Assembly: GCA_948567375.1 (NCBI GenBank)
Contig: OX419761.1
Coordinates: forward strand, 30,418,243 to 30,482,242
From: Lunularia cruciata
Taxonomy: Eukaryota > Streptophyta > Marchantiopsida > Lunulariales > Lunulariaceae
Direction of reading: 5' to 3'
DNA: 64,000 nucleotides
Shown in pieces: positions 1 to 64,000 of the stretch; positions within the stretch are counted from its first letter, which is position 1; the number at the start of each line of letters is the position of its first letter. The translations under genes and the position numbers were made by a program. The notes beneath the pieces are model-generated. The model searched no databases and was not told the origin of the DNA. It saw only the letters and a list, made by a program, of their open reading frames with translations.

Positions 1-2117
1 AGATACTTTCCAATAGCCAGAAGATCATCCTTGTACAGTTCTTCTCTAAAGGGTAAGTTCAAGTCCAGCTCATGCACAACCACCATACAGTCATTTTTAG
101 CTCCTTCATAACATGCTCTAGACAACATATCAGCTACAGGATTGTCCTTCCCAGCTATGTACCTTAGCTCTGGATTAAACATCCGAATGAATGCTATCCA
201 ACGCAACATGGCAATGTCTAGAGTGTCACAGTTGGCAACCATTCCAAGCAGCGGCAAGCAATCTGTCTCTAGGATGACATAGGTCCCTATTAGGCAATTT
301 CTATCCTATCTTAGTGCTATCTTGGCACCCCACAATTCCCGTTTGATCAGAGGGTACCTCCGTTGCCGTTCCGTGAAGATCCTTGCTCCAAACCTTGCTG
401 CAAATCTGTTGCCGTTCTCGTCGTCTTGGCCCACATCCCAACCAGCAGCGTAGGGACTTGAGTCAACCGTAACTATAATTGGTCATCCACAGCGGTAGTC
501 AAGCGGGTGGAGCATAGGTGGGTTCTGCAGCGCTTTCTTCAGTTTTGCCATAGCAACCAAATGTTCCAGTCTCCAAACAAACCTGATCCTTTTCCTCAAA
601 AGTTGGTAGAGCGGCTCTACAACATGACCAAAGTGTGGAATCCATATATGGTAGAAAACGCATGCCCCTAAGAACCTTCTTACCTCCTGAACTGAGGAAC
701 AGTCCTTGATCTTCCCTATTATGTCCACCTTTTCCGGATTTGGCTTCCTTCCATACGAGCCACATAGGTGTCCCACCACAAGGATTTCTCCAAGTCCAAA
801 TGCCGACTTCTCTCCAGAGAGAGTCACCCCCGCTTCCATCAACCTTCTCAATATCGACTCCACATTTTGAATATGATCCATGACAAACCTCCTAATACCT
901 CCATCCACCAAAGTTTCATCTTTCTTGCTCTCTGTGCAGCCCTTGACAGGTTTATCATCCAAGAATGGATGGGTCTTCTCAGGGATAAAAGACTGCAAAA
1001 TTCGATTCATAGCGCTTTGCATATGCACCACAAAGTTAGTAGCCCCCATTGGGAGAGTGCACATACGCATCAGCCCTAATGGTGTTCGCATCGTGGTTAT
1101 GTCCCGGCTCCCTTCAGCAAGCTGAAACTGATGATAACCTGAATACAAATCTCCTATAGAATAGATTGCCCTCCTTGCAACCTCCTCAGCAAACTCATCT
1201 ACAGCCGGTCCAACACCAGAATTCCGGATTGTTACCTTATTTGGCGGTTGCATATCCTGTATGAACCGCAACTTACCATTTTTCTTCCGGATGGTGAACC
1301 AGCAATTTGAGTATGGCGCTTCTGATGGTTCTAAAATCTTTGCCTGAACTTTCTCCTTCAATAGTTCTGTCAGCTGGGGCAGAAGTGCCTTTGGCATTGG
1401 TATTGGTCTCAGATCCCACGGTACATGCGGAACCGTGAAAATTATCATCGGTGTGATTTCCTGTGGGTTCACACACCCAATCTCCTTGATCTTGAAAGCA
1501 AAAGCCTTCCCGCACCTCCCAATCATTTCCTTAAATGCACGGTGCTCAACTTCTGTGAGCAATCCATCCCTTCCGACCGTAAGCTCATCCAAGGTCTCTT
1601 TAGTAAACGAATGACCAATATCCTTTTCCTGCCTCAATCTTGGTTCCTCTCTAGTCCTACGCATCAAATCAGAAGCATCCAATGGCAATGGGACAGCAAT
1701 AGGACGAACCTTTTTGTCCACTGTTTTGTACTTAGTGTCACATCTCACTTCATGAACCAACTTTGAAAGTGTTTCATGAAGCTCCCTTCCTATTTCAATC
1801 ACGGGTTTTCCTTTCTCCATTGCCCCGATCACCTTCTGGACTGCCCTACCTTCTCCCCAATCCTCCAAAAGTCCAATGATAGTCTCGCTATCATCCATTT
1901 CCCTTGCTGTTTTCAGAACTCTCTCTTTCCCTTTCATTCTCTTCTGCAAAATTCTTGTGGTACTCCCTACATGTGCAAAGCAAACAGTTCTACCACTCTG
2001 GATTCCCACATAGGTCCTATCAAAACAGTCCTCCTCACTGATCTCTTGCAGTGGAATGTAGCATAGGGCGCCTTGTTCCCCCACCTTCTCTGACAAGACG
2101 CCTAGTGGAAACCCCAC
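1..2117 (-). pseudogene. G1 pol: reverse transcriptase and RNase H, two in-frame stops
   Basis: This part of the polyprotein copies element RNA into DNA (RT) and degrades the RNA strand (RNase H) in cytoplasmic particles. RT motifs are visible in order: C-W-F-T-I-R-K-K-N-G-K-L-R-F, S-I-G-D-L-Y-S-G-Y-H-Q, L-P-M-G-A-T-N-F, then the catalytic box F-L-D-D at 954-965 and G-A-C-V-F-Y-H-I-W-I-P in the connection region. The frame is open from 2117 to 485. A TGA at about 482-484 replaces what looks like an Arg codon, after which V-T-V-D-S-S-P starts RNase H. A TAG at 306-308 is a second stop. Later RNase H motifs (I-K-R-E-L-W-G-A-K, E-T-D-C-L-P-L-L) and D-N-P-V-A-D-M-L-S-R are still readable. The region upstream of the RT motifs (first about 200 residues) is a linker I do not recognise. 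Confidence 0.85.
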
Positions 2118-2740
2118 CTTCCAGTAGGCTTTTCTGGATCCCTTAACTCTCTCCTGTTCCTATCGCTGCTTGGCAACACATTAGGGAATTGCACTATCCT
2201 GGTTCCATTCTGACTTCTAACTTTTGCCACATGAGTCCCATCATTCAGAACTTTGCTCTCCATTCTAAATTGTGTAATGAAGGGCTGTCCTAGAATCACC
2301 AGGTAGGGCAAGGTATCATGCACGAACACATTAATAGGCTCTACCACATTCCCTATCTTGATTTTGACATCCGATCAAGCTCCCTACAATGTATTTCTGG
2401 TTCTATTCACTGAGTTTACCTTCCAATCAATGTCATGATCCACCTTCCATCGCCCTTCATTGTAGACCGCCTTTGACATGAGATTGACCTCAGATCCGGA
2501 ATCAATCAGCGCTCTCACCGGTGCTTTCACTCCTTGCATCTTGATCTCGCACTTGCTGCAACTTCTTGCCCAAAAAGAGTCTTGAACCTCTTCTGACAAG
2601 GGCACAAAAGACTTCTCATCCTCAAGAGCAGCATCATAGACACGTGCTTCTCGGGTCTCATCCTCTGGTTTTTCCTGTTCAAGCTCAAGCCCAAAAGTTC
2701 CCACCTCTCCTTCAGCCTCACTCCCGTCCTCGTACAGCAA
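2102..2740 (-). pseudogene. G1 aspartic protease region, frameshifted
   Basis: The protease would cut the Gag-Pol precursor. Two open pieces in different frames lie between gag and RT. The first (2384-2740) contains V-R-A-L-I-D-S-G-S-E-V-N-L-M, the retropepsin active-site loop with D-S-G intact, preceded by a glutamate-rich stretch. The second (2102-2347) contains Y-L-V-I-L-G-Q-P-F, matching the conserved I-L-G-x-P-F motif near the end of plant and fungal retropepsins. A frameshift between 2347 and 2384 separates them. The last residues overlap the start of the RT frame by about 16 bp, so PR and RT were probably one polyprotein. Confidence 0.75.
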
Positions 2741-2767
2741 GGATGTGTGCGGTCCTTCCTTGTAAAA

Positions 2768-3889
2768 TCATTTCTTCTTTGCCTTGACAAGGATAAGGTC
2801 TTGCACATCCTTCCTCAAGCTACCAAAGAACTCTTCGTTTGTGAAACCCCTCACCTCTTGCTTCCAGAACTTTTTGGCAATCTCTTGCGGATCCAGTTCC
2901 ATTTCTATGTCCCAGCTCAATAGCCAACCCGGCCCCTTCCTAGGAGATCTCTCTCCCGGCTTTTGGTTTGCTGCCCCTTTTGTGTCCATTTGTGACTCTT
3001 CTCCAACGCCGAAATGTTGATCCCTGCTCTTTTGCGCATCGCTGAACTGCACCTCTTTCCTTCTAACCTGTCTCCTCTCCGGTTCTACTCGCTGTTGCTT
3101 TTCCCTTGGCTGCCCTTCATTATCTGCCCGTTGATCAGATTTTTGTTTCTCTTCCACCATAGCATCCCAAGTGGCACCAACTTCAGCAGTGATGGCAGTT
3201 ATTACCACCGGCATATCCCACCCTGATTTCCTCCGGACCTGCTCTGCTAGTCTCTTCTTCTCAACCTCTCCTAGATCTGCACATTGCTTCACTTCACTCA
3301 TTGCACTATACACACTAGGCTCAAATGCAGTGACTGCCATACTTACTTCACGTTTGCCCATGTGTCTTTCCAGCAGCGCCTTCATCCCTTCCTTGTTACC
3401 GTTCAGCGGTATTGGCTCCCAAGTATCATAGAAGGCTATCTTCTTCATCCCGGGTTCTCCAACAAACTTCACCCACTGTTTGCGTACTGCTTCTGATAGC
3501 TCTTGGCAGTCCCTTTTGGCATGACTCTTACTGTCACACCACATGCACCCATAGGGTTGCCTCCTCTCTCCATCCGTCCTTGCAGTGCTACTCCCACTCT
3601 GCAAGTGGTCGACCTTGGTGGTCAGAATCTTCAACCCCTCCATCAGTCGCGAGATCTCATCCATTGCCCCTTCTTTGGGCATCTCACTCATTTGCTGTCC
3701 CTCCTTCCCTCTCCCGGACCCAACCACGTTCCTCCAATTAGGCGCTTTGGCTATTGCTTCTTCATCCAACTCTCTCTGCCTCCGCCTGCGGCTTACCCAG
3801 ACAACCGCCTCCTCAATCTTTCCCCACTCTACCGCCCCCAACCGATCAGGTTGGAGCAAATTGAGTGCATACTCCAACTCATCCCACAA
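2768..3889 (-). pseudogene. G1 gag, C-terminal half with CCHC zinc knuckle
   Basis: An open frame of 373 codons. Gag forms the particle shell, and the zinc knuckle binds element RNA. A classic C-x2-C-x4-H-x4-C knuckle is present at residues 115-128 (C115, C118, H123, C128). It follows a basic stretch (R-R-R-R-Q-R-E) and an amphipathic segment (residues 75-100) that could coil. After the knuckle comes a charged linker rich in K, E and Q with another basic block (R-R-Q-V-R-R-K-E-V) and then the segment leading to the protease. It has no ATG context of its own and is the continuation of the N-terminal gag piece at 3905-4462. Confidence 0.75.
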
Positions 3890-3904
3890 ACGACTATCTG
3901 CAGC

Positions 3905-4462
3905 TCATAGAAAGTAGTTAGACCTCTGTTGTCTAATGGACTCGGCTTCACAAGCTGACAGATGCCCCAGTCTCTTGTTAAACTCTCTTAGGAGATCTTG
4001 AGGGCCCAATTTTTTACTCCTATCATTCACCCAATCCAAGAACATGGCCTGGGTGACGCGATCTGCATCCTGCAGCAAGAATTCCTCTTTCATCATCTAG
4101 GAGAACTCCTCCCATGTCTCCGCCCCTCGCACCAAGCCCTCAATCACCCTCCTGATTTTGAGCTCAGCCAACGTAGGAAACCTAGCAATGGCAATGTTCT
4201 CATCTAGATCATGAAGCTTAACCTCTCTCTAGTAGACCTTCAGGTACTTGGTCACATCCTTACCATCAAATTCTCCTTGCTGATCTACCACAGCGCGCAG
4301 ACACTTTGTGACTTGTGAAGACTGCGCTCTCACCTTGTCTCTTTCCTCGTCTTGATCCTTCATGGCTCTCATGGTTGCCATGACAATCAGTGAGATCTCC
4401 TGTTCCCTTGTCATAGCTAAAGATGAAGCCTTTGGGCCCATCTCTACCTCAGGACAGCTCAC
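3905..4462 (-). pseudogene. G1 gag, N-terminal fragments
   Basis: Two short minus-strand open pieces (4229-4462 and 3905-4096) in different frames precede the zinc-knuckle gag. The first begins M-S-C-P-E-V-E-M-G about 90 bp downstream of the primer-binding site, as expected for a gag start, and contains E-F-D-G-K-D-V-T-K-Y-L, a typical gag motif (F-D-G-x-D-V/P-x-x-Y-L). The second contains L-R-E-F-N-K-R-L-G-H-L-S and a C-x-x-E-S-I-R segment. Stops and frame changes between the pieces show that the gene is broken. Confidence 0.6.
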
Positions 4463-4548
4463 TACTGTCCACTTAGATCAGAACAATCTGTCCTTGTTCC
4501 TTTCCCCAACTCCAACTAGTCGTAATGTCTAAGCACAAGCCTCGAGAT

Positions 4549-4566
4549 TCCCCAGCATGGTCGCCA
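4549..4566 (-). promoter_or_regulatory. G1 primer-binding site
   Basis: On the minus strand this reads TGGCGACCATGCTGGGGA. It begins with TGG (complement of the tRNA CCA end) and ends with CTGGGGA. The pattern TGGCGAC-x5-CTGGGGA resembles primer sites described for Tat/Ogre/Athila-type plant gypsy elements. It lies about 90 bp before the first gag ATG. The exact tRNA cannot be assigned without a tRNA set. The LTR 3' end should lie a few bases upstream on the minus strand. Confidence 0.6.
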
Positions 4567-7500
4567 CTATATCGCGGGGATCATATGGTCTCGAGATTGC
4601 ACTGGGCACCTGGCTGCCTGCGCTTAGGCTTTTGGATTGTTTTGTCCTTCTCGTACCGTCTATTATTAGTCCCGGCTCATTATTCTCAACCTCTTGTTTG
4701 GTCTATTATCCTCGGCTTTAGTATGTTTTGGGTTTGGTGGGTTTTGCAGTTCTGGTCCAAACTGATATTCCAAGGAGAATGATCTGGTGGGGTTTTGTGG
4801 AGTTATCCACAAGTTATGTGACCTGACTCAATCCCGGGCAATTAGTTAAATGTGCTGACCCATCTACATAAGCTGGACTGAGTGTAAAAAAAAACATTAT
4901 TATTATTTTTCTCACCGTTGTTTGCACATCAAGTACACACTCTCAATCACTAAAATCTCATTTCCATTTCAATTCCAAGTTTTGCAGTTTATAATCCTTT
5001 GAGCCATGACACACGGCTCCTAACCCAACAGTGACCAAACCAAGGCACACTGACCAGCCAAGCACATGAAGAAAGACAACAAATTGAGCAGGTCCTATTT
5101 CCTATTCCTTACAACTCGTCATCTCCTTGTTCTGCAGCATCTCCAATTTGTTGTTCTTTCCAAGTCTCCACTGCCCAGTAGGTCCTTCCTCGGGATTCTC
5201 CTTTCTCTTTGATATTCCGGTATGTTAGATTTTCCCAAACGCTCTGCACTGCTCTTGCCATAGGATTCTACGCCTGGTAGAAGCTCCTGACAAATCCCGT
5301 ATCGAGTTTCTATGTCCAGTCCTCGTATTATCTTGAGCTGAACATGACTTCTCTCTTCTTTTGTTCCTGTCCACCTTTCCTTTGTAAGCTAGTTTGGCCT
5401 TTCCTCTCTGCTCTTTGAGTAAGTTTCGGATGAACCTTCGACTAGTAACAGATTCTTTGTCCAACCAACGTTTCGAGATTTTCTGTCCTCCAAAACCCTT
5501 TGAGATTTTTCTATTCTTGCCAAGCCCTTAGGGACACCTCTGCCCTGCTAACCTTTCTGCTGATTTTTGTTCTTCCAAATACCTTCCCTGTTTTTCCCTT
5601 GCGATTTCTTCTCTTCTTCTCCTTTTGAGACTAATTGTCCTCTTCGAAGATCCTTTTTTTGATCCTGGCTAAACCCTCTCCATGCTTCACAGTCCTTTGT
5701 ATTGCCAATAGGAAGTTCTTCTCTTGAGCTTCTCACTTAACGCTACTCTGTCAGTTTGTCAGCCAGATTCCCTTCCCCTGAACCCTGACCCTTCCTTTGT
5801 CATTGACCCTTACTGTCTATTTCCAAATTCAAACCATTCTACGTTCTTGTTTCTCTAAGGAAAATCAACACCGTCCTCTAAAATCCCACACTGTTCTATC
5901 AATCGTCAGCCAACTTATCTTCACGTGAATCCTACTTCTCCCTTCAAATTTCAAATTTACTGCTTCTTTGAGAACTCAAAATCTATTCTCTTCTGCCTTC
6001 TGCCAACCTCAAATCTTACTGCCTTCCCTAAAAGCCCCTTCGATCACTCCTATCTCTCCTTCACCTCCTTCCTTTCATTTCCCTATCCTTCTTTTGATTT
6101 CTGGTCATGTCTTTCTTTTTTGCCAATTACCTCCTTTTGATTCCCAAAACAAAATCCTGTTCTCTCTTCTTGCGATTTTTCAGAAAACCCCTGCCTTCTC
6201 TTGATTCTTTGCCTTTTCTTGCTTCCACAATCTTTCACTTCTTTCTGTATTTTCTGTAATTCTCCTCCTTTTTTTTTGACTCCACGATACTTCACTCCTT
6301 CCTGTCTCCACGATCCTTCACTCCCTACTCTCTAAACCTTTTTGTTTATCCCCTTGTCATTCCAATTCCGTTTTTCCTTTCTGTATTTTGTATTCCTCAA
6401 ATCCATAGTCACCTATCTCCCTTCAACCTCTCTTTTCCCTGTTTTCACTCTCTTGATCCTTTCCTTTCTGTCCTTCTTCTCCCGTCGATCCTTACTGCTC
6501 TCTGCCAAAATCCCAAAAATCTCTTCTCATTTTCCCTTCACTCTATTCCTAAAGAGCCTTCCTGACTCCTCCTACACGACCATTCCAAGTCCTTTTGATT
6601 CACTTCCTTCCTGCCCACCTTCTGTCCTCTACCAAAACTCGAAACCCTCTGTCTCCTTTTTCTTGAAAAATTTCTGCAACTTTTTCATGCAACTTTCTCT
6701 CTTGAAACTCCTCTCCTCATTCCCTGAAACTGTCCTGCCCAACCTTGTCAACTTCACTCTCTAAAACCTCTACTGTCCAGCCCTCATCTTCTCGAAATCC
6801 TACTCCTTTCTTCTCACGAAAATTTCTGCCACTTCTCTTGAAAATCCTCTGCAAACTTCTCTCTTGAAATCCTCTGGAATTTTCTGAAAACCCTCAACCC
6901 TTCCTCACTTTTGATTATTCTCCTTGTCAAGAACTCCTGCCCACTCTTCTCTTGAAACCTCCCCTGTCATGTCCGGAAACTTCCTGTTCAACCTTCCTCA
7001 CTTTCCAAAAGCCCTCAGCCTTTCCTCTCACAAATATTTCTACCACTTCTCTCAAAAATCCTTTGCAAACTTCTCTCTCGATACTTCAATTCCCTTGTCT
7101 GAAAACTCCTTTTGTTCTTTCCCTGTCACCCCAACCCCTCTTCCAATTCTTGTGTCCTTCCAAGTCTAACCCTCTGATCTCTCACTTCATGTTTTCCCGT
7201 AAAACCCTTTTTGATCCTCTATCCTTCCAAAACCCTTCTAACTGTTCCTGTCACTCCCAAAAACCCCTTGACCTCCTTGTCTCCTTCGCTTTTCCTTTGT
7301 TGCCGCTACCCAACTCTGCCTTCCATTCTTTCCCCGTTCCCCTTTCTCTGCCCACGATCTTCCTATTTTTCTTCCGTTTTCTGTCCCTCTTGCCTTTTGT
7401 TTTTCCCCTTCTTGATTCCTAAAACCTCTTTATGTTTAGGAGTCCCCTCTTCTTGCTGCTCTGTTATTTTATTCCTTTCCCCTTGCAGAAGTGCTCGATA

Positions 7501-7783
7501 CCTCTCTATCATTCAACAAAGCTCTTCCAGATTTATCGATCTTCTCCTTTCCTTCCTTTCTCAAAAATTCCAGCTACCACTCCTTACCAAGCTCATCTGA
7601 CATTCTTTTTTGAAAGCTCTCTGCTGTCCAGTCCTCATCTGTCCTGAATTTTCATACCTTGTCAGCATGTGCCCTCCCGCAAGACTTTCACTGAAAAAAA
7701 AACCCTCTACTGTCCAGCCCTCCTCTTCTTGAAATCCTGCAACCACTCCTTACCACTCTCATCTGGCTTTTTCCCGACGACAG
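4567..7783 (-). mobile_element. G1 LTR/leader region (5' side), truncated by U1
   Basis: The sequence beyond the primer-binding site should be the 5' LTR. No second copy is in the window, so its ends cannot be fixed by alignment. A TTATAAAC-like box on the minus strand near 4987-4994 is a possible promoter. From about 5140 to 7783 the plus strand is strongly pyrimidine-rich. If all of it is LTR, the LTR is over 3.2 kb and truncated. No coding region is supported: the open frames seen here are low-complexity translations of the CT-rich strand. Confidence 0.45.
5140..7780. repeat. 2.6-kb pyrimidine-rich (CT-rich) tract with degenerate internal repeats
   Basis: The plus strand is almost devoid of G over long stretches and rich in CTT, CCT and TTC runs. 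It is built from loosely repeated phrases such as CTCTTGAAA(T)CCTCTG and CTGTCCAGCCCTC (near 6771, 7622 and 7705). Near its right end, two blocks containing ACCACTCCTTACCA (about 7575 and 7740) recur with a period near 165 bp. On the G1 coding strand the tract is purine-rich. Long open frames within it are a by-product of missing stop codons in low-complexity DNA. Confidence 0.8.
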
Positions 7784-9930
7784 CGGGTGATGAGCAGGGA
7801 GCCATGTTCTTGGGGAAGGGAGAAGTAGCGGAAGAAAACCAAGAAGTGAGAGATGTCTTCTCTTCAAAACGCACAAAGAATGGCTACAAAGTTGAGAGCT
7901 ATAAAGACCCTATGAGGAGAGGCATCATAAATGCAATGATGGCTATCTTGAAGCCGGAGCAAACAACTTATGTGATGAAATATCAAGCGGTGTTCTTCCA
8001 CAAGATGTTTGCAAGGGAGCAAATCAATTGGGCAAAGTGCTTTCATCAACATGCAAGAAAAATGGTGTGGAACTTGTGAGACAAGTCACCTCCATACTAC
8101 ATTGTGCCGTTTGCAGCCCATTTCTACTTGGGACTAAACTTGTTGAACACAGCGGAGAGACACAAGATAGTGCTGCACTTCCCCCCGATTTGAGAAGAGA
8201 TGTTGATACAAAGGAGCAGCAATACATCTTGTAGATAAGAAGTAGTAATGAGTATTATGCACAGACGGGGCAGAGTGTGCAATTGAAGGTGAGCACTCCA
8301 AAGTCAAAGAAGAAGAGTCGACAAGGAGAAGAAGAAGTAGCGGTGATGAGACCTCAGGAAGGTCAAGAAGGTAAACCCAAGGAAAGAATTGGTGGTAATT
8401 GCATTGTCAAGTGAAGAATCATAAGGGAGGTTGAGTGCAAGTTAGAAGATTCAGACAAGGAGGAAGAATCCAAATTCACATAGTAGAGTGGTAATATGTG
8501 CAAGAGAGTGCAGAGGGAGTGGAGATGCAATTGGTACTTGAGGAGGAAGAAAGAAAGATGGAAATGGAAGAATAAGGTAAACCAAGACCCAAAGACAAAG
8601 TTTTAGAGCAGGAGGAGAAGAGGGTGACCATTCAAAGAGAAGTCTATTCCAAAAGGAAGGTGAATTATGAAGCGGGACCAAGTAATGTAAGAGAAGTAGA
8701 GAGTGGAAGTTTGGGGAGCAAAGAATCCATCCCAATAAGGCGATTACGGCTGAGAAGGCGAGTGTCAAGTGAAGAAGAGGCAAAGAAGGAGAAAAGTCTG
8801 CAAGTCAAGGTAAACCCAAGTGAAGGAGTAGAGTATTTGCAAGAGGTGGTGTGCCTATTGATAGCAAAGTTGGAGCAAAAGAAGAAGGAGATGCAATTGA
8901 AGTGTCCGGAGGTGAAGACTGTGTTGCAAGTGTTAGCAAGATTAGAGGAAGAGAACTCAAAGTTGAAGAAGAATATAACCCAAGGTGAGGAGGAGATGGA
9001 AGTACTACGAGTAGATGCAATAGTACAGAACCAGGTAATTGAAACCTTAAAGAAGGAAGTGGGGAGTAGAGAGAGAATGATAGAGTAGAATTTCATAGCA
9101 AGGGAAAGATAGATAGTGGAGTATGAGATCTTGAAATAACAATTTGTTGATTCACAATTAGAAATTATTCATCTTATGGTAAGAGTAACAGAGAAGGAGC
9201 AAGAGCTTGATAGAGTGATGGAGAGTGTAGAAGAGCAGGAGCAGCTCTGGCAAAGAGAGTTGACAGTGAGATATAGAGAAGAAAAAGGATTGAGGGAGAT
9301 ACTTTGTAGTTTGGAGGAGAAGATTGTTCAGAAGGAGAAGGAGACGGAGATAGTGAAAGCCGAGTTTGAGGTAGAACTGGCAATGTATAGGGAGGATTGG
9401 CTTGCAGATCAAGAATGGGAGAGAAGAATGAGACTTGAGCCATTGAAGGAGATTGTAACAAAGACGAATGCGATGTTGAATACAAAAGCCAGCGTCAGGA
9501 TTGAAGAAACAAGATTGCACGAGTTGAAGTTGTTGGTGCAGAAGATGAGGAGGAGAAATACAAAGGATAAGGACTTGAATGCCTTGCTAATTAGTCTTAG
9601 AACTTGTGTAGATAGGAAGACATTAGAAGTGGAAGATAATATCACGATCAAATTAGATTTAGTTAAGTTGGAGATAGATAAACTTCAGAAGGATGTAAGA
9701 GCAAAGCCCAAAGTAGATGACATAGGAGTACAAATATCTTTGGAGCTACATTGGAGATATTAGAGAATGGGTCGGGAGATAGAGATTTAGACAAGTTATC
9801 TGTTATGGGAATTGTAGATCAGAAAGAAGAAGTAATAGAATTGGTAGTTGTGAAACCCAAGGATAGAGTAGTGTGTGAAGTTACATTGGGTTTAGAAGCC
9901 AAGGAAGAAGTAGACATCGGATTGGAGTAG
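7784..9930 (+). pseudogene. U1 copy of the U3-borne coiled-coil protein gene, truncated and broken
   Basis: The N-terminal part is missing. Readable pieces are: the middle of the N-terminal domain (7801-8080: N-G-Y-K-V-E-S-Y, Y-V-M-K-Y-Q-A-V-F-F-H-K-M-F); the charged linker (8280-8800, with K-K-K-S-R-Q-G-E); the coiled coil (8820-9090 and 9176-9760, with R-L-E-E-E-N-S-K-L-K-K and E-K-I-V-Q-K-E-K-E); and the family C-terminus V-D-I-G-L-E followed by TAG at 9928-9930. Several TGA, TAG and frameshift lesions interrupt it. The C-terminus matches U3, U4 and U5 and marks the true end of the frame. Confidence 0.75.
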
Positions 9931-10048
9931 TAACAATTTTGAGATTTGAAGAGGCAAATATGAAGAGGTGCATTGTCATTTAGGATCTGTAGGTTAAGAA
10001 AGTTGTTGTAGAACAATATAGTTGTTAGTAACTATCAAGTGCTTTGCC

Positions 10049-10057
10049 TATTTAAAG
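10049..10057 (+). promoter_or_regulatory. TATA-like box of LTR U1
   Basis: TATTTAAAG lies 675 bp before the LTR 3' end. The same position is kept in U3 (679), U4 (675) and U7 (668), so this is probably the LTR promoter, placing the upstream reading frame in U3. Confidence 0.55.
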
Positions 10058-11126
10058 GAAGCATTTGTAGTCATATGTTGTTCAATGCCATAATTTTTGA
10101 GAATAGATAAAGCAAAGTGCTATGAAGTAGTGCTATGAAGTAGTGCTTGTTGTTTAAGCTTAATTCTGAGCATCAATTTTGTGTCTATGTTTGTGAGTGT
10201 TGGGAGAATTTTAAAGCAAATCAGTGTGTTTGTTGGATGTTGGATTTTGCAACCTTGATCTTTACTTTGTGTGTTTGATCTTGAGTGAAGTGTAATCGGA
10301 GCAATGCCTTGACAGATTTGAGAGGAATTGTAATGTTAGTAGTATTTTGCATTTGTGAGTGCAATGCAAAGTTGATGTGAAGCAATTTTGATCAAGGAAG
10401 TTGTGCCTTTAGTGGAGAGGTGGAACACAATTTTGAGGCAAGGTCATTTTACAGTGAAGTGCCATTTTCAAGAGAGACTAAATCATCACAATTAAGATTC
10501 TTTGGAAAGATTTGATGGAGTTGTGATTAAGTGTGATACTACTGCGAGTTAGTGCTTGTTACTCTCTATTGGGTGTAGTTTCTACCTGAGAGATTAAAGA
10601 AGAACCCAAGAAGAACTGAACTTGTTACTTTGCTTTGTATTTAACCAATTTTGAATTGTATCTCTATGGGAACAAACTTTACTTACCTGATTACCACAAA
10701 AGTGATATTTGTCGGGTTGTCACAAGTACCTACATTTTTTTGACAAGTTTTGAAGAAGAAGTGTATTGAGGAAGCCAAATTATGAAGAAAAGAATGGACT
10801 TATGTGTCTTCAAAGTAAACCCATAGATTTTGATCTTGGGTCGAGAACCGGAAGTACTCGGATGGGGTTATAAAGAGACAAAACCAAAGAAAAGCATCTT
10901 TGGAACAAGAAGCACAGGCCAATATGAAGAAGATGTAATAACGTTTCTATGTGTTAGGCCAGCCAAGAAAGTACACTTAAAGAAATGGTAGAGGCAGGAG
11001 AAGCATACCTTGAAAGTGATAGGAAACAAACATGCAGAAGAAGTGGGAGTCAATTTTGAAATCAACTAAAGAATGACTACACTTTGAGATACTATAAAAT
11101 TATGATTGCACAAGGAGAAATCAAAC

Positions 11127-13699
11127 ATCTCAAGTAGATACCTTGTCCCTTTGAGTAGTCATCCTGCAGTAATGTGCATCAAGAAGCCAATTAAGAGTGA
11201 AATTTTCTGAAGTCCAAAAGAGGTTAGAGTTTTGCGTCCAAGAGAGGACATAATCTTCCAGCATCGAAGAACTAGTGAGCAGATCATGGCAAAGAAGAAT
11301 AAGAAAACACTTGCAATGAGGAGTTTTGCAATTTGGCGATTAGATGTTGTAGCTAGAATTGAAGTCCTAAACAGACTTTGGATCATGTTCTTGGCATGGA
11401 ACTAGAATGTTAGTTTTCTAGGTATTATGGCAGAGATAGCTGCAAGTAATTATGAGGAGGGCCCCTAAGTTATGAGGAAGAGAGGAAATCTGGCTTGATG
11501 GACTAAGTTGGATTGGAAGCTTGTACTGGGGAAGGAAGCAGAGATGCAATTGGGGTCACTTCTTATAAGTGTGACGCTGCAGAAGAAATTGCTGAAATTA
11601 AGAATTTGTTCTTTGCTCCACAAACCAACAATGGCTACAAAGTCAAGCCCTATCAAGACCCAATTAAGCAAATAATTTTAGGAGAAATTATGAGAATGTT
11701 CAAGCACAAGCAACAATGTAGCAGGCGGTCTTCTTCCACCAGATGTTTGCAGGAGAGAAGGTGAATTGGGCAAAGTGCTTCCATCAAAGAATAAGGTAGA
11801 TGATTGTCAATTGGAGGACCAATTTGCTACCACACTACTTTGCACCATTTGTAGCACATTTCTACATGGGATTAAATCTGCTAACAATGGAGGATAAGCA
11901 GCATATGGTTTTGCATTTCTATCCAGATCTTTGATGAGAAGTGGATGAAGAGGAGCAACGATATATTTTGCAACTACAATCCAATGATGATCATTTCATT
12001 AGAACACGATAGGGAGATGGTGGAAAGAAGAAGTCCAAAGACAAGGAAGCAAACTAAACCCAAAGAAGTAGCCTTACCCCAGCCACCACAAAAGACCCAA
12101 AGACTCAATCCATGAGGTAAGAAGGTAGTGAAAGATGAGACTTCAGAGACAAAGTATGAAGGAGAGACAAAGTCCAAGAGAAGAGACTCTAAAGAAGTTG
12201 AACTCATATTATAGAGCAAGGAGTCTAGGAGTGAGAGTGAAGGTGAAGATGAAGTCCAATAGTCAGTTGAAGTAGAAGACAATGAGGTGTTCTATCCATT
12301 GATTGACCACATGGAGGGAGGAGATGGCTCTTGCTAAGAGTTGCTCATGGAGGAAATGGATGAAGAACCAAAGAAAGAACATCAGAAGGGGGTAAGATCC
12401 AAGAGGTCATTGCCAGCTGAACCTGTAGGTCTAAGCTCAATGAATAAGGAAGAAGTAAGCTCAGACAAAAGGTCATTGAAGGTACAAAGATCAAGACTTT
12501 GAAAGAAGAATCTGGCGGAAGGGGCGTCAATGGAGGCAAAGTACAAAGACAAAGCATAAGACAAAGAAGACTTTGATAGGATGGAGTACTTTTTACAGAT
12601 TGTGAGTCCATTGTTGGCACTATTAAATAAGAAAAAGAAGGTGATTTAGAAAGATCATTTGGAGGTGAAGAATGAGTTGTAGGTGATGAAGTATCTGCTT
12701 GACAAAATAAGGGAATTGAAGGAGATTGTAACCCAAAGAGAAGAAGAAGCTGAGGAACTTCAAGTGGAGGTAGTCTTAACAAAGAAGACTATAGAGAAAT
12801 TGCAAGGTAATTTTCAATAGTGTGGGAGAGAGATCCACAGTCAAGCCAAAGAGTTGAAAGAGTAGAAAGTGTTGGTTGAGAAGATGAAAGGTGAAGTCAA
12901 CAAAGTTTGTATTGAAAGCATACATGTGAAGGCAATGGCAGCCGTGATAGAGCAGGAGTTAGAGAGCTTGAAGAATAGTGCAGCAAAGAAGGATCAAGCA
13001 TGGTAGAGGGAGTTAGCAATCCGACACCAAGAGGAGGACAGATTGAGAAATTTGGTAAGAAGTGTTGAGATGTAGAGTGCTCAATATGAGGAGGAAAAGA
13101 AGATGCTTACAGCCAAGAACAAAGATGAGTTAAGATGTATAGAGAAGAGTTGAAGGTAGAATGATCTTGAGGGTATGCATCAGAGTCAATATGAAAAGTT
13201 GTTGGGAGATTGAGAGAATGCCAAGCATTGAATCTGAAGGAAAGTTAAAGGAAGCAAGATTGCATGAATTGAAATTGCTAGTGCAAAAGACAAGGAAAAG
13301 GAGAGCAAAGATGTGGATATGAACACTCTTTTGATTTGTTTGAGTGAACAAGACGATAGGAAGATAATTGAAGTAGGAGACAATGAAAGTCTTAGATTAG
13401 ACTTAATAAATTTAGAGTTGGAGAGACTTTGGAGTAGTGTGAAGGAAGATAAGAAGTCTGAAGTGGCAGAAGTAGGAGTGCATGTGCACTCGGATCAATT
13501 ATCTAAGATATTAGAGAAGAGTGGGTTAGGAGATAAAGAGATAGAAATGTTATCCATTAGTGAAATTGTAGTTCAGGGTGAAGAAGAAGTAGAAATAGTG
13601 GAGGATGTAGTAGAATTGAGTAGATCCAAAGAAGGAGAAGTGATAGGAGCATCGTCGGGTTTAGAAGCTGAAGTTAAGGTTGACATCATATCCGATTAG
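11127..13699 (+). pseudogene. U2 copy of the U3-borne coiled-coil protein gene
   Basis: This aligns with the U3 gene. The start codon has become ATC (the family start is ATG-TCA-AG). The next residues are S-S-R-Y-x-V-P-L, then M-C-I-K-K-P. The N-terminal domain (up to about 11960) is followed by a basic/acidic linker, the coiled coil and the C-terminus V-D-I-I-S-D with TAG at 13697-13699. Many in-frame stops and frameshifts are present; the longest clean piece is 13313-13699 (128 codons). It has no TSD of its own and no intact domain, so it is a relic. Confidence 0.75.
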
Positions 13700-13802
13700 A
13701 AACAGATTTGAGATATGAGGAGGTGCATTGTCATTTCGGGTCAACAAGTTGGTCGAGTTGTTGTAGAATGGTATTTTTCTTAGTAATTGTCGATTGCTCT
13801 AC

Positions 13803-13811
13803 TATTTAAAG
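13803..13811 (+). promoter_or_regulatory. TATA-like box of LTR U2
   Basis: TATTTAAAG is at the position conserved in the family. The distance to the LTR end is longer here (about 760 bp) only because of the TG-repeat expansion downstream. Confidence 0.5.
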
Positions 13812-13920
13812 GTGGCATTCATAGTGTTATGTTGTTCAGTTTTCATATTCTTGAGAATAGATAAAGCAAAGTGTTGATCTCAGTGCTCGTCGCTTGAGTT
13901 GAATTTTGAGTATCAACTTT

Positions 13921-14033
<113 letters not shown>

Positions 14034-14599
14034 GGGAGAAATTCAAAGTGAAATTTTGAGTGTTAGATGTTGGATTCTACATCTCTGATTCCATTCTATG
14101 TGTTTGATCATGAGTGGATAGCAATCAAAGCAATGCCTTGATAGATATGAGAGGAATTGTGGTGTTGGTAGTATTCTACAGTTGTGAGTGCAGCGTTGAG
14201 TTTATGTGAAGCAATTTCAATCAAGGAAGTTGTGCCTTTAGTGGAGAGGTGGAACAAAATTCTAAGGCAAAATCATTTTGCAATGAAGTAGCCATTTTTG
14301 GGAGAGACTGAATCATCACAATTGAGTTTGTTTGGACAGAATTGAAAGATTTGTGATTATGGGTGACAAATTTTTGTCACAAGACTGCAATCTAGTGCTT
14401 GTTACTCTCTTCTAGGTGTGGTTTCTACCTAGAGATTAAAAAATAACTCAAGAAGAACTGATTTGGTTACTTTGCTTTGTATTTGGATATTTTTGAATTG
14501 TATCTTTGCAAGAACAAATTACTTACTTGATTACCGCAAAAGTGATATTTGCCGGGTTGTCATAGTGTTAAAGGACAACAAGACTTGATCTCCAAAATT

Positions 14600-15530
14600 T
14601 AATTCCATGTGCTAGTGATGTGTATTTGCATATTGTTTTTGTTGATTTTGGGCAATCTGCAACCTATGCTTGGCATTCTCCACACCATGTTGAATTCTAG
14701 AAACAAAAGTGTTGATAATATTAACCTTGGTAGCCACCGGTCGGATCTTCATCAAGCTCAAAGGTGTGAAAGGATGATCTCCATATATGAGGAAGAATGG
14801 TGTGACCTATGTGGATGCATTCACTAAATTGTTGTAGGCAAATTCCACCAGTGGAAGTAAGTCATCCTAGTGCTTGTGCTCATCTAAGGTGAAGCTTCAA
14901 AGCATGTTCTCAATAGTGCAATTAGCCAACTTGCTTTGTCCATTGGTTTGTGGATGGTAAGCTTAGACATGGAAAATTTAGGTTTGAAGATACCAAAGAG
15001 TGTTCTTTAAAATAAACTAGTGAATTGAGTACTTCTATTGATGCTGAGCACTCGAGACAGGCTATGTGAGGAAAGACTATAGCTAAGTATAATTGAGCTA
15101 ATTGTGAAGTAGTCACATCCTTGGTAAGATGCACATGAATCATTTTTTTGAGTCTATCAACAAAGACTATGATAGAGTCAAACCTTGAGGTGGTCTTGAG
15201 CAATTCACAAACCAGATCCATGCTTATTTGTTCCCAATGTTGTGTAGGAGTAAGGAGAGGTTGAAGGAGTCCTATGAGAGCTTGATTAAAAGCTTTATTT
15301 TTTTATGGAGTAGACAACTTCAAACATACTCCGTCACATTTTTGCTCATCTTAGGCCAAAAATAATGGCATTCAATTGCAAGTAAGGTCTTGTCCACTCC
15401 AACATGATCTATAATGGCAAAATCATGACATTCTGCAAAGATCATGGTTCTTGTGTTTATGGCATCTGGGATCCATAGCTTGCTATCATGAAAGGTGAAG
15501 CCTTAGGTATTGGGTACACCTTTGGATGAT
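14600..15530 (-). pseudogene. G2 integrase remnant
   Basis: Integrase would insert the element DNA into a chromosome. On the minus strand the zinc-binding part is readable near 15330-15480 (A-E-C-H-D, I-x-C-H-Y-F-W-P-K-M). It is followed by the catalytic core (D-S-I-I-V-F-V-D-R-L-K-K-M-I-H, near 15130-15190) and A-Y-H-P-Q-T-N-G-Q-S near 14930-14960. A further stretch, F-A-Y-N-N-L-V-N-A-S, runs towards 14800. Several stops break the frame. The segment that should hold the second catalytic Asp (near 15000-15080) is badly decayed. U2 removes the C-terminus, so a chromodomain cannot be checked. Confidence 0.7.
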
Positions 15531-16193
15531 TGATGTGACAACCCAACAAATATCACTTTTGCGGTAATCAAGTTAGTAAAGTTTATTCCCACTGAGATAT
15601 AATTCAGAATTGGTCAAATACATAGTTAAATTGTGACAAGTAGTTCTTCTTGGCTGCATCTTTAATCTCTTAGGTAGAAACTACACCTAGAAGAGAGTAA
15701 TAAGCACTGACTTGCAATCTCGTCATCACAATTTGTCACCCATAATCACAAATCATTCATTTCTATCCAAACAAACTCAATTGTGATGATTCAGTCCTTC
15801 CCAAAAATAGCTACTTCACTACAAAACAACTTTACCTCAAAATTGTGTTCCACCCTTCCACTAAAGGCACAATTTCCTTGATCAAAATTGCTTCACATCA
15901 ACACTACATTGCACTTATAAATGCGGAATACTAGCAACACTACAATTCTTCTCAAATCTATCAAGGCATTGCTCTGATTGCACTTCACTTAGGATCAAAC
16001 ACACAAACTAGAATCAAAGATGTAGAATCCAACATCTAACACTCAAAATTGCACTTCAAATTTCTCCCAACACTCACAAATACAAAATTGATACTCAGAA
16101 TTAAGCTCAAGCAACAAGCTCTGAAATCAGCACTTTTCTTTATCTATTCTCACAAATAATAAATACTGAACAACATATGACTATGAATGGTTG

Positions 16194-16202
16194 CTTTAAA
16201 TA
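16194..16202 (-). promoter_or_regulatory. TATA-like box of LTR U7
   Basis: TATTTAAAG on the minus strand, 668 bp from the LTR 3' end, is the same spacing as in U1, U3 and U4, although this copy lacks most of the coding part. Confidence 0.5.
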
Positions 16203-16689
16203 GGCAGAGCGCTTGATAGTTATCTAACTCCCTAAACTAAGTCCTAACAACTTTACCAACCTCCAGATCTGAAATGACAATGCACCTCTTCATATCTACC
16301 TCTTCCTATCTCAAAACTAGTCCTAATCCAATCCGATGTCTACTCCCTTTTGGCTTCCAAAGTCGATGAAAGTTCCTTCACTTCTCTATCTTTGGGTTTA
16401 TCTATTACCATTAAATCTTTTGTCAATTCTACTACTTCTTTGCTCTGATCTGCAATTAAACTCATAGGTAATCAATCTACTTCCTTATCTTGCGGCCCAC
16501 TCCTCTCTAAAGTCTCAAATAACTGATCCTAAGACGCTCACTATCCGATCTTGCACTTTGGGTTCATTCCTAACTATCTTTTATTTCTTCGTCTTAACTA
16601 CTTTAGATACTTCAAACATCTAACCCGAAGACTCCTACATCTGATGTCTAACTACCTTGGATTGGGTCACCTTTGTCTTGAGGCAAAGT

Positions 16690-16790
16690 TTTTTAACCCA
16701 AAATTGTGTAAACCCAAATTTGTATAAGTCCAAAGTTGTATAGACCCAAAGAACATAGACCCAAATTATTGTGGACCTGAAGAACCTCAA
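16690..16790. repeat. Degenerate short tandem repeat inside U7
   Basis: Four to five loosely repeated units of about 18-20 bp on the plus strand (AACCCAAAATTGTGTA, AACCCAAATTTGTATA, AGTCCAAAGTTGTATA, GACCCAAAGAACATA). They lie where the reading frame of the longer copies would be. They are not seen in U1-U5. Confidence 0.6.
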
Positions 16791-17189
16791 CGCAAAATCA
16801 CTCAACTACTCTATACATTTACTATAGAAACTTCAAATGCTTGTAACTTTTTGCTATAGACTTCCAAACTCAATGATTTTGGTGGCAATAGAAAGCCCTA
16901 TACAAGACGCTTCCTACAAGATATAGCATGCATAATTTGGACATGTTGTCAATGAGATGTGGCCCTTGCAGTAAACCTTCAACCTTCATTCTTATGCAAA
17001 ACATCTTTCTTTGGGTCTACACTCTTTCAATCCAATTTGAGTCATTCCTCTAACACAAAGTCAACTTCCTCGGGTCAAATCAAAAGCCAAACTTCTTATT
17101 GTTTCTTCTCCATTTGGGTGCAATTCAGGTTCAATAATGCACTTCTTCTTTAAAACTCATCCAAAATGAAAAATATAGGTACCACAATT

Positions 17190-18480
17190 AAGCTCCTATA
17201 ATATATGGGTCAATTTTTGTAGCAGCAAGAATCCTTGGGCCATAATTCTAGATTCATCTTGATCTCTACCACTAGATTGTTTGTCATAAGCATTTGGGTG
17301 TATGCATCTACAAGTTACTTCTTGCCTTCCACATACGTGATTGTCATGTTGAATCATTGTCTGCACTCTGCCCACCAAATTTATCAATGAGATAGATCTT
17401 TTTGTGGTAGACTAGAGGTTTGTAGTTTGTCTCCTTACAAATACTTTCTCACCAAGATAGTGCTTCCAATGCTTGGTTGCAAGAACAATAGCCAACTCAT
17501 TGTTTAGTAGTGTGATAGTTGCATTAGGCGGGTAATAGCTTTTGAGAGAAATATGCAATGGTGTGTCATCCATAATTCCATTCATGTTGTAAGACTACTC
17601 ATATTACAATGATTGATGCATCTATAGCCGGCTTGATTGGACATTTTGGGTCATATATTTCAAGATAAGTGCATGTAATAATGCATCTTTCAATTCTTGT
17701 GCGGTTCCTCACATCCACTTCTTTCCCTTGCCAAGTTATGCCATTAGAGGTTGTGTAACCTTAGAGAATTCCTTGAAAATTTGACAATAAAACCCCATCA
17801 ATTCCAAGAGACTCTTGAGGTGAGTTTGATCTTCTAAAGTGCCCCATTTCTAAATGATTTCTACTTTATCTATTAACACTTGGATACCTTATGCACTTAC
17901 TCTATGCCCCCCACTTCAGACTTGCCAAACTTGGCCAGTCTTTATAGACTACAGACTTGCACTTTGAAATTTTGGCATACAAGTGGTTTTGTTGCAAAAT
18001 TTGGAAGACTTCTTGCAAATATTGCTTGTGCTCCGTCATTGTCTTATATTGTTAACTAAGATATTATTGAGGAAAATGATAAAAAATTTATCCAAATATG
18101 GGCAAAATATATCATTCATCAAACTCATGAAAATGTTTGGTGCATTGGTGAGGCCAAATAGCATCACCAGGTACTCAAAGTGACCAAACCTTGTTTGAAA
18201 GGCAATTTTGTGTATAGTTTCCTATGAAAACCTGATTTGGTTGTAACTGCTCCATAGATCATGTTTGATGAAATGCTTGGCCCGATTTAGTTGATCAAAC
18301 ATATCATCCATGCAAGGTATTGGGTATTTGTTCTTCACCATTTGTTGATTTAGTCTCTGATAGTCAATGCACATGTGCATTGTCCCGGCCTTCTTCTTTA
18401 CAAACAAGACAAGAGCCCCATATGATAATATGCTAGGTTGGATAAGCTTTTTTTCTAGCATATCCTTGATTTAAGCTTTA
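17190..18480 (-). pseudogene. G2 reverse transcriptase/RNase H remnant with dead active site
   Basis: The N-terminal RT is open at 18222-18461 ([19 protein letters not shown], then [14 protein letters not shown]). Downstream, in another frame, [10 protein letters not shown] can be read, followed at 18063-18074 by F-L-N-N, where a functional enzyme has x-x-D-D. Both catalytic aspartates are replaced by asparagine. The thumb/connection (M-G-F-Y-C-Q-I-F-K-E-F-S-K near 17770-17800) and RNase H fragments follow down to the U7 boundary at 17191. Multiple stops confirm that it is a relic. Confidence 0.75.
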
Positions 18481-18889
18481 CACTCTTCCAACTCATGAGG
18501 TCATAGTTAATATGTCTTCAAGAAGGAAGAGGTGTCTTCACCAAAAGTATCTCAATTATATAATCTACTCTCTTTTTTGGTGAGAGTCTTGAGGGTAAAT
18601 CATTCAAAAACACATCTTGAAACTCACTGACCACATCTTTCAATTTCTTAGAATTCTATCCATTGAGTTGTGCATTCTAGACTTCTCGTATTAGACCCAT
18701 ATTGATATGAAACATCTATTGATATTACCAATAGATGTTGTCTTTATGACATAAAGAGGTAATTCTTGCCTGTATGATCTTTCTTTAACTCAAAAGATCT
18801 TCCATTGGCTTGTTTTCACTACTTTCTTTCTCCAATCAACCATAGGGTTATAGTACTTCATCTACGGCATGCCTAAGATCATATCGTAG

Positions 18890-19110
18890 TGAGCTAATCA
18901 AATCACTTGTCACTCAATTGCTTTTGGATACTCTCCTACAAAGAGTGTTACCTTTCTAAGTAACAACTCAATCCTCTCTATTTGACCATTAGGTGACTCT
19001 ACTTCTTCATTCTCATTCTTCTCTAGTTCCATCTCTAACCTTATTACAATAGAGCAAGACAAGAAATTCTTTATTGCTCTAGGGTCTATCAATACTTTCA
19101 CTTGATTGCC
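18890..19110 (-). pseudogene. G2 protease remnant
   Basis: The open piece 18910-19101 reads M-K-V-L-I-D-P-R-A-I-K-N-F-L-S, which aligns with the plant chromovirus retropepsin pattern L-I-D-S-G-A-x-x-N-F-I. The catalytic loop D-S-G has become D-P-R. It lies between the gag zinc knuckle and RT, as expected. The rest of the domain is poorly preserved. Confidence 0.6.
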
Positions 19111-19299
19111 TTCTAGGACTCTATTGACAATAATCTATTAGGTTTTTTTCTTCCTCCACCTTTGCACACTTGTCCTCTTCCTTCCTCCACTTTTACTCTT
19201 CTCAATTGAGCCACTAAGACCATGAGGTATATTTACTAGTGATCTTCATTTTCTAATGTGATTTAAGCATCCTCCTCCTCAATTTGTTTCTCCATGTTG

Positions 19300-20250
19300 T
19301 TCAAAGGTTACCTATATAGAAGCCAATGGCTTCTAGGAAGAGGAGCACAAAAATTGATGGCCATATGCCCAACTTGGCCATAATTGTAACAATGTTGTTG
19401 TTATGCTCAAGCCCCTTCCCGTTATGAGACTCCATCTCTTTATTTCTTTGACCCATCTTTGCTCTTCTTGGAGCGGTTGTGCTCCTCAGTCTTGAAACTA
19501 AATGTTGCCTACTTCCATAAGGATTGGTCTTCCAAAGTGTTGTGTTTCAGCCTGATAATATTGAGTTGGGACTACTCCTTCACCTCCTCCAAGCACCCCT
19601 ACTATTCTTTGAGTGTAGGCAATGGCTTCAAAAATAGTGCAAGGATTTTGTACCATTTTCTCTTGGGGAATTTGCTCTTTTAGCACCATTTGAAATTTTC
19701 AAGAGCTTCTACTAGACTCATATCAGTTATTGCAACCTTTAGAAGAAGATATGCCTCCATGTACTCTTGTATTTTTTCTTCTTCAATCCCCATAATCGGG
19801 TTTGGGCCATCTATACTGAATCCATGGATTGGAAATTCTTCAACAACCGTTCTTTGCCATCCACGTGATCTATCTTCCTTCTAGTAACATTGATTGTTCC
19901 CAAACATCAAACCATGTGAGGACTTTATCAATCAAGTACCCACATGCAAACACATCCATAGAATAGTTGGTGATCTCAAAAGTGAAAAATAAATGTATCA
20001 ATTCATTCTTGAAATCTACTTTTCCACTTCTCTCATTGAATGTTATTCCTTGTAAGGCTCAATGTTGCATGTCTTCTTCATCCGTAATAACCATGTGGCT
20101 TTGTTATTGACTAGGGTTAGTGTCATTGACATGAGTGGCTATCTAGGTACTTTGGCCATTGGTATTGGGTTTTAGGATGGTTCTCCTTCTTACATTTCCT
20201 GATTTTTCCTAAAGGTACATACTTGACTTTGCAATGCCTTCATGGTCATC
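19300..20250 (-). pseudogene. G2 gag remnant
   Basis: Minus-strand pieces in the gag position. One (19498-19689) contains I-P-Q-E-K-M-V-Q-N-P. Near 19343-19385 a decayed zinc knuckle is readable as C-Y-N-Y-G-Q-V-G-H-M-A, in which the second cysteine has become tyrosine and the last spacing is off by one. Upstream pieces contain short hydrophobic/charged gag-like segments but no continuous frame. I cannot identify the exact start codon. Confidence 0.5.
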
Positions 20251-20914
20251 TTGATCTCCCAAAACTTGTTCAACATCCCTTGTATTCCTTGCATCAAATC
20301 TTGCTATCACGGCTCCATGATTTATACACACAACAAACACACAATCATTATTTCCTACTTCAATAGAGGTTTTAATAGGATCACTCTGGAGAGGCCCCTA
20401 ACTATTAGGACTACCATTGGGACCTCAAAAGCTATCACTTATTAATAATATTCCTCACCAAAATTGTGGACTATGAAATCCCTAAACATCACTTTTGGTC
20501 TAACTACATAACAAATTTCTACTTGGGTATTGAAAGGGAGAGGATTTGGTACATTCAAGTCTATTGCATCAAAGCAAAATATAGATTGTCCCACTCTCTA
20601 TTGTATATCACCATAGGTGAATCATTGGGTTTGGTGAATTCATCACTCTTTCCATGAACTCTACTCCAAAATGATAAATGAGATATACACTCACTTGTTC
20701 TATGTTGGATGTACATAATCTTGATTTGGAATGGATTTGAGAATGGAATGCAAGGTGTAGGAAATTTTCCTTCAAGCGTCTTCATCCCATCTTCTCTCTT
20801 AAATAACCCCAATCTATCAATTGCACTGCACTATGCTTTCTCTCCTCAAAATTACTCAATCTTAGTAGCCCGTGTTCCTCCAAGAGGGATGATCCACTCT
20901 CTTGGATTAACACA

Positions 20915-20929
20915 CCCGCTCTAATACCA
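20915..20929 (-). promoter_or_regulatory. G2 primer-binding site
   Basis: The minus strand reads TGGTATTAGAGCGGG, one base from the standard plant initiator-tRNA-Met primer site (TGGTATCAGAGC). It is one base from the LTR end, since ...GAATATTACA finishes at 20931. This fixes the LTR/internal boundary and the element's orientation. Confidence 0.8.
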
Positions 20930-20930
20930 T

Positions 20931-21043
20931 TGTAATATTCCAAGGATAGGAGAACCCTGAAGAGAAACACAAAAGAAGAAACATAAGTTTCACATTCAAT
21001 AATCCGATGCCCCGAAGAAGCACCTTCTTTTCATTATATAGCA
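20931..21043 (-). mobile_element. G2 5' LTR, 3' portion with TATA box
   Basis: The LTR end (CA at 20931-20932 on the minus strand) precedes the primer-binding site. A TATA box, CTATATAATG, lies at 21033-21042 on the minus strand, about 100 bp upstream of the LTR end. The LTR start further right cannot be set without a partner LTR. Confidence 0.55.
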
Positions 21044-24000
21044 AAGAAAATCCCCTCAAAGGAAGTTCCACCCTTGGATTAGATACATGGATTGGTGATA
21101 TGTTAGTAAGATCCACCCTTAGATTAGTGGTATGGATGGATGATATGTTGGTCCTTGTCCTACCTAGTTGGTTAAACAAGTTTGACCAAAGGGAATCTTT
21201 AGGGAATATTCTTGTAAGAAGCTCAAAATTGCATGGATGAGGTACTATTAGAAAGCTCTTAACAAGATAGATAGTGGAGAGAGAATGCCAACCTTTAATC
21301 CTATTAAGAGGGAATTTTTCTATTTTCAAGGCCAAATTCATCCATTTAGGCTTCCAAAATTGGCTCTAAAGTTTTCAAGGTATTTTCTCATGCTCTATTA
21401 ATAGAAGTAATTTTTTGGTGACACCTCTATTTGATCTACTTATTCCATCATATAAAATATCTTTTTAGATTTTACCAAGCCAATTTCACCTCTAGATAAT
21501 ATGTCTAGCTATTGCTATTACAATATCCTTAAAGGATAGACTTATTTCTTGCAATTGTACCACTTTTTGGTTGACATTGGGTTTTCATAAGCTATAGTTT
21601 AAAGAAGCAATGGTGAATAATACCTATGCTTCAAAAGGCTTCAAAGAAAGTTATGCGCCAACACAAGGTCAGTTTCCATTGCTTAAATAGCTCTATAAAG
21701 GCCTTGACTCTACCTATCCTACCATGGCAACAATTAAGTTTAACTTTTTTATTTGAATGGGAGAAAGGTGACTATAGAGTTGATCTTACTTACTTCTCAT
21801 TTGATGGAATGTTGCATTGCAAGTAGTTCAAGACTTTGCAAAGGTTGTCTTTCAATCTTTATGTGTGTGAAGAAGACCATTCTAATTTACCCTACAAATA
21901 CCATAAATAAAATTAGCATCACCTTGCAAATAGCTTCTTTGCAGTAATGCAAAAAAAATCCCCATAATTGAGGAGGCTTGCTCATGTGAAATTGATTTTT
22001 CTTGATCAATTTAGGCTTTCAAACATAAACTTCTCTTGACCCAAACTATTCAAACTTCTATCTTTAATTTGCATGGATCTCTTTAGATCTTCTTCCCAAG
22101 CTTAGCAAGATAACTTATGTAAAAAAGAAATTGCATACCCTTATACCACTTTATAGTTTCTATACTATCCATATTGTACTCATCTCTATCTATGATCATA
22201 GTAAAGATATAACCTCTTGGAACTTTTTAGCTTTCTTACTTAACCTTATTCTTAATTACTCATGAAGGTGCATCAAGACACTTCATTTAGTATCTATAAA
22301 TATCTATGAGAGTATTAATCAAATTTATAATATAAATGCACCATATAATCCAATATAGCTACTCGCATGTACTATCTTGTTGAGAGTTTTTATAGTCCAA
22401 AGCTCCAACTTCAAAGCAATGTAACCATTTTAAGTGAAGAAATGCAAGAGAGAATAGTATGCAATGCATACACTCTAGAATAGAACTTTATAGAGACATA
22501 TTTTAACCATATAGAGGTTCTTTCATCTATTACTATAATACAATTTACCATAATATACATATTTAGTAGAATCTAATCATGTTGTTCAATAGAAACTTGT
22601 ACAAGATACTCCAAGAAGTACCAAAGTGTTTTATAAGGGAATGCTTAATAGGTACTCAAGAATCTTCATTTAGACTCAATGATATAAGGTGTAAAGGAAC
22701 TTTCCTACAGATTGAATAACTTGGCTATTAAGTTAAAAATTAGCTTCTCTAAGAGCTTATCATTTATATATGTATAAATGCAGATAAGAAGATATTATGC
22801 AATCTTTAGTGTTTCAAGTATTTTCTATTTATTTGTTAGTCTTCCTTGTTTCCTTTATCCTGCCTATTTATCTTCTCAAATTTTATTTAATGAATCCAAC
22901 TACAAATTGTCTTCCTTATGGATCAATCTTCTTTATATAATTAATTTGAGTAAATTATGAAACCCATCCTTAAACATTGATTAGCTACCTTTTTCCTACA
23001 CAATTTCTAACTAAATAAGAAGCTACAGCTTTAAAAGTCTCACTTTATTCACATAACACATAAAAAATTAGTTCTACATAAAAGATTGATAGAATTGGTC
23101 TTTATTTGTCACTCCTCAAATATCTACAACTCTTATTTTATATTTTTAAGGGTATTTTTCTTCATCAAATGCTAGTTATAATTCTATTATTGTTCAATAC
23201 CTCATGTCCCCTTGCTTTCTTGAAGGATAATTTTAGTGTTTGCATCATTGTTATTAAACACAATTTTCTTTGTGTTGTATTCTATGTTACTTATTGACAA
23301 CTTTGATATCTTTTCTCAATATATATACCCCATATTAGTTTGCATTGGGTATCTTGGGGACTCTAAGATAGTTATCATTGACATTAGAGCATTCTTGGAC
23401 CTCTATCCAAATTAGGTGGTTGCTCACGTACATGTCTTCAATGCCTCAATATCATCTCTTATACTACATTTTTTTCTCCTCTTTAATTGGCAAGGATCAA
23501 ACAAATCCTCACTTGATCTCTTTTATGGGCACATTTTACAACATAGATATGTCTAAATTCCATAACATATCACTCGTACTATTATAAAAGATTACATTCA
23601 ATTTACTTCCACCAAGAACAAACATTAAAGATATCTTCTAGATGAGCCATTAATTCTTTTGTCCATTTCATTACTTTGAGAGATTTTGTAGTTGCCTTAT
23701 CGTCATATCTCTTTCTGTCACTATGTAATAATACACATATCTTTGATCCTTTGGATGAGATAATAACAACTCTACCTTCACAATATATCTTGGTGACTTG
23801 GTTTATGAGTCTAGACTTATAGATGCAAAGAATGGACTTCATGAGGTATCCTCACTTCCTCAAGTTTTCTTTGAAGTTTTAAATAGAAAATTTGAAGGTG
23901 TCAGGTTTATCTTTAGAAGAATAAGATTAATTTAGTTATTTTATTGTGTACATTCTTATTCATGCCATTGCTCACCCTTGTTTACTTGCACAATTGAGGA

Positions 24001-25837
24001 ATACAGAAGTGTCTTATTCCATTTTAGCAAATTGCTATATACCAATTGTTCTTACTTTACGTGTACTTTTCTCTTACCTCATTTTTGTACATTTGATTAT
24101 ACCATGAAGTAGATCATTCTTCACATGCTTGAGTCCAATCATATGTTACATGCCACAATTTTATTAGTAGCTACTCATGGGTTACTTGGTGGTGGCCATC
24201 TACTATGTTATGGTTTTTGATTGCACCATTAAAGTCACCATTTGCACAGTCAATACCATCTGATGTGCAGCTAGTGCTAGACTCCTTGATTTCCCAAGAA
24301 GAAATATATTTTGAAAGGAAATTTCAAAGAGCTCACTTTTTTTTATTGGACTTTTGAGTTCTTGGTTATGGTGGACAAAGGCTGACAAGGACAACCTAGA
24401 TTCTCTTATATAAATTAGGTGTGGTTTGATGATATAATCAATGTTTTTTACATAGAATATTAAATTCTGATCATCTCACCATTGTGCTACTTTATAGTTT
24501 GTATATGATCTCTTAATTGAATTATGCTTCTGTAAAGTATGATCATGTATATAATTTCTTCAATGAATTGTGTTTTTATAGTGTATGATATTGATAATGA
24601 TAATGCGTGATATTGACATAATTTATACTTGCATGCTCCTTGTAATCCTATATTTTTCATATTCTTACATTCTTCTCCTTAGATTTAAGCAAGATTTAGG
24701 ATGATATGAATAAGGATATGTTCTCTCCTAACTACACTACTAATCTTACATATAAGCTTGAATAAGAAGAGATACAAATAATTAACACTACACTTCTGTT
24801 TGGATAAAGGAAGGCGTTTGGAAAGTTCAGAACGTTACATATAAGCTGCTATAAAAAGAGGTACAAAAGCTTCACATTATACTTCTCTTTTGTTGAAGGA
24901 AGGAGTCTAGGCGTTTAGATAACGGTGTTTTGCGCTTGACTCAATACTCTCAATTCTTTCTGAGAAGTTTATCATTTACACCTCATCTCTATCTAGGATT
25001 CTTCTAGATTTCTCCATGTAGGTCTAGAAGGTTTAATTGCAGTTCACCACCATATAGACTTCTGAACTCGCATTTTTAAGTTGAGAATGTGGAAAAGAGG
25101 ACAATTGCAGGCATACCATCATGAGCATCAAACAACTGTTTCTGGTTTGCATAACTTCAGCTACTACCATACTTTATGGTACTCCTTCAATCTTGCTTAC
25201 TCGATCTTGATGTATGTTCAACCTGGGTTTGGACTACCTTTAACCTGATAAGAATTCTCGGGAAATTTGTTCTGTATGTGGTGAATCTTGATGTGTGTAC
25301 TGATTGTATGACATGGTTGCTATGGCTGAGAAGCAGAACAGACACCTAGTTTTTATCAAGTAAAGAGCAGCAATATCAGCATAGAGGTTGTACCTTCAGC
25401 TTATGATCACTCACTCTACCGTTTTACCAGAAGATAAGTATCTGAATTCTCCCGAAATTGCCCCAACAACCATCCTGAAGATACTAGGTGCAAGAGTACA
25501 GTTTATTCGCTTAAGTAGATATGAAACAGATAAGGCTACTAAATAAGCAATATCCTCTACACATACCGGGGAGATGCAAGTATTATCAAAGTACTAAACA
25601 AGGCACACATAATCTTCCAAAGTGGTAACCAATCACCTCCGAATTTTGCATGATAATAGCTTCGAGGTTTCTGAGATAAACCTCACTCATCTTCGCTCAA
25701 AAAACACATGTGCTACTTTGAGGTGATAAGCAATCACCTCAGCGTGATGGGTATTCACTTTTAAGACTTCTGTAGAACCCGCAATGGTTTCTGAGGTAGA
25801 AACCTGATCCAACTATCATGTGAGGTTCAAGTTGTTG
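21044..25837. other. AT-rich intergenic DNA, no gene recognised
   Basis: The left part probably belongs to the G2 LTR and whatever it inserted into. Only short open frames occur on either strand. None has a recognisable motif and none is longer than about 80 codons between 21.4 and 25.8 kb. Base composition is clearly more AT-rich than in the retrotransposons. Nearer to 25.8 kb it becomes mixed-composition sequence flanking the GFA gene. Confidence 0.6.
24748..24921. repeat. Imperfect direct repeat, about 89-bp period, two copies
   Basis: Copy 1 starts ACATATAAGCTTGAATAAGA at 24748 and copy 2 ACATATAAGCTGCTATAAAA at 24837. Both continue with similar GATACAAA/GGTACAAA, ACTTCT and AAGGAAGG-GT segments in the same order. 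It lies about 0.9 kb beyond the 3' end of the GFA gene. Confidence 0.65.
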
Positions 25838-27147
25838 TTACATCTCTAATCCGACTCGCTTATGAAAGTCTTCGAGACTTTCCTCGGGGTATAATCCAAA
25901 CTTCTTGTCGTCAGCCCCAAACGCTGGGTCCACCCAAGCTGGCATAAAGTCTAACATGATGTGTGTTTTCTCCGGAGGAACAGGAAGGTCGGTGTCGATA
26001 GACGACGCTACTGGGTGCACCAACTCAGGCCACCTTGAATCGTCAAACCAAAGTGCAGATCCGCAGAACTTGCAGAAACGCCGACGCAGCTCACTTATCT
26101 GTAAACAAGGTCAAAATTAGCTTCAACTGGTGAGTACACCCTGACTATCTTACCAACAACTTCAGGGGACCTTACAGTACAAGAAGATTCCCTATACTTC
26201 CAGTAAGTACTGGTTCGCTCGGCAAACTGGTTCCTACAATATTAGACCTGCTCCCTATATGTATAACAGTGAGACACCGGTGAGTATGTAGCCGAGAAAT
26301 ATATATCTCGTATAACAGTGAAACACCCGGTGAGTATGTACCCGAGAAACATACACCTCGTATAACAGTGAAACACCCGGTGAGTATGTACCCGAGAAAC
26401 ATACATCTCGAAAGACAAAATAAGGATGACGTTTCGGCACATGGTTCCAACTTATAAGTTCCTTCTGGGTACAGATACATGCACTTTTGACCAGATTAGC
26501 CTGGTTAGAGATGTCATGCATCATAAATCAATAGTGCCTACACTACAGTAATCTATTGTGTGCAAAGCTGCAGCTACCTTGAAGAGAAGAAGAGAGATAA
26601 TAATCTGGTCTCATCATCAGAGTCATACATGCATTTCCCGAGTGCAGAGAAAGAACCGATGTGCGTCTAGTCCTTGCCGCCTGGCACATCTCACGAGTTA
26701 AATTGCATAGCAGACATGTACCTTAGCTGGGGAGTCCTCTGTCGCTGGTATCTTCGCCTGATAGATAGTGATGTTTTCTTCACCTTTCACCTTCAACGAG
26801 TCGGCATCGCCTCCAATGTTGATGGAAAAGCCACCTCCACCCGTAGTCTTTCGACATATCGAGCAGTAACATAGCTGCACCAAAACTTCATGAAATTAGT
26901 TTCACAAGAATAAGGTTTTAGTGTCAGAACCCATCCACTCCACCCATCAGTAAGGGGTTTTTCGCACCCTGAACCGGAGACATAGACCTTACCAGCGAGC
27001 AATTTCAGACAACGAAACTCGACTTCTTGAACGCTGAGGAAACTTGAGCAATTGGAAACAGTTGATATATACCTGGTAGGGAACCGGATGCTTTGATTCA
27101 CACTCATACTGAACTGCACCACAATGACACGATCCTTTGAGCTTCAT
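25838..27147 (-). CDS. CENP-V/GFA-domain protein, three exons, intact
   Basis: Exons on the minus strand are 27147-27073, 26874-26722 and 26098-25838. Both introns (198 and 623 bp) start GT and end AG and fall between codons. The product is 162 residues starting M-K-L-K-G-S-C-H-C-G. All seven zinc-site cysteines of the Mss4-like GFA/CENP-V fold are present: C7-x-C9, C27-x-C29-x2-C32, C85-x2-C88. Other family signatures are G-G-G-G-F-S-I-N-I-G-G, C-G-S-A-L-W and Y-P-E-E-S. Length matches bacterial and fungal single-domain members. The family includes a bacterial enzyme named for glutathione-dependent formaldehyde activation; the true substrate of most members is unknown. This subtype looks more like fungal/bacterial proteins than the Arabidopsis GFA proteins I recall. 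It is the only cellular gene I can support here. No signal peptide or membrane segment is seen, so it is probably cytosolic. Confidence 0.88.
26261..26409. repeat. Three tandem copies of a 49-50-bp unit in intron 2 of the GFA gene
   Basis: Units start GTATAACAGTGA at 26261, 26310 and 26360 and share ACACC(C)GGTGAGTATGTA and CCGAGAAA. Copies 2 and 3 are nearly identical; copy 1 has a few differences. They lie fully inside the 623-bp intron, so they do not affect the protein. A GGTGAGTATG phrase in each unit resembles a plus-strand 5' splice site, probably by chance. Confidence 0.9.
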
Positions 27148-30100
27148 CTTGGAGAGAGTTTGCGCTCTGATTAGGGTAAAAGTTTTGCTAGTCCTTATCT
27201 GATCCCAAAATATATACTGATTTCTGTAAATTCCATGATTGAAGTAAATGACATGTGACTCGCAATATATACTGCTTTCTTAAAGTTCCGTAATTGAGGT
27301 CATGACATGTTATTCGCATGTGAAGCCAGTTGTCAGCTAAATCTTCGGTCTACCGGGCTTCAATGCTCACACGTCTACCTCCTCCATGTCACAATATTCA
27401 TCGATCGGAGAACCCTAAAACGATAGCTAAAACCCTTCCTTCCGGAAGGTTTTAGCTTGAGAAACTCTTACGGGAGAGTGAAACCCAGGTAGCATATGTT
27501 TTTCCCAGGTTTAATATCTATCTCGGGTTGTCCCCAAGCGCTTATGATGTCTTCGATGTAAATGAGAAAAAGGCGACCACGTAGGATACAGGATATGAAG
27601 ACCCCATCAAGCATCGATGTAAATTAGCACGTGAGATTCCTCTCGCTGATTATTTATTCGGGTACTCGAAACTTTACTGTATTCACTTCTGACGTCTTGC
27701 AGGAATTTTGCACGATCTTCTCGTGGGCCTTTTCCCGTCACTGAGTATCTTCGTTGCGTTAACTAACAAGCTGCGCAGGTTTCACTTTTATTTGCTTTCG
27801 TTCACTATGTCTTTCTTTGGTATTCTGTTTTGCTACATTTCTTCTGACTTTTCTAGTTACAACGTATTTACCAACGCACGCGTCCCAACAAAGCCACAAT
27901 GAACCCTACCCAAACACAGAAAACAAAAGGGAGCTTAATTACCGTCGTATACCACCAGCCTGTCTCAAAACTTCCGGTTCCAATCAAAGGATATAGATCC
28001 GTAAAGAGATTGCTTTGTATCTGCTAAAGGTTGTAACAGTCCCAAAATGCCGACTACGTTCGGTACTTTTCTTCTTCCATAGACGCAATGACTTTTCGTT
28101 CTGATAATACGAAGAACAACTTACCAGGAATGGTTAGGGGGCGTACAAACGAAAACAAATGCCATTATGTGGAGCTCACCATGAAACTTATCAAGCGGGG
28201 GAGCGGGAGGAATTTCAGATAATATCATCCTATCATTAGACCAGGGAAGCCCCCGACTTGGGCCTCTCTATATAGTGTAATCTATATGTTCTAGAGATAG
28301 TCTTGATACAATAAACTCGGGGAAAGGGTGACTGCGTAGAAAACACGAAGGATGGAAGGCCCCATCCAGTCGAATAAAAAAGAGTAAAATGGAGCTAAGT
28401 CCCAATAGAGTCCAAACGAGAAATCTGCAGCTAAGAGATCGGAGCTATGCAAGTTTAAGTTTATACAACAAACTCAGCAATTTAACTTAAGTATTCCGAG
28501 AAGGAGCTGTTTGACTGACCCCGTCATCGTTCACTCCTGATATCAAGCGTTCATTCCTGGTATCAAGGGAAAGCAACGTTGGACACACTTGCAGTACGAC
28601 ACCAGAATCAACGAGGATATGAGAGAAGGGCAAACGGGAGAGAGACGAGGGGGGCATCCCTTGATTCCAGAATGTATTTTAGGTTATGAATAAATAGAAT
28701 AAATTCTTCTTTTCTTCAGTTTCAGTTGAAGGTTATGAAATTTTGTCATATGATATGAGTGAACTTAGATATTTTAATTTTGATTGATTATTTTAGATGA
28801 TGAGTTATGATGTTTTATTTTTAATCTTTTGGTTTTATTGTTTAACTTTATTATAAATTTAAGCGTTGATTCTACTGGAGATTAGTTTGAAAACTATAAA
28901 GATAGGAAAAAAAGCTATAGATATTTATAGGTTATTGGGTTTGGATAGTTATCATTTATAAATATGAGATGGTAGATGAGTAAGTTATGGTTTTGAAGGT
29001 GTATTGAGATGTACAACTCTCATATTATTATAGTTATCTTTATGTTAATTATAGCTTCATATTTTATATGAGATTATTTAGAGCAGTGTGAGATATACTA
29101 TGCTGGATATGTCGGACTTGGTGTATTATAGATTCTTTATTTTGTAAGCAGGAAAACTCATGTATGAAGTATGTACAATGATCACGATTAGACTACTTAA
29201 GATATCCACTTGAGGCCAGCTATCATGTCAAGATCACTGACAACCGGGATTATACACACAAAATAATCCTTTGTTGACTATGTGAGGTGTACTGATCTTA
29301 TCATAGTAGTGGTTAGTATCCTAGGCAAGTTGTATTTTGGGACTATTTGACATTAATTATCTGTATTAATTGAATTTTTTATCCTCTTTTGAGCACCCTA
29401 TGATGAGGTTAGATAGGCTTTGCTTACTCCTTAAATTAATTAGCATATGATCCATTGGATGACTTAGTATGATTTGTATTTCTCTTATTCTATGTATATT
29501 TATTATGTTATAGAGAGGCTTGTAAAGGAGACAGATTGTTGCTAAATTTTAGAGGTTTTGGGTTGGGATTTATGATATATTACAAGCGGAGTCTATTTGG
29601 ATTACACATTTTAGAAGACCACTGTTTCATCATAAGATATTATAGATTTCACTTGATTACAATAGTATAAGATCTTGGGTCAAGTTTGCAAGTATGATAT
29701 AATAGCATGAGCCCTATATATATAACATTTATAAGATGATTTACCCTTTGTAGTTTTTAATCCATCTTTGGTCATATTAGAGATATTGGAGTGCCAACTA
29801 TGAATATGAGGAGTTTTTATATCTTTGTGGATCAATTATTGCCATACATTATGCACAACTCTATAACTATTTTCAAGAGGCTTATCAAAGATAATTTATG
29901 AGTATCTTAAAGATAACTTCCAAGCATACAATCTTTCTAGTAGTTTCATAGAGTTCTTCTAGGTGGTTGCAACAATAACAAAGGAGATACTCTTATGTTA
30001 GTCAATCAAGTACTAAGTACTAGTCAACTTCTTGTGATTGGAGAAGTACATATGAGCATTAGACCAATTTGGATTGAGGAGTTCTTATCTAGATTTTCTA

Positions 30101-31188
30101 TCTGTATTATTATTCTTTAGTATTATTTATGTGACCCACCTTTGCCTCACTTGAGCAGAATTTCAATTTTTTAGTTTAGTAGTTTAAATACAAATGATAT
30201 AGAAGGTTGGGAACAAAGATGAACAAAAGTTATTAATTGCTAAACTAATCCTCACAAAGTAAGGAAGACAAGACAAAGTCCAGATAAGCTACAACAACAA
30301 AGACATCAATCTTCCATGCAATGACTACAACCTAATTCAAGAGATACAAGGATTAAGATTTTATATCATGATTGTGATTACTCGGCAGGCCTTTGTTATT
30401 ACAAACATCAGAAATACAAATGAGCAAGATCAGACTTCATTTTTATTACAAGAAAAGTACATTTTACCATTTTCAACACATGTCAAATTAGTCTTGGAGG
30501 ATATGAAGATGTTGAATTTGGCACAACTAAATTTGTGTTGTCACAACATTCCAATTTTGCAAAATAACAATGCGTCATCAAACCTCATGCATCTCACCTG
30601 AAGGTGCCACCAAAGAACAGATTTCTGACCATTTGGGACCAAGTGACATGTGTGTGAGATGCAAATGTGACCCTTCACTAATTGCTGCAACGGCTAAAGG
30701 ACAGATTGTAACACCCATATGTGCATGTATGTGCTATTGTGATATTTACTTTGGTATTATAAGTACTTGAGCAATATATTTATATAAAGATAAAGGATTG
30801 TTCTACATTAGTCATGATTAGCTAAAGTTAGTCAGAACTAAGATAGAGGGTACCTTACTTTAGAGGAAGTGGAAAAGATAAGCACCACTATTTTGGATTC
30901 TAGTGTATTGACTTGGTATTATTCCTAGGTGTTTGGTTTGTGGAAAGAGTTGAGAACTTTTGTACCCACAAGCCATTTTTGCTTGAGATTCTTCTATAGT
31001 CCAAGGATAGCCCATGTGAAGGAATCCTTGACTTAGTGGTTGGGTCAAGATAAGACCACATACTTAGGAGATATTCTAATAGGTATGGATATTACTTTTG
31101 ATTTTTGACTTTATTTCACTTTTAGCCTAATAACTTGAGTTACTCTAGTAATTAATAACTTTGATGTGTAACTATTTCACAAGTATAT
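27148..31188. other. Intergenic DNA between the GFA gene and LTR U3
   Basis: 27148-27350 is the probable GFA promoter side, with no clear TATA call. 27.35-28.7 kb has mixed composition with short open frames and a hairpin. 28.7-31.19 kb is AT-rich with no motif I recognise. A plus-strand open frame at 27708-27902 is hydrophobic and flanked by an AG and a GT, but it has no identifiable domain, so I do not call it a gene. Two open frames at 30368-30770 likewise show nothing recognisable. Confidence 0.55.
27426..27456. repeat. Inverted repeat (hairpin) with GCTAAAACC / GGTTTTAGC arms
   Basis: Arms of 9 bp enclose a self-complementary CCTTCCGGAAGG core at 27437-27448. It lies about 280 bp upstream of the GFA start codon. 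Its function is unknown; it could be a remnant of a small transposon or a regulatory palindrome. Confidence 0.6.
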
Positions 31189-31599
31189 TGTGGTCCCCAC
31201 ATTTTTTGTTTTTTTCTGTTTTGTTAGCATGTGGAGAAGAAGTAAGCAAGAAAGCCAAATTGCAAAAGAAAGAATGGACAGGGGTGTCTTCGGAGGAAAT
31301 CCAAAGAAGTTGACTTCGGGTTGGAGACCAGAAATACTTAGAAGGGGAGTACGAAGGACAAGTCTGGAGATCATTGTCTTTGGATTGGGACGCAAAGGCC
31401 AATGCAAAGACCATCTAACAACCTTTCTAAGTGGCAAGAAAGTACACTTCAAGAAATGGCAGAGGCAGAAGAAGCATGTCTTTGATAGTGACAAGACAGC
31501 AACACGTAGAAGAAGGGGAAGTTGATTTTGAAATCAACTGGAGAATGATTGCAATTTGAGGTAATATAAGATTGCAATTGCATAGGGGGAAAGTTAAAT

Positions 31600-34143
31600 A
31601 TGTCAAGTAGATTTCCTATTCCTCTAAGTAGTTGTCTTGCAGTAATGTGTGTCAAGAAGCCAATTGAGAGTGAGATATTCCAAAATCCAAAAGGGGTTAG
31701 AGTGTCTCATCCAAGAGAAGGAATAGTCTTCCAGTGCCAAAGAACAAGAGAGCAGATCATGGCAAAGAAGGTCAAGAACGCTCTTGCAGTATGAAGTTTT
31801 GCAATTCGTAGGTTGGATGTAGTAGCAAGGATCAAGGTCTTGAATAGACTTCTTATTACTTTCTTAGCATGGAACTGGAATTTTAGTTTCCCAAGAGTCA
31901 TGGCAGAGAACTGCTAGTAATTGCGTGGAAGGCCCTAAAGTCAAAAGGAAGAAAGGAAATCCGGCTCCATGGACTGAGTCGAATTGGAGGTTAGTGTTGG
32001 GGAAGGAAGCAGGAGAATCGACTGGGATCACCTTCTATCGGAAGTGTGATGCTGCAGAGGAGACGGAAAACATATGCAATTTGTTCTTTGCTCTGTACAC
32101 AACGAATGGTTACAAGGTAGAGTCTTATCGGGGCCCAATTAAACAAAGTATTGTGGGGTCGATAATGGCCATGTTCAAACCAGAACGCATGACGTACGTG
32201 AACATGCAGCAGGTAGTCTTTGTCCACAAGATGTTTGCAGGAGTGAAGGTGAATTGGGCAAAGTGTTTCTACCAACAAATGATGCAGATGGTGGTCAATT
32301 GCAGGACAAGTTTGCCTTCACATTATTTTGCACCTTTTGCAGCACATTTTTACTTTGGGTTGAATTTGCTGACAGCAGAGGAGAGGCGTCACATGGTGTT
32401 GCATTTCCATCCTGATTTGAGACGGGAAGCGGATGAAGAAGAGCAACAATACATGGCACACCTGCAAGCCAGTGATGATCACTTCTTGAAGATGGGACAA
32501 CGGAAGATGGAAGAAGTCACAAGCCCAAAGACGAAGAAGCACAATAAACCCAAAGAAGCAGAGTCACCTCCATCACAAAGGAAGACCCAAAGACTGGTTC
32601 CAAAGGGTAAGAAGATGGTGAAAGAAGAACCGTCAGTGACCAAGTCTGAAGGGGAGACAGAGTCTAGAGGAGAGGACTCAAAAGAAGCCAAACTCACGTT
32701 ACAAAGTAAGGAATCCAGAAGCAAGAGTGAGGGTGAAGACAAGGTTTAGCAATCGGCTGAAGAAGAAGAAGGGTATGAAGCTTGTCATGCAATGATTGAC
32801 AGTGTACCAGGAAAGACAAATTATTGCATAGCCTTGGTTGTGGAAGAGAAAGGGGCTAAAAAACAGAAGGAGTATCCTGCGGGGCCGAGTCCAGTAGGTA
32901 AGGAAGAAGGAAGCTTGGAAGCAGTATCATTGAAGATACAAAGATCGCTAATTCGGTAGAAGGAGCCAGTGGAAGAGGAGAAGTACAAAGATGGAGTCAA
33001 AGGTGAAGAGAACTTTGGAAGGATATAGTATCTATCAAAGGTTGTAACTCCATTGTTGGGGCTATTAAAAGAGCACCAGAAGGTAATTCCCCAAGATTGT
33101 ACGAAGATGACGAATGAGTTGTAGGTGGTGAAGTATCTGATGGCTGAAGTGAAGGGTTTGCAGGAGCGTGTAACCCAAAGAGACAAGGAAGTTGAAGAAC
33201 TTTGGGTGAATATAGTCTTGAAGAAGAAGACTTTTGAGAGGTTGCAAGATAGTTTTGAAGCAAGAAGGAGAGAAATGCAGCATCAACTCAACAAATTGAA
33301 GGAGCAGATGATGTTGTTGACCAAGATGAAAGAAGAAGTCAGTGAAGTGCACATCGAGAGTATTCATGTGAAGGCAATGGCCGCAGTATTGGAGTAGGAG
33401 TTAGAAAGTTTGAGGAAGAGTGCGGCTGGGAAGGATCAAGCATGGCAGAGAGAGTTGGAGTTAGAATTCAAGAAGAAGAAAGATTGCACGAGTTGGTACA
33501 AAGTGCTAAGTAACAAAGTTCTCAATGTGTGGAGGAGAAGAAGATGCTCGCTGCTGAGTACAAAGACAAATTAAAAATGTACCAAGAAGAGTTGAAGGTA
33601 GAGCGATCTTGAGGATATAAGTTGGAATCCGTAGGAGAAGTTGTCGAGAAGTTACAAGCAATGTTGAGCACAGAGACTGAAGGAAGATTGGAAGAAGCAC
33701 GCGTACATGAGTTAAAGTTGCTTGTGCATGAAACTCAAAAGAGGAAAGCCAAAGATGTGGATATGAATACTTTACTAATCCTATTGAGGGAGCAAGTAGA
33801 TCAGAAAATGTTAAAAGTAGGAGACAATGTCAATCTCAGATTAGATTTAGTGAATTCAAAGTTAGAAAGAATTAGGAGTAGTGTGACAGAGGTGAGAAAG
33901 CCCGATGTTGCAGAAGTAGGAATACATGTGTCTTCGGACTTGTCATTTGAGACATTAGAGAAGAGTGGGTTAGGAGATAAAGAGATAGAAAGATTACCCA
34001 TGATCTCAATTGCAGATCAGAGTGAAGAAGTGGTAGAAGAAGTGAAGGATTTGGTAGTTGTAGACATACTCAAAGAAGGAGAAGTGATAGGAAGATCATT
34101 GGGTTTGAAAGCCGATGACAAAGTAGACATTGGATTGGAGTAG
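31600..34143 (+). pseudogene. U3 copy of the LTR-borne coiled-coil protein gene
   Basis: It starts at the family ATG, 411 bp from the LTR start (M-S-S-R-F-P-I-P-L), and ends V-D-I-G-L-E at TAG 34141-34143. Four long open pieces remain: 31600-31794, 31925-32749, 33125-33397 and 33622-34143. The N-terminal domain (to about residue 270) has N-G-Y-K-V-E-S-Y, Q-V-V-F-V-H-K-M-F-A-G, W-A-K-C-F-Y-Q-Q and Y-F-A-P-F-A-A-H-F-Y-F-G-L-N-L-L. A linker rich in K, E and S with basic clusters (R-L-V-P-K-G-K-K) follows, then a long heptad-rich segment. There is no RT, protease or transposase motif. Similar patterns to plant transposon-associated domains can be imagined but not proven. Stops at about 31795 and 32749 show that this copy is dead. 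Confidence 0.75.
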
Positions 34144-34261
34144 TAATAGTTTTTGAGATAGGAAGAGGCAGATATGAAGAGTTGCATTGTCAGTTCGGAT
34201 TTGCAGGTTAGAAGAGTTGTTGTAGAACGATATAGTTGTTAGTAATTGTCGTTTGCTTCAC

Positions 34262-34269
34262 TATTTAAG
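34262..34269 (+). promoter_or_regulatory. TATA-like box of LTR U3
   Basis: TATTTAAG, 679 bp from the LTR 3' end and about 120 bp after the stop of the reading frame. The position is conserved across the family. Confidence 0.55.
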
Positions 34270-35749
34270 AGTGGCATTTGCAATGAAATGTTGTTCAATA
34301 TTCATATTTCTGAAGATAGATAAAGTAAAGTGTTGATTTTAGTGCTCATCCCTTGAGCTTGATTCCGAGTATCAATTCTGCATTTGTGTTTGTGAGTGTG
34401 TGGAGAATTTTGAAGTGCAAATCAGTGTGTTTGTTGGATGTTGGATTCCGCAGCCTTGATCTTCATTCTGTGTGTTTGATCTTGAGTGAAGTGCAATCAA
34501 AGAAATGCCTTGACAGATCTGAGAGGAATTGTAGTGTTGGTAGTATTTTGCATTTGTGAGTGTTGCGCTGAGTTGATGTGAAGCAATTTCAATCAAGGAA
34601 GTTGTGCCTTTAGTGGAGGGGTGGAACACAATTCTGAGGCAAAGTTGTTTTACAGTGAAGTGCCGTCTTTGGGAGAATCTGAATCATCAAAATCAAGATT
34701 TGTTTGGATAGAATTTGCTATGTTGTGATTATGGGTATTTGTATTTGTGACAAGTTGTCAAGATTATGAGCTTGTTACTCTCTTTTGCGTGTAGTTGCTA
34801 CTTGAGAGATTAAAGAGGAAATCAAGAAGAACTACATGTTACTATTTGACTTTGTATTTAGACATTTCTGATTAGTATCTCTGCGGGAACAAACTTTACT
34901 TACCCAATTACCGCAAAAGTGATATTTGCTGGGTTGTCACATATATAAACTAGGGGTGAGGAGTTACTCATCATCTTTTTATTTGCAGCTATCTCTCTCT
35001 CATTGAGTTTTCCAGTGAGCAATGGTTTAAGTCTTACAATGTTAGCAATGGAGGTGTATGATGGAGTTGGAGTTCTTTGCCTTCTTAGTCCATTGTGCAC
35101 TACCATAATAGCCATCAAAGGTTCATATTGAGTGAGACAGGCCAGCTCACATTTTTGGTTCCATGGCTAAGACTTCTTTAGAAGGCAAGAGAATGTTCCT
35201 TGTATAATTTTATATTAGACAGAAGTGTTAGGTTTTGAATGATATGCCTTAGGTTTCGGGTATTTTAGTGAGGATTGCTCTCTCATAGGTTGTGGGGAGT
35301 ATGGACTGTAAAACTATTGTAGGACTGGACTAGTAAAATGTGGTACCCACATTTTTGTTTTTTTTCTCAATCTTGAAGAAGAAGTGTATAGAGAAGTCAA
35401 ATTGCGCATGTATGGCCAAAGAAGGCAAAGAAAAGTGTCCTTGGGATATAACTTGAGGTAACGTGACTTCGGGTCATAAGGCAAGGTACTCGGAATTGCC
35501 TTGTCAGCATACAATCCAAAGTAAGGAGTTGTCTTATTGGGGGTGCTCAACCCACGGCAAGGACAATGTAACAACTTTCCTTTGGGGCAAGACATTCAAG
35601 AAGGTACCGTTCAAAAATGATGGTCATACGTGTGAAGGACACTTGACAGTGACAAGAGCATGCAAGAGGTGTGATTTCTTGGTAGAAACTCAAATTGAAG
35701 AAAGACGGAGAAGGCGGGACTCTATAAAAGTCAGGCTAAAGACAAATCA

Positions 35750-38334
35750 ATGACAAGCAATTTTCCATCGCCGCTAAGAAGTCATCCTGCAGGAGATTGT
35801 GGGAAGCAAAGTATAGTCGAAGACGCGCTGATGTGTTGAGAGGAAGTCGTGAGAGTTAATCCGGGAATCAGTAGGAAGAATAGTCCCCAGCCCAGAGTGG
35901 AAGAGAGAAAGATGGGAGGTGGGAAGAAGAACTCCAAATTTGCAGTGAGAAATCATGCGATTTGGAGGTTAGATGTGATCACAAGAATTGAGGTCTTGAG
36001 CAAGCTTTGGATCACATTCTTGGCATGGAACTGGAATGTTAGCTTTCCAAGTTTCATGATTGAGATCATCGAGAGTAAGTGTCTTGATAGCCCTGAGGAA
36101 GAAGTGAAGAGAGGAAATCTTGCTCGATGGATAGAGTTGGATTGGAGGTTAGTACTTGGGAGAGAAGCATGCGCAAAGCATGGAGCCACATTCTTGGAGA
36201 AAGGAGAAGTAGCCGAAGAAACCCAAGAAGTGAGAGATGCCTTCTCTTCAAAGCGCACAAAGAATGGCTACAAAATGGAGAGCTATAGGGATCCTATAAA
36301 GAGATGGATTGTGAGTGCTCTAATAGAAATCTCAAAGCCGGAGAAAACGACTTATGTGATGAAGCACCAAGCGGTGTTCTTCCATAAGATGTTTGCAGGA
36401 GAGCCAATTAATTGGGCAAAGTGTCGTCATGGGAGGACGAGATAGATGGTGTGGAATTTGTGGGACAAGTTGCCTCCACATTACATTGTGCCGTTTGCAG
36501 CCCATTTCTATCTGGGGCTGAACTTGCTCAATGTGGCGGAGCAAAATAAGATGGTGTCCCATTTCTATCCCAATTTAAGCAGCGATGTCTATGCGGAGGA
36601 GCAGCAATACATTCTTTAGATCAGGAGTAGTGATGAGTACTAAGCACAGACGGGGCAGAGTGTGCAGTTGGAAGTGAGCACTCCAAAGTCAAAGAAGAGG
36701 AGTCAACAAGGAGAAGAAGAAGTAGAGAAAGTGAGACCTCGGAAGGCTAGAAGGGTAATCCCAAGGAAAGAGCTAGTGGTAATCGCGTTGTTGGAAGAAG
36801 AGTCGGAAGGAGAAGCCGAGTGCAAGTGCAAAGATTTGGAGAGGGAGGAAGAACCAGAGTTCACACTGCAAAGTGGAGACACGAGTAGTGACAACAACGA
36901 TGCAGTGGAGGTGAAATTGATACCCAAAGAGGAGGAAGCCAAGATGGATATAGAGGAGAAAGATAACTTGAAACAAGAAGACGAAGTTCCAAAACAAGAG
37001 GAGAAAAGAGTTACAATTCAAAGGGGAGTTTGTTCCAGGCAAAGTGTGGAGCGGGGCCAAGTAAGGTAAGAGAAGAGGAGGATGGAAATTTGGGGAGTGA
37101 AGAATCCATTCCTATAAGGCAACTATGGCTTAGAAGGCAAGTGTCAAGTGAGAAAGAGGTGAAGAAAGAGACAAGTCCGCAAGTCAAAATAAATACAAGT
37201 GAAGGAGTAGAGTATCTACGAGAGGTTGTGTGCCCATTGTTAGTGAAGTTAGAGCACAAGAAGAAGTAGATGCAGTCAAAGTGTCCAAAGGTGAAGACTG
37301 TATTACAAGTATTAGCTCAATTAGAAGAAGAGAACTTGGAGTTAAAGAAGAGTATAATCCGAGGTGAGGAGGAAAAGGAAGTACTATGAGAAGATGCAAT
37401 AGTACAGAAATCAAGTGATCAAGAACTTGAAGAGAGAAGCAAGGAATAGAGAGGAGCTCATAGAGTAGAGTGACATAGTGAGGGAAAGGCAAGTAGTTGA
37501 GTATGAAATCTTGAAGCAGCAATTTGCTGATTTGAGATTAGAAATTATCCATGCTATGGCAAGAGTAGTAGAGAAGGAGCAAGAGCTCAATAGAGTGATG
37601 GAGAGTGTAGAAGAGAAAAAAGTAGCTCTGGCAAAGAGAATTGACAACAGATATAGAGAGGAAGAAAGGTTGAGAGAGTTACTTTGCAATCAAGAGGAGA
37701 AGATTGTGCAAAAGGAGAAGGAGAAGGAAACTATGAAAGCCGAGTTCAAAGCAAAATTGGCAATGTATAGAGAAGATTGGCTTGCAAATCAAGAATGTGA
37801 AAGAAGAATGAGATTGGAGCCATTGAAGGAGATTGTGATCAAGATGAATGCAATGCTGAGTATAGAAGCCAATGTGCGGATTGAAGAAACAAGACTGAAC
37901 AAGTTGAAGTTGTTGGTGCAGGAGATGAGGAGGAGAAATGAGAAGGATAAAGATTTGAATGAGTTGTTGATCAGTCTCAGAACTTGTGTAGATAGAAAGG
38001 TATTGGAAGTAGAAGACAATATCACAATTAGATTAGACTTAGTGAAATTAGAGATAGATAAACTTCAAAAGGATGTAAGAGCAAAACCCAAAGTAGATGA
38101 CAGAGGAATGCAGACAAATTTGGAGTTACCATTGAAGATGTTACAGAAGAGTGGGTCGGGAGATAAGGAGTTAGAAGGATTACCCACTAGTGGAATTGCA
38201 GATCAAGAAAGAGAGATGTTAGAATTAGTAGAGAATTAGGAGTTGTGAAACCCAAGGATAGAGTAGTAATAAGTGGAGTTACTTCAAGATTGGGATTGAA
38301 AGCCAAGGAAGATGTAGACATCAGATTGGAGTAG
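35750..38334 (+). pseudogene. U4 copy of the LTR-borne coiled-coil protein gene
   Basis: ATG (M-T-S-N-F-P-S-P-L) lies 411 bp from the LTR start and the stop TAG at 38332-38334 follows D-I-R-L-E. Main open pieces: 35849-36445 (N-terminal domain: F-L-A-W-N-W-N-V-S-F-P, N-G-Y-K-M-E-S-Y, H-Q-A-V-F-F-H-K-M-F-A-G), 36662-37069 (linker with K-K-R-S-Q-Q-G-E and acidic runs) and 37478-38239 (253 codons, predicted coiled coil; E-K-I-V-Q-K-E-K-E-K-E, L-A-M-Y-R-E-D-W-L-A). Single-base lesions connect them. High Lys/Glu content and periodic Leu suggest an elongated dimeric protein. No enzyme motif is seen, so a structural or nucleic-acid-binding role is only a guess. Confidence 0.78.
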
Positions 38335-38450
38335 TAATAGATTTGAGATTTGAAGAGGCAGATATGAAGAGATGCATTGTCATTTTGGATTTGCATGTTA
38401 GAAGAGTTGTTGTAGAATAGTATAGTTGTTAGAATTGTCATTTGCTTCAC

Positions 38451-38458
38451 TATTTAAG
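38451..38458 (+). promoter_or_regulatory. TATA-like box of LTR U4
   Basis: TATTTAAG, 675 bp before the LTR end, is the same place as in U1, U3 and U7. Confidence 0.55.
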
Positions 38459-39279
38459 AGTGGCATTCATAGTTTTATGTTGTTCAATGCTCATAATTTC
38501 TAAGAATAGATAAAGCAAAGTGTTGTGGAGTAGTGCTCTTCGTTTAAGCTTGATTCCAAGTATCAACTTTGTGATTGTATTTGTGAGTGTGTGGTGAAAT
38601 TCAAAGTGCAAGTTAGTGTGCTTGTTGGATGTTGGATTCCGTAGCCTTGATCTTCATTTTGTGTGTTTGATCCTGAGTGAAGTGCAATCGGAGCAATGCC
38701 TTGACAGATCTGAGAGGAATTGTAGTGTAGGTAGTATTTTGCATTTGTGAGTGCAGTGCAAAGTTGATGTGAAGCAATTTTGATCAAGGAAGTTGTGCCT
38801 TCAGTGGAGGGGTAGAACACAATTCTGAGGTGAAGTTTTTTTGTAGTGCAGTGCCGTTTTTGGGAGAGCTTGAATCATCACAATCAAGATTGTTTGGAAA
38901 GATTTGATGGAGTTGCGATTAAGAAGTGTTAATTTGTGATAATACTACGAGTCAATGCTTGTTCCTCTCTTCTGGGTGTGGTTTCTACTTGAGAGATTAA
39001 AGATGGAACCAAGAGGAACTAAATTATTACTTTGCTTTTTATTTGACCAATTCTGAATTGTATCTCTGTGAGAACAAACTTTACTTACCCAATTACCGCA
39101 AAAGTGATATTTGCCTAGTTGTCACATAAAAGGACAGGATCATGTGGCAGTAAAGGCCTTCTTGATGCTTACTGTGGATGTAGCCTCACACAGAGGTGAA
39201 CCACGTGTTCTTGTCTAAAGTGTGAATTTGCTTGGAATCAGCATGGTTTATGTGGCACTAATCAATTTTATCAATCAAA

Positions 39280-39292
39280 TGGTATTAGAGCA
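39280..39292 (+). promoter_or_regulatory. Copia primer-binding site
   Basis: TGGTATTAGAGCA, complementary to the 3' end of plant initiator tRNA-Met with one mismatch, begins two bases after the 5' LTR. This is the usual primer for plant copia elements. Confidence 0.85.
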
Positions 39293-39507
39293 ATGTTGAG
39301 GTTGATGATGGAGGCCATGAGAAAATTGAGACAAGTGTTGGCTCAACTAAGTTGAGGCATGAAGCAATTATGGACTAAAGGCTGAACCTCAATTTGGGGA
39401 CCTTGGTCATTTGTCTATTCCCCTGCACTTTGTACTTTTTTTAGAGGAAGTGAGCTATGAGCCTCTAGGATGATGAAGATATTGTCGGGGCATAGCATGA
39501 GGTCAGC

Positions 39508-42500
39508 TGTGGTGCCCACATTTTTTGTATTTCTCAAAATAAAGGAGAAGAAGTGTACAGAGAAGTCAAATTGCACCTGTATGGCCAAAGAAGGCAAAGG
39601 AAAGAGTCTTCGAGATGAAACCCGAGGTAAAGTGACTTTGGGTCATAAGGCAAAGTACTCGGAAATGCCTTGTCAGCATACAACCTAAAGTAAATTACCT
39701 TTGTATCGGGGGGAGCTCAACCCGAGGCGAAGACAATCTAACAACCTTTTGTCGGGGTGAGAAATTGAAGAAGGGGCCGTTTAAAAACTGGCGGCCCATA
39801 CGCGCAAAGGTTTATTGACAGTGACATGTGCATGCCGGAGGTGTGATTTCTTGGTAGAAACTCAAAGCAACAAAAGACAAAGAAGCGCAACTCTATAAAA
39901 ATCGAAACTGCAACAACAAAATGTCAAGTAATTTTCCTTTGCCGTTGAGAAGTCGTCTTGCAAGTGATCGAGGAAAGGGAAATAGAGTTGGGATCGTGTT
40001 AGTGCGCAAGGGCAAAGTTGTGAGAGGGAAATCGAGAGGAAGTGAGAAAGTAGAAGAGATGGGAGGAGGGAAGAAGAACTCTGAATTCGCAGTGAGAAAT
40101 CATGCGATTCGGAGGTTAGATGTGATAGCAAGGATCGAAGTCTTGAGCCGACTTTGGATCACCTTTCTGGCATGGAACTGGAACGTAAGTTTTCCAAGAC
40201 TCATGACAGAAATCATCAAGAGTAAGTGTCTCGATGGACCCAAGGAAGAAGGGAAGAGAGGAAATCCGGCTCATTGGACAGAGTCGGATTGGAGACTTTT
40301 ACTCGAGAAGGAAGCAGGCTCGGAGCAAGGAGCCACGTTCTTGGGAAAGGGAGAGATAGCCCAGGAAACTCAGGAGGTGAGAGATGCCTTCTTGTCAAAG
40401 CAGACGAAGAATGGGTACAAGGTTGAGAGCTACAAAGACCTTGTGAAGAGAGGGATCGTGAGTGCTCTAATGGCTATCCTAAAGCCAAAGAGAACCACTT
40501 ATGTGATGAAACACCAAGCAGTGTTCTTCCATAAGTTGTTTGCAGGAGAACCAATCAATTGGGCAAGGTGTTCACGGGAGAACGAGGCAGATGGTGTGGA
40601 ATTTGCAGGATAAGTTGCCTCTACACTACATCGTGCCGTTTGCAACACACTTCTACCTTGGGCTCAACTTGCTAAATTCGGCGGAGCGGACTAGGATGAT
40701 GTCGCATTTCCATCCGGATGTGCGAAAGGAGGTCAATATTGAGGAACAATAGTACATTCTCCAAATCAGGAGCACCGACGACTACTACGCAAAGACAAGG
40801 AAGAACGTGGAGGTCGCAATGAGTACTCCAACAAAGAAGAGGAGTCGGCAAGGAGAAGCCAAAGATAGCAAGAAACCTCGGAAGATGCAGAGAAGTAACC
40901 CAAGGCGAAGTATGATGGTGATTGAGTCAGAGGATGAGGACTCAAAAGGAGATGCCGAGCTCAAAACGGAAGACTCGGAACACAAGGGGGAGCATGAGCT
41001 AATGTTGTAGAGTGGAGATACGAGCAGCGATAGTGATGAAGTGGGAGAGATGACATCGATGCCAACAGCTGACAAATACGAGGAGGAAGAAGTGCACACT
41101 GAGATGGAGGCCGAAGACAACATACAGTTGGAGGACAAAGTAACTGTGCCCAAGGAAAGGAAGATCACAATACAGCAAGGATTTTGCTCAAGACGTAAGG
41201 CGAAGTGTGAAGCGGGGCCAAGTAAAGTGAAGGAAGAGGTTGGAGAAAGCTCGGTCAGTGAGGCGTCAATTCCGATACAAAGACTGCAAAGGAGAAGGCA
41301 AGTATCAGGTAAAGAAGAGGTAAGGAAGGAGATTTCTATGCAGGAAGAAGTAGTCGCGAGAAATGGAGTGGAGTACCTACAGGAAATTGTGTGTCCATTG
41401 TTGGTGAAGTTGGAGCACAAGAAGAGGGAGATGCAGTCGACGTGTCCAGAGATGAAGACTATGTTGCAGGTGTTAGCGCGACTAGACAAAGAGAACTCGG
41501 AGTTGAAGAAGAGTGTAACCCGAGGTGAGGAGGAAAGGGATGTACTGCAAGCGGAGGCAGTAGAGAGAAGTCAGGTAATTGAAGACTTGAAGAGAGAAGT
41601 GAGCGATCGAGAGGAGCTTGTGAAGAAGAGTGACATAGCAAGGGAGAGACAAGTAGCTAAATATGAGATCTTGAAGCAGCAATTTGCTGATTCAAGAGTA
41701 GAAGTTATCCATGCTATGGCGAGAGGAGCAGCAAAGGATCAAGAGCTCGATAGAGTGATGGAAAGTATGGAGGAGAAGAAACAACTCTGGCAACGAGAGT
41801 TGGCGGTGCGATACAGAGCAGAAGACCGATTACGAGAATTACTTCGTAATCAGGAGGAGAAGGTAGTACAGAAGGAGAAGGAGAAGGAGACGATGAAAGC
41901 CAAATTTGAGGAGGAGTTGGCAATGTACAGAGAGGACTGGCTTGCAGATCGGGACCAAGAAAGGAAGACAAGATTGGAGCCGATAAAGGAGATTGTCCTC
42001 CAGATGAATGCAATGTTGAGTATAGAGGCCAGCGTTCGAATTGAAGAGACAAGACTACACGAGTTGAAATTATTGGTGCAAGAGACAAGGCAAAGATAGG
42101 CAAAAGACACCAAGATGAACGCCTTGTTGATTAAAATGAGAACTTGTGTAGATAGGAAGATATTAGAGGTAGAAGATAACATTGCGATTAGACAAGACTT
42201 AGTGAAAATAGAGATAGAAAAGCTTCCGAAAGATGTTGAAGCAAAACCCGAAGTAGATAACATAGGAGTGCAAATGTCTTTGGAGTTACCAATGGAGACA
42301 TTAGAGAATAGTAGGTCGAGAGATAAGAAGTTAGATAGATTACCCACTAGTGGAATTTCATATTAGGAAAGAGATTTGCTAGAATTGGTAGAAGAAGTAG
42401 GAGATATGAAACCCAAGGAAAAAGTGATAGGAAGGAAGATTACTTTGGGTTTGGGTTTGAAAGCCAAGGAAGAAGTAGACATCGGATCGGAGTAGTAACA

Positions 42501-42816
42501 GATTTGAGATTTGAAGAGGTAGATATGAAGAGGTGCATTGTCATTTTGGATTTGAAGGTTAGAAGAGTTGTTGTAGAACAGTATAGTTGTTAGAACTGTC
42601 GATTTGTTCACTACTTAAGAGTGGCATTCGCAGTATCATGTTATTCAGTGCTCATAATTTTTGAGAATAGATAAAGCAAAGTGCGGTGAAGCAGTGCTCG
42701 TCGCTTGAGCTTGATTCTGAGTATCAACTTTGTGTCTATGTTTGTGAGTGTGTGGAGATATTTGAAGTGCAAGTCAGTGTGCTTGTTGGATGTTGGATTC
42801 CACAACCGTGATCTTC
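39508..42816 (+). mobile_element. Long-LTR copy U5, 3'-truncated, in the copia leader
   Basis: It starts TGTGGTGCCCACATTTTTT after the copia leader. Homology with U4 continues to ...GATCTTC at 42816, about 330 bp short of the family 3' end, where copia leader sequence (CACAGGTTTGGGGCGG) resumes. The left flank is TCAGC (39503-39507); the matching right duplication has been lost with the deleted end. It carries the best-preserved coiled-coil open frame of the family. Confidence 0.85.
39921..42495 (+). pseudogene. U5 copy of the LTR-borne coiled-coil protein gene (best preserved)
   Basis: ATG at 39921 is 413 bp from the LTR start (M-S-S-N-F-P-L-P-L-R). The family C-terminus V-D-I-G-S-E ends at TAG 42493-42495. 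Open pieces: 39921-40613 (230 codons) holds the N-terminal domain with R-R-L-D-V-I-A-R-I-E-V-L, F-L-A-W-N-W-N-V-S-F-P, N-G-Y-K-V-E-S-Y-K-D and N-W-A-R-C; 40540-40752 continues it after a frameshift; 40807-41010 is the basic/acidic linker (K-K-R-S-R-Q-G-E, E-S-E-D-E-D); 41041-42099 (352 codons) is a continuous Lys/Glu/Leu-rich coiled coil; 42115-42366 is the tail. Only about four lesions (one frameshift, stops at about 40750, 41010 and 42098, and one near the end) separate it from a full frame. Confidence 0.8.
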
Positions 42817-43037
42817 CACAGGTTTGGGGCGGACAACATTTTATCAGTTGATGTAACTATTGTTGACTTTGAGTATTTGAAGAAGCTGTTATAAAAAATA
42901 AAGAATAAAAAAAATTCCATCTTATGACCCACTCCCATGAATATTGGAGTTTTAAGGTGGAAGGTTCAAGGACTCAAGAAGAGTCTCTAAGTGCAGCAAT
43001 AGCCTCTATAGTGCTTGAGAAGCAAAAAAAAGTCAAG

Positions 43038-43908
43038 ATGAGTACTCTGAACCTTGGTGGACCCAAGTTTGATGTGGCAAATTTTGATGGCGGCATGGAT
43101 TACTTATTCTGGGAACGGCATGTGAAAGGAGTTTTGAGGGCAATTGGTTTGGGTAAGCTCTTGAGGGAGAAACCTAAGGATGTGAGACAAAGTGATTGGG
43201 ATTGTATGCAAGATCAAGCAATGAATATTGTTTTGCTACACATTCAGCCTCATGTGATCAAGCAAGTGGGGGGGCATTCTGACTGTACTTCCTTGTTTGA
43301 TGCAGTACAAAGCAACTATCATCAGAATGAATTGTCAAATAGATTTGTACACCAATCTCAAACTAATCACATTCAAGATTAAACCAGTGACCAACATTAG
43401 AGACCATGTGGATGCATTTTGTGACCTAGTAGTATACTTGATAAACTTGGGAGAGGACCTGAATGAGGAGCAAAAGGTGCTGCAGTTGTTGGGCTCCTTG
43501 ATGCCATCCTATCAGTCACTTTCACGAGTGTTGTTGTACCATGAGAAAAAGACCATTACCTTTGAAGAGGTGACTGCAGCTCTACTTACAGATGACTTGC
43601 AACAAAAACTTGTTGCAACCTCAATGTCATCTTCTACTCAGGTCAATGCCCTGGTTATCCAATGTGGGAGACCTCAATGGAGGACTAGTGATGGTGATAA
43701 GGGGAAAAGTAAGGCCAGGTCCATGTCTAAGTCAAGAGGCAAGTCCAAGGAAAGGAAACATGTGACTTGTTGGAGATGTGGCAAAGTAGGTCATATGAAG
43801 AAGGAGTGCAAAGCTAAGGGCAAAGGAGAGGTAGATGAAGGCTCTTTAGCAAACATAGCTTATGTTGAGGAGGATACTGATCTGTTGGATGATCAGTATG
43901 ATTTGTGA
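43038..43908 (+). pseudogene. Copia gag with CCHC zinc knuckle, one frameshift
   Basis: Gag packages element RNA. The likely start is the ATG at 43038 (M-S-T-L-N-L-G-G-P-K-F), although the same frame is open from an ATG at 42924. The first piece ends at 43382; a frameshift near 43370 passes to 43297-43908. The capsid-like part has W-E-R-H-V-K-G-V-L and L-L-G-S-L-M-P-S-Y, both typical of plant copia Gag. The zinc knuckle C-W-R-C-G-K-V-G-H-M-K-K-E-C lies at about 43768-43809, after a Lys/Arg/Ser-rich stretch. The C-terminus runs into the protease region after a stop at 43908. Confidence 0.88.
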
Positions 43909-43944
43909 CATTGTGGGTATGCCCTTTGTGCCTCATCTCCTAGT

Positions 43945-44202
43945 ATGGATGATGAGTGGATTCTAGATTGTGCTTGCTCATACCATATATGCTATATCAA
44001 GGAGTTCCTCTATTCACTTTCAACATCGAATGATTCAGTTCTGATGGGGAATGATCAACCTTGTCGGATTGAAAGTATTGGATCCATAAGGATTCAAATG
44101 TTTGATGGAGCTATGCGGAAGTTTAATGATGTTTGGTTCATACCTAACATGAAGAAGAACCTGATTTTCCTTGGAGTATTGCATGCCAAAGGTCATCAAT
44201 AG
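43945..44202 (+). pseudogene. Copia protease remnant, active site altered
   Basis: The piece begins D-D-E-W-I-L-D-C-A-C-S-Y-H-I-C. In active copia proteases the same place reads W-x-x-D-S-G-A/C-S-x-H. Here D-S-G has become D-C-A, so the catalytic triad is lost. It continues with the expected V-W-F-I-P-N-M-K-K-N-L-I and stops at 44202 after A-K-G-H-Q. Confidence 0.8.
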
Positions 44203-44283
44203 ATTGTTGGTGATGGGGTACTTTGAGTCACTTCTGGTGGAAAGGTTATCTTGCAAGGTAACTTTTGAAAGAATCTATTTGTA

Positions 44284-45227
44284 TTGGAGAGCACTATAGT
44301 GTGTGGAGAAGCCAATGTAACCAGGTCTCAAGATGGGATGACGACTGTGTGGCATTCACGGCTAGGTCATCTGAGTGAGAAGGGTTTGGCTGTCTTGAAA
44401 AGAAATGGCTTGCTATTTGGCTTGAAGATTGTGAAGTTGGATTTTTGTGAGCATTGCATCTTTGGAAAATAGAACAGATCTGTTTTGGAGTGGGGACCCA
44501 TAATTCCAAGGTTCTACTTGAGTATGTACATAGTGATGTGTGAGGACCATCTCTTGCACCCTCACACTCTGGAAAAATTTACTATGTAACATTTATTGAC
44601 GATTACTTGAGGTTTGTGTGGATTTATTTCATGCACCACAAGTCTGAAGTCTTTGCCACTTTCAAGAAGTGGGAGACCCAAGTGGAGACTCAGATTGGGG
44701 AGAAGGTGGAGTGTCTGAGATTAGACAATGGCGGGGAGTATGTCTCTAGAGAGTTTCAAGCATACTGCATAGAACAAGAGATAACCTGCCACCATACCAC
44801 AGTTTACACTCCGCAATAGAACGGTGTTGCTGAGCTGATCAACCAGACATTGTGGGAACATGCGCAGAGTACATTGAGTGAATCAAAGTTGCCACTTGAG
44901 TTTTGGGTAGAAGCTATCAACACAGCAACATATGTGGTAAATATTTCTCCATCTAGTGCAACCAACTTCAAGACACCATATGAGTTGAGGCATAAGCGAC
45001 CAGCTGATTATGGTAGATTGAAGATATTTGGTTGTGATGCATATTCACTCACACCTAAGGAAGAGAGGTCCAAGTTGGATGCTAAGTCAAAGAAATGTGT
45101 TTTTCTTGGCTATGCAAGTGGAGTGAAAGCCCATAGGTTATGGGATCCAATAACGTGTAAGGTTGTGGTCAGTAGGGATGTTTCCTTTAATGAGTCCAGA
45201 TCATTCAAGGAGGGAGAGAATGCTTAG
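44284..45227 (+). pseudogene. Copia integrase with broken frame
   Basis: The HHCC zinc-binding part is at 44284-44472 (W-H-S-R-L-G-H-L ... F-C-E-H-C), ending at a stop. The catalytic core is open at 44607-44819 (F-V-W-I-Y-F-M-H-H-K-S-E-V-F, then L-R-L-D-N-G-G-E-Y with the second Asp and the start of the Glu helix). It is interrupted by TAG at about 44817, where the family has Q-Q-N-G-V. The C-terminal part is open at 44850-45227 (L-P-L-E-F-W-V-E-A-I, I-F-G-C-D-A-Y, K-K-C-V-F-L-G-Y). The first catalytic Asp (H-S-D-V near 44532) is followed by a TGA. Gene order IN before RT is diagnostic of copia. Confidence 0.88.
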
Positions 45228-45701
45228 GCTCCGTACATTAACAAAGGCAAGTCTCCCACCTTAGATCTAGTTGAGGGGGAGATTTATCACTTAAGTGATG
45301 AAGAGGAAGGAGGTGCTCTTGTAATAGAGCAAGTTCTTGAGGAGCAAGAACAAATGGAGCAAGTAGTTGCTGATGAGCAACAAAATGTGCTAAGTCAGTC
45401 TCACATTGGACCTACACATGGAGATCAAGTGGAGAGTTCATCTGGGAGGTTATCAAGGCGTGCTAGTTGAGCTCCAATCAGATATGGTACGTGGATTGAT
45501 TCAACAAAGTTGTTGGATGATGACTTGACTTTTGGGGATGATGCTCGTGCTTTGGTGTTGGAAGAAGGTGAACCCTCATCCTACAAGGAGGCATGTTCTT
45601 TTAATGAAAAGGATGAATGGTTTGGTTCTATGGAGAGGGAGATGGAATCCTTGAGGGATAACCAGACTTGAAAGCTAGTTACGTTACCTAAGGATCAACA
45701 A

Positions 45702-46463
45702 GTGATAGATTGCAAGTGGATCTACAAGTTGAACGAGGGTCCTAAGGAGGGATCAAAGATCTACAAGGCTAGGTTGGTAGCAAAGGGGTTCACTCAAGAG
45801 AAGGGGGTGGACTACAATGAGGTCTTTTCTCCTGTTGCAAAGTATTCCACAATCCATATGGTATGTATGCTTGTTGCATTATTTGGTCTTACTTTAGATC
45901 AAATGGATGTTGTCACGGCATTTCTCTATGGTACCTTGGATAAGAGGATCTTCATAAGACAACCTGTGGGATTTGTGAAGAATGGCCAAGAAGACAAGGT
46001 ATGCAGATTGTTGAAGTCCTTGTATGGATTGAAGCAAGCACCTCGCCAATGGAACAAGAGGTTTGATGTGTTTATGCACACTCAAGGTTTCAATAGGATT
46101 TTATTTGATCTTTGTGTGTACATGAAACAAGTGAGTAATATGACTTTTGGTTTTATTATTCTTGTGCTATATGTGGATGACATGTTGATAGCTGCCAAGG
46201 ATAGATCTGAGGTGAACAAGCTTAAGGTGCTCTTGAGTTCAGAGTTCAGGATGAAGGATCTAGGGTTGGCCACAAGGATATTAGGCATGGAGATCAAGAG
46301 AAACTTTGGCACTGGTAAGTTGTGGTTGACACAAGGTAAGTATGCTAGGAAGGTACTTGTTAGGTTCAACATGGAGAATTGTAAACCAATAAGTACTCCT
46401 CTAGCTTCTCATCTCAAGCTTTCAGCGGCAGTTGTCCTACATATGTTGTGGAGAAGGATTTGA
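45702..46463 (+). pseudogene. Copia reverse transcriptase, catalytic domain open
   Basis: The 253-codon open piece covers most of the RT: C-K-W-I-Y-K-L-N, A-R-L-V-A-K-G-F-T-Q, Q-M-D-V-V-T-A-F-L-Y-G, S-L-Y-G-L-K-Q-A-P-R-Q-W, and the active site L-Y-V-D-D-M-L-I with Y-V-D-D at 46170-46181 intact. It ends out of frame after C-K-P-I-S-T-P-L-A. The piece upstream (45228-45701) holds the acidic linker and W-x-x-A-M-x-x-E-x-like region with several stops. Downstream, the thumb (G-S-L-M-Y-W-M-T-C-T-R-P-D-L) is readable in another frame at about 46490-46600. Confidence 0.92.
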
Positions 46464-46785
46464 TGGCTAACATTCCTTATGAGAAGGCTGTTGGGAGTCT
46501 CATGTACTGGATGACTTGCACTAGACCTGATCTTGCTCTAGCAATGGGTAAGGTGTGCAGGTATATGTCAAATCTAGGAAGGACACATTAGGAAGCAATC
46601 AAGTGGATTCTTAGGTATTTGAGAGGTACACTAGACTATGGGCTCTTATTTGATGGAAGATCAATGAATGCCACATCACTAGATGCTATGTAGATGCTGA
46701 TTATGGACAAGATCTGGACAAGCAGAGGTCAATAATAGGGTATGTATTCACACTTGGTGGTGGTTGCATTAGTTGGAGATCTATC

Positions 46786-47145
46786 TTGCAGAAGTGTGTT
46801 GCACAATCTACTATAGAAGCGGAGTACGTGGCAGCAGCAGAAGCAGCGGAAGCAGCGGAAGCAGCAAAGGAAGTGATTTGGTTGGACAAACTTGTTGCTG
46901 AGATGGGGCTAACACATGGTAATGTAATGCTTCATTGTGACAGTCAAAGTGCTTTATACCTAGCTGAAAATCAGGTGATGGACAATAGGGTTAAGCATCT
47001 AGACATCAGATATCACTTTCTTAGGCAAACTATGCATGAGAAAATGCTTGATCTAGTCAAGATTGATGGTAAGCTCAACCCGGCTGATGCCTTCACCAAA
47101 GTCATACCTTTAGAAATTTTCTCTAGGCATTGTGCTACCTTGTAA
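46786..47145 (+). pseudogene. Copia RNase H, with expanded Ala-Glu-Ala repeat
   Basis: Open piece of 119 codons ending at a TAA. It contains S-T-I-E-A-E-Y, L-H-C-D-S-Q-S-A-L, K-H-L-D-I-R-Y-H-F-L-R and N-P-A-D-A-F-T-K, the standard copia RNase H landmarks. Where other elements have A-A-x-E-A-x-K-E, this copy has A-A-A-E-A-A-E-A-A-E-A-A-K-E: an in-frame GCAGCGGAA repeat of about 3 units at 46831-46868 lengthens the loop/helix by about 6 residues. Domain order and the 3' position fit the element. Confidence 0.9.
46831..46868. repeat. In-frame GCAGCGGAA micro-expansion in copia RNase H
   Basis: About three tandem 9-bp units (GCAGCGGAA, with a GCAGAAGCA variant) within the RNase H coding region. 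They keep the reading frame. Confidence 0.8.
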
Positions 47146-47347
47146 GTTGTGCAAGTGGAGCATGAGTAGGATGACCTAACATTGGAGGTGACCTTGGCTG
47201 TTTTGGCTACTCTGTCCCTGTATGGGCTATGGTTATAAGTTCTAGTTTATCCTAGTTTAAAGGAAGGGTCAAGTAATTGGTTGTCTGTCTAGAACTTCCC
47301 GCTAAGTGATTATTTGTTGCAAGGTTACTAACCCCAAGACAAGAGTC

Positions 47348-47358
47348 AAGGGGGAGTT
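47348..47358 (+). promoter_or_regulatory. Copia polypurine tract
   Basis: AAGGGGGAGTT directly precedes the 3' LTR start TGTTATG at 47359. It primes plus-strand DNA synthesis in LTR elements. Confidence 0.85.
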
Positions 47359-47618
47359 TGTTATGTTTTGACTGATATGCCTTAGGGTTTTGGGTATTTT
47401 GGTGAGGGTTGCTCTCTCACACGTCATGGGGAGTATGGACTATAAAATTGTAGTAAGACTAGACTAGTAAAAGGACAAGACCTTGAGTCAGTAAAGGCCC
47501 TCTTGGTGCTTACCATGGGCGTAGCCTCACATAGAGGTGAACCACATATTCTTGTCCAAAGTGTGGATTTGCTTGGAATCAGCATGGTTTATGTGGCACT
47601 AATCAATTTTATTGATCA
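47359..47618 (+). mobile_element. Copia 3' LTR (260 bp)
   Basis: It aligns end to end with the two halves of the 5' LTR (35226-35338, 39132-39277). It keeps the uninterrupted GTAAAAGGACA site where U4 inserted in the other LTR. The right flank is AGAAG. Confidence 0.92.
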
Positions 47619-48423
47619 AGAAGGAGGCTATGAGAGCTCACTTGGAGAGAACATTAGGGAGGGAGAGTTGAACTTATGTTAGAGAATTTGGACCCATTTT
47701 TTTGTACATATTATACATATTGTACATATTATACACATGAGAGAATTTGGAGAGATTGTCTTAGGTGGATTGCAGATTTTGGGCAAAACCTCAAGTTTGA
47801 GAATTGGACTTGAAATTTTCACAAAGAATAGCTTGTATGATGTGTTAGTTGAGACACTTGAAATTATTTAACAGGCTACTACACGCATTGAGCTAGAATT
47901 CTTAGAAGGTGGTAGGGTAAACTATTCCCGCAAATTGCACGCTCTTTGGAATTTTGTATAGAGTTTACTATTTCTTCATTTTTCATTGGATTGTTTTGAA
48001 ACTTTCCAAGAAAATTGAGTATATATAATTCCACATGTGGGCTCAAGAATGAGAGAGAGATAGTCCTTGTGTCCTTATGAGTTTTTAAAGTAAGGAGGTG
48101 GTTTTCATACCAAATCTGAAATATGTGTGCTGAATAGAAAGGTGCCTAGGCCAAATGGCTTTATGAAATGATCTGAAATTTTGCAAGGGAGGACAAACTA
48201 GGGTGTTGACAAGGTTTGAAAAATTTAGAAGTATTTTGACATAGCTGTTGAGATAATTTAGTGACATTGTGAGGAGAGGTCAATTCTAGAGAGTTGAGAT
48301 CTCATGCATGAGGAGTGTGAGAGCAACCAAAAGTGTGTTTAAGTGCTTAGATTCATCTTGGGAACAATGGAAGGTCACCAAGAGTGGAAATTGAGGCTAT
48401 GTAGGGTTCTCTAAGGGTTTGAA

Positions 48424-48831
48424 GTGATTTTAGGGGTTGATTTGAGGAAAAGAGAGTTTAGAATAGAATTTAAAAAGAGTATTGAGAGGATACAAAAACA
48501 TCCATTACATGGAGGAAAGAGTGATTCTAAGTGTTTTTTATATGGACATAAGGCAAGGCCATGTCCATTGACCTTTGAGAGCAATAAATTGACGGAAAAG
48601 AGAGGCTTACTTGACTTGAGATTGCATGTTGGACCTTCTTCACTAAGATTGGGAAGGAAGAGATCTAACACCAAGGAGTTATGTACGGTTTGTGGAGTGG
48701 AAGTACTTCCAAAAAGACATGAGTGTAGTGGAGAAACAACAATTTTGGAGACTTTGGTGAGAGATCTTAGAGAGAGTCTTAGTATAGCTACAGAGAAACT
48801 ACCACCTTCATCAACTAGTTTTCAAGATTAG
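48424..48831 (+). CDS. Open frame upstream of G3 gag, Cys/His-rich, unknown
   Basis: A 135-codon stretch without stops lies just upstream of the gag-like region. It opens at a GTG, with no ATG at its start, so it may be a fragment. It contains two small Cys/His clusters, K-C-F-L-Y-G-H-K-A-R-P-C and E-L-C-T-V-C-G-V-E-V-L-P-K-R-H-E-C, which could bind zinc. Some OTA elements (Ogre) carry an extra ORF1 before gag, and this could be its counterpart, but I do not recognise the sequence. It could equally be host-derived or a degraded gag zinc region. Confidence 0.35.
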   Translation: MILGVDLRKREFRIEFKKSIERIQKHPLHGGKSDSKCFLYGHKARPCPLTFESNKLTEKRGLLDLRLHVGPSSLRLGRKRSNTKELCTVCGVEVLPKRHECSGETTILETLVRDLRESLSIATEKLPPSSTSFQD

Positions 48832-49034
48832 TGATGGAGATAATCATTCAACTTATGGATAAACTAACCATTATCTATTAATATGCACTCTAGGTTTTAA
48901 TCTTTTTATAAAAACCTTGGAGCAACCTAAACCTTTTATGTTTCCTAGAGTTGATTACTCTCAAATGGTGTTAGTCATATATTTACTCTATTAGTTACAG
49001 AGTGAGAGAAAAGGAAAAAAAAGATTGAGAGAAA

Positions 49035-49930
49035 AAAGAAAGATCACGAGGGGCTAAGATAGGAAAACTTCAAGTTTTCTTTAGCAAGGATGGAGAAGAT
49101 GTGGAAGCCTTTATGAGAGACTTCAAGAGAGCTTGCATAGGAGAGAATGAGAGGAGGAAGAATGAGTGGGTCTCATTATTACTAAATTTCTTTGAGTATG
49201 AAACACTTACATAGAATACCAAAAGAGAGAGAAGATAGATGGGCAAGAAGAGTCTTGAGAGATTTTGACTTTAGCTTTCATTTAGAAATTTCTTTTAGAT
49301 AAGAGTTATAAGAGATTGATGAGTAAGGTTACCTTCCTTAAACAAGGAGATGGAAGGAAAATGAGAGTCCATGTAGAAAGAGTGGAAGGTAGAGTCCAGA
49401 TTTCACATAATGTTGAGAAAGAATGGGGATGATGTGGAGATTACTATGATTGGCATAGGAGCCATGTTCACCAAGAATTTTTTAGGAGGGTTCAGACCAC
49501 ATATTAAAAGTAAGGTGAGACATGAGAAACCTTCTTCCAAGGTTGAAGCTATCAAGATTGCAATTCATATGGACAAGAGTTTGGAAGGAGATGAGAGTGA
49601 TTTGGTGGTGAAGGAGGTTGTGAATCCTCCTCAAGGCTACAAGTATAGTGGAATTTTTGATAATTTGGTGGTAATGTCACAAGTAGTAGTTGTTACGGTT
49701 CTTTCACCTCTACCAAAGATTCCACTTCAAACCATCACAAAACAACTTCTACGTCTCAAGATCAATGTAATGCAACTATGGGAGAAGAGAGAGGTGGATC
49801 AAAATATGGAAAGAGAGGCTAGGAGTTATGAAAGCTATCCATATAGAGGAGGCCAACCAACCAACAATTTCAATGATAGAAATTGATTTGGTTGCGGAGG
49901 AAGAGGTTACATCCAAAGAAATTGCCCAAA
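49035..49930 (+). pseudogene. G3 gag remnant with dead zinc knuckle
   Basis: Gag motifs are spread over frames: F-S-K-D-G-E-D-V-E-A-F-M-R-D-F at about 49080-49125 and F-T-K-N-F-L-G-G-F-R-P-H-I in the open piece 49410-49886. A zinc knuckle lies at about 49884-49925. Its first Cys is replaced by a TGA stop (49884-49886), its second Cys (49893-49895) is kept, its His has become Tyr (49908-49910) and its last Cys (49923-49925) is kept. Several other stops occur between 49200 and 49400. Confidence 0.65.
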
Positions 49931-50448
49931 TTCCACTTACTATGGAGGAAGGGGTTTTTATGAGGGAGCCAATAGAAGGAAAAAAGGAGGTAGTGAAACC
50001 CAAGTGGCTCCTAATCCAAAAAAGGTAAGGGGATAGTATTCATAGATGTGGTTGAGAGTAAGTATGAGAAGGGGGAGTGCTCAAACTCCAAAGGTCTTAA
50101 TTTGGAGCTTTTGGCACAAGACAAGAAGAGAGCTCATTTTGCAGAGATTATACACACTTCTCAAGGATTTACTCCTAGCAAGGATACTCCTATGTCTACT
50201 AGGAGCACTTGTACTAGCCCCTCAACATCATCAAGAGCAAAGACTCCAAGGAAGAAGTTAGGGATGGAGGACTTCTTGATCTCAAAGCAACAATGGAACA
50301 ACAATGTGTTAGAGGATGTTTGTAGTCACAAGGCTAACATCACAATGGGCCAACTGATCACTTTGAATCCTACACTGAGAAAGGAGCTTAGAGGTGGTCT
50401 AGTTCTACAAGGAGCAAGAGGAATAAGAAAGCAAAAGCTCTAGTATTA

Positions 50449-50661
50449 ATGGGGGTGGTGGATGCCAAACCAACACCATGGGCTTTTGAATATGCCTCCA
50501 AGATTGATGTAAGAATGACTGGTCACAACATCAAGGATTCACTTGTTGACGGAGGATCTACATTGAATGCCATGTTAGAGAGGTTGATGAAGAAGTTGGG
50601 TATGATACCCTCTAGACCTTCAACATTTGTGGTGAGCATGGCAAACAAACAACAAGTTTGA
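50449..50661 (+). pseudogene. G3 protease region
   Basis: A 70-codon open piece containing D-S-L-V-D-G-G-S-T-L-N-A-M. The retropepsin loop has D-G-G-S rather than D-S-G/D-T-G, as seen in some OTA elements. It is followed by K-K-L-G-M, then a TGA at about 50659, after which the reading continues towards L-L-G-R-P-W-L at 50755-50775, the expected I-L-G-R-P-W motif at the domain end. Confidence 0.7.
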
Positions 50662-50751
50662 CCAATAGGGGTGATTGATAAGGTGGTAGTTTCAGTTATG
50701 GGAGTTCCAAATCTCATGACTTTCCAAGTCTTGAAGGATTCAAGCTAGGAT

Positions 50752-51090
50752 TTGCTTCTTGGAAGGCCATGGTTGAGAGAAACACACACTATTAATTTAT
50801 GGCACAAAGGGTACTTGAGGATTAGGCCATCAAACCATCAAGTTACAATTCTTGTGACTAACACCACCAACACTTCACATTCAGATACACCATCTTTTGA
50901 TTATTGGGAATTAGATTTAGAAGAAGAAGCTTTACGTGTGGACTCAAGCATAGAGGAAGAGACTTCTACAAAGGAGGGTGAATCTGAATCTGACTTTAAT
51001 TCAAATATGTATCCTTTGTGTGCTATGGATTTTGCACCTAAGCCAAAGGTTATGAAGGACCCATATAAATTACCATTGACACTTGAATAA
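50752..51090 (+). pseudogene. G3 PR-RT linker
   Basis: A 112-codon piece starting L-L-G-R-P-W-L-R, the end of the protease domain, and then an acidic linker (E-L-D-L-E-E-E-A-L, E-E-E-T-S) leading to the RT. This linker is typical of gypsy polyproteins. It ends at a TAA at about 51088. Confidence 0.6.
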
Positions 51091-51167
51091 ATAAAGAGGA
51101 GCTTATCTACCCTCAAGTATGGTCCAAATGTTACCAAGGAGGAGAAAGTGAGATTTGAGGGGATTTT

Positions 51168-52608
51168 TTGCAAGTTCATTTTAGTTACAAGGATCTAAAG
51201 AAAGTCACCTTGGAGGAGCAGAAGATAGAGGTGGAGGAGCATGCAAGACCAATCTGCCAAAAGCAACATTGCATTAGCCCACCAATAGCTTTGGTTGTGA
51301 AGGAGGAGATTGATAAGCTCAAGGAGACTAGATTTATCTTCAAGGTGGAGAATTCAAAATGGGTCTCTTATTGTGATTGCAAAGAAAAGAAATGGTAAGC
51401 TTTGGGTATGTCTGGATCACAACAAGCTCAACACTATTACTAAGAAGGACTATTCCACTTTGCCATTCATTGATGAGATCTTGGAGGAGGTTGAAGGTCA
51501 TGAGAGGTATAGTTTTGGAGATGGTTATAGTGGGTATAACTAAATCAAGATTGCCTTAAAATCACCACATTCACCACACTTTGGAGGAATTATGCTTTCA
51601 AGGTCATGCCTTTTGGGCTTTGCAATGCTCCAACCACATTCCAATGGTTCATGAACAAGGTGTTTGAATGTTTCATTGGGAAATTTGTGAGAGACTTCAT
51701 TGATGACTTTTGTGTCTATGGGAGCAAAGAGGAGCACTTTGATCACCTGATCAAGGTCTTGCAATGCTTGGATGAAGCAAAGGTATCACTCAACCTAGAG
51801 AAGTTTATTTTTGGTGGTGAAAAAGGTCTAGTTTAGGGTATATTGTTTCCAAGAATGGCATAGCAGTTGAAATTAAGAAGGTGAAGAAAATCTCATACCT
51901 TCCATTTCCTTCAAGCTTGACAAAGTTATGCCAATTCTTGGGGATGGTTGGGTACTATAGGAGGTCTATCTTCTCATTTTCCAACAAGGCTTATGCAATA
52001 CCTATCTACATGAAGAAGGGTGTAGAATACATGGTGATTTTGGAGGACAAGGAAGCTCTCAAAGCTTTTGAGGAGCTCAAGCAATCCCTTGTTGTGACTC
52101 CAATTCTTGCTAAACCTGATTGGAATAAGCCTTTCATCCTCTACACTGATTCTTTCAATGTAGCTATAGGATGCACTCTTAGTCAATTAGACCAAGATGT
52201 GCATGATCATCTAATACCTTATGCTAGTAGGCATATGGTTTACCAAAAAAGAACTACTCAATCACAATGAGAGAATGGTTAGCAATGATTTTTAGTCTCA
52301 AGAAGTTTAGATACTACTTGATTAGAGAGAAAGTCACCATTGTCATGGATCATAAGGCTTTAAAGTACATCTTCAACAAGCCTAATGTGGAAGAGAGGCT
52401 AGCAAGGTGGATGATACTCTTGTTTGAGTGTGATTACACCATTGAGGATAGGCCAATGAAGAAAAATGCAAATGATGATTTGTTATCTAGAGCCTATGAT
52501 CATGATGGAGTTGAACCAGTGGATGATTTCTTCTCAAATGAGGAGCTCATGATAATCTCAATCACACAACAGGTTCCAATAAAGTACAAGGAGATTGTGA
52601 ACTTTTAA
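51168..52608 (+). pseudogene. G3 reverse transcriptase/RNase H remnant
   Basis: Open pieces in several frames: 51168-51398 (palm start), 51310-51543 (R-N-G-K-L-W-V-C-L-D-H, I-D-E-I-L-E-E-V, F-G-D-G-Y-S-G-Y), 51606-51836 (M-P-F-G-L-C-N-A-P-T-T-F-Q; the catalytic F-I-D-D-F-C-V-Y-G with FIDD at 51695-51706), 51881-52270 (thumb/connection and RNase H start, L-Y-T-D-S-F-N-V-A-I-G) and 52267-52608 (RNase H end, V-T-I-V-M-D-H-K-A-L-K-Y, then A-N-D-D-L-L-S-R). Frameshifts and stops separate them. The catalytic aspartates of RT are kept. Integrase is absent because the element is cut at 52656. Confidence 0.85.
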
Positions 52609-52656
52609 CAAGAGGTAACTTTCTAAAAGGGATGCATGCTAGGGAGAGGAAGATTT

Positions 52657-52699
52657 TGTGCGTGTATGCATGCTACACAACATACATCATTGTCAACAT
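52657..52699. repeat. A-like fragment beside U6
   Basis: About 43 bp (TGTGCGTGTATGCATGCTAC then ACAACATACATC and GTCAACAT) closely match the start of the A segment of the G4 LTR found at 53036-53080 and 53594-53640. It lies directly next to the U6 terminus. Its origin is unclear. Confidence 0.65.
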
Positions 52700-53035
52700 A
52701 GTGACAACTTGGCAAATATCACTTTGGTGGTAATCAGGTAAGTAAAGTTCATTCACGCAAAGATATAATTCAGAATTGGTCAATGCAAAGCAAAGTAACA
52801 ACTTCAATTCTTCTTGTGTTCTTCTTTAATCCCTCATGTAGAAACTACACCCCAAAGAGAGTAACAAGCACTGACCCACAATCTTGTCACAATAATTTGT
52901 AATACTTAATCACAACTCCATCAAATCTTTCCAAACAATCTTGATTGTGATGATTTAGGCTCTCCCAAAAAGGGCACTTCACTATATAACAAATTTGCCT
53001 CAGAATTGTGTTCCACCCCTCCACTAAAGATACAA
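52700..53035 (-). mobile_element. Long-LTR copy U6, 3' end part (left side of G4)
   Basis: On the plus strand it begins AGTGACAACTTGGCAAAT, the reverse of the family 3' end with the outer T changed, and runs to TCCACTAAAGATACAA at 53035. There the G4 element begins. The continuation of the same LTR is at 62996, where CTTCCTCAATCAAAATTGC resumes. Confidence 0.85.
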
Positions 53036-53140
53036 TGTCGTGCGTATATAGATTGCTACACAACATACATTGCTATCAACATTATACACTATAGAAGCAC
53101 AACTCACACATAAGTCATACATAGACTCTAAAGTGCCACA
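53036..53140 (-). mobile_element. G4 terminal segment A' (extra LTR start)
   Basis: A 105-bp sequence starting TGTGGCACTTTAGAG on the minus strand matches segment A at 53594-53722. It directly follows the end of LTR segment B. It behaves like the beginning of a second LTR cut off after about 105 bp. Confidence 0.75.
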
Positions 53141-53141
53141 A

Positions 53142-53722
53142 TAATCAGATTGCTTACCACTCTCAATTCAACTCAACTAAGATCAGTACTTGATCTCTCA
53201 CTCTATAAACTGCCAACAATTGTGCACTGATTACAGTCAAGCCACACCCACTCAAGCATAGAGAATCCACGTGATGCTCGTCGGCTTCTGTCCACCATAG
53301 CCAGGAACTCAAAGGCTCAACATCAGAGAAGTGAGCTCTCTGGAACTCACTTCAAAACTATACCCCTTGGACTTGAGCTAGCTCTAAAACCCTAATGGTC
53401 CCGCTGACAGCACACTCGACAGTGCAAACGGTGCAAAGTGATGGTGGGCTCCACCGTGAAGTCAGTACCCTGAACACAAAATCTGACCGTCGGAAAGTAG
53501 TCTCTGAGATACTGCTGAAATAACTCTAACTACTATCATTGGAACTCCAATGTCTGAGCAATCTAGATGCAACACTACAAATGGCGTGACAATTGTCATG
53601 CGTATATACATCGCTACACAACATACATCGATGTCAACATCATACACTATAGAAGCACAACTCACATACACTATAGAAGCACAACTCACACATAAGTCAT
53701 ACATAGACTCTAAAGTGCCACA
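53142..53722 (-). mobile_element. G4 3' LTR (segments A+B, about 581 bp)
   Basis: It starts TGTGGCAC right after a purine-rich GGGAGGCAAT on the minus strand. Segment A is 53594-53722 and segment B is 53142-53591. B is about 450 bp and matches 62546-62995 along its whole length, including the phrase TCTGACCGTCGGAAAGTAGT on the plus strand. Confidence 0.7.
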
Positions 53723-53732
53723 ATTGCCTCCC
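53723..53732 (-). promoter_or_regulatory. G4 polypurine tract
   Basis: GGGAGGCAAT on the minus strand abuts TGTGGCAC, the start of LTR segment A. It is short and contains one pyrimidine, so its assignment rests on position. Confidence 0.5.
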
Positions 53733-53891
53733 TAGCTGGCAGTTAGGTCCCTCTAACTCCAGATAGCCATCTACTCTAAGTATATGGTATACCCTCAAAT
53801 GGGCAAAGATCAGGAGGTCGGGTGCTATGGAGCACCATCGTTAGTTGCCTATCTGCAATCTATACCATATAAAGAATGAACTAGCTATAGG

Positions 53892-54191
53892 TCAAGTACA
53901 TCTAAGACATAACCACTGTCCCTGAGGAACCACCATGAGGGGAGGAGTCATACATGCCATATGCCATCCTCTTGAACAGCTATCACACACTAACATAGTA
54001 GCAGCTCCACCAGAAGAGCCACATAACATACACCTCAAGCCTACACGTACAAGTGCCAAGCTTGGGTCCAAAGTACCATCAATGTTTGGGAGGTGGCATG
54101 GTGCACAATTGCGCACGTGATCCTTCCAAACAACACCATCATGTCCTTCTAACACAAGGACTCCAAAAGGCAAAACCTCACGCACTCTCAA
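53892..54191 (-). CDS. G4 integrase C-terminus with PHD finger
   Basis: A 99-codon open piece ending the G4 polyprotein at a stop. Residues 1-36 (L-P-F-G-V-L-V-L-E-G-H-D-G, N-C-A-P-C-H-L-P-N-I-D) form a small beta-rich module of the kind following gypsy integrase cores. Residues 54-98 make a full PHD finger: C54-x2-C57-x11-C69-x2-C72-x4-H77-x2-C80-x14-C95-x2-C98, with the conserved W76 before H77 and W94 before C95. PHD fingers usually read the N-terminal tail of histone H3. In this position the domain could steer integration to particular chromatin, as chromodomains do in chromoviruses. That role is inference. All eight zinc ligands are kept although the element is otherwise decayed. Confidence 0.85.
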   Translation of the reverse strand: MRVREVLPFGVLVLEGHDGVVWKDHVRNCAPCHLPNIDGTLDPSLALVRVGLRCMLCGSSGGAATMLVCDSCSRGWHMACMTPPLMVVPQGQWLCLRCT

Positions 54192-54236
54192 GATAGTGCG
54201 GCCTGTAGAAACATCAAGTGTCGTTGGTGCTGTCTG

Positions 54237-55428
54237 CTATAGATATACATAGTTGCCTGGATGAAATTGATGGATCAAGGGTCTATAACCTCCTCCTTGA
54301 ATGGTAGCATAGCGTAAAGTATCTCTATGTTGAGCAATTGCCAAGTTCTCAAAGACCATTGGCATCACTCTCCAAAAGATCTCTGCCCGTTGAGAACATG
54401 CGCTCATCCATACATCGGGGTCATCCAAGTCCAAAACTATAGTAGCATCTTGACAAATGGCTGCAGGTAAATCTGGATCTCATCCATAGAGTAGAAAGTA
54501 TGGAGAGAAGGATGCTAAGGAGGCTTGCCGGCTGAACCCATAGCCCATGGCCAACCAAGGTAATTGGAGATCCCAATCTCCCAAGTGGACTCTCTACAAA
54601 CCATACTTTTGCAATCCTCTCTTCACCATCTGAACCACTCTCTTTGCTAAGCCATCTGCCTCAGGGTGATCTTGGGATGTAGTACAATGATCAATCAAGG
54701 CCTTGTCACACAAGACCTGAAACTCCCCCAAGAACTTTGTACCCATATCAGTCAAAACCTCAACTAGTGCACCAAAATGACTAAGAACTCAATCCAAGAA
54801 TGAGTAAGTTGTCCCTTCACTAGACTTGTCAGGAAGTGCCACCAACTCAATCCACTTGGAGAAGTGCTCCACCAAAACCAAAACATTACCAAAACATTAC
54901 AATGATGTCTCACAGTCAGCGGTAAAGGTCCAATGAAGTCCAAACTCCAATGGTAACCCAATCCATGATAGGTAATGGGTGTAACTGTGGCGTAGGAGCA
55001 TTGAATGATGCTCTAACTTGGTCACAAACCACACATCTGGCAATAAACTGCTATACCTCAGTCTGCATACCGCACCACCAATAATGACTCTGGAGTAAGC
55101 TATACATATGCTTTACTCCAAAATGTCCTAGCTCCTCATGAGCATGACGGACCAACTGTGGTCTTTGAGATGGAAGTGGTACTACTCGCACTCTACCATC
55201 CTCCCATACATGCAAAAGGTGTCTACACTCCAATCTGAACCGTCTGGCTTGCTGAAGAACACTATCTCTCTCCTTGGCCCCAACTGTGCCACCCACAACA
55301 CCAATGCAAAGATAGTCCATCATTAAGACATCATCATGAATGTCTCGCTGAACTGTACCAATATCTTCACTCTCTAGATTTGTGACCTCAATAACTCCTC
55401 CTGTATGTGCTAAGAGAAATACCACCAA
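54237..55428 (-). pseudogene. G4 integrase remnant
   Basis: Minus-strand pieces: 55051-55428 includes the HHCC zinc-binding part (R-H-A-H-E-E-L-G-H-F-G-V-K-H ... H-Y-W-W-C-G-M). 54764-54961 has the core start W-S-L-D-F-I-G-P-L with the first catalytic Asp, then decays. 54237-54434 has the post-core helix region (R-A-E-I-F-W, L-A-I-A-Q-H-R-D, F-H-P-G-N-Y-V-Y-L), which leads into the PHD-containing piece after a TAG. The second catalytic Asp and the Glu region (about 54500-54760) is not open in one frame. Confidence 0.78.
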
Positions 55429-55608
55429 AGCCTCTGCAAATATACATAGAAAGGCTTATGCATGCCAACCTGGCACCATCTCCTCATCTGTCTCACCATG
55501 CTAACATGCTCCGGTCTGATCCTGCTGGCTGGGACATGGGTTTCTAATCAACCCATTTGCATCACGATTCACCACTCCAGGTCTATGGACAATTATGAAA
55601 TCATACTC

Positions 55609-55878
55609 CTATAAAATCAGAGCCCATTGTGCAAGCTTCCTTGAAAGCTTGTCGGACTCCATCAACCACTTCAGCAGCTGACAATCAGTGATGAGAGTGA
55701 AAGGGTTACCAAATAGGTAACATTGGAAATGTACTACTGCCCAAACTGTTGCCAAGCACTCTCCCTCATATGAACTATACTTCACCTCCGTTGAATTGTT
55801 GGAGTGACTAGCATAGGCCACCACAAACTCCTTCTCCTCATCATCATGTTGGGTGAGCACCGCTCCAAGCCCCAACAT
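55609..55878 (-). pseudogene. G4 RNase H
   Basis: A 90-codon piece with L-G-A-V-L-T-Q, V-V-A-Y-A-S-H-S-N, Y-S-S-Y-E-G-E-C-L-A, F-T-L-I-T-D-C-Q-L-L-K-W-L-M and L-A-Q-W-A. These are the usual gypsy RNase H landmarks with the third catalytic Asp in the T-D box. It is separated from RT by a decayed connection region and from integrase by about 180 bp containing stops. Confidence 0.85.
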
Positions 55879-56175
55879 ACTCCAATTAGTATGAACCTGA
55901 AATGGTCATCCCCTGATCGGTCTCCTCAAAATAGGAGCAAATGTCAACCTCTCCTTGAGCTCTACAAAAGCTCTCTCTTGCTCATCTCCCCAACACCACT
56001 CTTGTGTAAGTTTGGTCAGCTTTGTCAAGGCCTTGGCAATGGCACTAAATCCTCTAACATAGTGGCGATAGAAGTTTGCCAACCCTAGGAATGCTCACAC
56101 TTTGCTCACATCCGTAGGCCAAGGAATACATGCAATAGCCTCCACCTTGGTCTACTGAACACCAAGTCCTCCAGG

Positions 56176-56781
56176 CTAGATAGTGTGACCCAAATACTCA
56201 ACCTGCTCATGGAAGAACCTACACTTCCCAAGATGTAATTTTAGTCCATGAGATCTCAACCTCTCAAACACCTCCAACAACTGTCTCTCATGCTCCTCCA
56301 CAATAGCGCTATAGACCAAAATGTCATCAAAATAACACCAAGAAAAATCCAATCCAGCTAGGATCCTATCCATGACCCTTTGGAACTCAATAGGAGCATT
56401 CTTTAACCCTAATGGTAAGAACCTCCATTGATATAACACATCCTTGCCGTGAAGATCAATAGCCCAGAATGTTGTCTTGGACTTAACCTCCTCCTTGATC
56501 GGCAACTGATGATATCCCGCTCAAAGATCCAAAGTACTAAAAACCTTTGCATGCCCAATTGCACCAAAAATCTCCTCTGATGTAGGCATGGCATACCGAT
56601 CAGCCTTGGTCTGTCGGTTGATAAGACGGTAATCTCCACACATCCACCTATCTATATAGTTGCCATGCATATCCTTCTTGGCTGGCATCAATGTTGTTGA
56701 TGCATACTCTCCATGTGAAATCTCCACCAAACCAACCTCAAAAAGGTCACTACTCCGGCTCTGAATCAATGTCCTCTCCAT
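56176..56781 (-). pseudogene. G4 reverse transcriptase
   Basis: Two abutting pieces. 56521-56781 has M-P-A-K-K-D, W-M-C-G-D-Y-R-L-I-N, D-R-Y-A-M-P-T and V-F-S-T-L-D-L. After a TGA, 56176-56505 has L-P-L-G-L-K-N-A-P-I-E-F-Q and the catalytic box Y-F-D-D at 56323-56334, then H-L-G-K-C-R-F-F. Only one stop separates them, so the RT fold is largely readable. The Phe at the x of Y-x-D-D is less usual than Ile, Val or Met. Confidence 0.88.
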
Positions 56782-57853
56782 CTCACTATATCAATAAGGA
56801 TGTCAGAAAATTGGTGTATCACTAGTCAGCTCAATCCGTATACCAAGTCCCTTTAGAGCATCCAAATCCTTCATACTAAAGGAAAAACAACTCATTTGGC
56901 ACCACAAGAACCTCCAAACCCTTCATCTTTCCTCTCCAATAAGCTTGGGTCCAAGATCTGGCTCCCAAGTGTCCTTTGTAACTGTTGTAGGAGTGAAGAC
57001 GTACTGACTGGCTGCTACATTGGGCCCTTGGGAGCAATAGTGTCATGCTCCCGACCACTAGAGGTCCCAATCTCTGGGTGAAAAACTCCCTCCACTCTAG
57101 CTGCAAGCTCCACATGTCCTCTAGCTGCATCCCATGTGGACCAAGGGTGTAATCCAAGTAGCCCACGCTCACCTAGATGGACTCCAAGTAGACCACTCTC
57201 CCTAGTAGCTACTAGATGTGTCCCAAGAATACCATGTCCACTCGGTCCATCGCTCCCAGCATGTGCTTGAATCATCTCGATAGGCACAGGGCTCACAAGT
57301 GTCCGAGTGGTGATGCCTATCAAGCGCATCCTACGCTGCTCTGCCAAGCCAAGGCTCACAATCCAGGTCAAACAATTCAGGTCCATAGCTTGACCTAACA
57401 CCTGACGCCTAGATGCCTCTGACATTGCTAGAACACCGGTGCAAAACCCCATCCCCCGTTCTCTCTCATCAACATTGGGCTCCACCAACTGCTGTAACTG
57501 TGAGTCCCAAACAAGTCCAGGTCCTCCCTCTTGAAAAGCATGAGAGCTTGGGAAACTCATGAGTGTGGGAAATGCAGCTCTAGGCTATCCAACTAGGTTC
57601 ACCACTGCCATAGGTGACCTATCAACCACTACCACTGTCTAAGATTGACGTCCAACATCCAAGATATCATCAACAAGGATATGGTCAAGTTGTTGAATCC
57701 CATCATAAGCGCTGTAGAACCTCTTTGGGTAAGAGGTTTGTCCACCAAAGACAAAGACGATGAGCCCGTGATCCCACTCTGGCTGCATCTAACAATATAG
57801 CAAGTCCCATCCAAAAATGGACTTGATGTGTACTTGCCACCACTCTGGTGCAA
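56782..57853 (-). pseudogene. G4 PR-RT linker region
   Basis: Minus-strand open pieces 57629-57853, 57015-57560 (181 codons) and 56876-57172 lie between protease and RT. They hold Gly-, Leu- and Arg-rich sequence with no motif I recognise, including a run of L-G-x-H-L-x-x repeats (T-H-L-V-A, V-H-L-G-E, G-L-H-P-W). The spacing suggests a long variable linker of the polyprotein rather than a separate gene. Confidence 0.45.
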
Positions 57854-58369
57854 GAATCACCCATCAAAGGAATGTTCTCCAAAAAGTAAGCTGGAGAAAT
57901 GGACTGATGAACCTAGAGATGTTGTAGTATCCGTAACATCTCCCGAAACACACCAGAATGAGGATTTTGAAGACCCAATCCTCTACTAGCATGTGTATGT
58001 CCCTAACATGGCCATCCAAAAATCACCAAGTGAATAGGCTCATGTCTCTCTAGGTCATGCGCCCCCAATAAGGACATATCTACTGGTAGGGCCTTTTGGT
58101 AACCTCTGACTACTGACATTGGTAATAACTCCAGATATCAATAGGCCAAGTGTGCCACATGATGTAGAGAGACTCACCTAGCAGTCTCATCTCTCTCTAC
58201 ATACAAGTACCTCTGTACTCGTATACTCGCATGTAACACCGCAGCTAGTCCGGTGCTAATCCCACCAAACAACTCCAATAGGCATATCCCCTCTACTAGA
58301 TATGGCCAAGCAATGAGTGTGATATCTAGAGGTGTCAAAGAAATTGCCTTTGGAGGCTCATCCTCACAC
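57854..58369. other. Unassigned part of G4
   Basis: This lies between the protease domain and the linker. No open frame with a recognisable motif is seen on the element strand. It is probably decayed polyprotein sequence. Confidence 0.4.
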
Positions 58370-59350
58370 TCATCTCCTGATGGTACGAAGGCTCCACTCC
58401 AAGCCTACTGCACCAACTGATCTGCATGGTGTTGCAATGCCTCCTCTAAACTCCACAATGGAACATCCAAAGTGGATGGAACAATCCCCACTTGTACTCC
58501 AAAGCCGAGTGATCTCCTTTGGTACTAGAGTATCCTCTGCATGGGCGTTCCCCTCCAACAAGTCACCAGGCCAAGTAACTGCACAATTGAAAGCTAAAAC
58601 TGATGCTGCCATGGTCCCGGACTGTAGTGAGCCAAGACTGCCACTACTAAAGCATACTGGTAGGCAACATACCCATCCCTCACCACACTGCCAACCAGGT
58701 CTATAAGAGGTTGTCTCCTCCCAATAGTCAATGCTGAAACCCATGAGGTATAACATTGCTCCTCCAACTAGCACATCACATGACTCAGCTATTGTTGCAA
58801 TTGCCTCAGCTCTCACCACCGAGCTATCAGTCGGATGACCAGGCTGAACCTGGACAACAAGCTCTCCACATGTGATGTACTATATCAAACCACCACCTAG
58901 AGATGTCTAGATCTGAAATGGACACCTCTCCACATCGGTCTTCCGTAACTCCAGACCAACAATTGCAGCCTTCTCCAACATAAGGGGCTATGCACCAGAG
59001 TCTAACAAGACTTTCTATGGTGTATAGACCTTCCTTGAAGGTCCCACCAAACAAAAATTCCCCCTCTGGTTATCCAATAGGACAACACCAGGTGTGAACC
59101 GTGCTCTCTCAAAGGTTGGTCTAGCTGGCAACTCCTCCAGTCTAGCCGCTGCTGCCTGCCATAAACCACTGGTCGCTGAACGGATCCCATGCTCCTCAAC
59201 CAAGTCAACTCCACTACCAACCACCTCTGCTCTAGTAGTAGGAATTGCACCATCCCTACTCTCACACAACGTGGCAGCCAACCGGAATATTGGAACTGGG
59301 TCAACTCCCAATGTAAACATATCATTGGCCAAAAACAAAGGACGCCACAT
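58370..59350 (-). pseudogene. G4 aspartic protease region
   Basis: At about 59000-59015 the minus strand reads L-L-D-S-G-A with an immediate TAG. This is the retropepsin loop with D-S-G kept. Downstream, 58370-58819 contains D-V-L-V-G-G-A-M-L-Y and F-S-I-D-Y-W-E-E-T-T-S-Y-R-P-G-W, the post-active-site motif typical of this kind of gypsy element. Upstream, 59015-59350 (111 codons) is an Ala/Arg-rich lead-in from gag. The pieces lie in more than one frame. Confidence 0.7.
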
Positions 59351-59389
59351 AATCAGCTAAGCCGCCTCCAACATCATGCTAGACTCAGT

Positions 59390-60094
59390 CTATGTAGTAG
59401 CAAGTGGCTGACTAGCAGGTAGTCCATCATGTACTCCATCACCACCTACCACCCCTACATTGGGATGTCTAGGAACCATGGATGTTGTTTGTAATGCCTC
59501 AAATAGTGTGAAAGATTGGGGAAGTCTGACTTGTCTCCCAACCTCTCTTCTTTGTGGGTCCAACTCCACTAATGCTCCTCTAGGCTCTGGAGCACGTATT
59601 GCACTCCTAGTCACTGCTACAGATGCATCCACCTGTGCTGCTCCGCACATGAAGTCCAAAGCATCTCTATCACCAGCATATGAGGTGGAAGCCTCAGTAC
59701 CTAAATCTGATCTCCTTTGAGCAATAGCCATACTAGCCAATCTTTGCTCCAACCGCTCAATCCGAGTAGCCATAGTTGTGTCACAAGTAAAGGCAGGTAC
59801 TGCACCCCTACTAGATGTAGATCCTCTACCACCACTTCTACCACCTCGTCCTCCATGAACTAGAGCTCCTCTACTACTTGCCATAGCAGCCCTACCACTC
59901 CGTAACTCCGGGTGTAGGTCAAAACACCGGTCACTAGTGTGACCAAATCTGTGGCAGTGCTCACATTGCCTCTGTGCTGGCTGTGATGCACCAGAGGTAT
60001 CAGGTCCGCTGCCCTGAGTACACTCTCTCCTATGGTGAGGTCCACCACAAGTCCAACAAGCAACACCACCACTCATTGGCTGCTGCTGACACAA
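59390..60094 (-). pseudogene. G4 gag C-terminus with two zinc knuckles
   Basis: A 234-codon open piece. Knuckle 1 reads C-W-T-C-G-G-P-H-H-R-R-E-C (one base-pair-of-residues shorter than the usual spacing between C and H). Knuckle 2 is a standard C-E-H-C-H-R-F-G-H-T-S-D-R-C. A Gly/Ser/Arg-rich stretch follows (S-S-R-G-A-L-V-H-G-G-R-G-G-R-S), like an RGG RNA-binding tail, and then R-I-E-R-L-E-Q-R-L, a short helix. The rest is an unrecognised linker to the protease. Confidence 0.8.
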
Positions 60095-60537
60095 AAATGA
60101 GGGTAAGGATCTAACTCCACTAGGCCCTCCACTCGCTCCATAGGATCTGGGTTGTCTACCCTATCCTCAAAACCAACTGGGCATGGTGCACTCTGCTACA
60201 CTCTAGAAGAAGTCACAGCCATGGATGAGGTCTCCCTACCAAATCCAGATGTTACCACTCTCTCCTCCACCATGTTGAGCTCAATATGCTCAGCCAAACC
60301 AAAGACCACTGCCAAAGTAGGCAAAGTAGCATGTAACAACGTAGCATCACGAACTCTATGTCGCAACTCCCTATCTAGTATCCCATACCAAAACTGGACT
60401 GTCTAGGCCTCAGTAACTCCCTGAGTGAAACTGATCAGCCGTCTCATGCAAGTGTATGCCTCGTGTAGGCTCTCTCCAGCCTTCCACTGGAAATCCTACT
60501 AGCTCCTCAGCTTGTCAGTCCGTACTCCTTGGTAGTT

Positions 60538-61308
60538 CTACCTCAAACACAGGAAGAACTCCACCATGGGGTTAAATTCCAATACCACACCACTTCCTGC
60601 AGCAGTACCTCCACTCGTAGAAGCACTATCTCCAGCTAGTGCACCTCCACTAGCTCCACCCACACTACTCAAGCTAGAACTCATAAGTATAGCCGGTCTA
60701 CTCCTGGCCACCGAGCCTAAAGTGATGGAGACATAGTGTAGAGACCAATAATGTATACATAACTCAATCTCCTCCAAATGAGCTCTCCTGAACTCATGGT
60801 AGTCATCCATTGGCGGACCCTCTAAGTGCCGAAACAACCCCTTCCATGCCATGAAAGGTGTGAACAAAGTCGGGTTCCGCATCTGCTATAGATCACACCA
60901 ACTATTGAACTCTTGGATGAAGTCATCTAACTCAATGGTACTCACTGTACCAGAGTAACGCCTAGGGCCTTTGGAGGCCCCATAAATCTTGTCCATGTCC
61001 CACAACAACAGTACGAACACACCAAGTGCACTCTCAACTAAATAAGCTCCTCTATCAAATTCCAACTCAGAGTCAATCTCCTCCCTCACTGAGACCTGAG
61101 ACCTGAGATACAGGCTAATACCAAGTGCCACTCCGAGTAAACCCACTGTGTATTGCAGGGCTATCTTCTCTGGAATCCCCAAAGAACTCCGGCGTGACCA
61201 AGTAATCGCAACAGCAAACCCAAACCACCAACTGCAACCGCAAGTCGCAACCGCAAGTGCCCCACCAAGTGCCAACACCACCACGTGCCAATACCAACTA
61301 AGCACCAC
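60538..61308 (-). pseudogene. G4 gag N-terminal part
   Basis: Two minus-strand pieces separated by one stop. 60886-61308 ends I-E-L-D-D-F-I-Q-E-F-N-S-W-C, and 60538-60882 continues L-F-T-P-F-M-A-W-K-G-L-F-R-H-L-E-G-P, D-Y-H-E-F-R-R-A-H-L-E-E-I-E, which are gag-like motifs for this kind of element. The first 100 codons of the upstream piece are strongly hydrophobic (V-V-V-L-A-L-G-G-A-L-A-V-A, V-G-L-L-G-V-A-L-G-I). They may be either a membrane-active N-terminus or translated leader sequence. A Gly/Ala/Ser-rich linker ends the second piece. Confidence 0.6.
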
Positions 61309-62545
61309 CCACTAATGTAACTCTAACCAAGATAACTACACTAGGGGAAAGGACAACCTGTAACTTGCTATCATAACACGCACTCTCACGGTCTACAAGT
61401 CATCACTTCCTGCCTCACCGGAGAGAAACATAGGTAGTCTAACTGGTCATCACTCCAGCCTCACCACCGAGAGCACACCACAGCACTAACGCTTAAAAGT
61501 CAGGGCACCTCACACAAACGTGGTGCACAAATAGGAAGTAGAGAATGGAGGGGGTCCAATCACAAGAAATCTAAACAAAAACCCTCCATCTCATAACATA
61601 ACACGGGACTGACTCTGCCACCATTTGGCATTTGACATAAGGGAAGTTTGTATCTAAGTCCTAAGCTACCAGGATCACCAAGAATGGGATCAAACTACCT
61701 CTCCTAGCCAAAGCTACATGTGTATAGATAATAGTGGCACAATCACTAGGACAACAAGTGAGGATGGACCAATTGGCTAGGGCACCAGTCTAGGAACAAG
61801 AGATCTAGGGGTCAAACTTAGTTGCGCACAATCTAGCATGAAAGGCAGATTTTGTCAACTAATGACCAAGATCTACTCTAAACTAGCTAGCCTCACGCCA
61901 GCAAGCTGGCCCTTCTAGGCCTTTGAAGCCTCTCATAGCCCACAACCCTATGCCTCGAAGCCTCTAAATGCCAAAATGAGGCCTTTCTTCTTGCCACTTT
62001 GAACCTCCTCCAAAATTGGAAAAACTTCTCCAAACTTGCAAAAGTCCTCCAAACTAGCAAAAGTCCTCCAAATCTGGCCAAATAGAAAAAATCCTCCAAA
62101 TCTAGCCAAAATCTGACATAAATTCTAACCAAAATCTGACATAAACCCTAAATTTGGCTATCCGCCAAATCCCCCGCTAACTTTCCACTTGAGCCAAATT
62201 GACAACACGGGTTTTTCCAAATCACAAATTCATGAGAATAGCTTCTCAACTCCACCTTCAATTTGACTTTCTAAGCCCAACTCGGAGCAAATTGGTCCTA
62301 CCTTCACCTCTTGAGCTCAAAATCACAACCATTGCTCAAAATTTGCTCCTCCTTTGCTCAAAATTTGGCCAGTGCTTCCGTACACCGTCTGCCTTACTGC
62401 CAAATCTACATCAATCAAATGAGCTTTTGCACACTAGGGAAACACTAAACTTGAATCGAGCTACCAACGATCCACCGAGCTTGGAGATACCACCAACACT
62501 CAAAGTTCCTGCACCCAATTTCCCTTAAACTTCACTTCTCTGATG
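61309..62545 (-). other. G4 leader
   Basis: No coding region recognised. On the minus strand, AAATGGTGGCAGAGTCAGTC at about 61609-61628 resembles a shifted primer-binding-site core (TGG...CAGAG). A weaker ATCAGAG occurs directly after LTR segment B at about 62537-62543. Which is the real primer site cannot be settled. A Phe/Leu-rich open frame near 61893-62132 appears to be low-complexity. Confidence 0.4.
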
Positions 62546-62995
62546 TAATCAAATTGCTTACCACTCTCAACTCAACTCAACTCAGATCAGTACTTGATCT
62601 CTCACTCTATAAACTGCTAACAACTAAGCATTGATTACAGTCAAGCCACACCCACTCAAGCATAGAGAATCCAGGTGATGCTTGCTGACCTCTGTCCACC
62701 ATAGCTAGGAACTCAAAGGCTCAACATTAGAGAAGTGAGCTCTTTGGAGCTCACTTTGAAACTATACCCCCTGGACTTGAGCTAGCTCTGAAACCCTAAC
62801 GGTCCTGCTGACAGCACACTCGACGGTGCGAATGGTGCAAAGTGACGGTGGGCCCCACCATGAAGTCAATACTTTGAACACAAAATCTGACCGTCGGAAA
62901 GTAGTCTCTAAGATACTACTGAAATAACTCTAACTACTATCATTGGAACTCCAGTGTCTAAGCAATCTAGATGCGACACTACAAATGGCGTGACA
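62546..62995 (-). mobile_element. G4 5' LTR segment B
   Basis: About 450 bp matching 53142-53591 along its whole length. It starts TGTCACGCC on the minus strand, directly against U6 DNA, and lacks the A segment that precedes B in the 3' copy. Confidence 0.8.
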
Positions 62996-63331
62996 ACATC
63001 TTCCTCAATCAAAATTGCTTCACATCAACTTTGAGCTGCACTCACAAATGCAAAATACTATCAACACTACAATTCTTCTCAGATTTGGCAAGGCATTGCT
63101 CCCATTGCTCTTCACTCAAGATCAAACACATAGAATAAAGATCAAGGCTACGTATCCAACATCCAACATGCACATTGACTTGCACTTAGAAATTCTCCAC
63201 ACAGTCACAAACATAGACACAGAATTGATACTTGGAATCAAGCTTAAACAATGAGCACTACTTCACAACACTTCACTTTATCTATTCTCAAAAATTAAGA
63301 GCATTGAACAACATATGACTACGAATGACAC

Positions 63332-63340
63332 CTTTAAATA
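63332..63340 (-). promoter_or_regulatory. TATA-like box of LTR U6
   Basis: TATTTAAAG on the minus strand at the family's conserved position, between the coding region and R-U5. Confidence 0.5.
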
Positions 63341-63429
63341 GGCAAAGCACTTAATAGTAACAACTCTTCCTACCTGTAGATCCAAAATGACAATGCATCT
63401 CTTCATATCTCAAAATTTTTACTACTCAG

Positions 63430-64000
63430 ATCCAATGTCTATCTCTTCCTCGGCTTCCAATCCCGAAGTAACTTCACATACTACTCTATCCTTGGAATTC
63501 CCAACTACTAACTCTTCTACCAATTCTAACACCTCTTCACTCTAAATTGCAATTAAAGACATGGGTAATCTATCTTCCTCTCTATCTCCCAACCCATACT
63601 TCTCTAAAGACTCAAATAACTAACCCAAAGACACCTGCACTCCTACTTCTCTTACTTTGGGTCTAACTACTATCAATTCCTTTGCTAATTCTATTATAAC
63701 CTCATCAAGGATTGTAATTGAAAGCATGGGTACAATATCTACACCTTCAATTTGTAACCCACTTTCCCTTAATCACTCGTGTAACTAACCCAAAGACACT
63801 TATTGTCTGATCCTACACTTTGAGTTCATTCACTACTACTATTTCTCTTTTAATTCTATCATATCTTCAATCAGAATTGAAATTGAAGTCATGAGTATCC
63901 TAAATATCTTCTTTCCTTATCCTAGCTTCCTCTAATGCCTCTGGCAAGACTCCCAAAGTCACCTTCAATGCACTATGAGGTCAGACAACCTCAGATTTGG
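63430..64000 (-). pseudogene. U6 copy of the coiled-coil protein gene, C-terminal part with triplicated tail
   Basis: On the minus strand the C-terminus reads E-I-D-I-G-S-E with tandem stops, as in U5. Upstream, a segment of about 55 codons occurs three times (anchors at about 63546, 63711 and 63876, spacing 165 bp). Each copy has a hydrophobic P-M-x-S-I stretch followed by E-E-V-x-E-L-V-E-E-L. In U1, U3, U4 and U5 this segment occurs once. 165 is a multiple of three, so the expansion kept the frame. Stops are present in the repeats. The coding frame continues beyond the window edge. Confidence 0.7.
63546..63960. repeat. Three tandem copies of a 165-bp coding unit in U6
   Basis: The plus-strand phrases ATTGCAATTAAAGACATGGG, ATTGTAATTGAAAGCATGGG and ATTGAAATTGAAGTCATGAG begin at about 63546, 63711 and 63876. 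Each is followed by related TCTTC/CTTCC-rich and CCCAAAG-containing stretches. The third copy is the most divergent. Confidence 0.75.

Follow-up and report, generated by a model that had tools for sequence, protein, structure and literature searches.

A protein-coding gene under past purifying selection within the LTRs of a Ty3/gypsy retrotransposon of the liverwort Lunularia cruciata

Introduction

The LTRs of retroelements are customarily seen as control regions, and solo LTRs are usually regarded as dead scars. Among retroviruses, MMTV places a protein gene, sag, in U3, and nef and bet, which are less close parallels, reach into U3. In plants, extra ORFs occur in the LTR retrotransposons Grande, RIRE2, Retand, PvRetro13, Athila and Bagy2, as described in the parts of PMC7264820 and PMC11963269 that deal with them, and the relevant sections of PMC3485330 report LTRs that reach or exceed ~3 kb, together with an extra protein, ORF0, with no counterpart outside the grasses, for Retrosat2, RIRE3, RIRE8 and FRetro3. 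The initial annotation of the Lunularia sequence discussed here held that no plant LTR family with a gene of its own in the LTR is known to have been described; none appeared among the matches listed, mainly from open-access literature, and no such case is found in the relevant passages of PMC11302176 and PMC10508981. Here we describe a gene of this kind, in the giant LTRs of a liverwort element.

The parent element

The window, the whole 64-kb stretch of DNA that was analysed, contains a series of similar units (U1 to U5; Table 1) that are the LTRs of an abundant ~13.7-kb Ty3/gypsy element. Genome-wide, 1,678 LTR/PBS and 1,636 PPT/LTR junctions were found, and the reversed patterns gave none. 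PBS and PPT lie on the same strand at a spacing of ~6.1 kb in six pairs among the first 100 exact places listed for each pattern, and between them are pieces of a CCHC gag, RT, RNase H and integrase. The arrangement that had been proposed as a check, LTR pairs around a PBS, a coding interior and a PPT, is found in the same genome, and the element has the general marks of LTR retrotransposons: TG...CA ends, a short TSD, a PBS after the 5' LTR, a PPT before the 3' LTR and paired LTRs. Its assignment to Ty3/gypsy comes from the RT, RNase H, integrase order and the CCHC gag of one element read, in which rve scored just below its cut-off and the gag capsid models were weak and below theirs. The PBS presumably resembles that of the Athila/Tat lineage, in which most Tat members have an additional RNase H.

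Four complete elements have matching outer duplications, and three of them carry the frame described below in both LTRs; in the one of these three on C7, later insertions interrupt both LTRs. In the fourth, both LTRs lack the greater part of the gene, indicating that the gene is dispensable in an inserted copy. No spread of a gene-less form by itself was seen: a 141-bp query across the deletion junction, scored at 40 of 3,843 candidate places, was fully covered at two, which are the two LTRs of this same element. The deletion may have arisen during that single reverse transcription.

Target site duplications extend beyond the window. Twenty copies were fetched from the genome, and both ends are readable in 18 (L011 and L021 have no clear 3' end). 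The duplication is a perfect 5 bp in six of the 18 and matches at four of five bases in two; four others are 5' LTRs followed by a PBS, one (L028) matches at 0/5 bases, being a 3' LTR, and five match at two or three of five.

Within the window, U3 and U4 begin with TGTGGT and end with GTTGTCACA, and their TG...CA ends and 5-bp duplications (TATAT and TAAAA, respectively) bear out the earlier description of them as whole units. The empty site claimed for U4 holds as well: once the unit is taken out and its two flanks are joined, they align with the partner copia LTR (47359-47619) at 87% over 261 bp. U5 has a proper start, and its 3' truncation makes the duplication unreadable. A scan of the window for the PBS and PPT patterns gave no matches, so its content seems to be solo LTRs and fragments only, which, with the duplications at both units, agrees with the reading of U3 and U4 as solo LTRs. 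Their giant size recurs across the family, at 3.7-3.8 kb.

Table 1. Positions of the LTR units, genes and candidate promoter elements in the window, and of complete elements elsewhere in the genome (C2, C7)
Feature	Location	Strand	TSD	Basis or remark
U1, LTR copy minus 5' part	7793..10724	+		similarity
U2, LTR copy, nearest to U3, both ends damaged	10725..14564	+		similarity, ends
U3, solo LTR, divergent subfamily	31189..34941	+	TATAT	ends, TSD, similarity
U4, solo LTR within copia LTR	35339..39126	+	TAAAA	ends, TSD, empty site
U5, LTR copy, third subfamily, 3' end missing	39508..42816	+		similarity, ends
Further LTR copy, 3' part	15534..16535	-		similarity
LTR fragment, upstream part of copy split by later LTR element	62996..63662	-		similarity
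LTR fragment, downstream part of copy begun at 63662-62996	52701..53035	-		similarity
LTR gene end in U1	stop at 9928	+		
LTR gene in U2, broken	ATG 11286 to stop 13697	+		
LTR gene in U3, broken frame	31759..34143	+		conserved ATG to stop TAG
LTR gene in U4, broken frame	35912..38334	+		conserved ATG to stop TAG, ~807 codons
LTR gene in U5, broken frame	40059..42495	+		
First ATG in U4	35750..35752	+		start given initially; not conserved in E1-E3
First TATA-like box, U3	31565..31571	+		upstream of LTR gene
First TATA-like box, U4	35723..35729	+		within CTCTATAAAA; upstream of LTR gene
Second TATA-like box, U1	10049	+		
Second TATA-like box, U3	34262..34271	+		TATTTAAGAG; candidate genomic-RNA promoter
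Second TATA-like box, U4	38451..38460	+		676 bp from LTR end
E1, complete element, frame in both LTRs	C2:54166598-54180139		TAAGA	LTRs 94.9%
E3, complete element, frame in both LTRs	C2:23103987-23117499		CTCAT	LTRs 92.4%
Complete element, frame in both LTRs	C7:30321824-30346043		CTAAT	LTR parts 89-92% alike
Complete element, most of gene gone from both LTRs	C7:1677316-1686248		AATGG	

A reading frame within the LTR

The frame is present in all of U1 to U5 and broken in all five, with in-frame stops at 8 of 832 aligned codons in U4, 10 of 810 in U3, 4 of 828 in U5, 23 of 805 in U2 and 9 of 680 in U1. The common stop codon position noted initially was confirmed (38332 in U4, 42493 in U5 and 34141 in U3). 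The common start, put at ~412 bp, stood in part: an ATG lies at 411-414 in U3, U4 and U5, but U2 reads ATC and the five LTRs of E1-E3 have none. Not being conserved across the aligned rows, this first ATG was dropped as the true start. A second ATG, at LTR position 552-574, is conserved in 9/9 aligned rows. Of 19 fetched copies that make up the larger U4 group, 17 have it too, and the other two, L015 and L026, show a T at this place. Counted from it, the gene has ~807 codons, which corrects the earlier figure of ~850 residues, and in U4 LTR coordinates it stops at ~2994.

Most or all rows share both TATA-like boxes, the second ATG and the stop codon. The first box, altered in E1_5, L019, L026 and L027, lies 27-35 bp before the first ATG and 189-194 bp before the conserved one in U2, U3 and U4 (165 bp in U5). 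The second follows the frame and, as originally reported, stands about 675 bp from the LTR end (676 bp in U4, at 38451). Conservation along the LTR is highest at positions 3001-3788, with 78-89% identity between the U4 group and U3/U2, against 43-71% over 401-3000 and 56-59% upstream, as would be expected of a promoter and leader.

Selection on the frame

Two alignments were used. One comprised 24 rows, namely 19 of the 20 fetched copies (L028, whose LTR holds an insertion, was left out) and U1-U5; the other combined 14 of these rows with five new LTRs, leaving out the 5' LTR of E2, whose head is missing. Counts of dN/dS skip columns without an agreed frame, gapped codons and stop codons. When elements are compared with one another, the true frame gives a dN/dS of 0.19-0.35 (E1/E3 0.22, E1/U3 0.23, E1/U5 0.32) and shifted frames give 0.7-1.5, so that the ratio, a check suggested at the outset, does not approach 1. 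Differences at codon positions 1/2/3 number 126/98/227 for E1/E3 (p 5e-14), 189/158/314 for E1/U3 (p 4e-14) and 334/274/438 for E1/U5 (p 3e-9). LTR pairs within an element are flat over codon positions (49/35/44 and 58/52/59; p 0.31 and 0.78), as expected under neutral decay of each copy after insertion. The excess at third positions is seen inside the gene and not in LTR 1-411 or 3001-3788 taken whole; it fails in some 150-bp windows of the U5 comparison, at ~1651-2100 and near 2850, where the fixed U4 frame that was used may be shifted by indels.

Among the 20 copies of the U4 group dN/dS is 0.40, with wrong frames at 0.57-0.68, and the corresponding values for the LTR pairs of E1 and E3 are 0.51 and 0.56 (0.45-0.83 in wrong frames); wrong frames also fall below 1, so the method reads below 1 even under neutral change. 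Majority codons contain no stops in the true frame (0/631), against 72/637 and 38/615 in the shifted frames. Stop-free matches to a 516-residue piece occur at 7 of 83 places, query included, these being the best 83 of 23,487 candidates.

The frame is a real gene, which was under purifying selection before insertion and decayed neutrally after it. The earlier suggestion of a once-functional protein is upheld by the low dN/dS in one frame only and by the shared stop, with the start moved to the second ATG. The frame is found in every divergent subfamily sampled, with 56-81% DNA identity among them, so it is not a host gene that only a few copies acquired, a test that had also been proposed.

The predicted protein

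The N-terminal part is weakly predicted to be helical. From its composition, the rest appears to be a charged linker followed by a long glutamate/lysine-rich C-terminal part, perhaps a coiled coil; of three C-terminal pieces, just one shows a clear heptad signal. Structure predictions were poor (mean pLDDT 48.5 and 46.2). Protein searches with the N-terminal domain as a single sequence, then as a six-row alignment, gave no match at E 0.001 or at E 1, and pieces compared with Pfam, NCBIfam and the PDB sequences likewise gave none at threshold (the best, at chance level, were 0.076 in Pfam and 0.92 in PDB). Five pieces of the protein are highly charged in composition and contain no transmembrane-like stretch (top 19-residue Kyte-Doolittle mean 1.32). 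The function proposed below is accordingly a suggestion drawn from composition.

Discussion

These are Ty3/gypsy LTRs with a selected protein gene, and we consider it probable that this gene lies in U3, has its own TATA box and encodes an accessory product; within this account, the promoters, the U3 boundary, expression and function are what we infer. In U4 positions, the first TATA-like box (~385) is followed by the conserved ATG (~550-575), ~800 codons and the stop. The second box, ~120 bp past the stop, most likely starts the genomic RNA, and its distance from the LTR end would then place the gene in U3 and not in R/U5. During reverse transcription, the U3 at the 3' end of the genomic RNA serves as the source for both LTRs; a new insertion accordingly has the gene twice, and a solo LTR derived by recombination keeps it once. 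The gene most likely has a transcript of its own, which begins at its TATA box and terminates at the poly(A) site within the same LTR. Its product would then be a soluble accessory protein that aids the copying of the element, whether by partnering Gag or RNA during particle assembly or by counteracting silencing.

Could the gene lie in R/U5 instead? The genomic RNA would then start at the TATA-like box at ~385, with the frame as its first gene, upstream of gag; the box near 3113 would be irrelevant or the source of a shorter RNA. That first box is recognisable in most rows and in all subfamilies shown, 165-194 bp before the conserved ATG in U2, U3, U4 and U5. However, this arrangement requires a minus-strand strong-stop DNA of ~3.4 kb and an equal leader, far in excess of the usual size, and it is the second box and the sequence downstream that are best conserved; we regard it as unlikely. 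That the frame arose as a side effect of a purine-rich LTR, without ever encoding a protein, is scarcely credible. It is broken in all five window copies, a purine-rich strand lengthens open frames by chance, and reverse-strand frames of at least 120 aa occur too, up to 261 aa in U5, in a survey of the same 19 copies and U1-U5; but low dN/dS is confined to one frame, stops in majority codons to the shifted ones, and a third-position excess between elements accompanies flat LTR pairs, three tests by which this reading is already refuted.

The remaining alternatives concern where the gene came from. Plant LTR elements do take up host genes, as the pertinent part of PMC7264820 relates, and a host gene or other transposon might have been caught by few copies. 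Against such a capture, the frame occupies the same site and ends at the same stop codon in subfamilies down to 56% DNA identity (dS >1.5), and for the pieces searched neither Pfam, NCBIfam and PDB nor a protein collection that does include relatives of the element's RT from three named liverworts yielded a homologue at threshold. Capture is thus quite improbable, the recent version more clearly so than an ancient one. An envelope-like protein relocated into the LTR is suggested by the sense-strand env-like genes that sit between pol and the 3' LTR, beside U3, in some plant elements covered by the same part of PMC7264820; the five pieces examined are highly charged and lack any transmembrane-like stretch, which argues against it, and we give it very little credence.

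The probable U3 gene invites a more tentative extension. Each LTR could be a self-contained cassette of promoter, gene and terminator, and solo LTRs free-standing genes for a factor acting in trans on behalf of the family, perhaps one that counters silencing, which is possible if rather doubtful. Were it true, recombination would make spent elements helpers of living ones, a new division of labour inside a retrotransposon family, and solo LTRs may be genes instead of scars. Beyond this extension, a gene in the LTR offers a reason for the giant size of some LTRs, and annotation that treats LTRs as non-coding would overlook such genes.

The likeness to MMTV sag drawn in the initial annotation holds for position and not for sequence. 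Pfam includes a Sag model, and the pieces scanned matched no Pfam family at cut-off. As with sag, the gene would lie in U3 (by our placement), is found inside both LTRs of the three complete elements that retain it, and would be usable whether the LTR is a 3' or a solo one; it differs in its plant host, in being a ~800-codon frame wholly inside the LTR and in having its own TATA-like box. With Grande, RIRE2, Retand, PvRetro13, Athila and Bagy2 it shares an extra gene without assigned function that is kept in most copies, in some near the 3' end, but in the accounts of those elements available to us the extra ORFs are internal, placed after pol and before the 3' LTR or else upstream of gag, and several are antisense, whereas here the gene is within the LTR. 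The Retrosat2 group is alike in its long LTRs and extra protein, although ORF0 lies upstream of gag-pol (ORF1) and is not described as being in the LTR in the relevant sections of PMC3485330. The Lunularia LTR thus harbours, in a location unusual for a plant element, a gene kept by selection across deep divergence, a probable plant counterpart, by position, of the retroviral U3 genes.

Giant LTR copies in the window and in the genome

By similarity, seven copies and part copies of the giant-LTR family lie in the window. The initial annotation took two of them, U3 and U4, for whole LTRs with target duplications (TSDs) and a protein frame. Both readings held up (Table), and the empty site of U4 is visible in a copia LTR at 47359-47619 that lacks it (87% over 261 bp). 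Scans for primer binding site (PBS) and polypurine tract (PPT) patterns found none adjoining the window copies. The end of copy U1 directly adjoins the start of copy U2 at 10715-10740, where the first bases of U2 are gone; as the two are only 63% alike, this was ruled out as a two-LTR junction of one element. A (GT)n-like microsatellite that translates as VCVC... has grown within the 3' part of U2 (~13900-14030).

The window also holds a later Ty3/gypsy element (53142-62996, - strand), inserted inside a copy of the giant-LTR family, with LTRs at 53142-53592 and 62546-62996 that are 91.6% alike. Downstream of its integrase zinc-binding piece, a PHD finger within 53895-54236 (Pfam E 1.8e-10) perhaps stands where other elements have a chromodomain. 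A different retroelement at 483-3904 (- strand) has a gag-like frame and a reverse transcriptase (RT; Pfam RVT_1 E 2.5e-10), and beside it runs a long pyrimidine-rich stretch, with a GC skew of -0.52 at 6001-8000.

The genome (565.8 Mb, 74 contigs; window at C11:30418243-30482242) was searched with 1,040 bases of U4. Forty of 7,401 first-look candidates were scored, matching at 87-90% identity, the query itself aside, and 20 copies were fetched with flanks. Among the 18 with both ends readable, six have a perfect 5-bp TSD, two have one with 4 of 5 bases matching, and in five no more than 2-3 of the 5 flanking bases agree. Four copies (L009, L019, L025 and L027) are followed by a PBS, TGATTTTTGGC(G/A)CC(A/G)CTGCC..., and share the next 3 kb (~81-89% alike), while one (L028) is a 3' LTR preceded by a polypurine tract. 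With up to 2 mismatches allowed, LTR/PBS junctions number 1,678 across the genome; PPT/LTR junctions, with up to 3 allowed, number 1,636. Read backwards, the patterns match nowhere. Among the first 100 exact places listed for each junction, at least six same-strand PBS/PPT pairs lie ~6.1 kb apart, giving an element of ~3.8 + 6.1 + 3.8 kb.

Downstream of one PBS, pieces of CCHC gag, RT, RNase H and integrase follow in Ty3/gypsy order; the integrase core match falls just under the curated cut-off and gag capsid models match weakly. Relatives of the RT in the protein collection come from Marchantia polymorpha (76%), Riccia fluitans (73%) and Calypogeia fissa (61%), which points to a liverwort as the probable host.

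Solo LTRs and complete elements of the giant-LTR family
Feature	Location	TSD (both sides)	LTR identity	Gene
Solo LTR U3	31189-34941	TATAT		frame present
Solo LTR U4	35339-39126	TAAAA		frame present
Complete element E1	C2:54166598-54180139	TAAGA	94.9%	in both LTRs
Complete element E3	C2:23103987-23117499	CTCAT	92.4%	in both LTRs
Complete element, split 5' LTR	C7:30321824-30346043	CTAAT	89-92% (LTR parts)	in both LTRs
Complete element (L025 + L032)	C7:1677316-1686248	AATGG		most lost from both LTRs

Complete elements with and without the gene

The split-LTR element on C7 runs from an insertion-split 5' LTR through PBS, internal region and PPT to a 3' LTR that carries an insertion of ~700 bp. E2, a pair picked in the same way as E1 and E3, has its 3' LTR, and the head of its 5' LTR is lost. 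Gene-match pairs ~9.8 kb apart on one strand, at C1:28300279/28310136 and C2:13682707/13692523, suggest additional complete elements, each with two gene-bearing LTRs.

In the L025 + L032 element the LTRs measure 1,416 and 1,644 bp and have in common a deletion of ~2.4 kb. The two edges of the deletion meet at a short similar stretch, as a template jump in the course of reverse transcription might leave. A search for its junction gave 3,843 candidates; the 40 scored showed it nowhere else, which fits a one-off deletion around the reverse transcription of this element. The gene is thus dispensable in an inserted copy.

Evidence for a gene

Inside the frame, the third codon position is the most divergent between subfamilies in alignments, an excess not found in LTR positions 1-411 or 3001-3788, each taken whole. 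Some 150-bp windows of the gene around 1651-2100 lack it, possibly because indels put the fixed frame out of step there. Between elements, pairwise dN/dS is 0.22 (E1/E3), 0.23 (E1/U3), 0.32 (E1/U5, the third subfamily) and 0.27 (U2/U3), against 0.7-1.5 in frames shifted by 1 or 2 bases; the E1/U1 pair is saturated. Within the U4 group (20 copies) it is 0.40 (wrong frames 0.57-0.68), and in two within-element LTR pairs 0.51 and 0.56 (wrong frames 0.45-0.83). By the method used, dN/dS falls below 1 even for neutral change, and the case for a gene rests on the contrast with shifted frames, not on the bare value. In clear-majority columns of the U4 group, compared with U5, the true frame has no stop in 631 majority codons, and the shifted frames have 72 in 637 and 38 in 615. 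Stop-free matches to a 516-residue piece were found at 7 of 83 scored places, query included (the best 83 of 23,487 candidates).

The strongest of four agreeing tests is the distribution over codon positions. The two LTRs of one element are identical at insertion; their differences are even across codon positions (49/35/44, p 0.31; 58/52/59, p 0.78), whereas those between different elements are uneven (126/98/227, p 5e-14). Copies thus decay neutrally once inserted, with the protein kept in lineages that were still transposing.

Gene limits, promoters and protein

The gene had been proposed to share both start and end among copies. The stop codon is indeed in the same place in all nine aligned rows, but the start near 412 is not conserved, its ATG being absent from U2 and from the five LTRs of E1-E3. 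All nine rows, and 17 of 19 fetched U4-type copies, have an ATG at 552-574; counted from there to the stop, the gene of U4 has ~807 codons. Upstream of this ATG, at a normal promoter distance (189-194 bp in U2, U3 and U4, 165 bp in U5), stands a TATA-like box, which a few copies carry in altered form. A second box (TATTTAAG in most rows) lies ~120 bp past the stop, 676 bp short of the end of the LTR. Positions 3001-3788 are the part of the LTR best conserved between the U4 group and U3/U2 (78-89%, against 43-71% over 401-3000). Judged from sequence, this part and the second box probably serve the genomic RNA as promoter and leader; the gene would then sit in the U3 region (upstream of the RNA start; distinct from copy U3).

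Pieces of the protein comprise an N-terminal domain, weakly predicted to be helical (mean pLDDT 48.5 and 46.2), then a charged linker and, towards the C-terminus, a long part rich in glutamate and lysine; one of three C-terminal pieces has a clear heptad-like signal. No transmembrane-like stretch occurs in the five pieces examined, and when pieces were searched against Pfam, NCBIfam, PDB and the protein collection, no homologue reached threshold.

Possible inheritance and function

When an LTR element is reverse transcribed, the U3 region at the 3' end of its genomic RNA is the template for that of both LTRs, and the gene would therefore be inherited through the 3' LTR. That selection acts on a gene with so many copies suggests either that only a few master copies are active at once or that the protein acts in favour of its own coding RNA. 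Most likely the protein would be an accessory factor, helping particles assemble or countering silencing.

Comparison with known systems

In position the gene resembles MMTV sag, a likeness of position only; in sequence it is related to nothing found. Among the literature matches listed, mostly judged by title and the start of the abstract, no plant LTR is described as containing a gene. In the parts of two sources consulted, the additional genes of LTR elements in plants sit in the internal region (PMC7264820, PMC11963269), and in passages of a third, Retrosat2 has its ORF0 upstream of gag-pol (PMC3485330), whereas the gene described here is inside the LTR itself.
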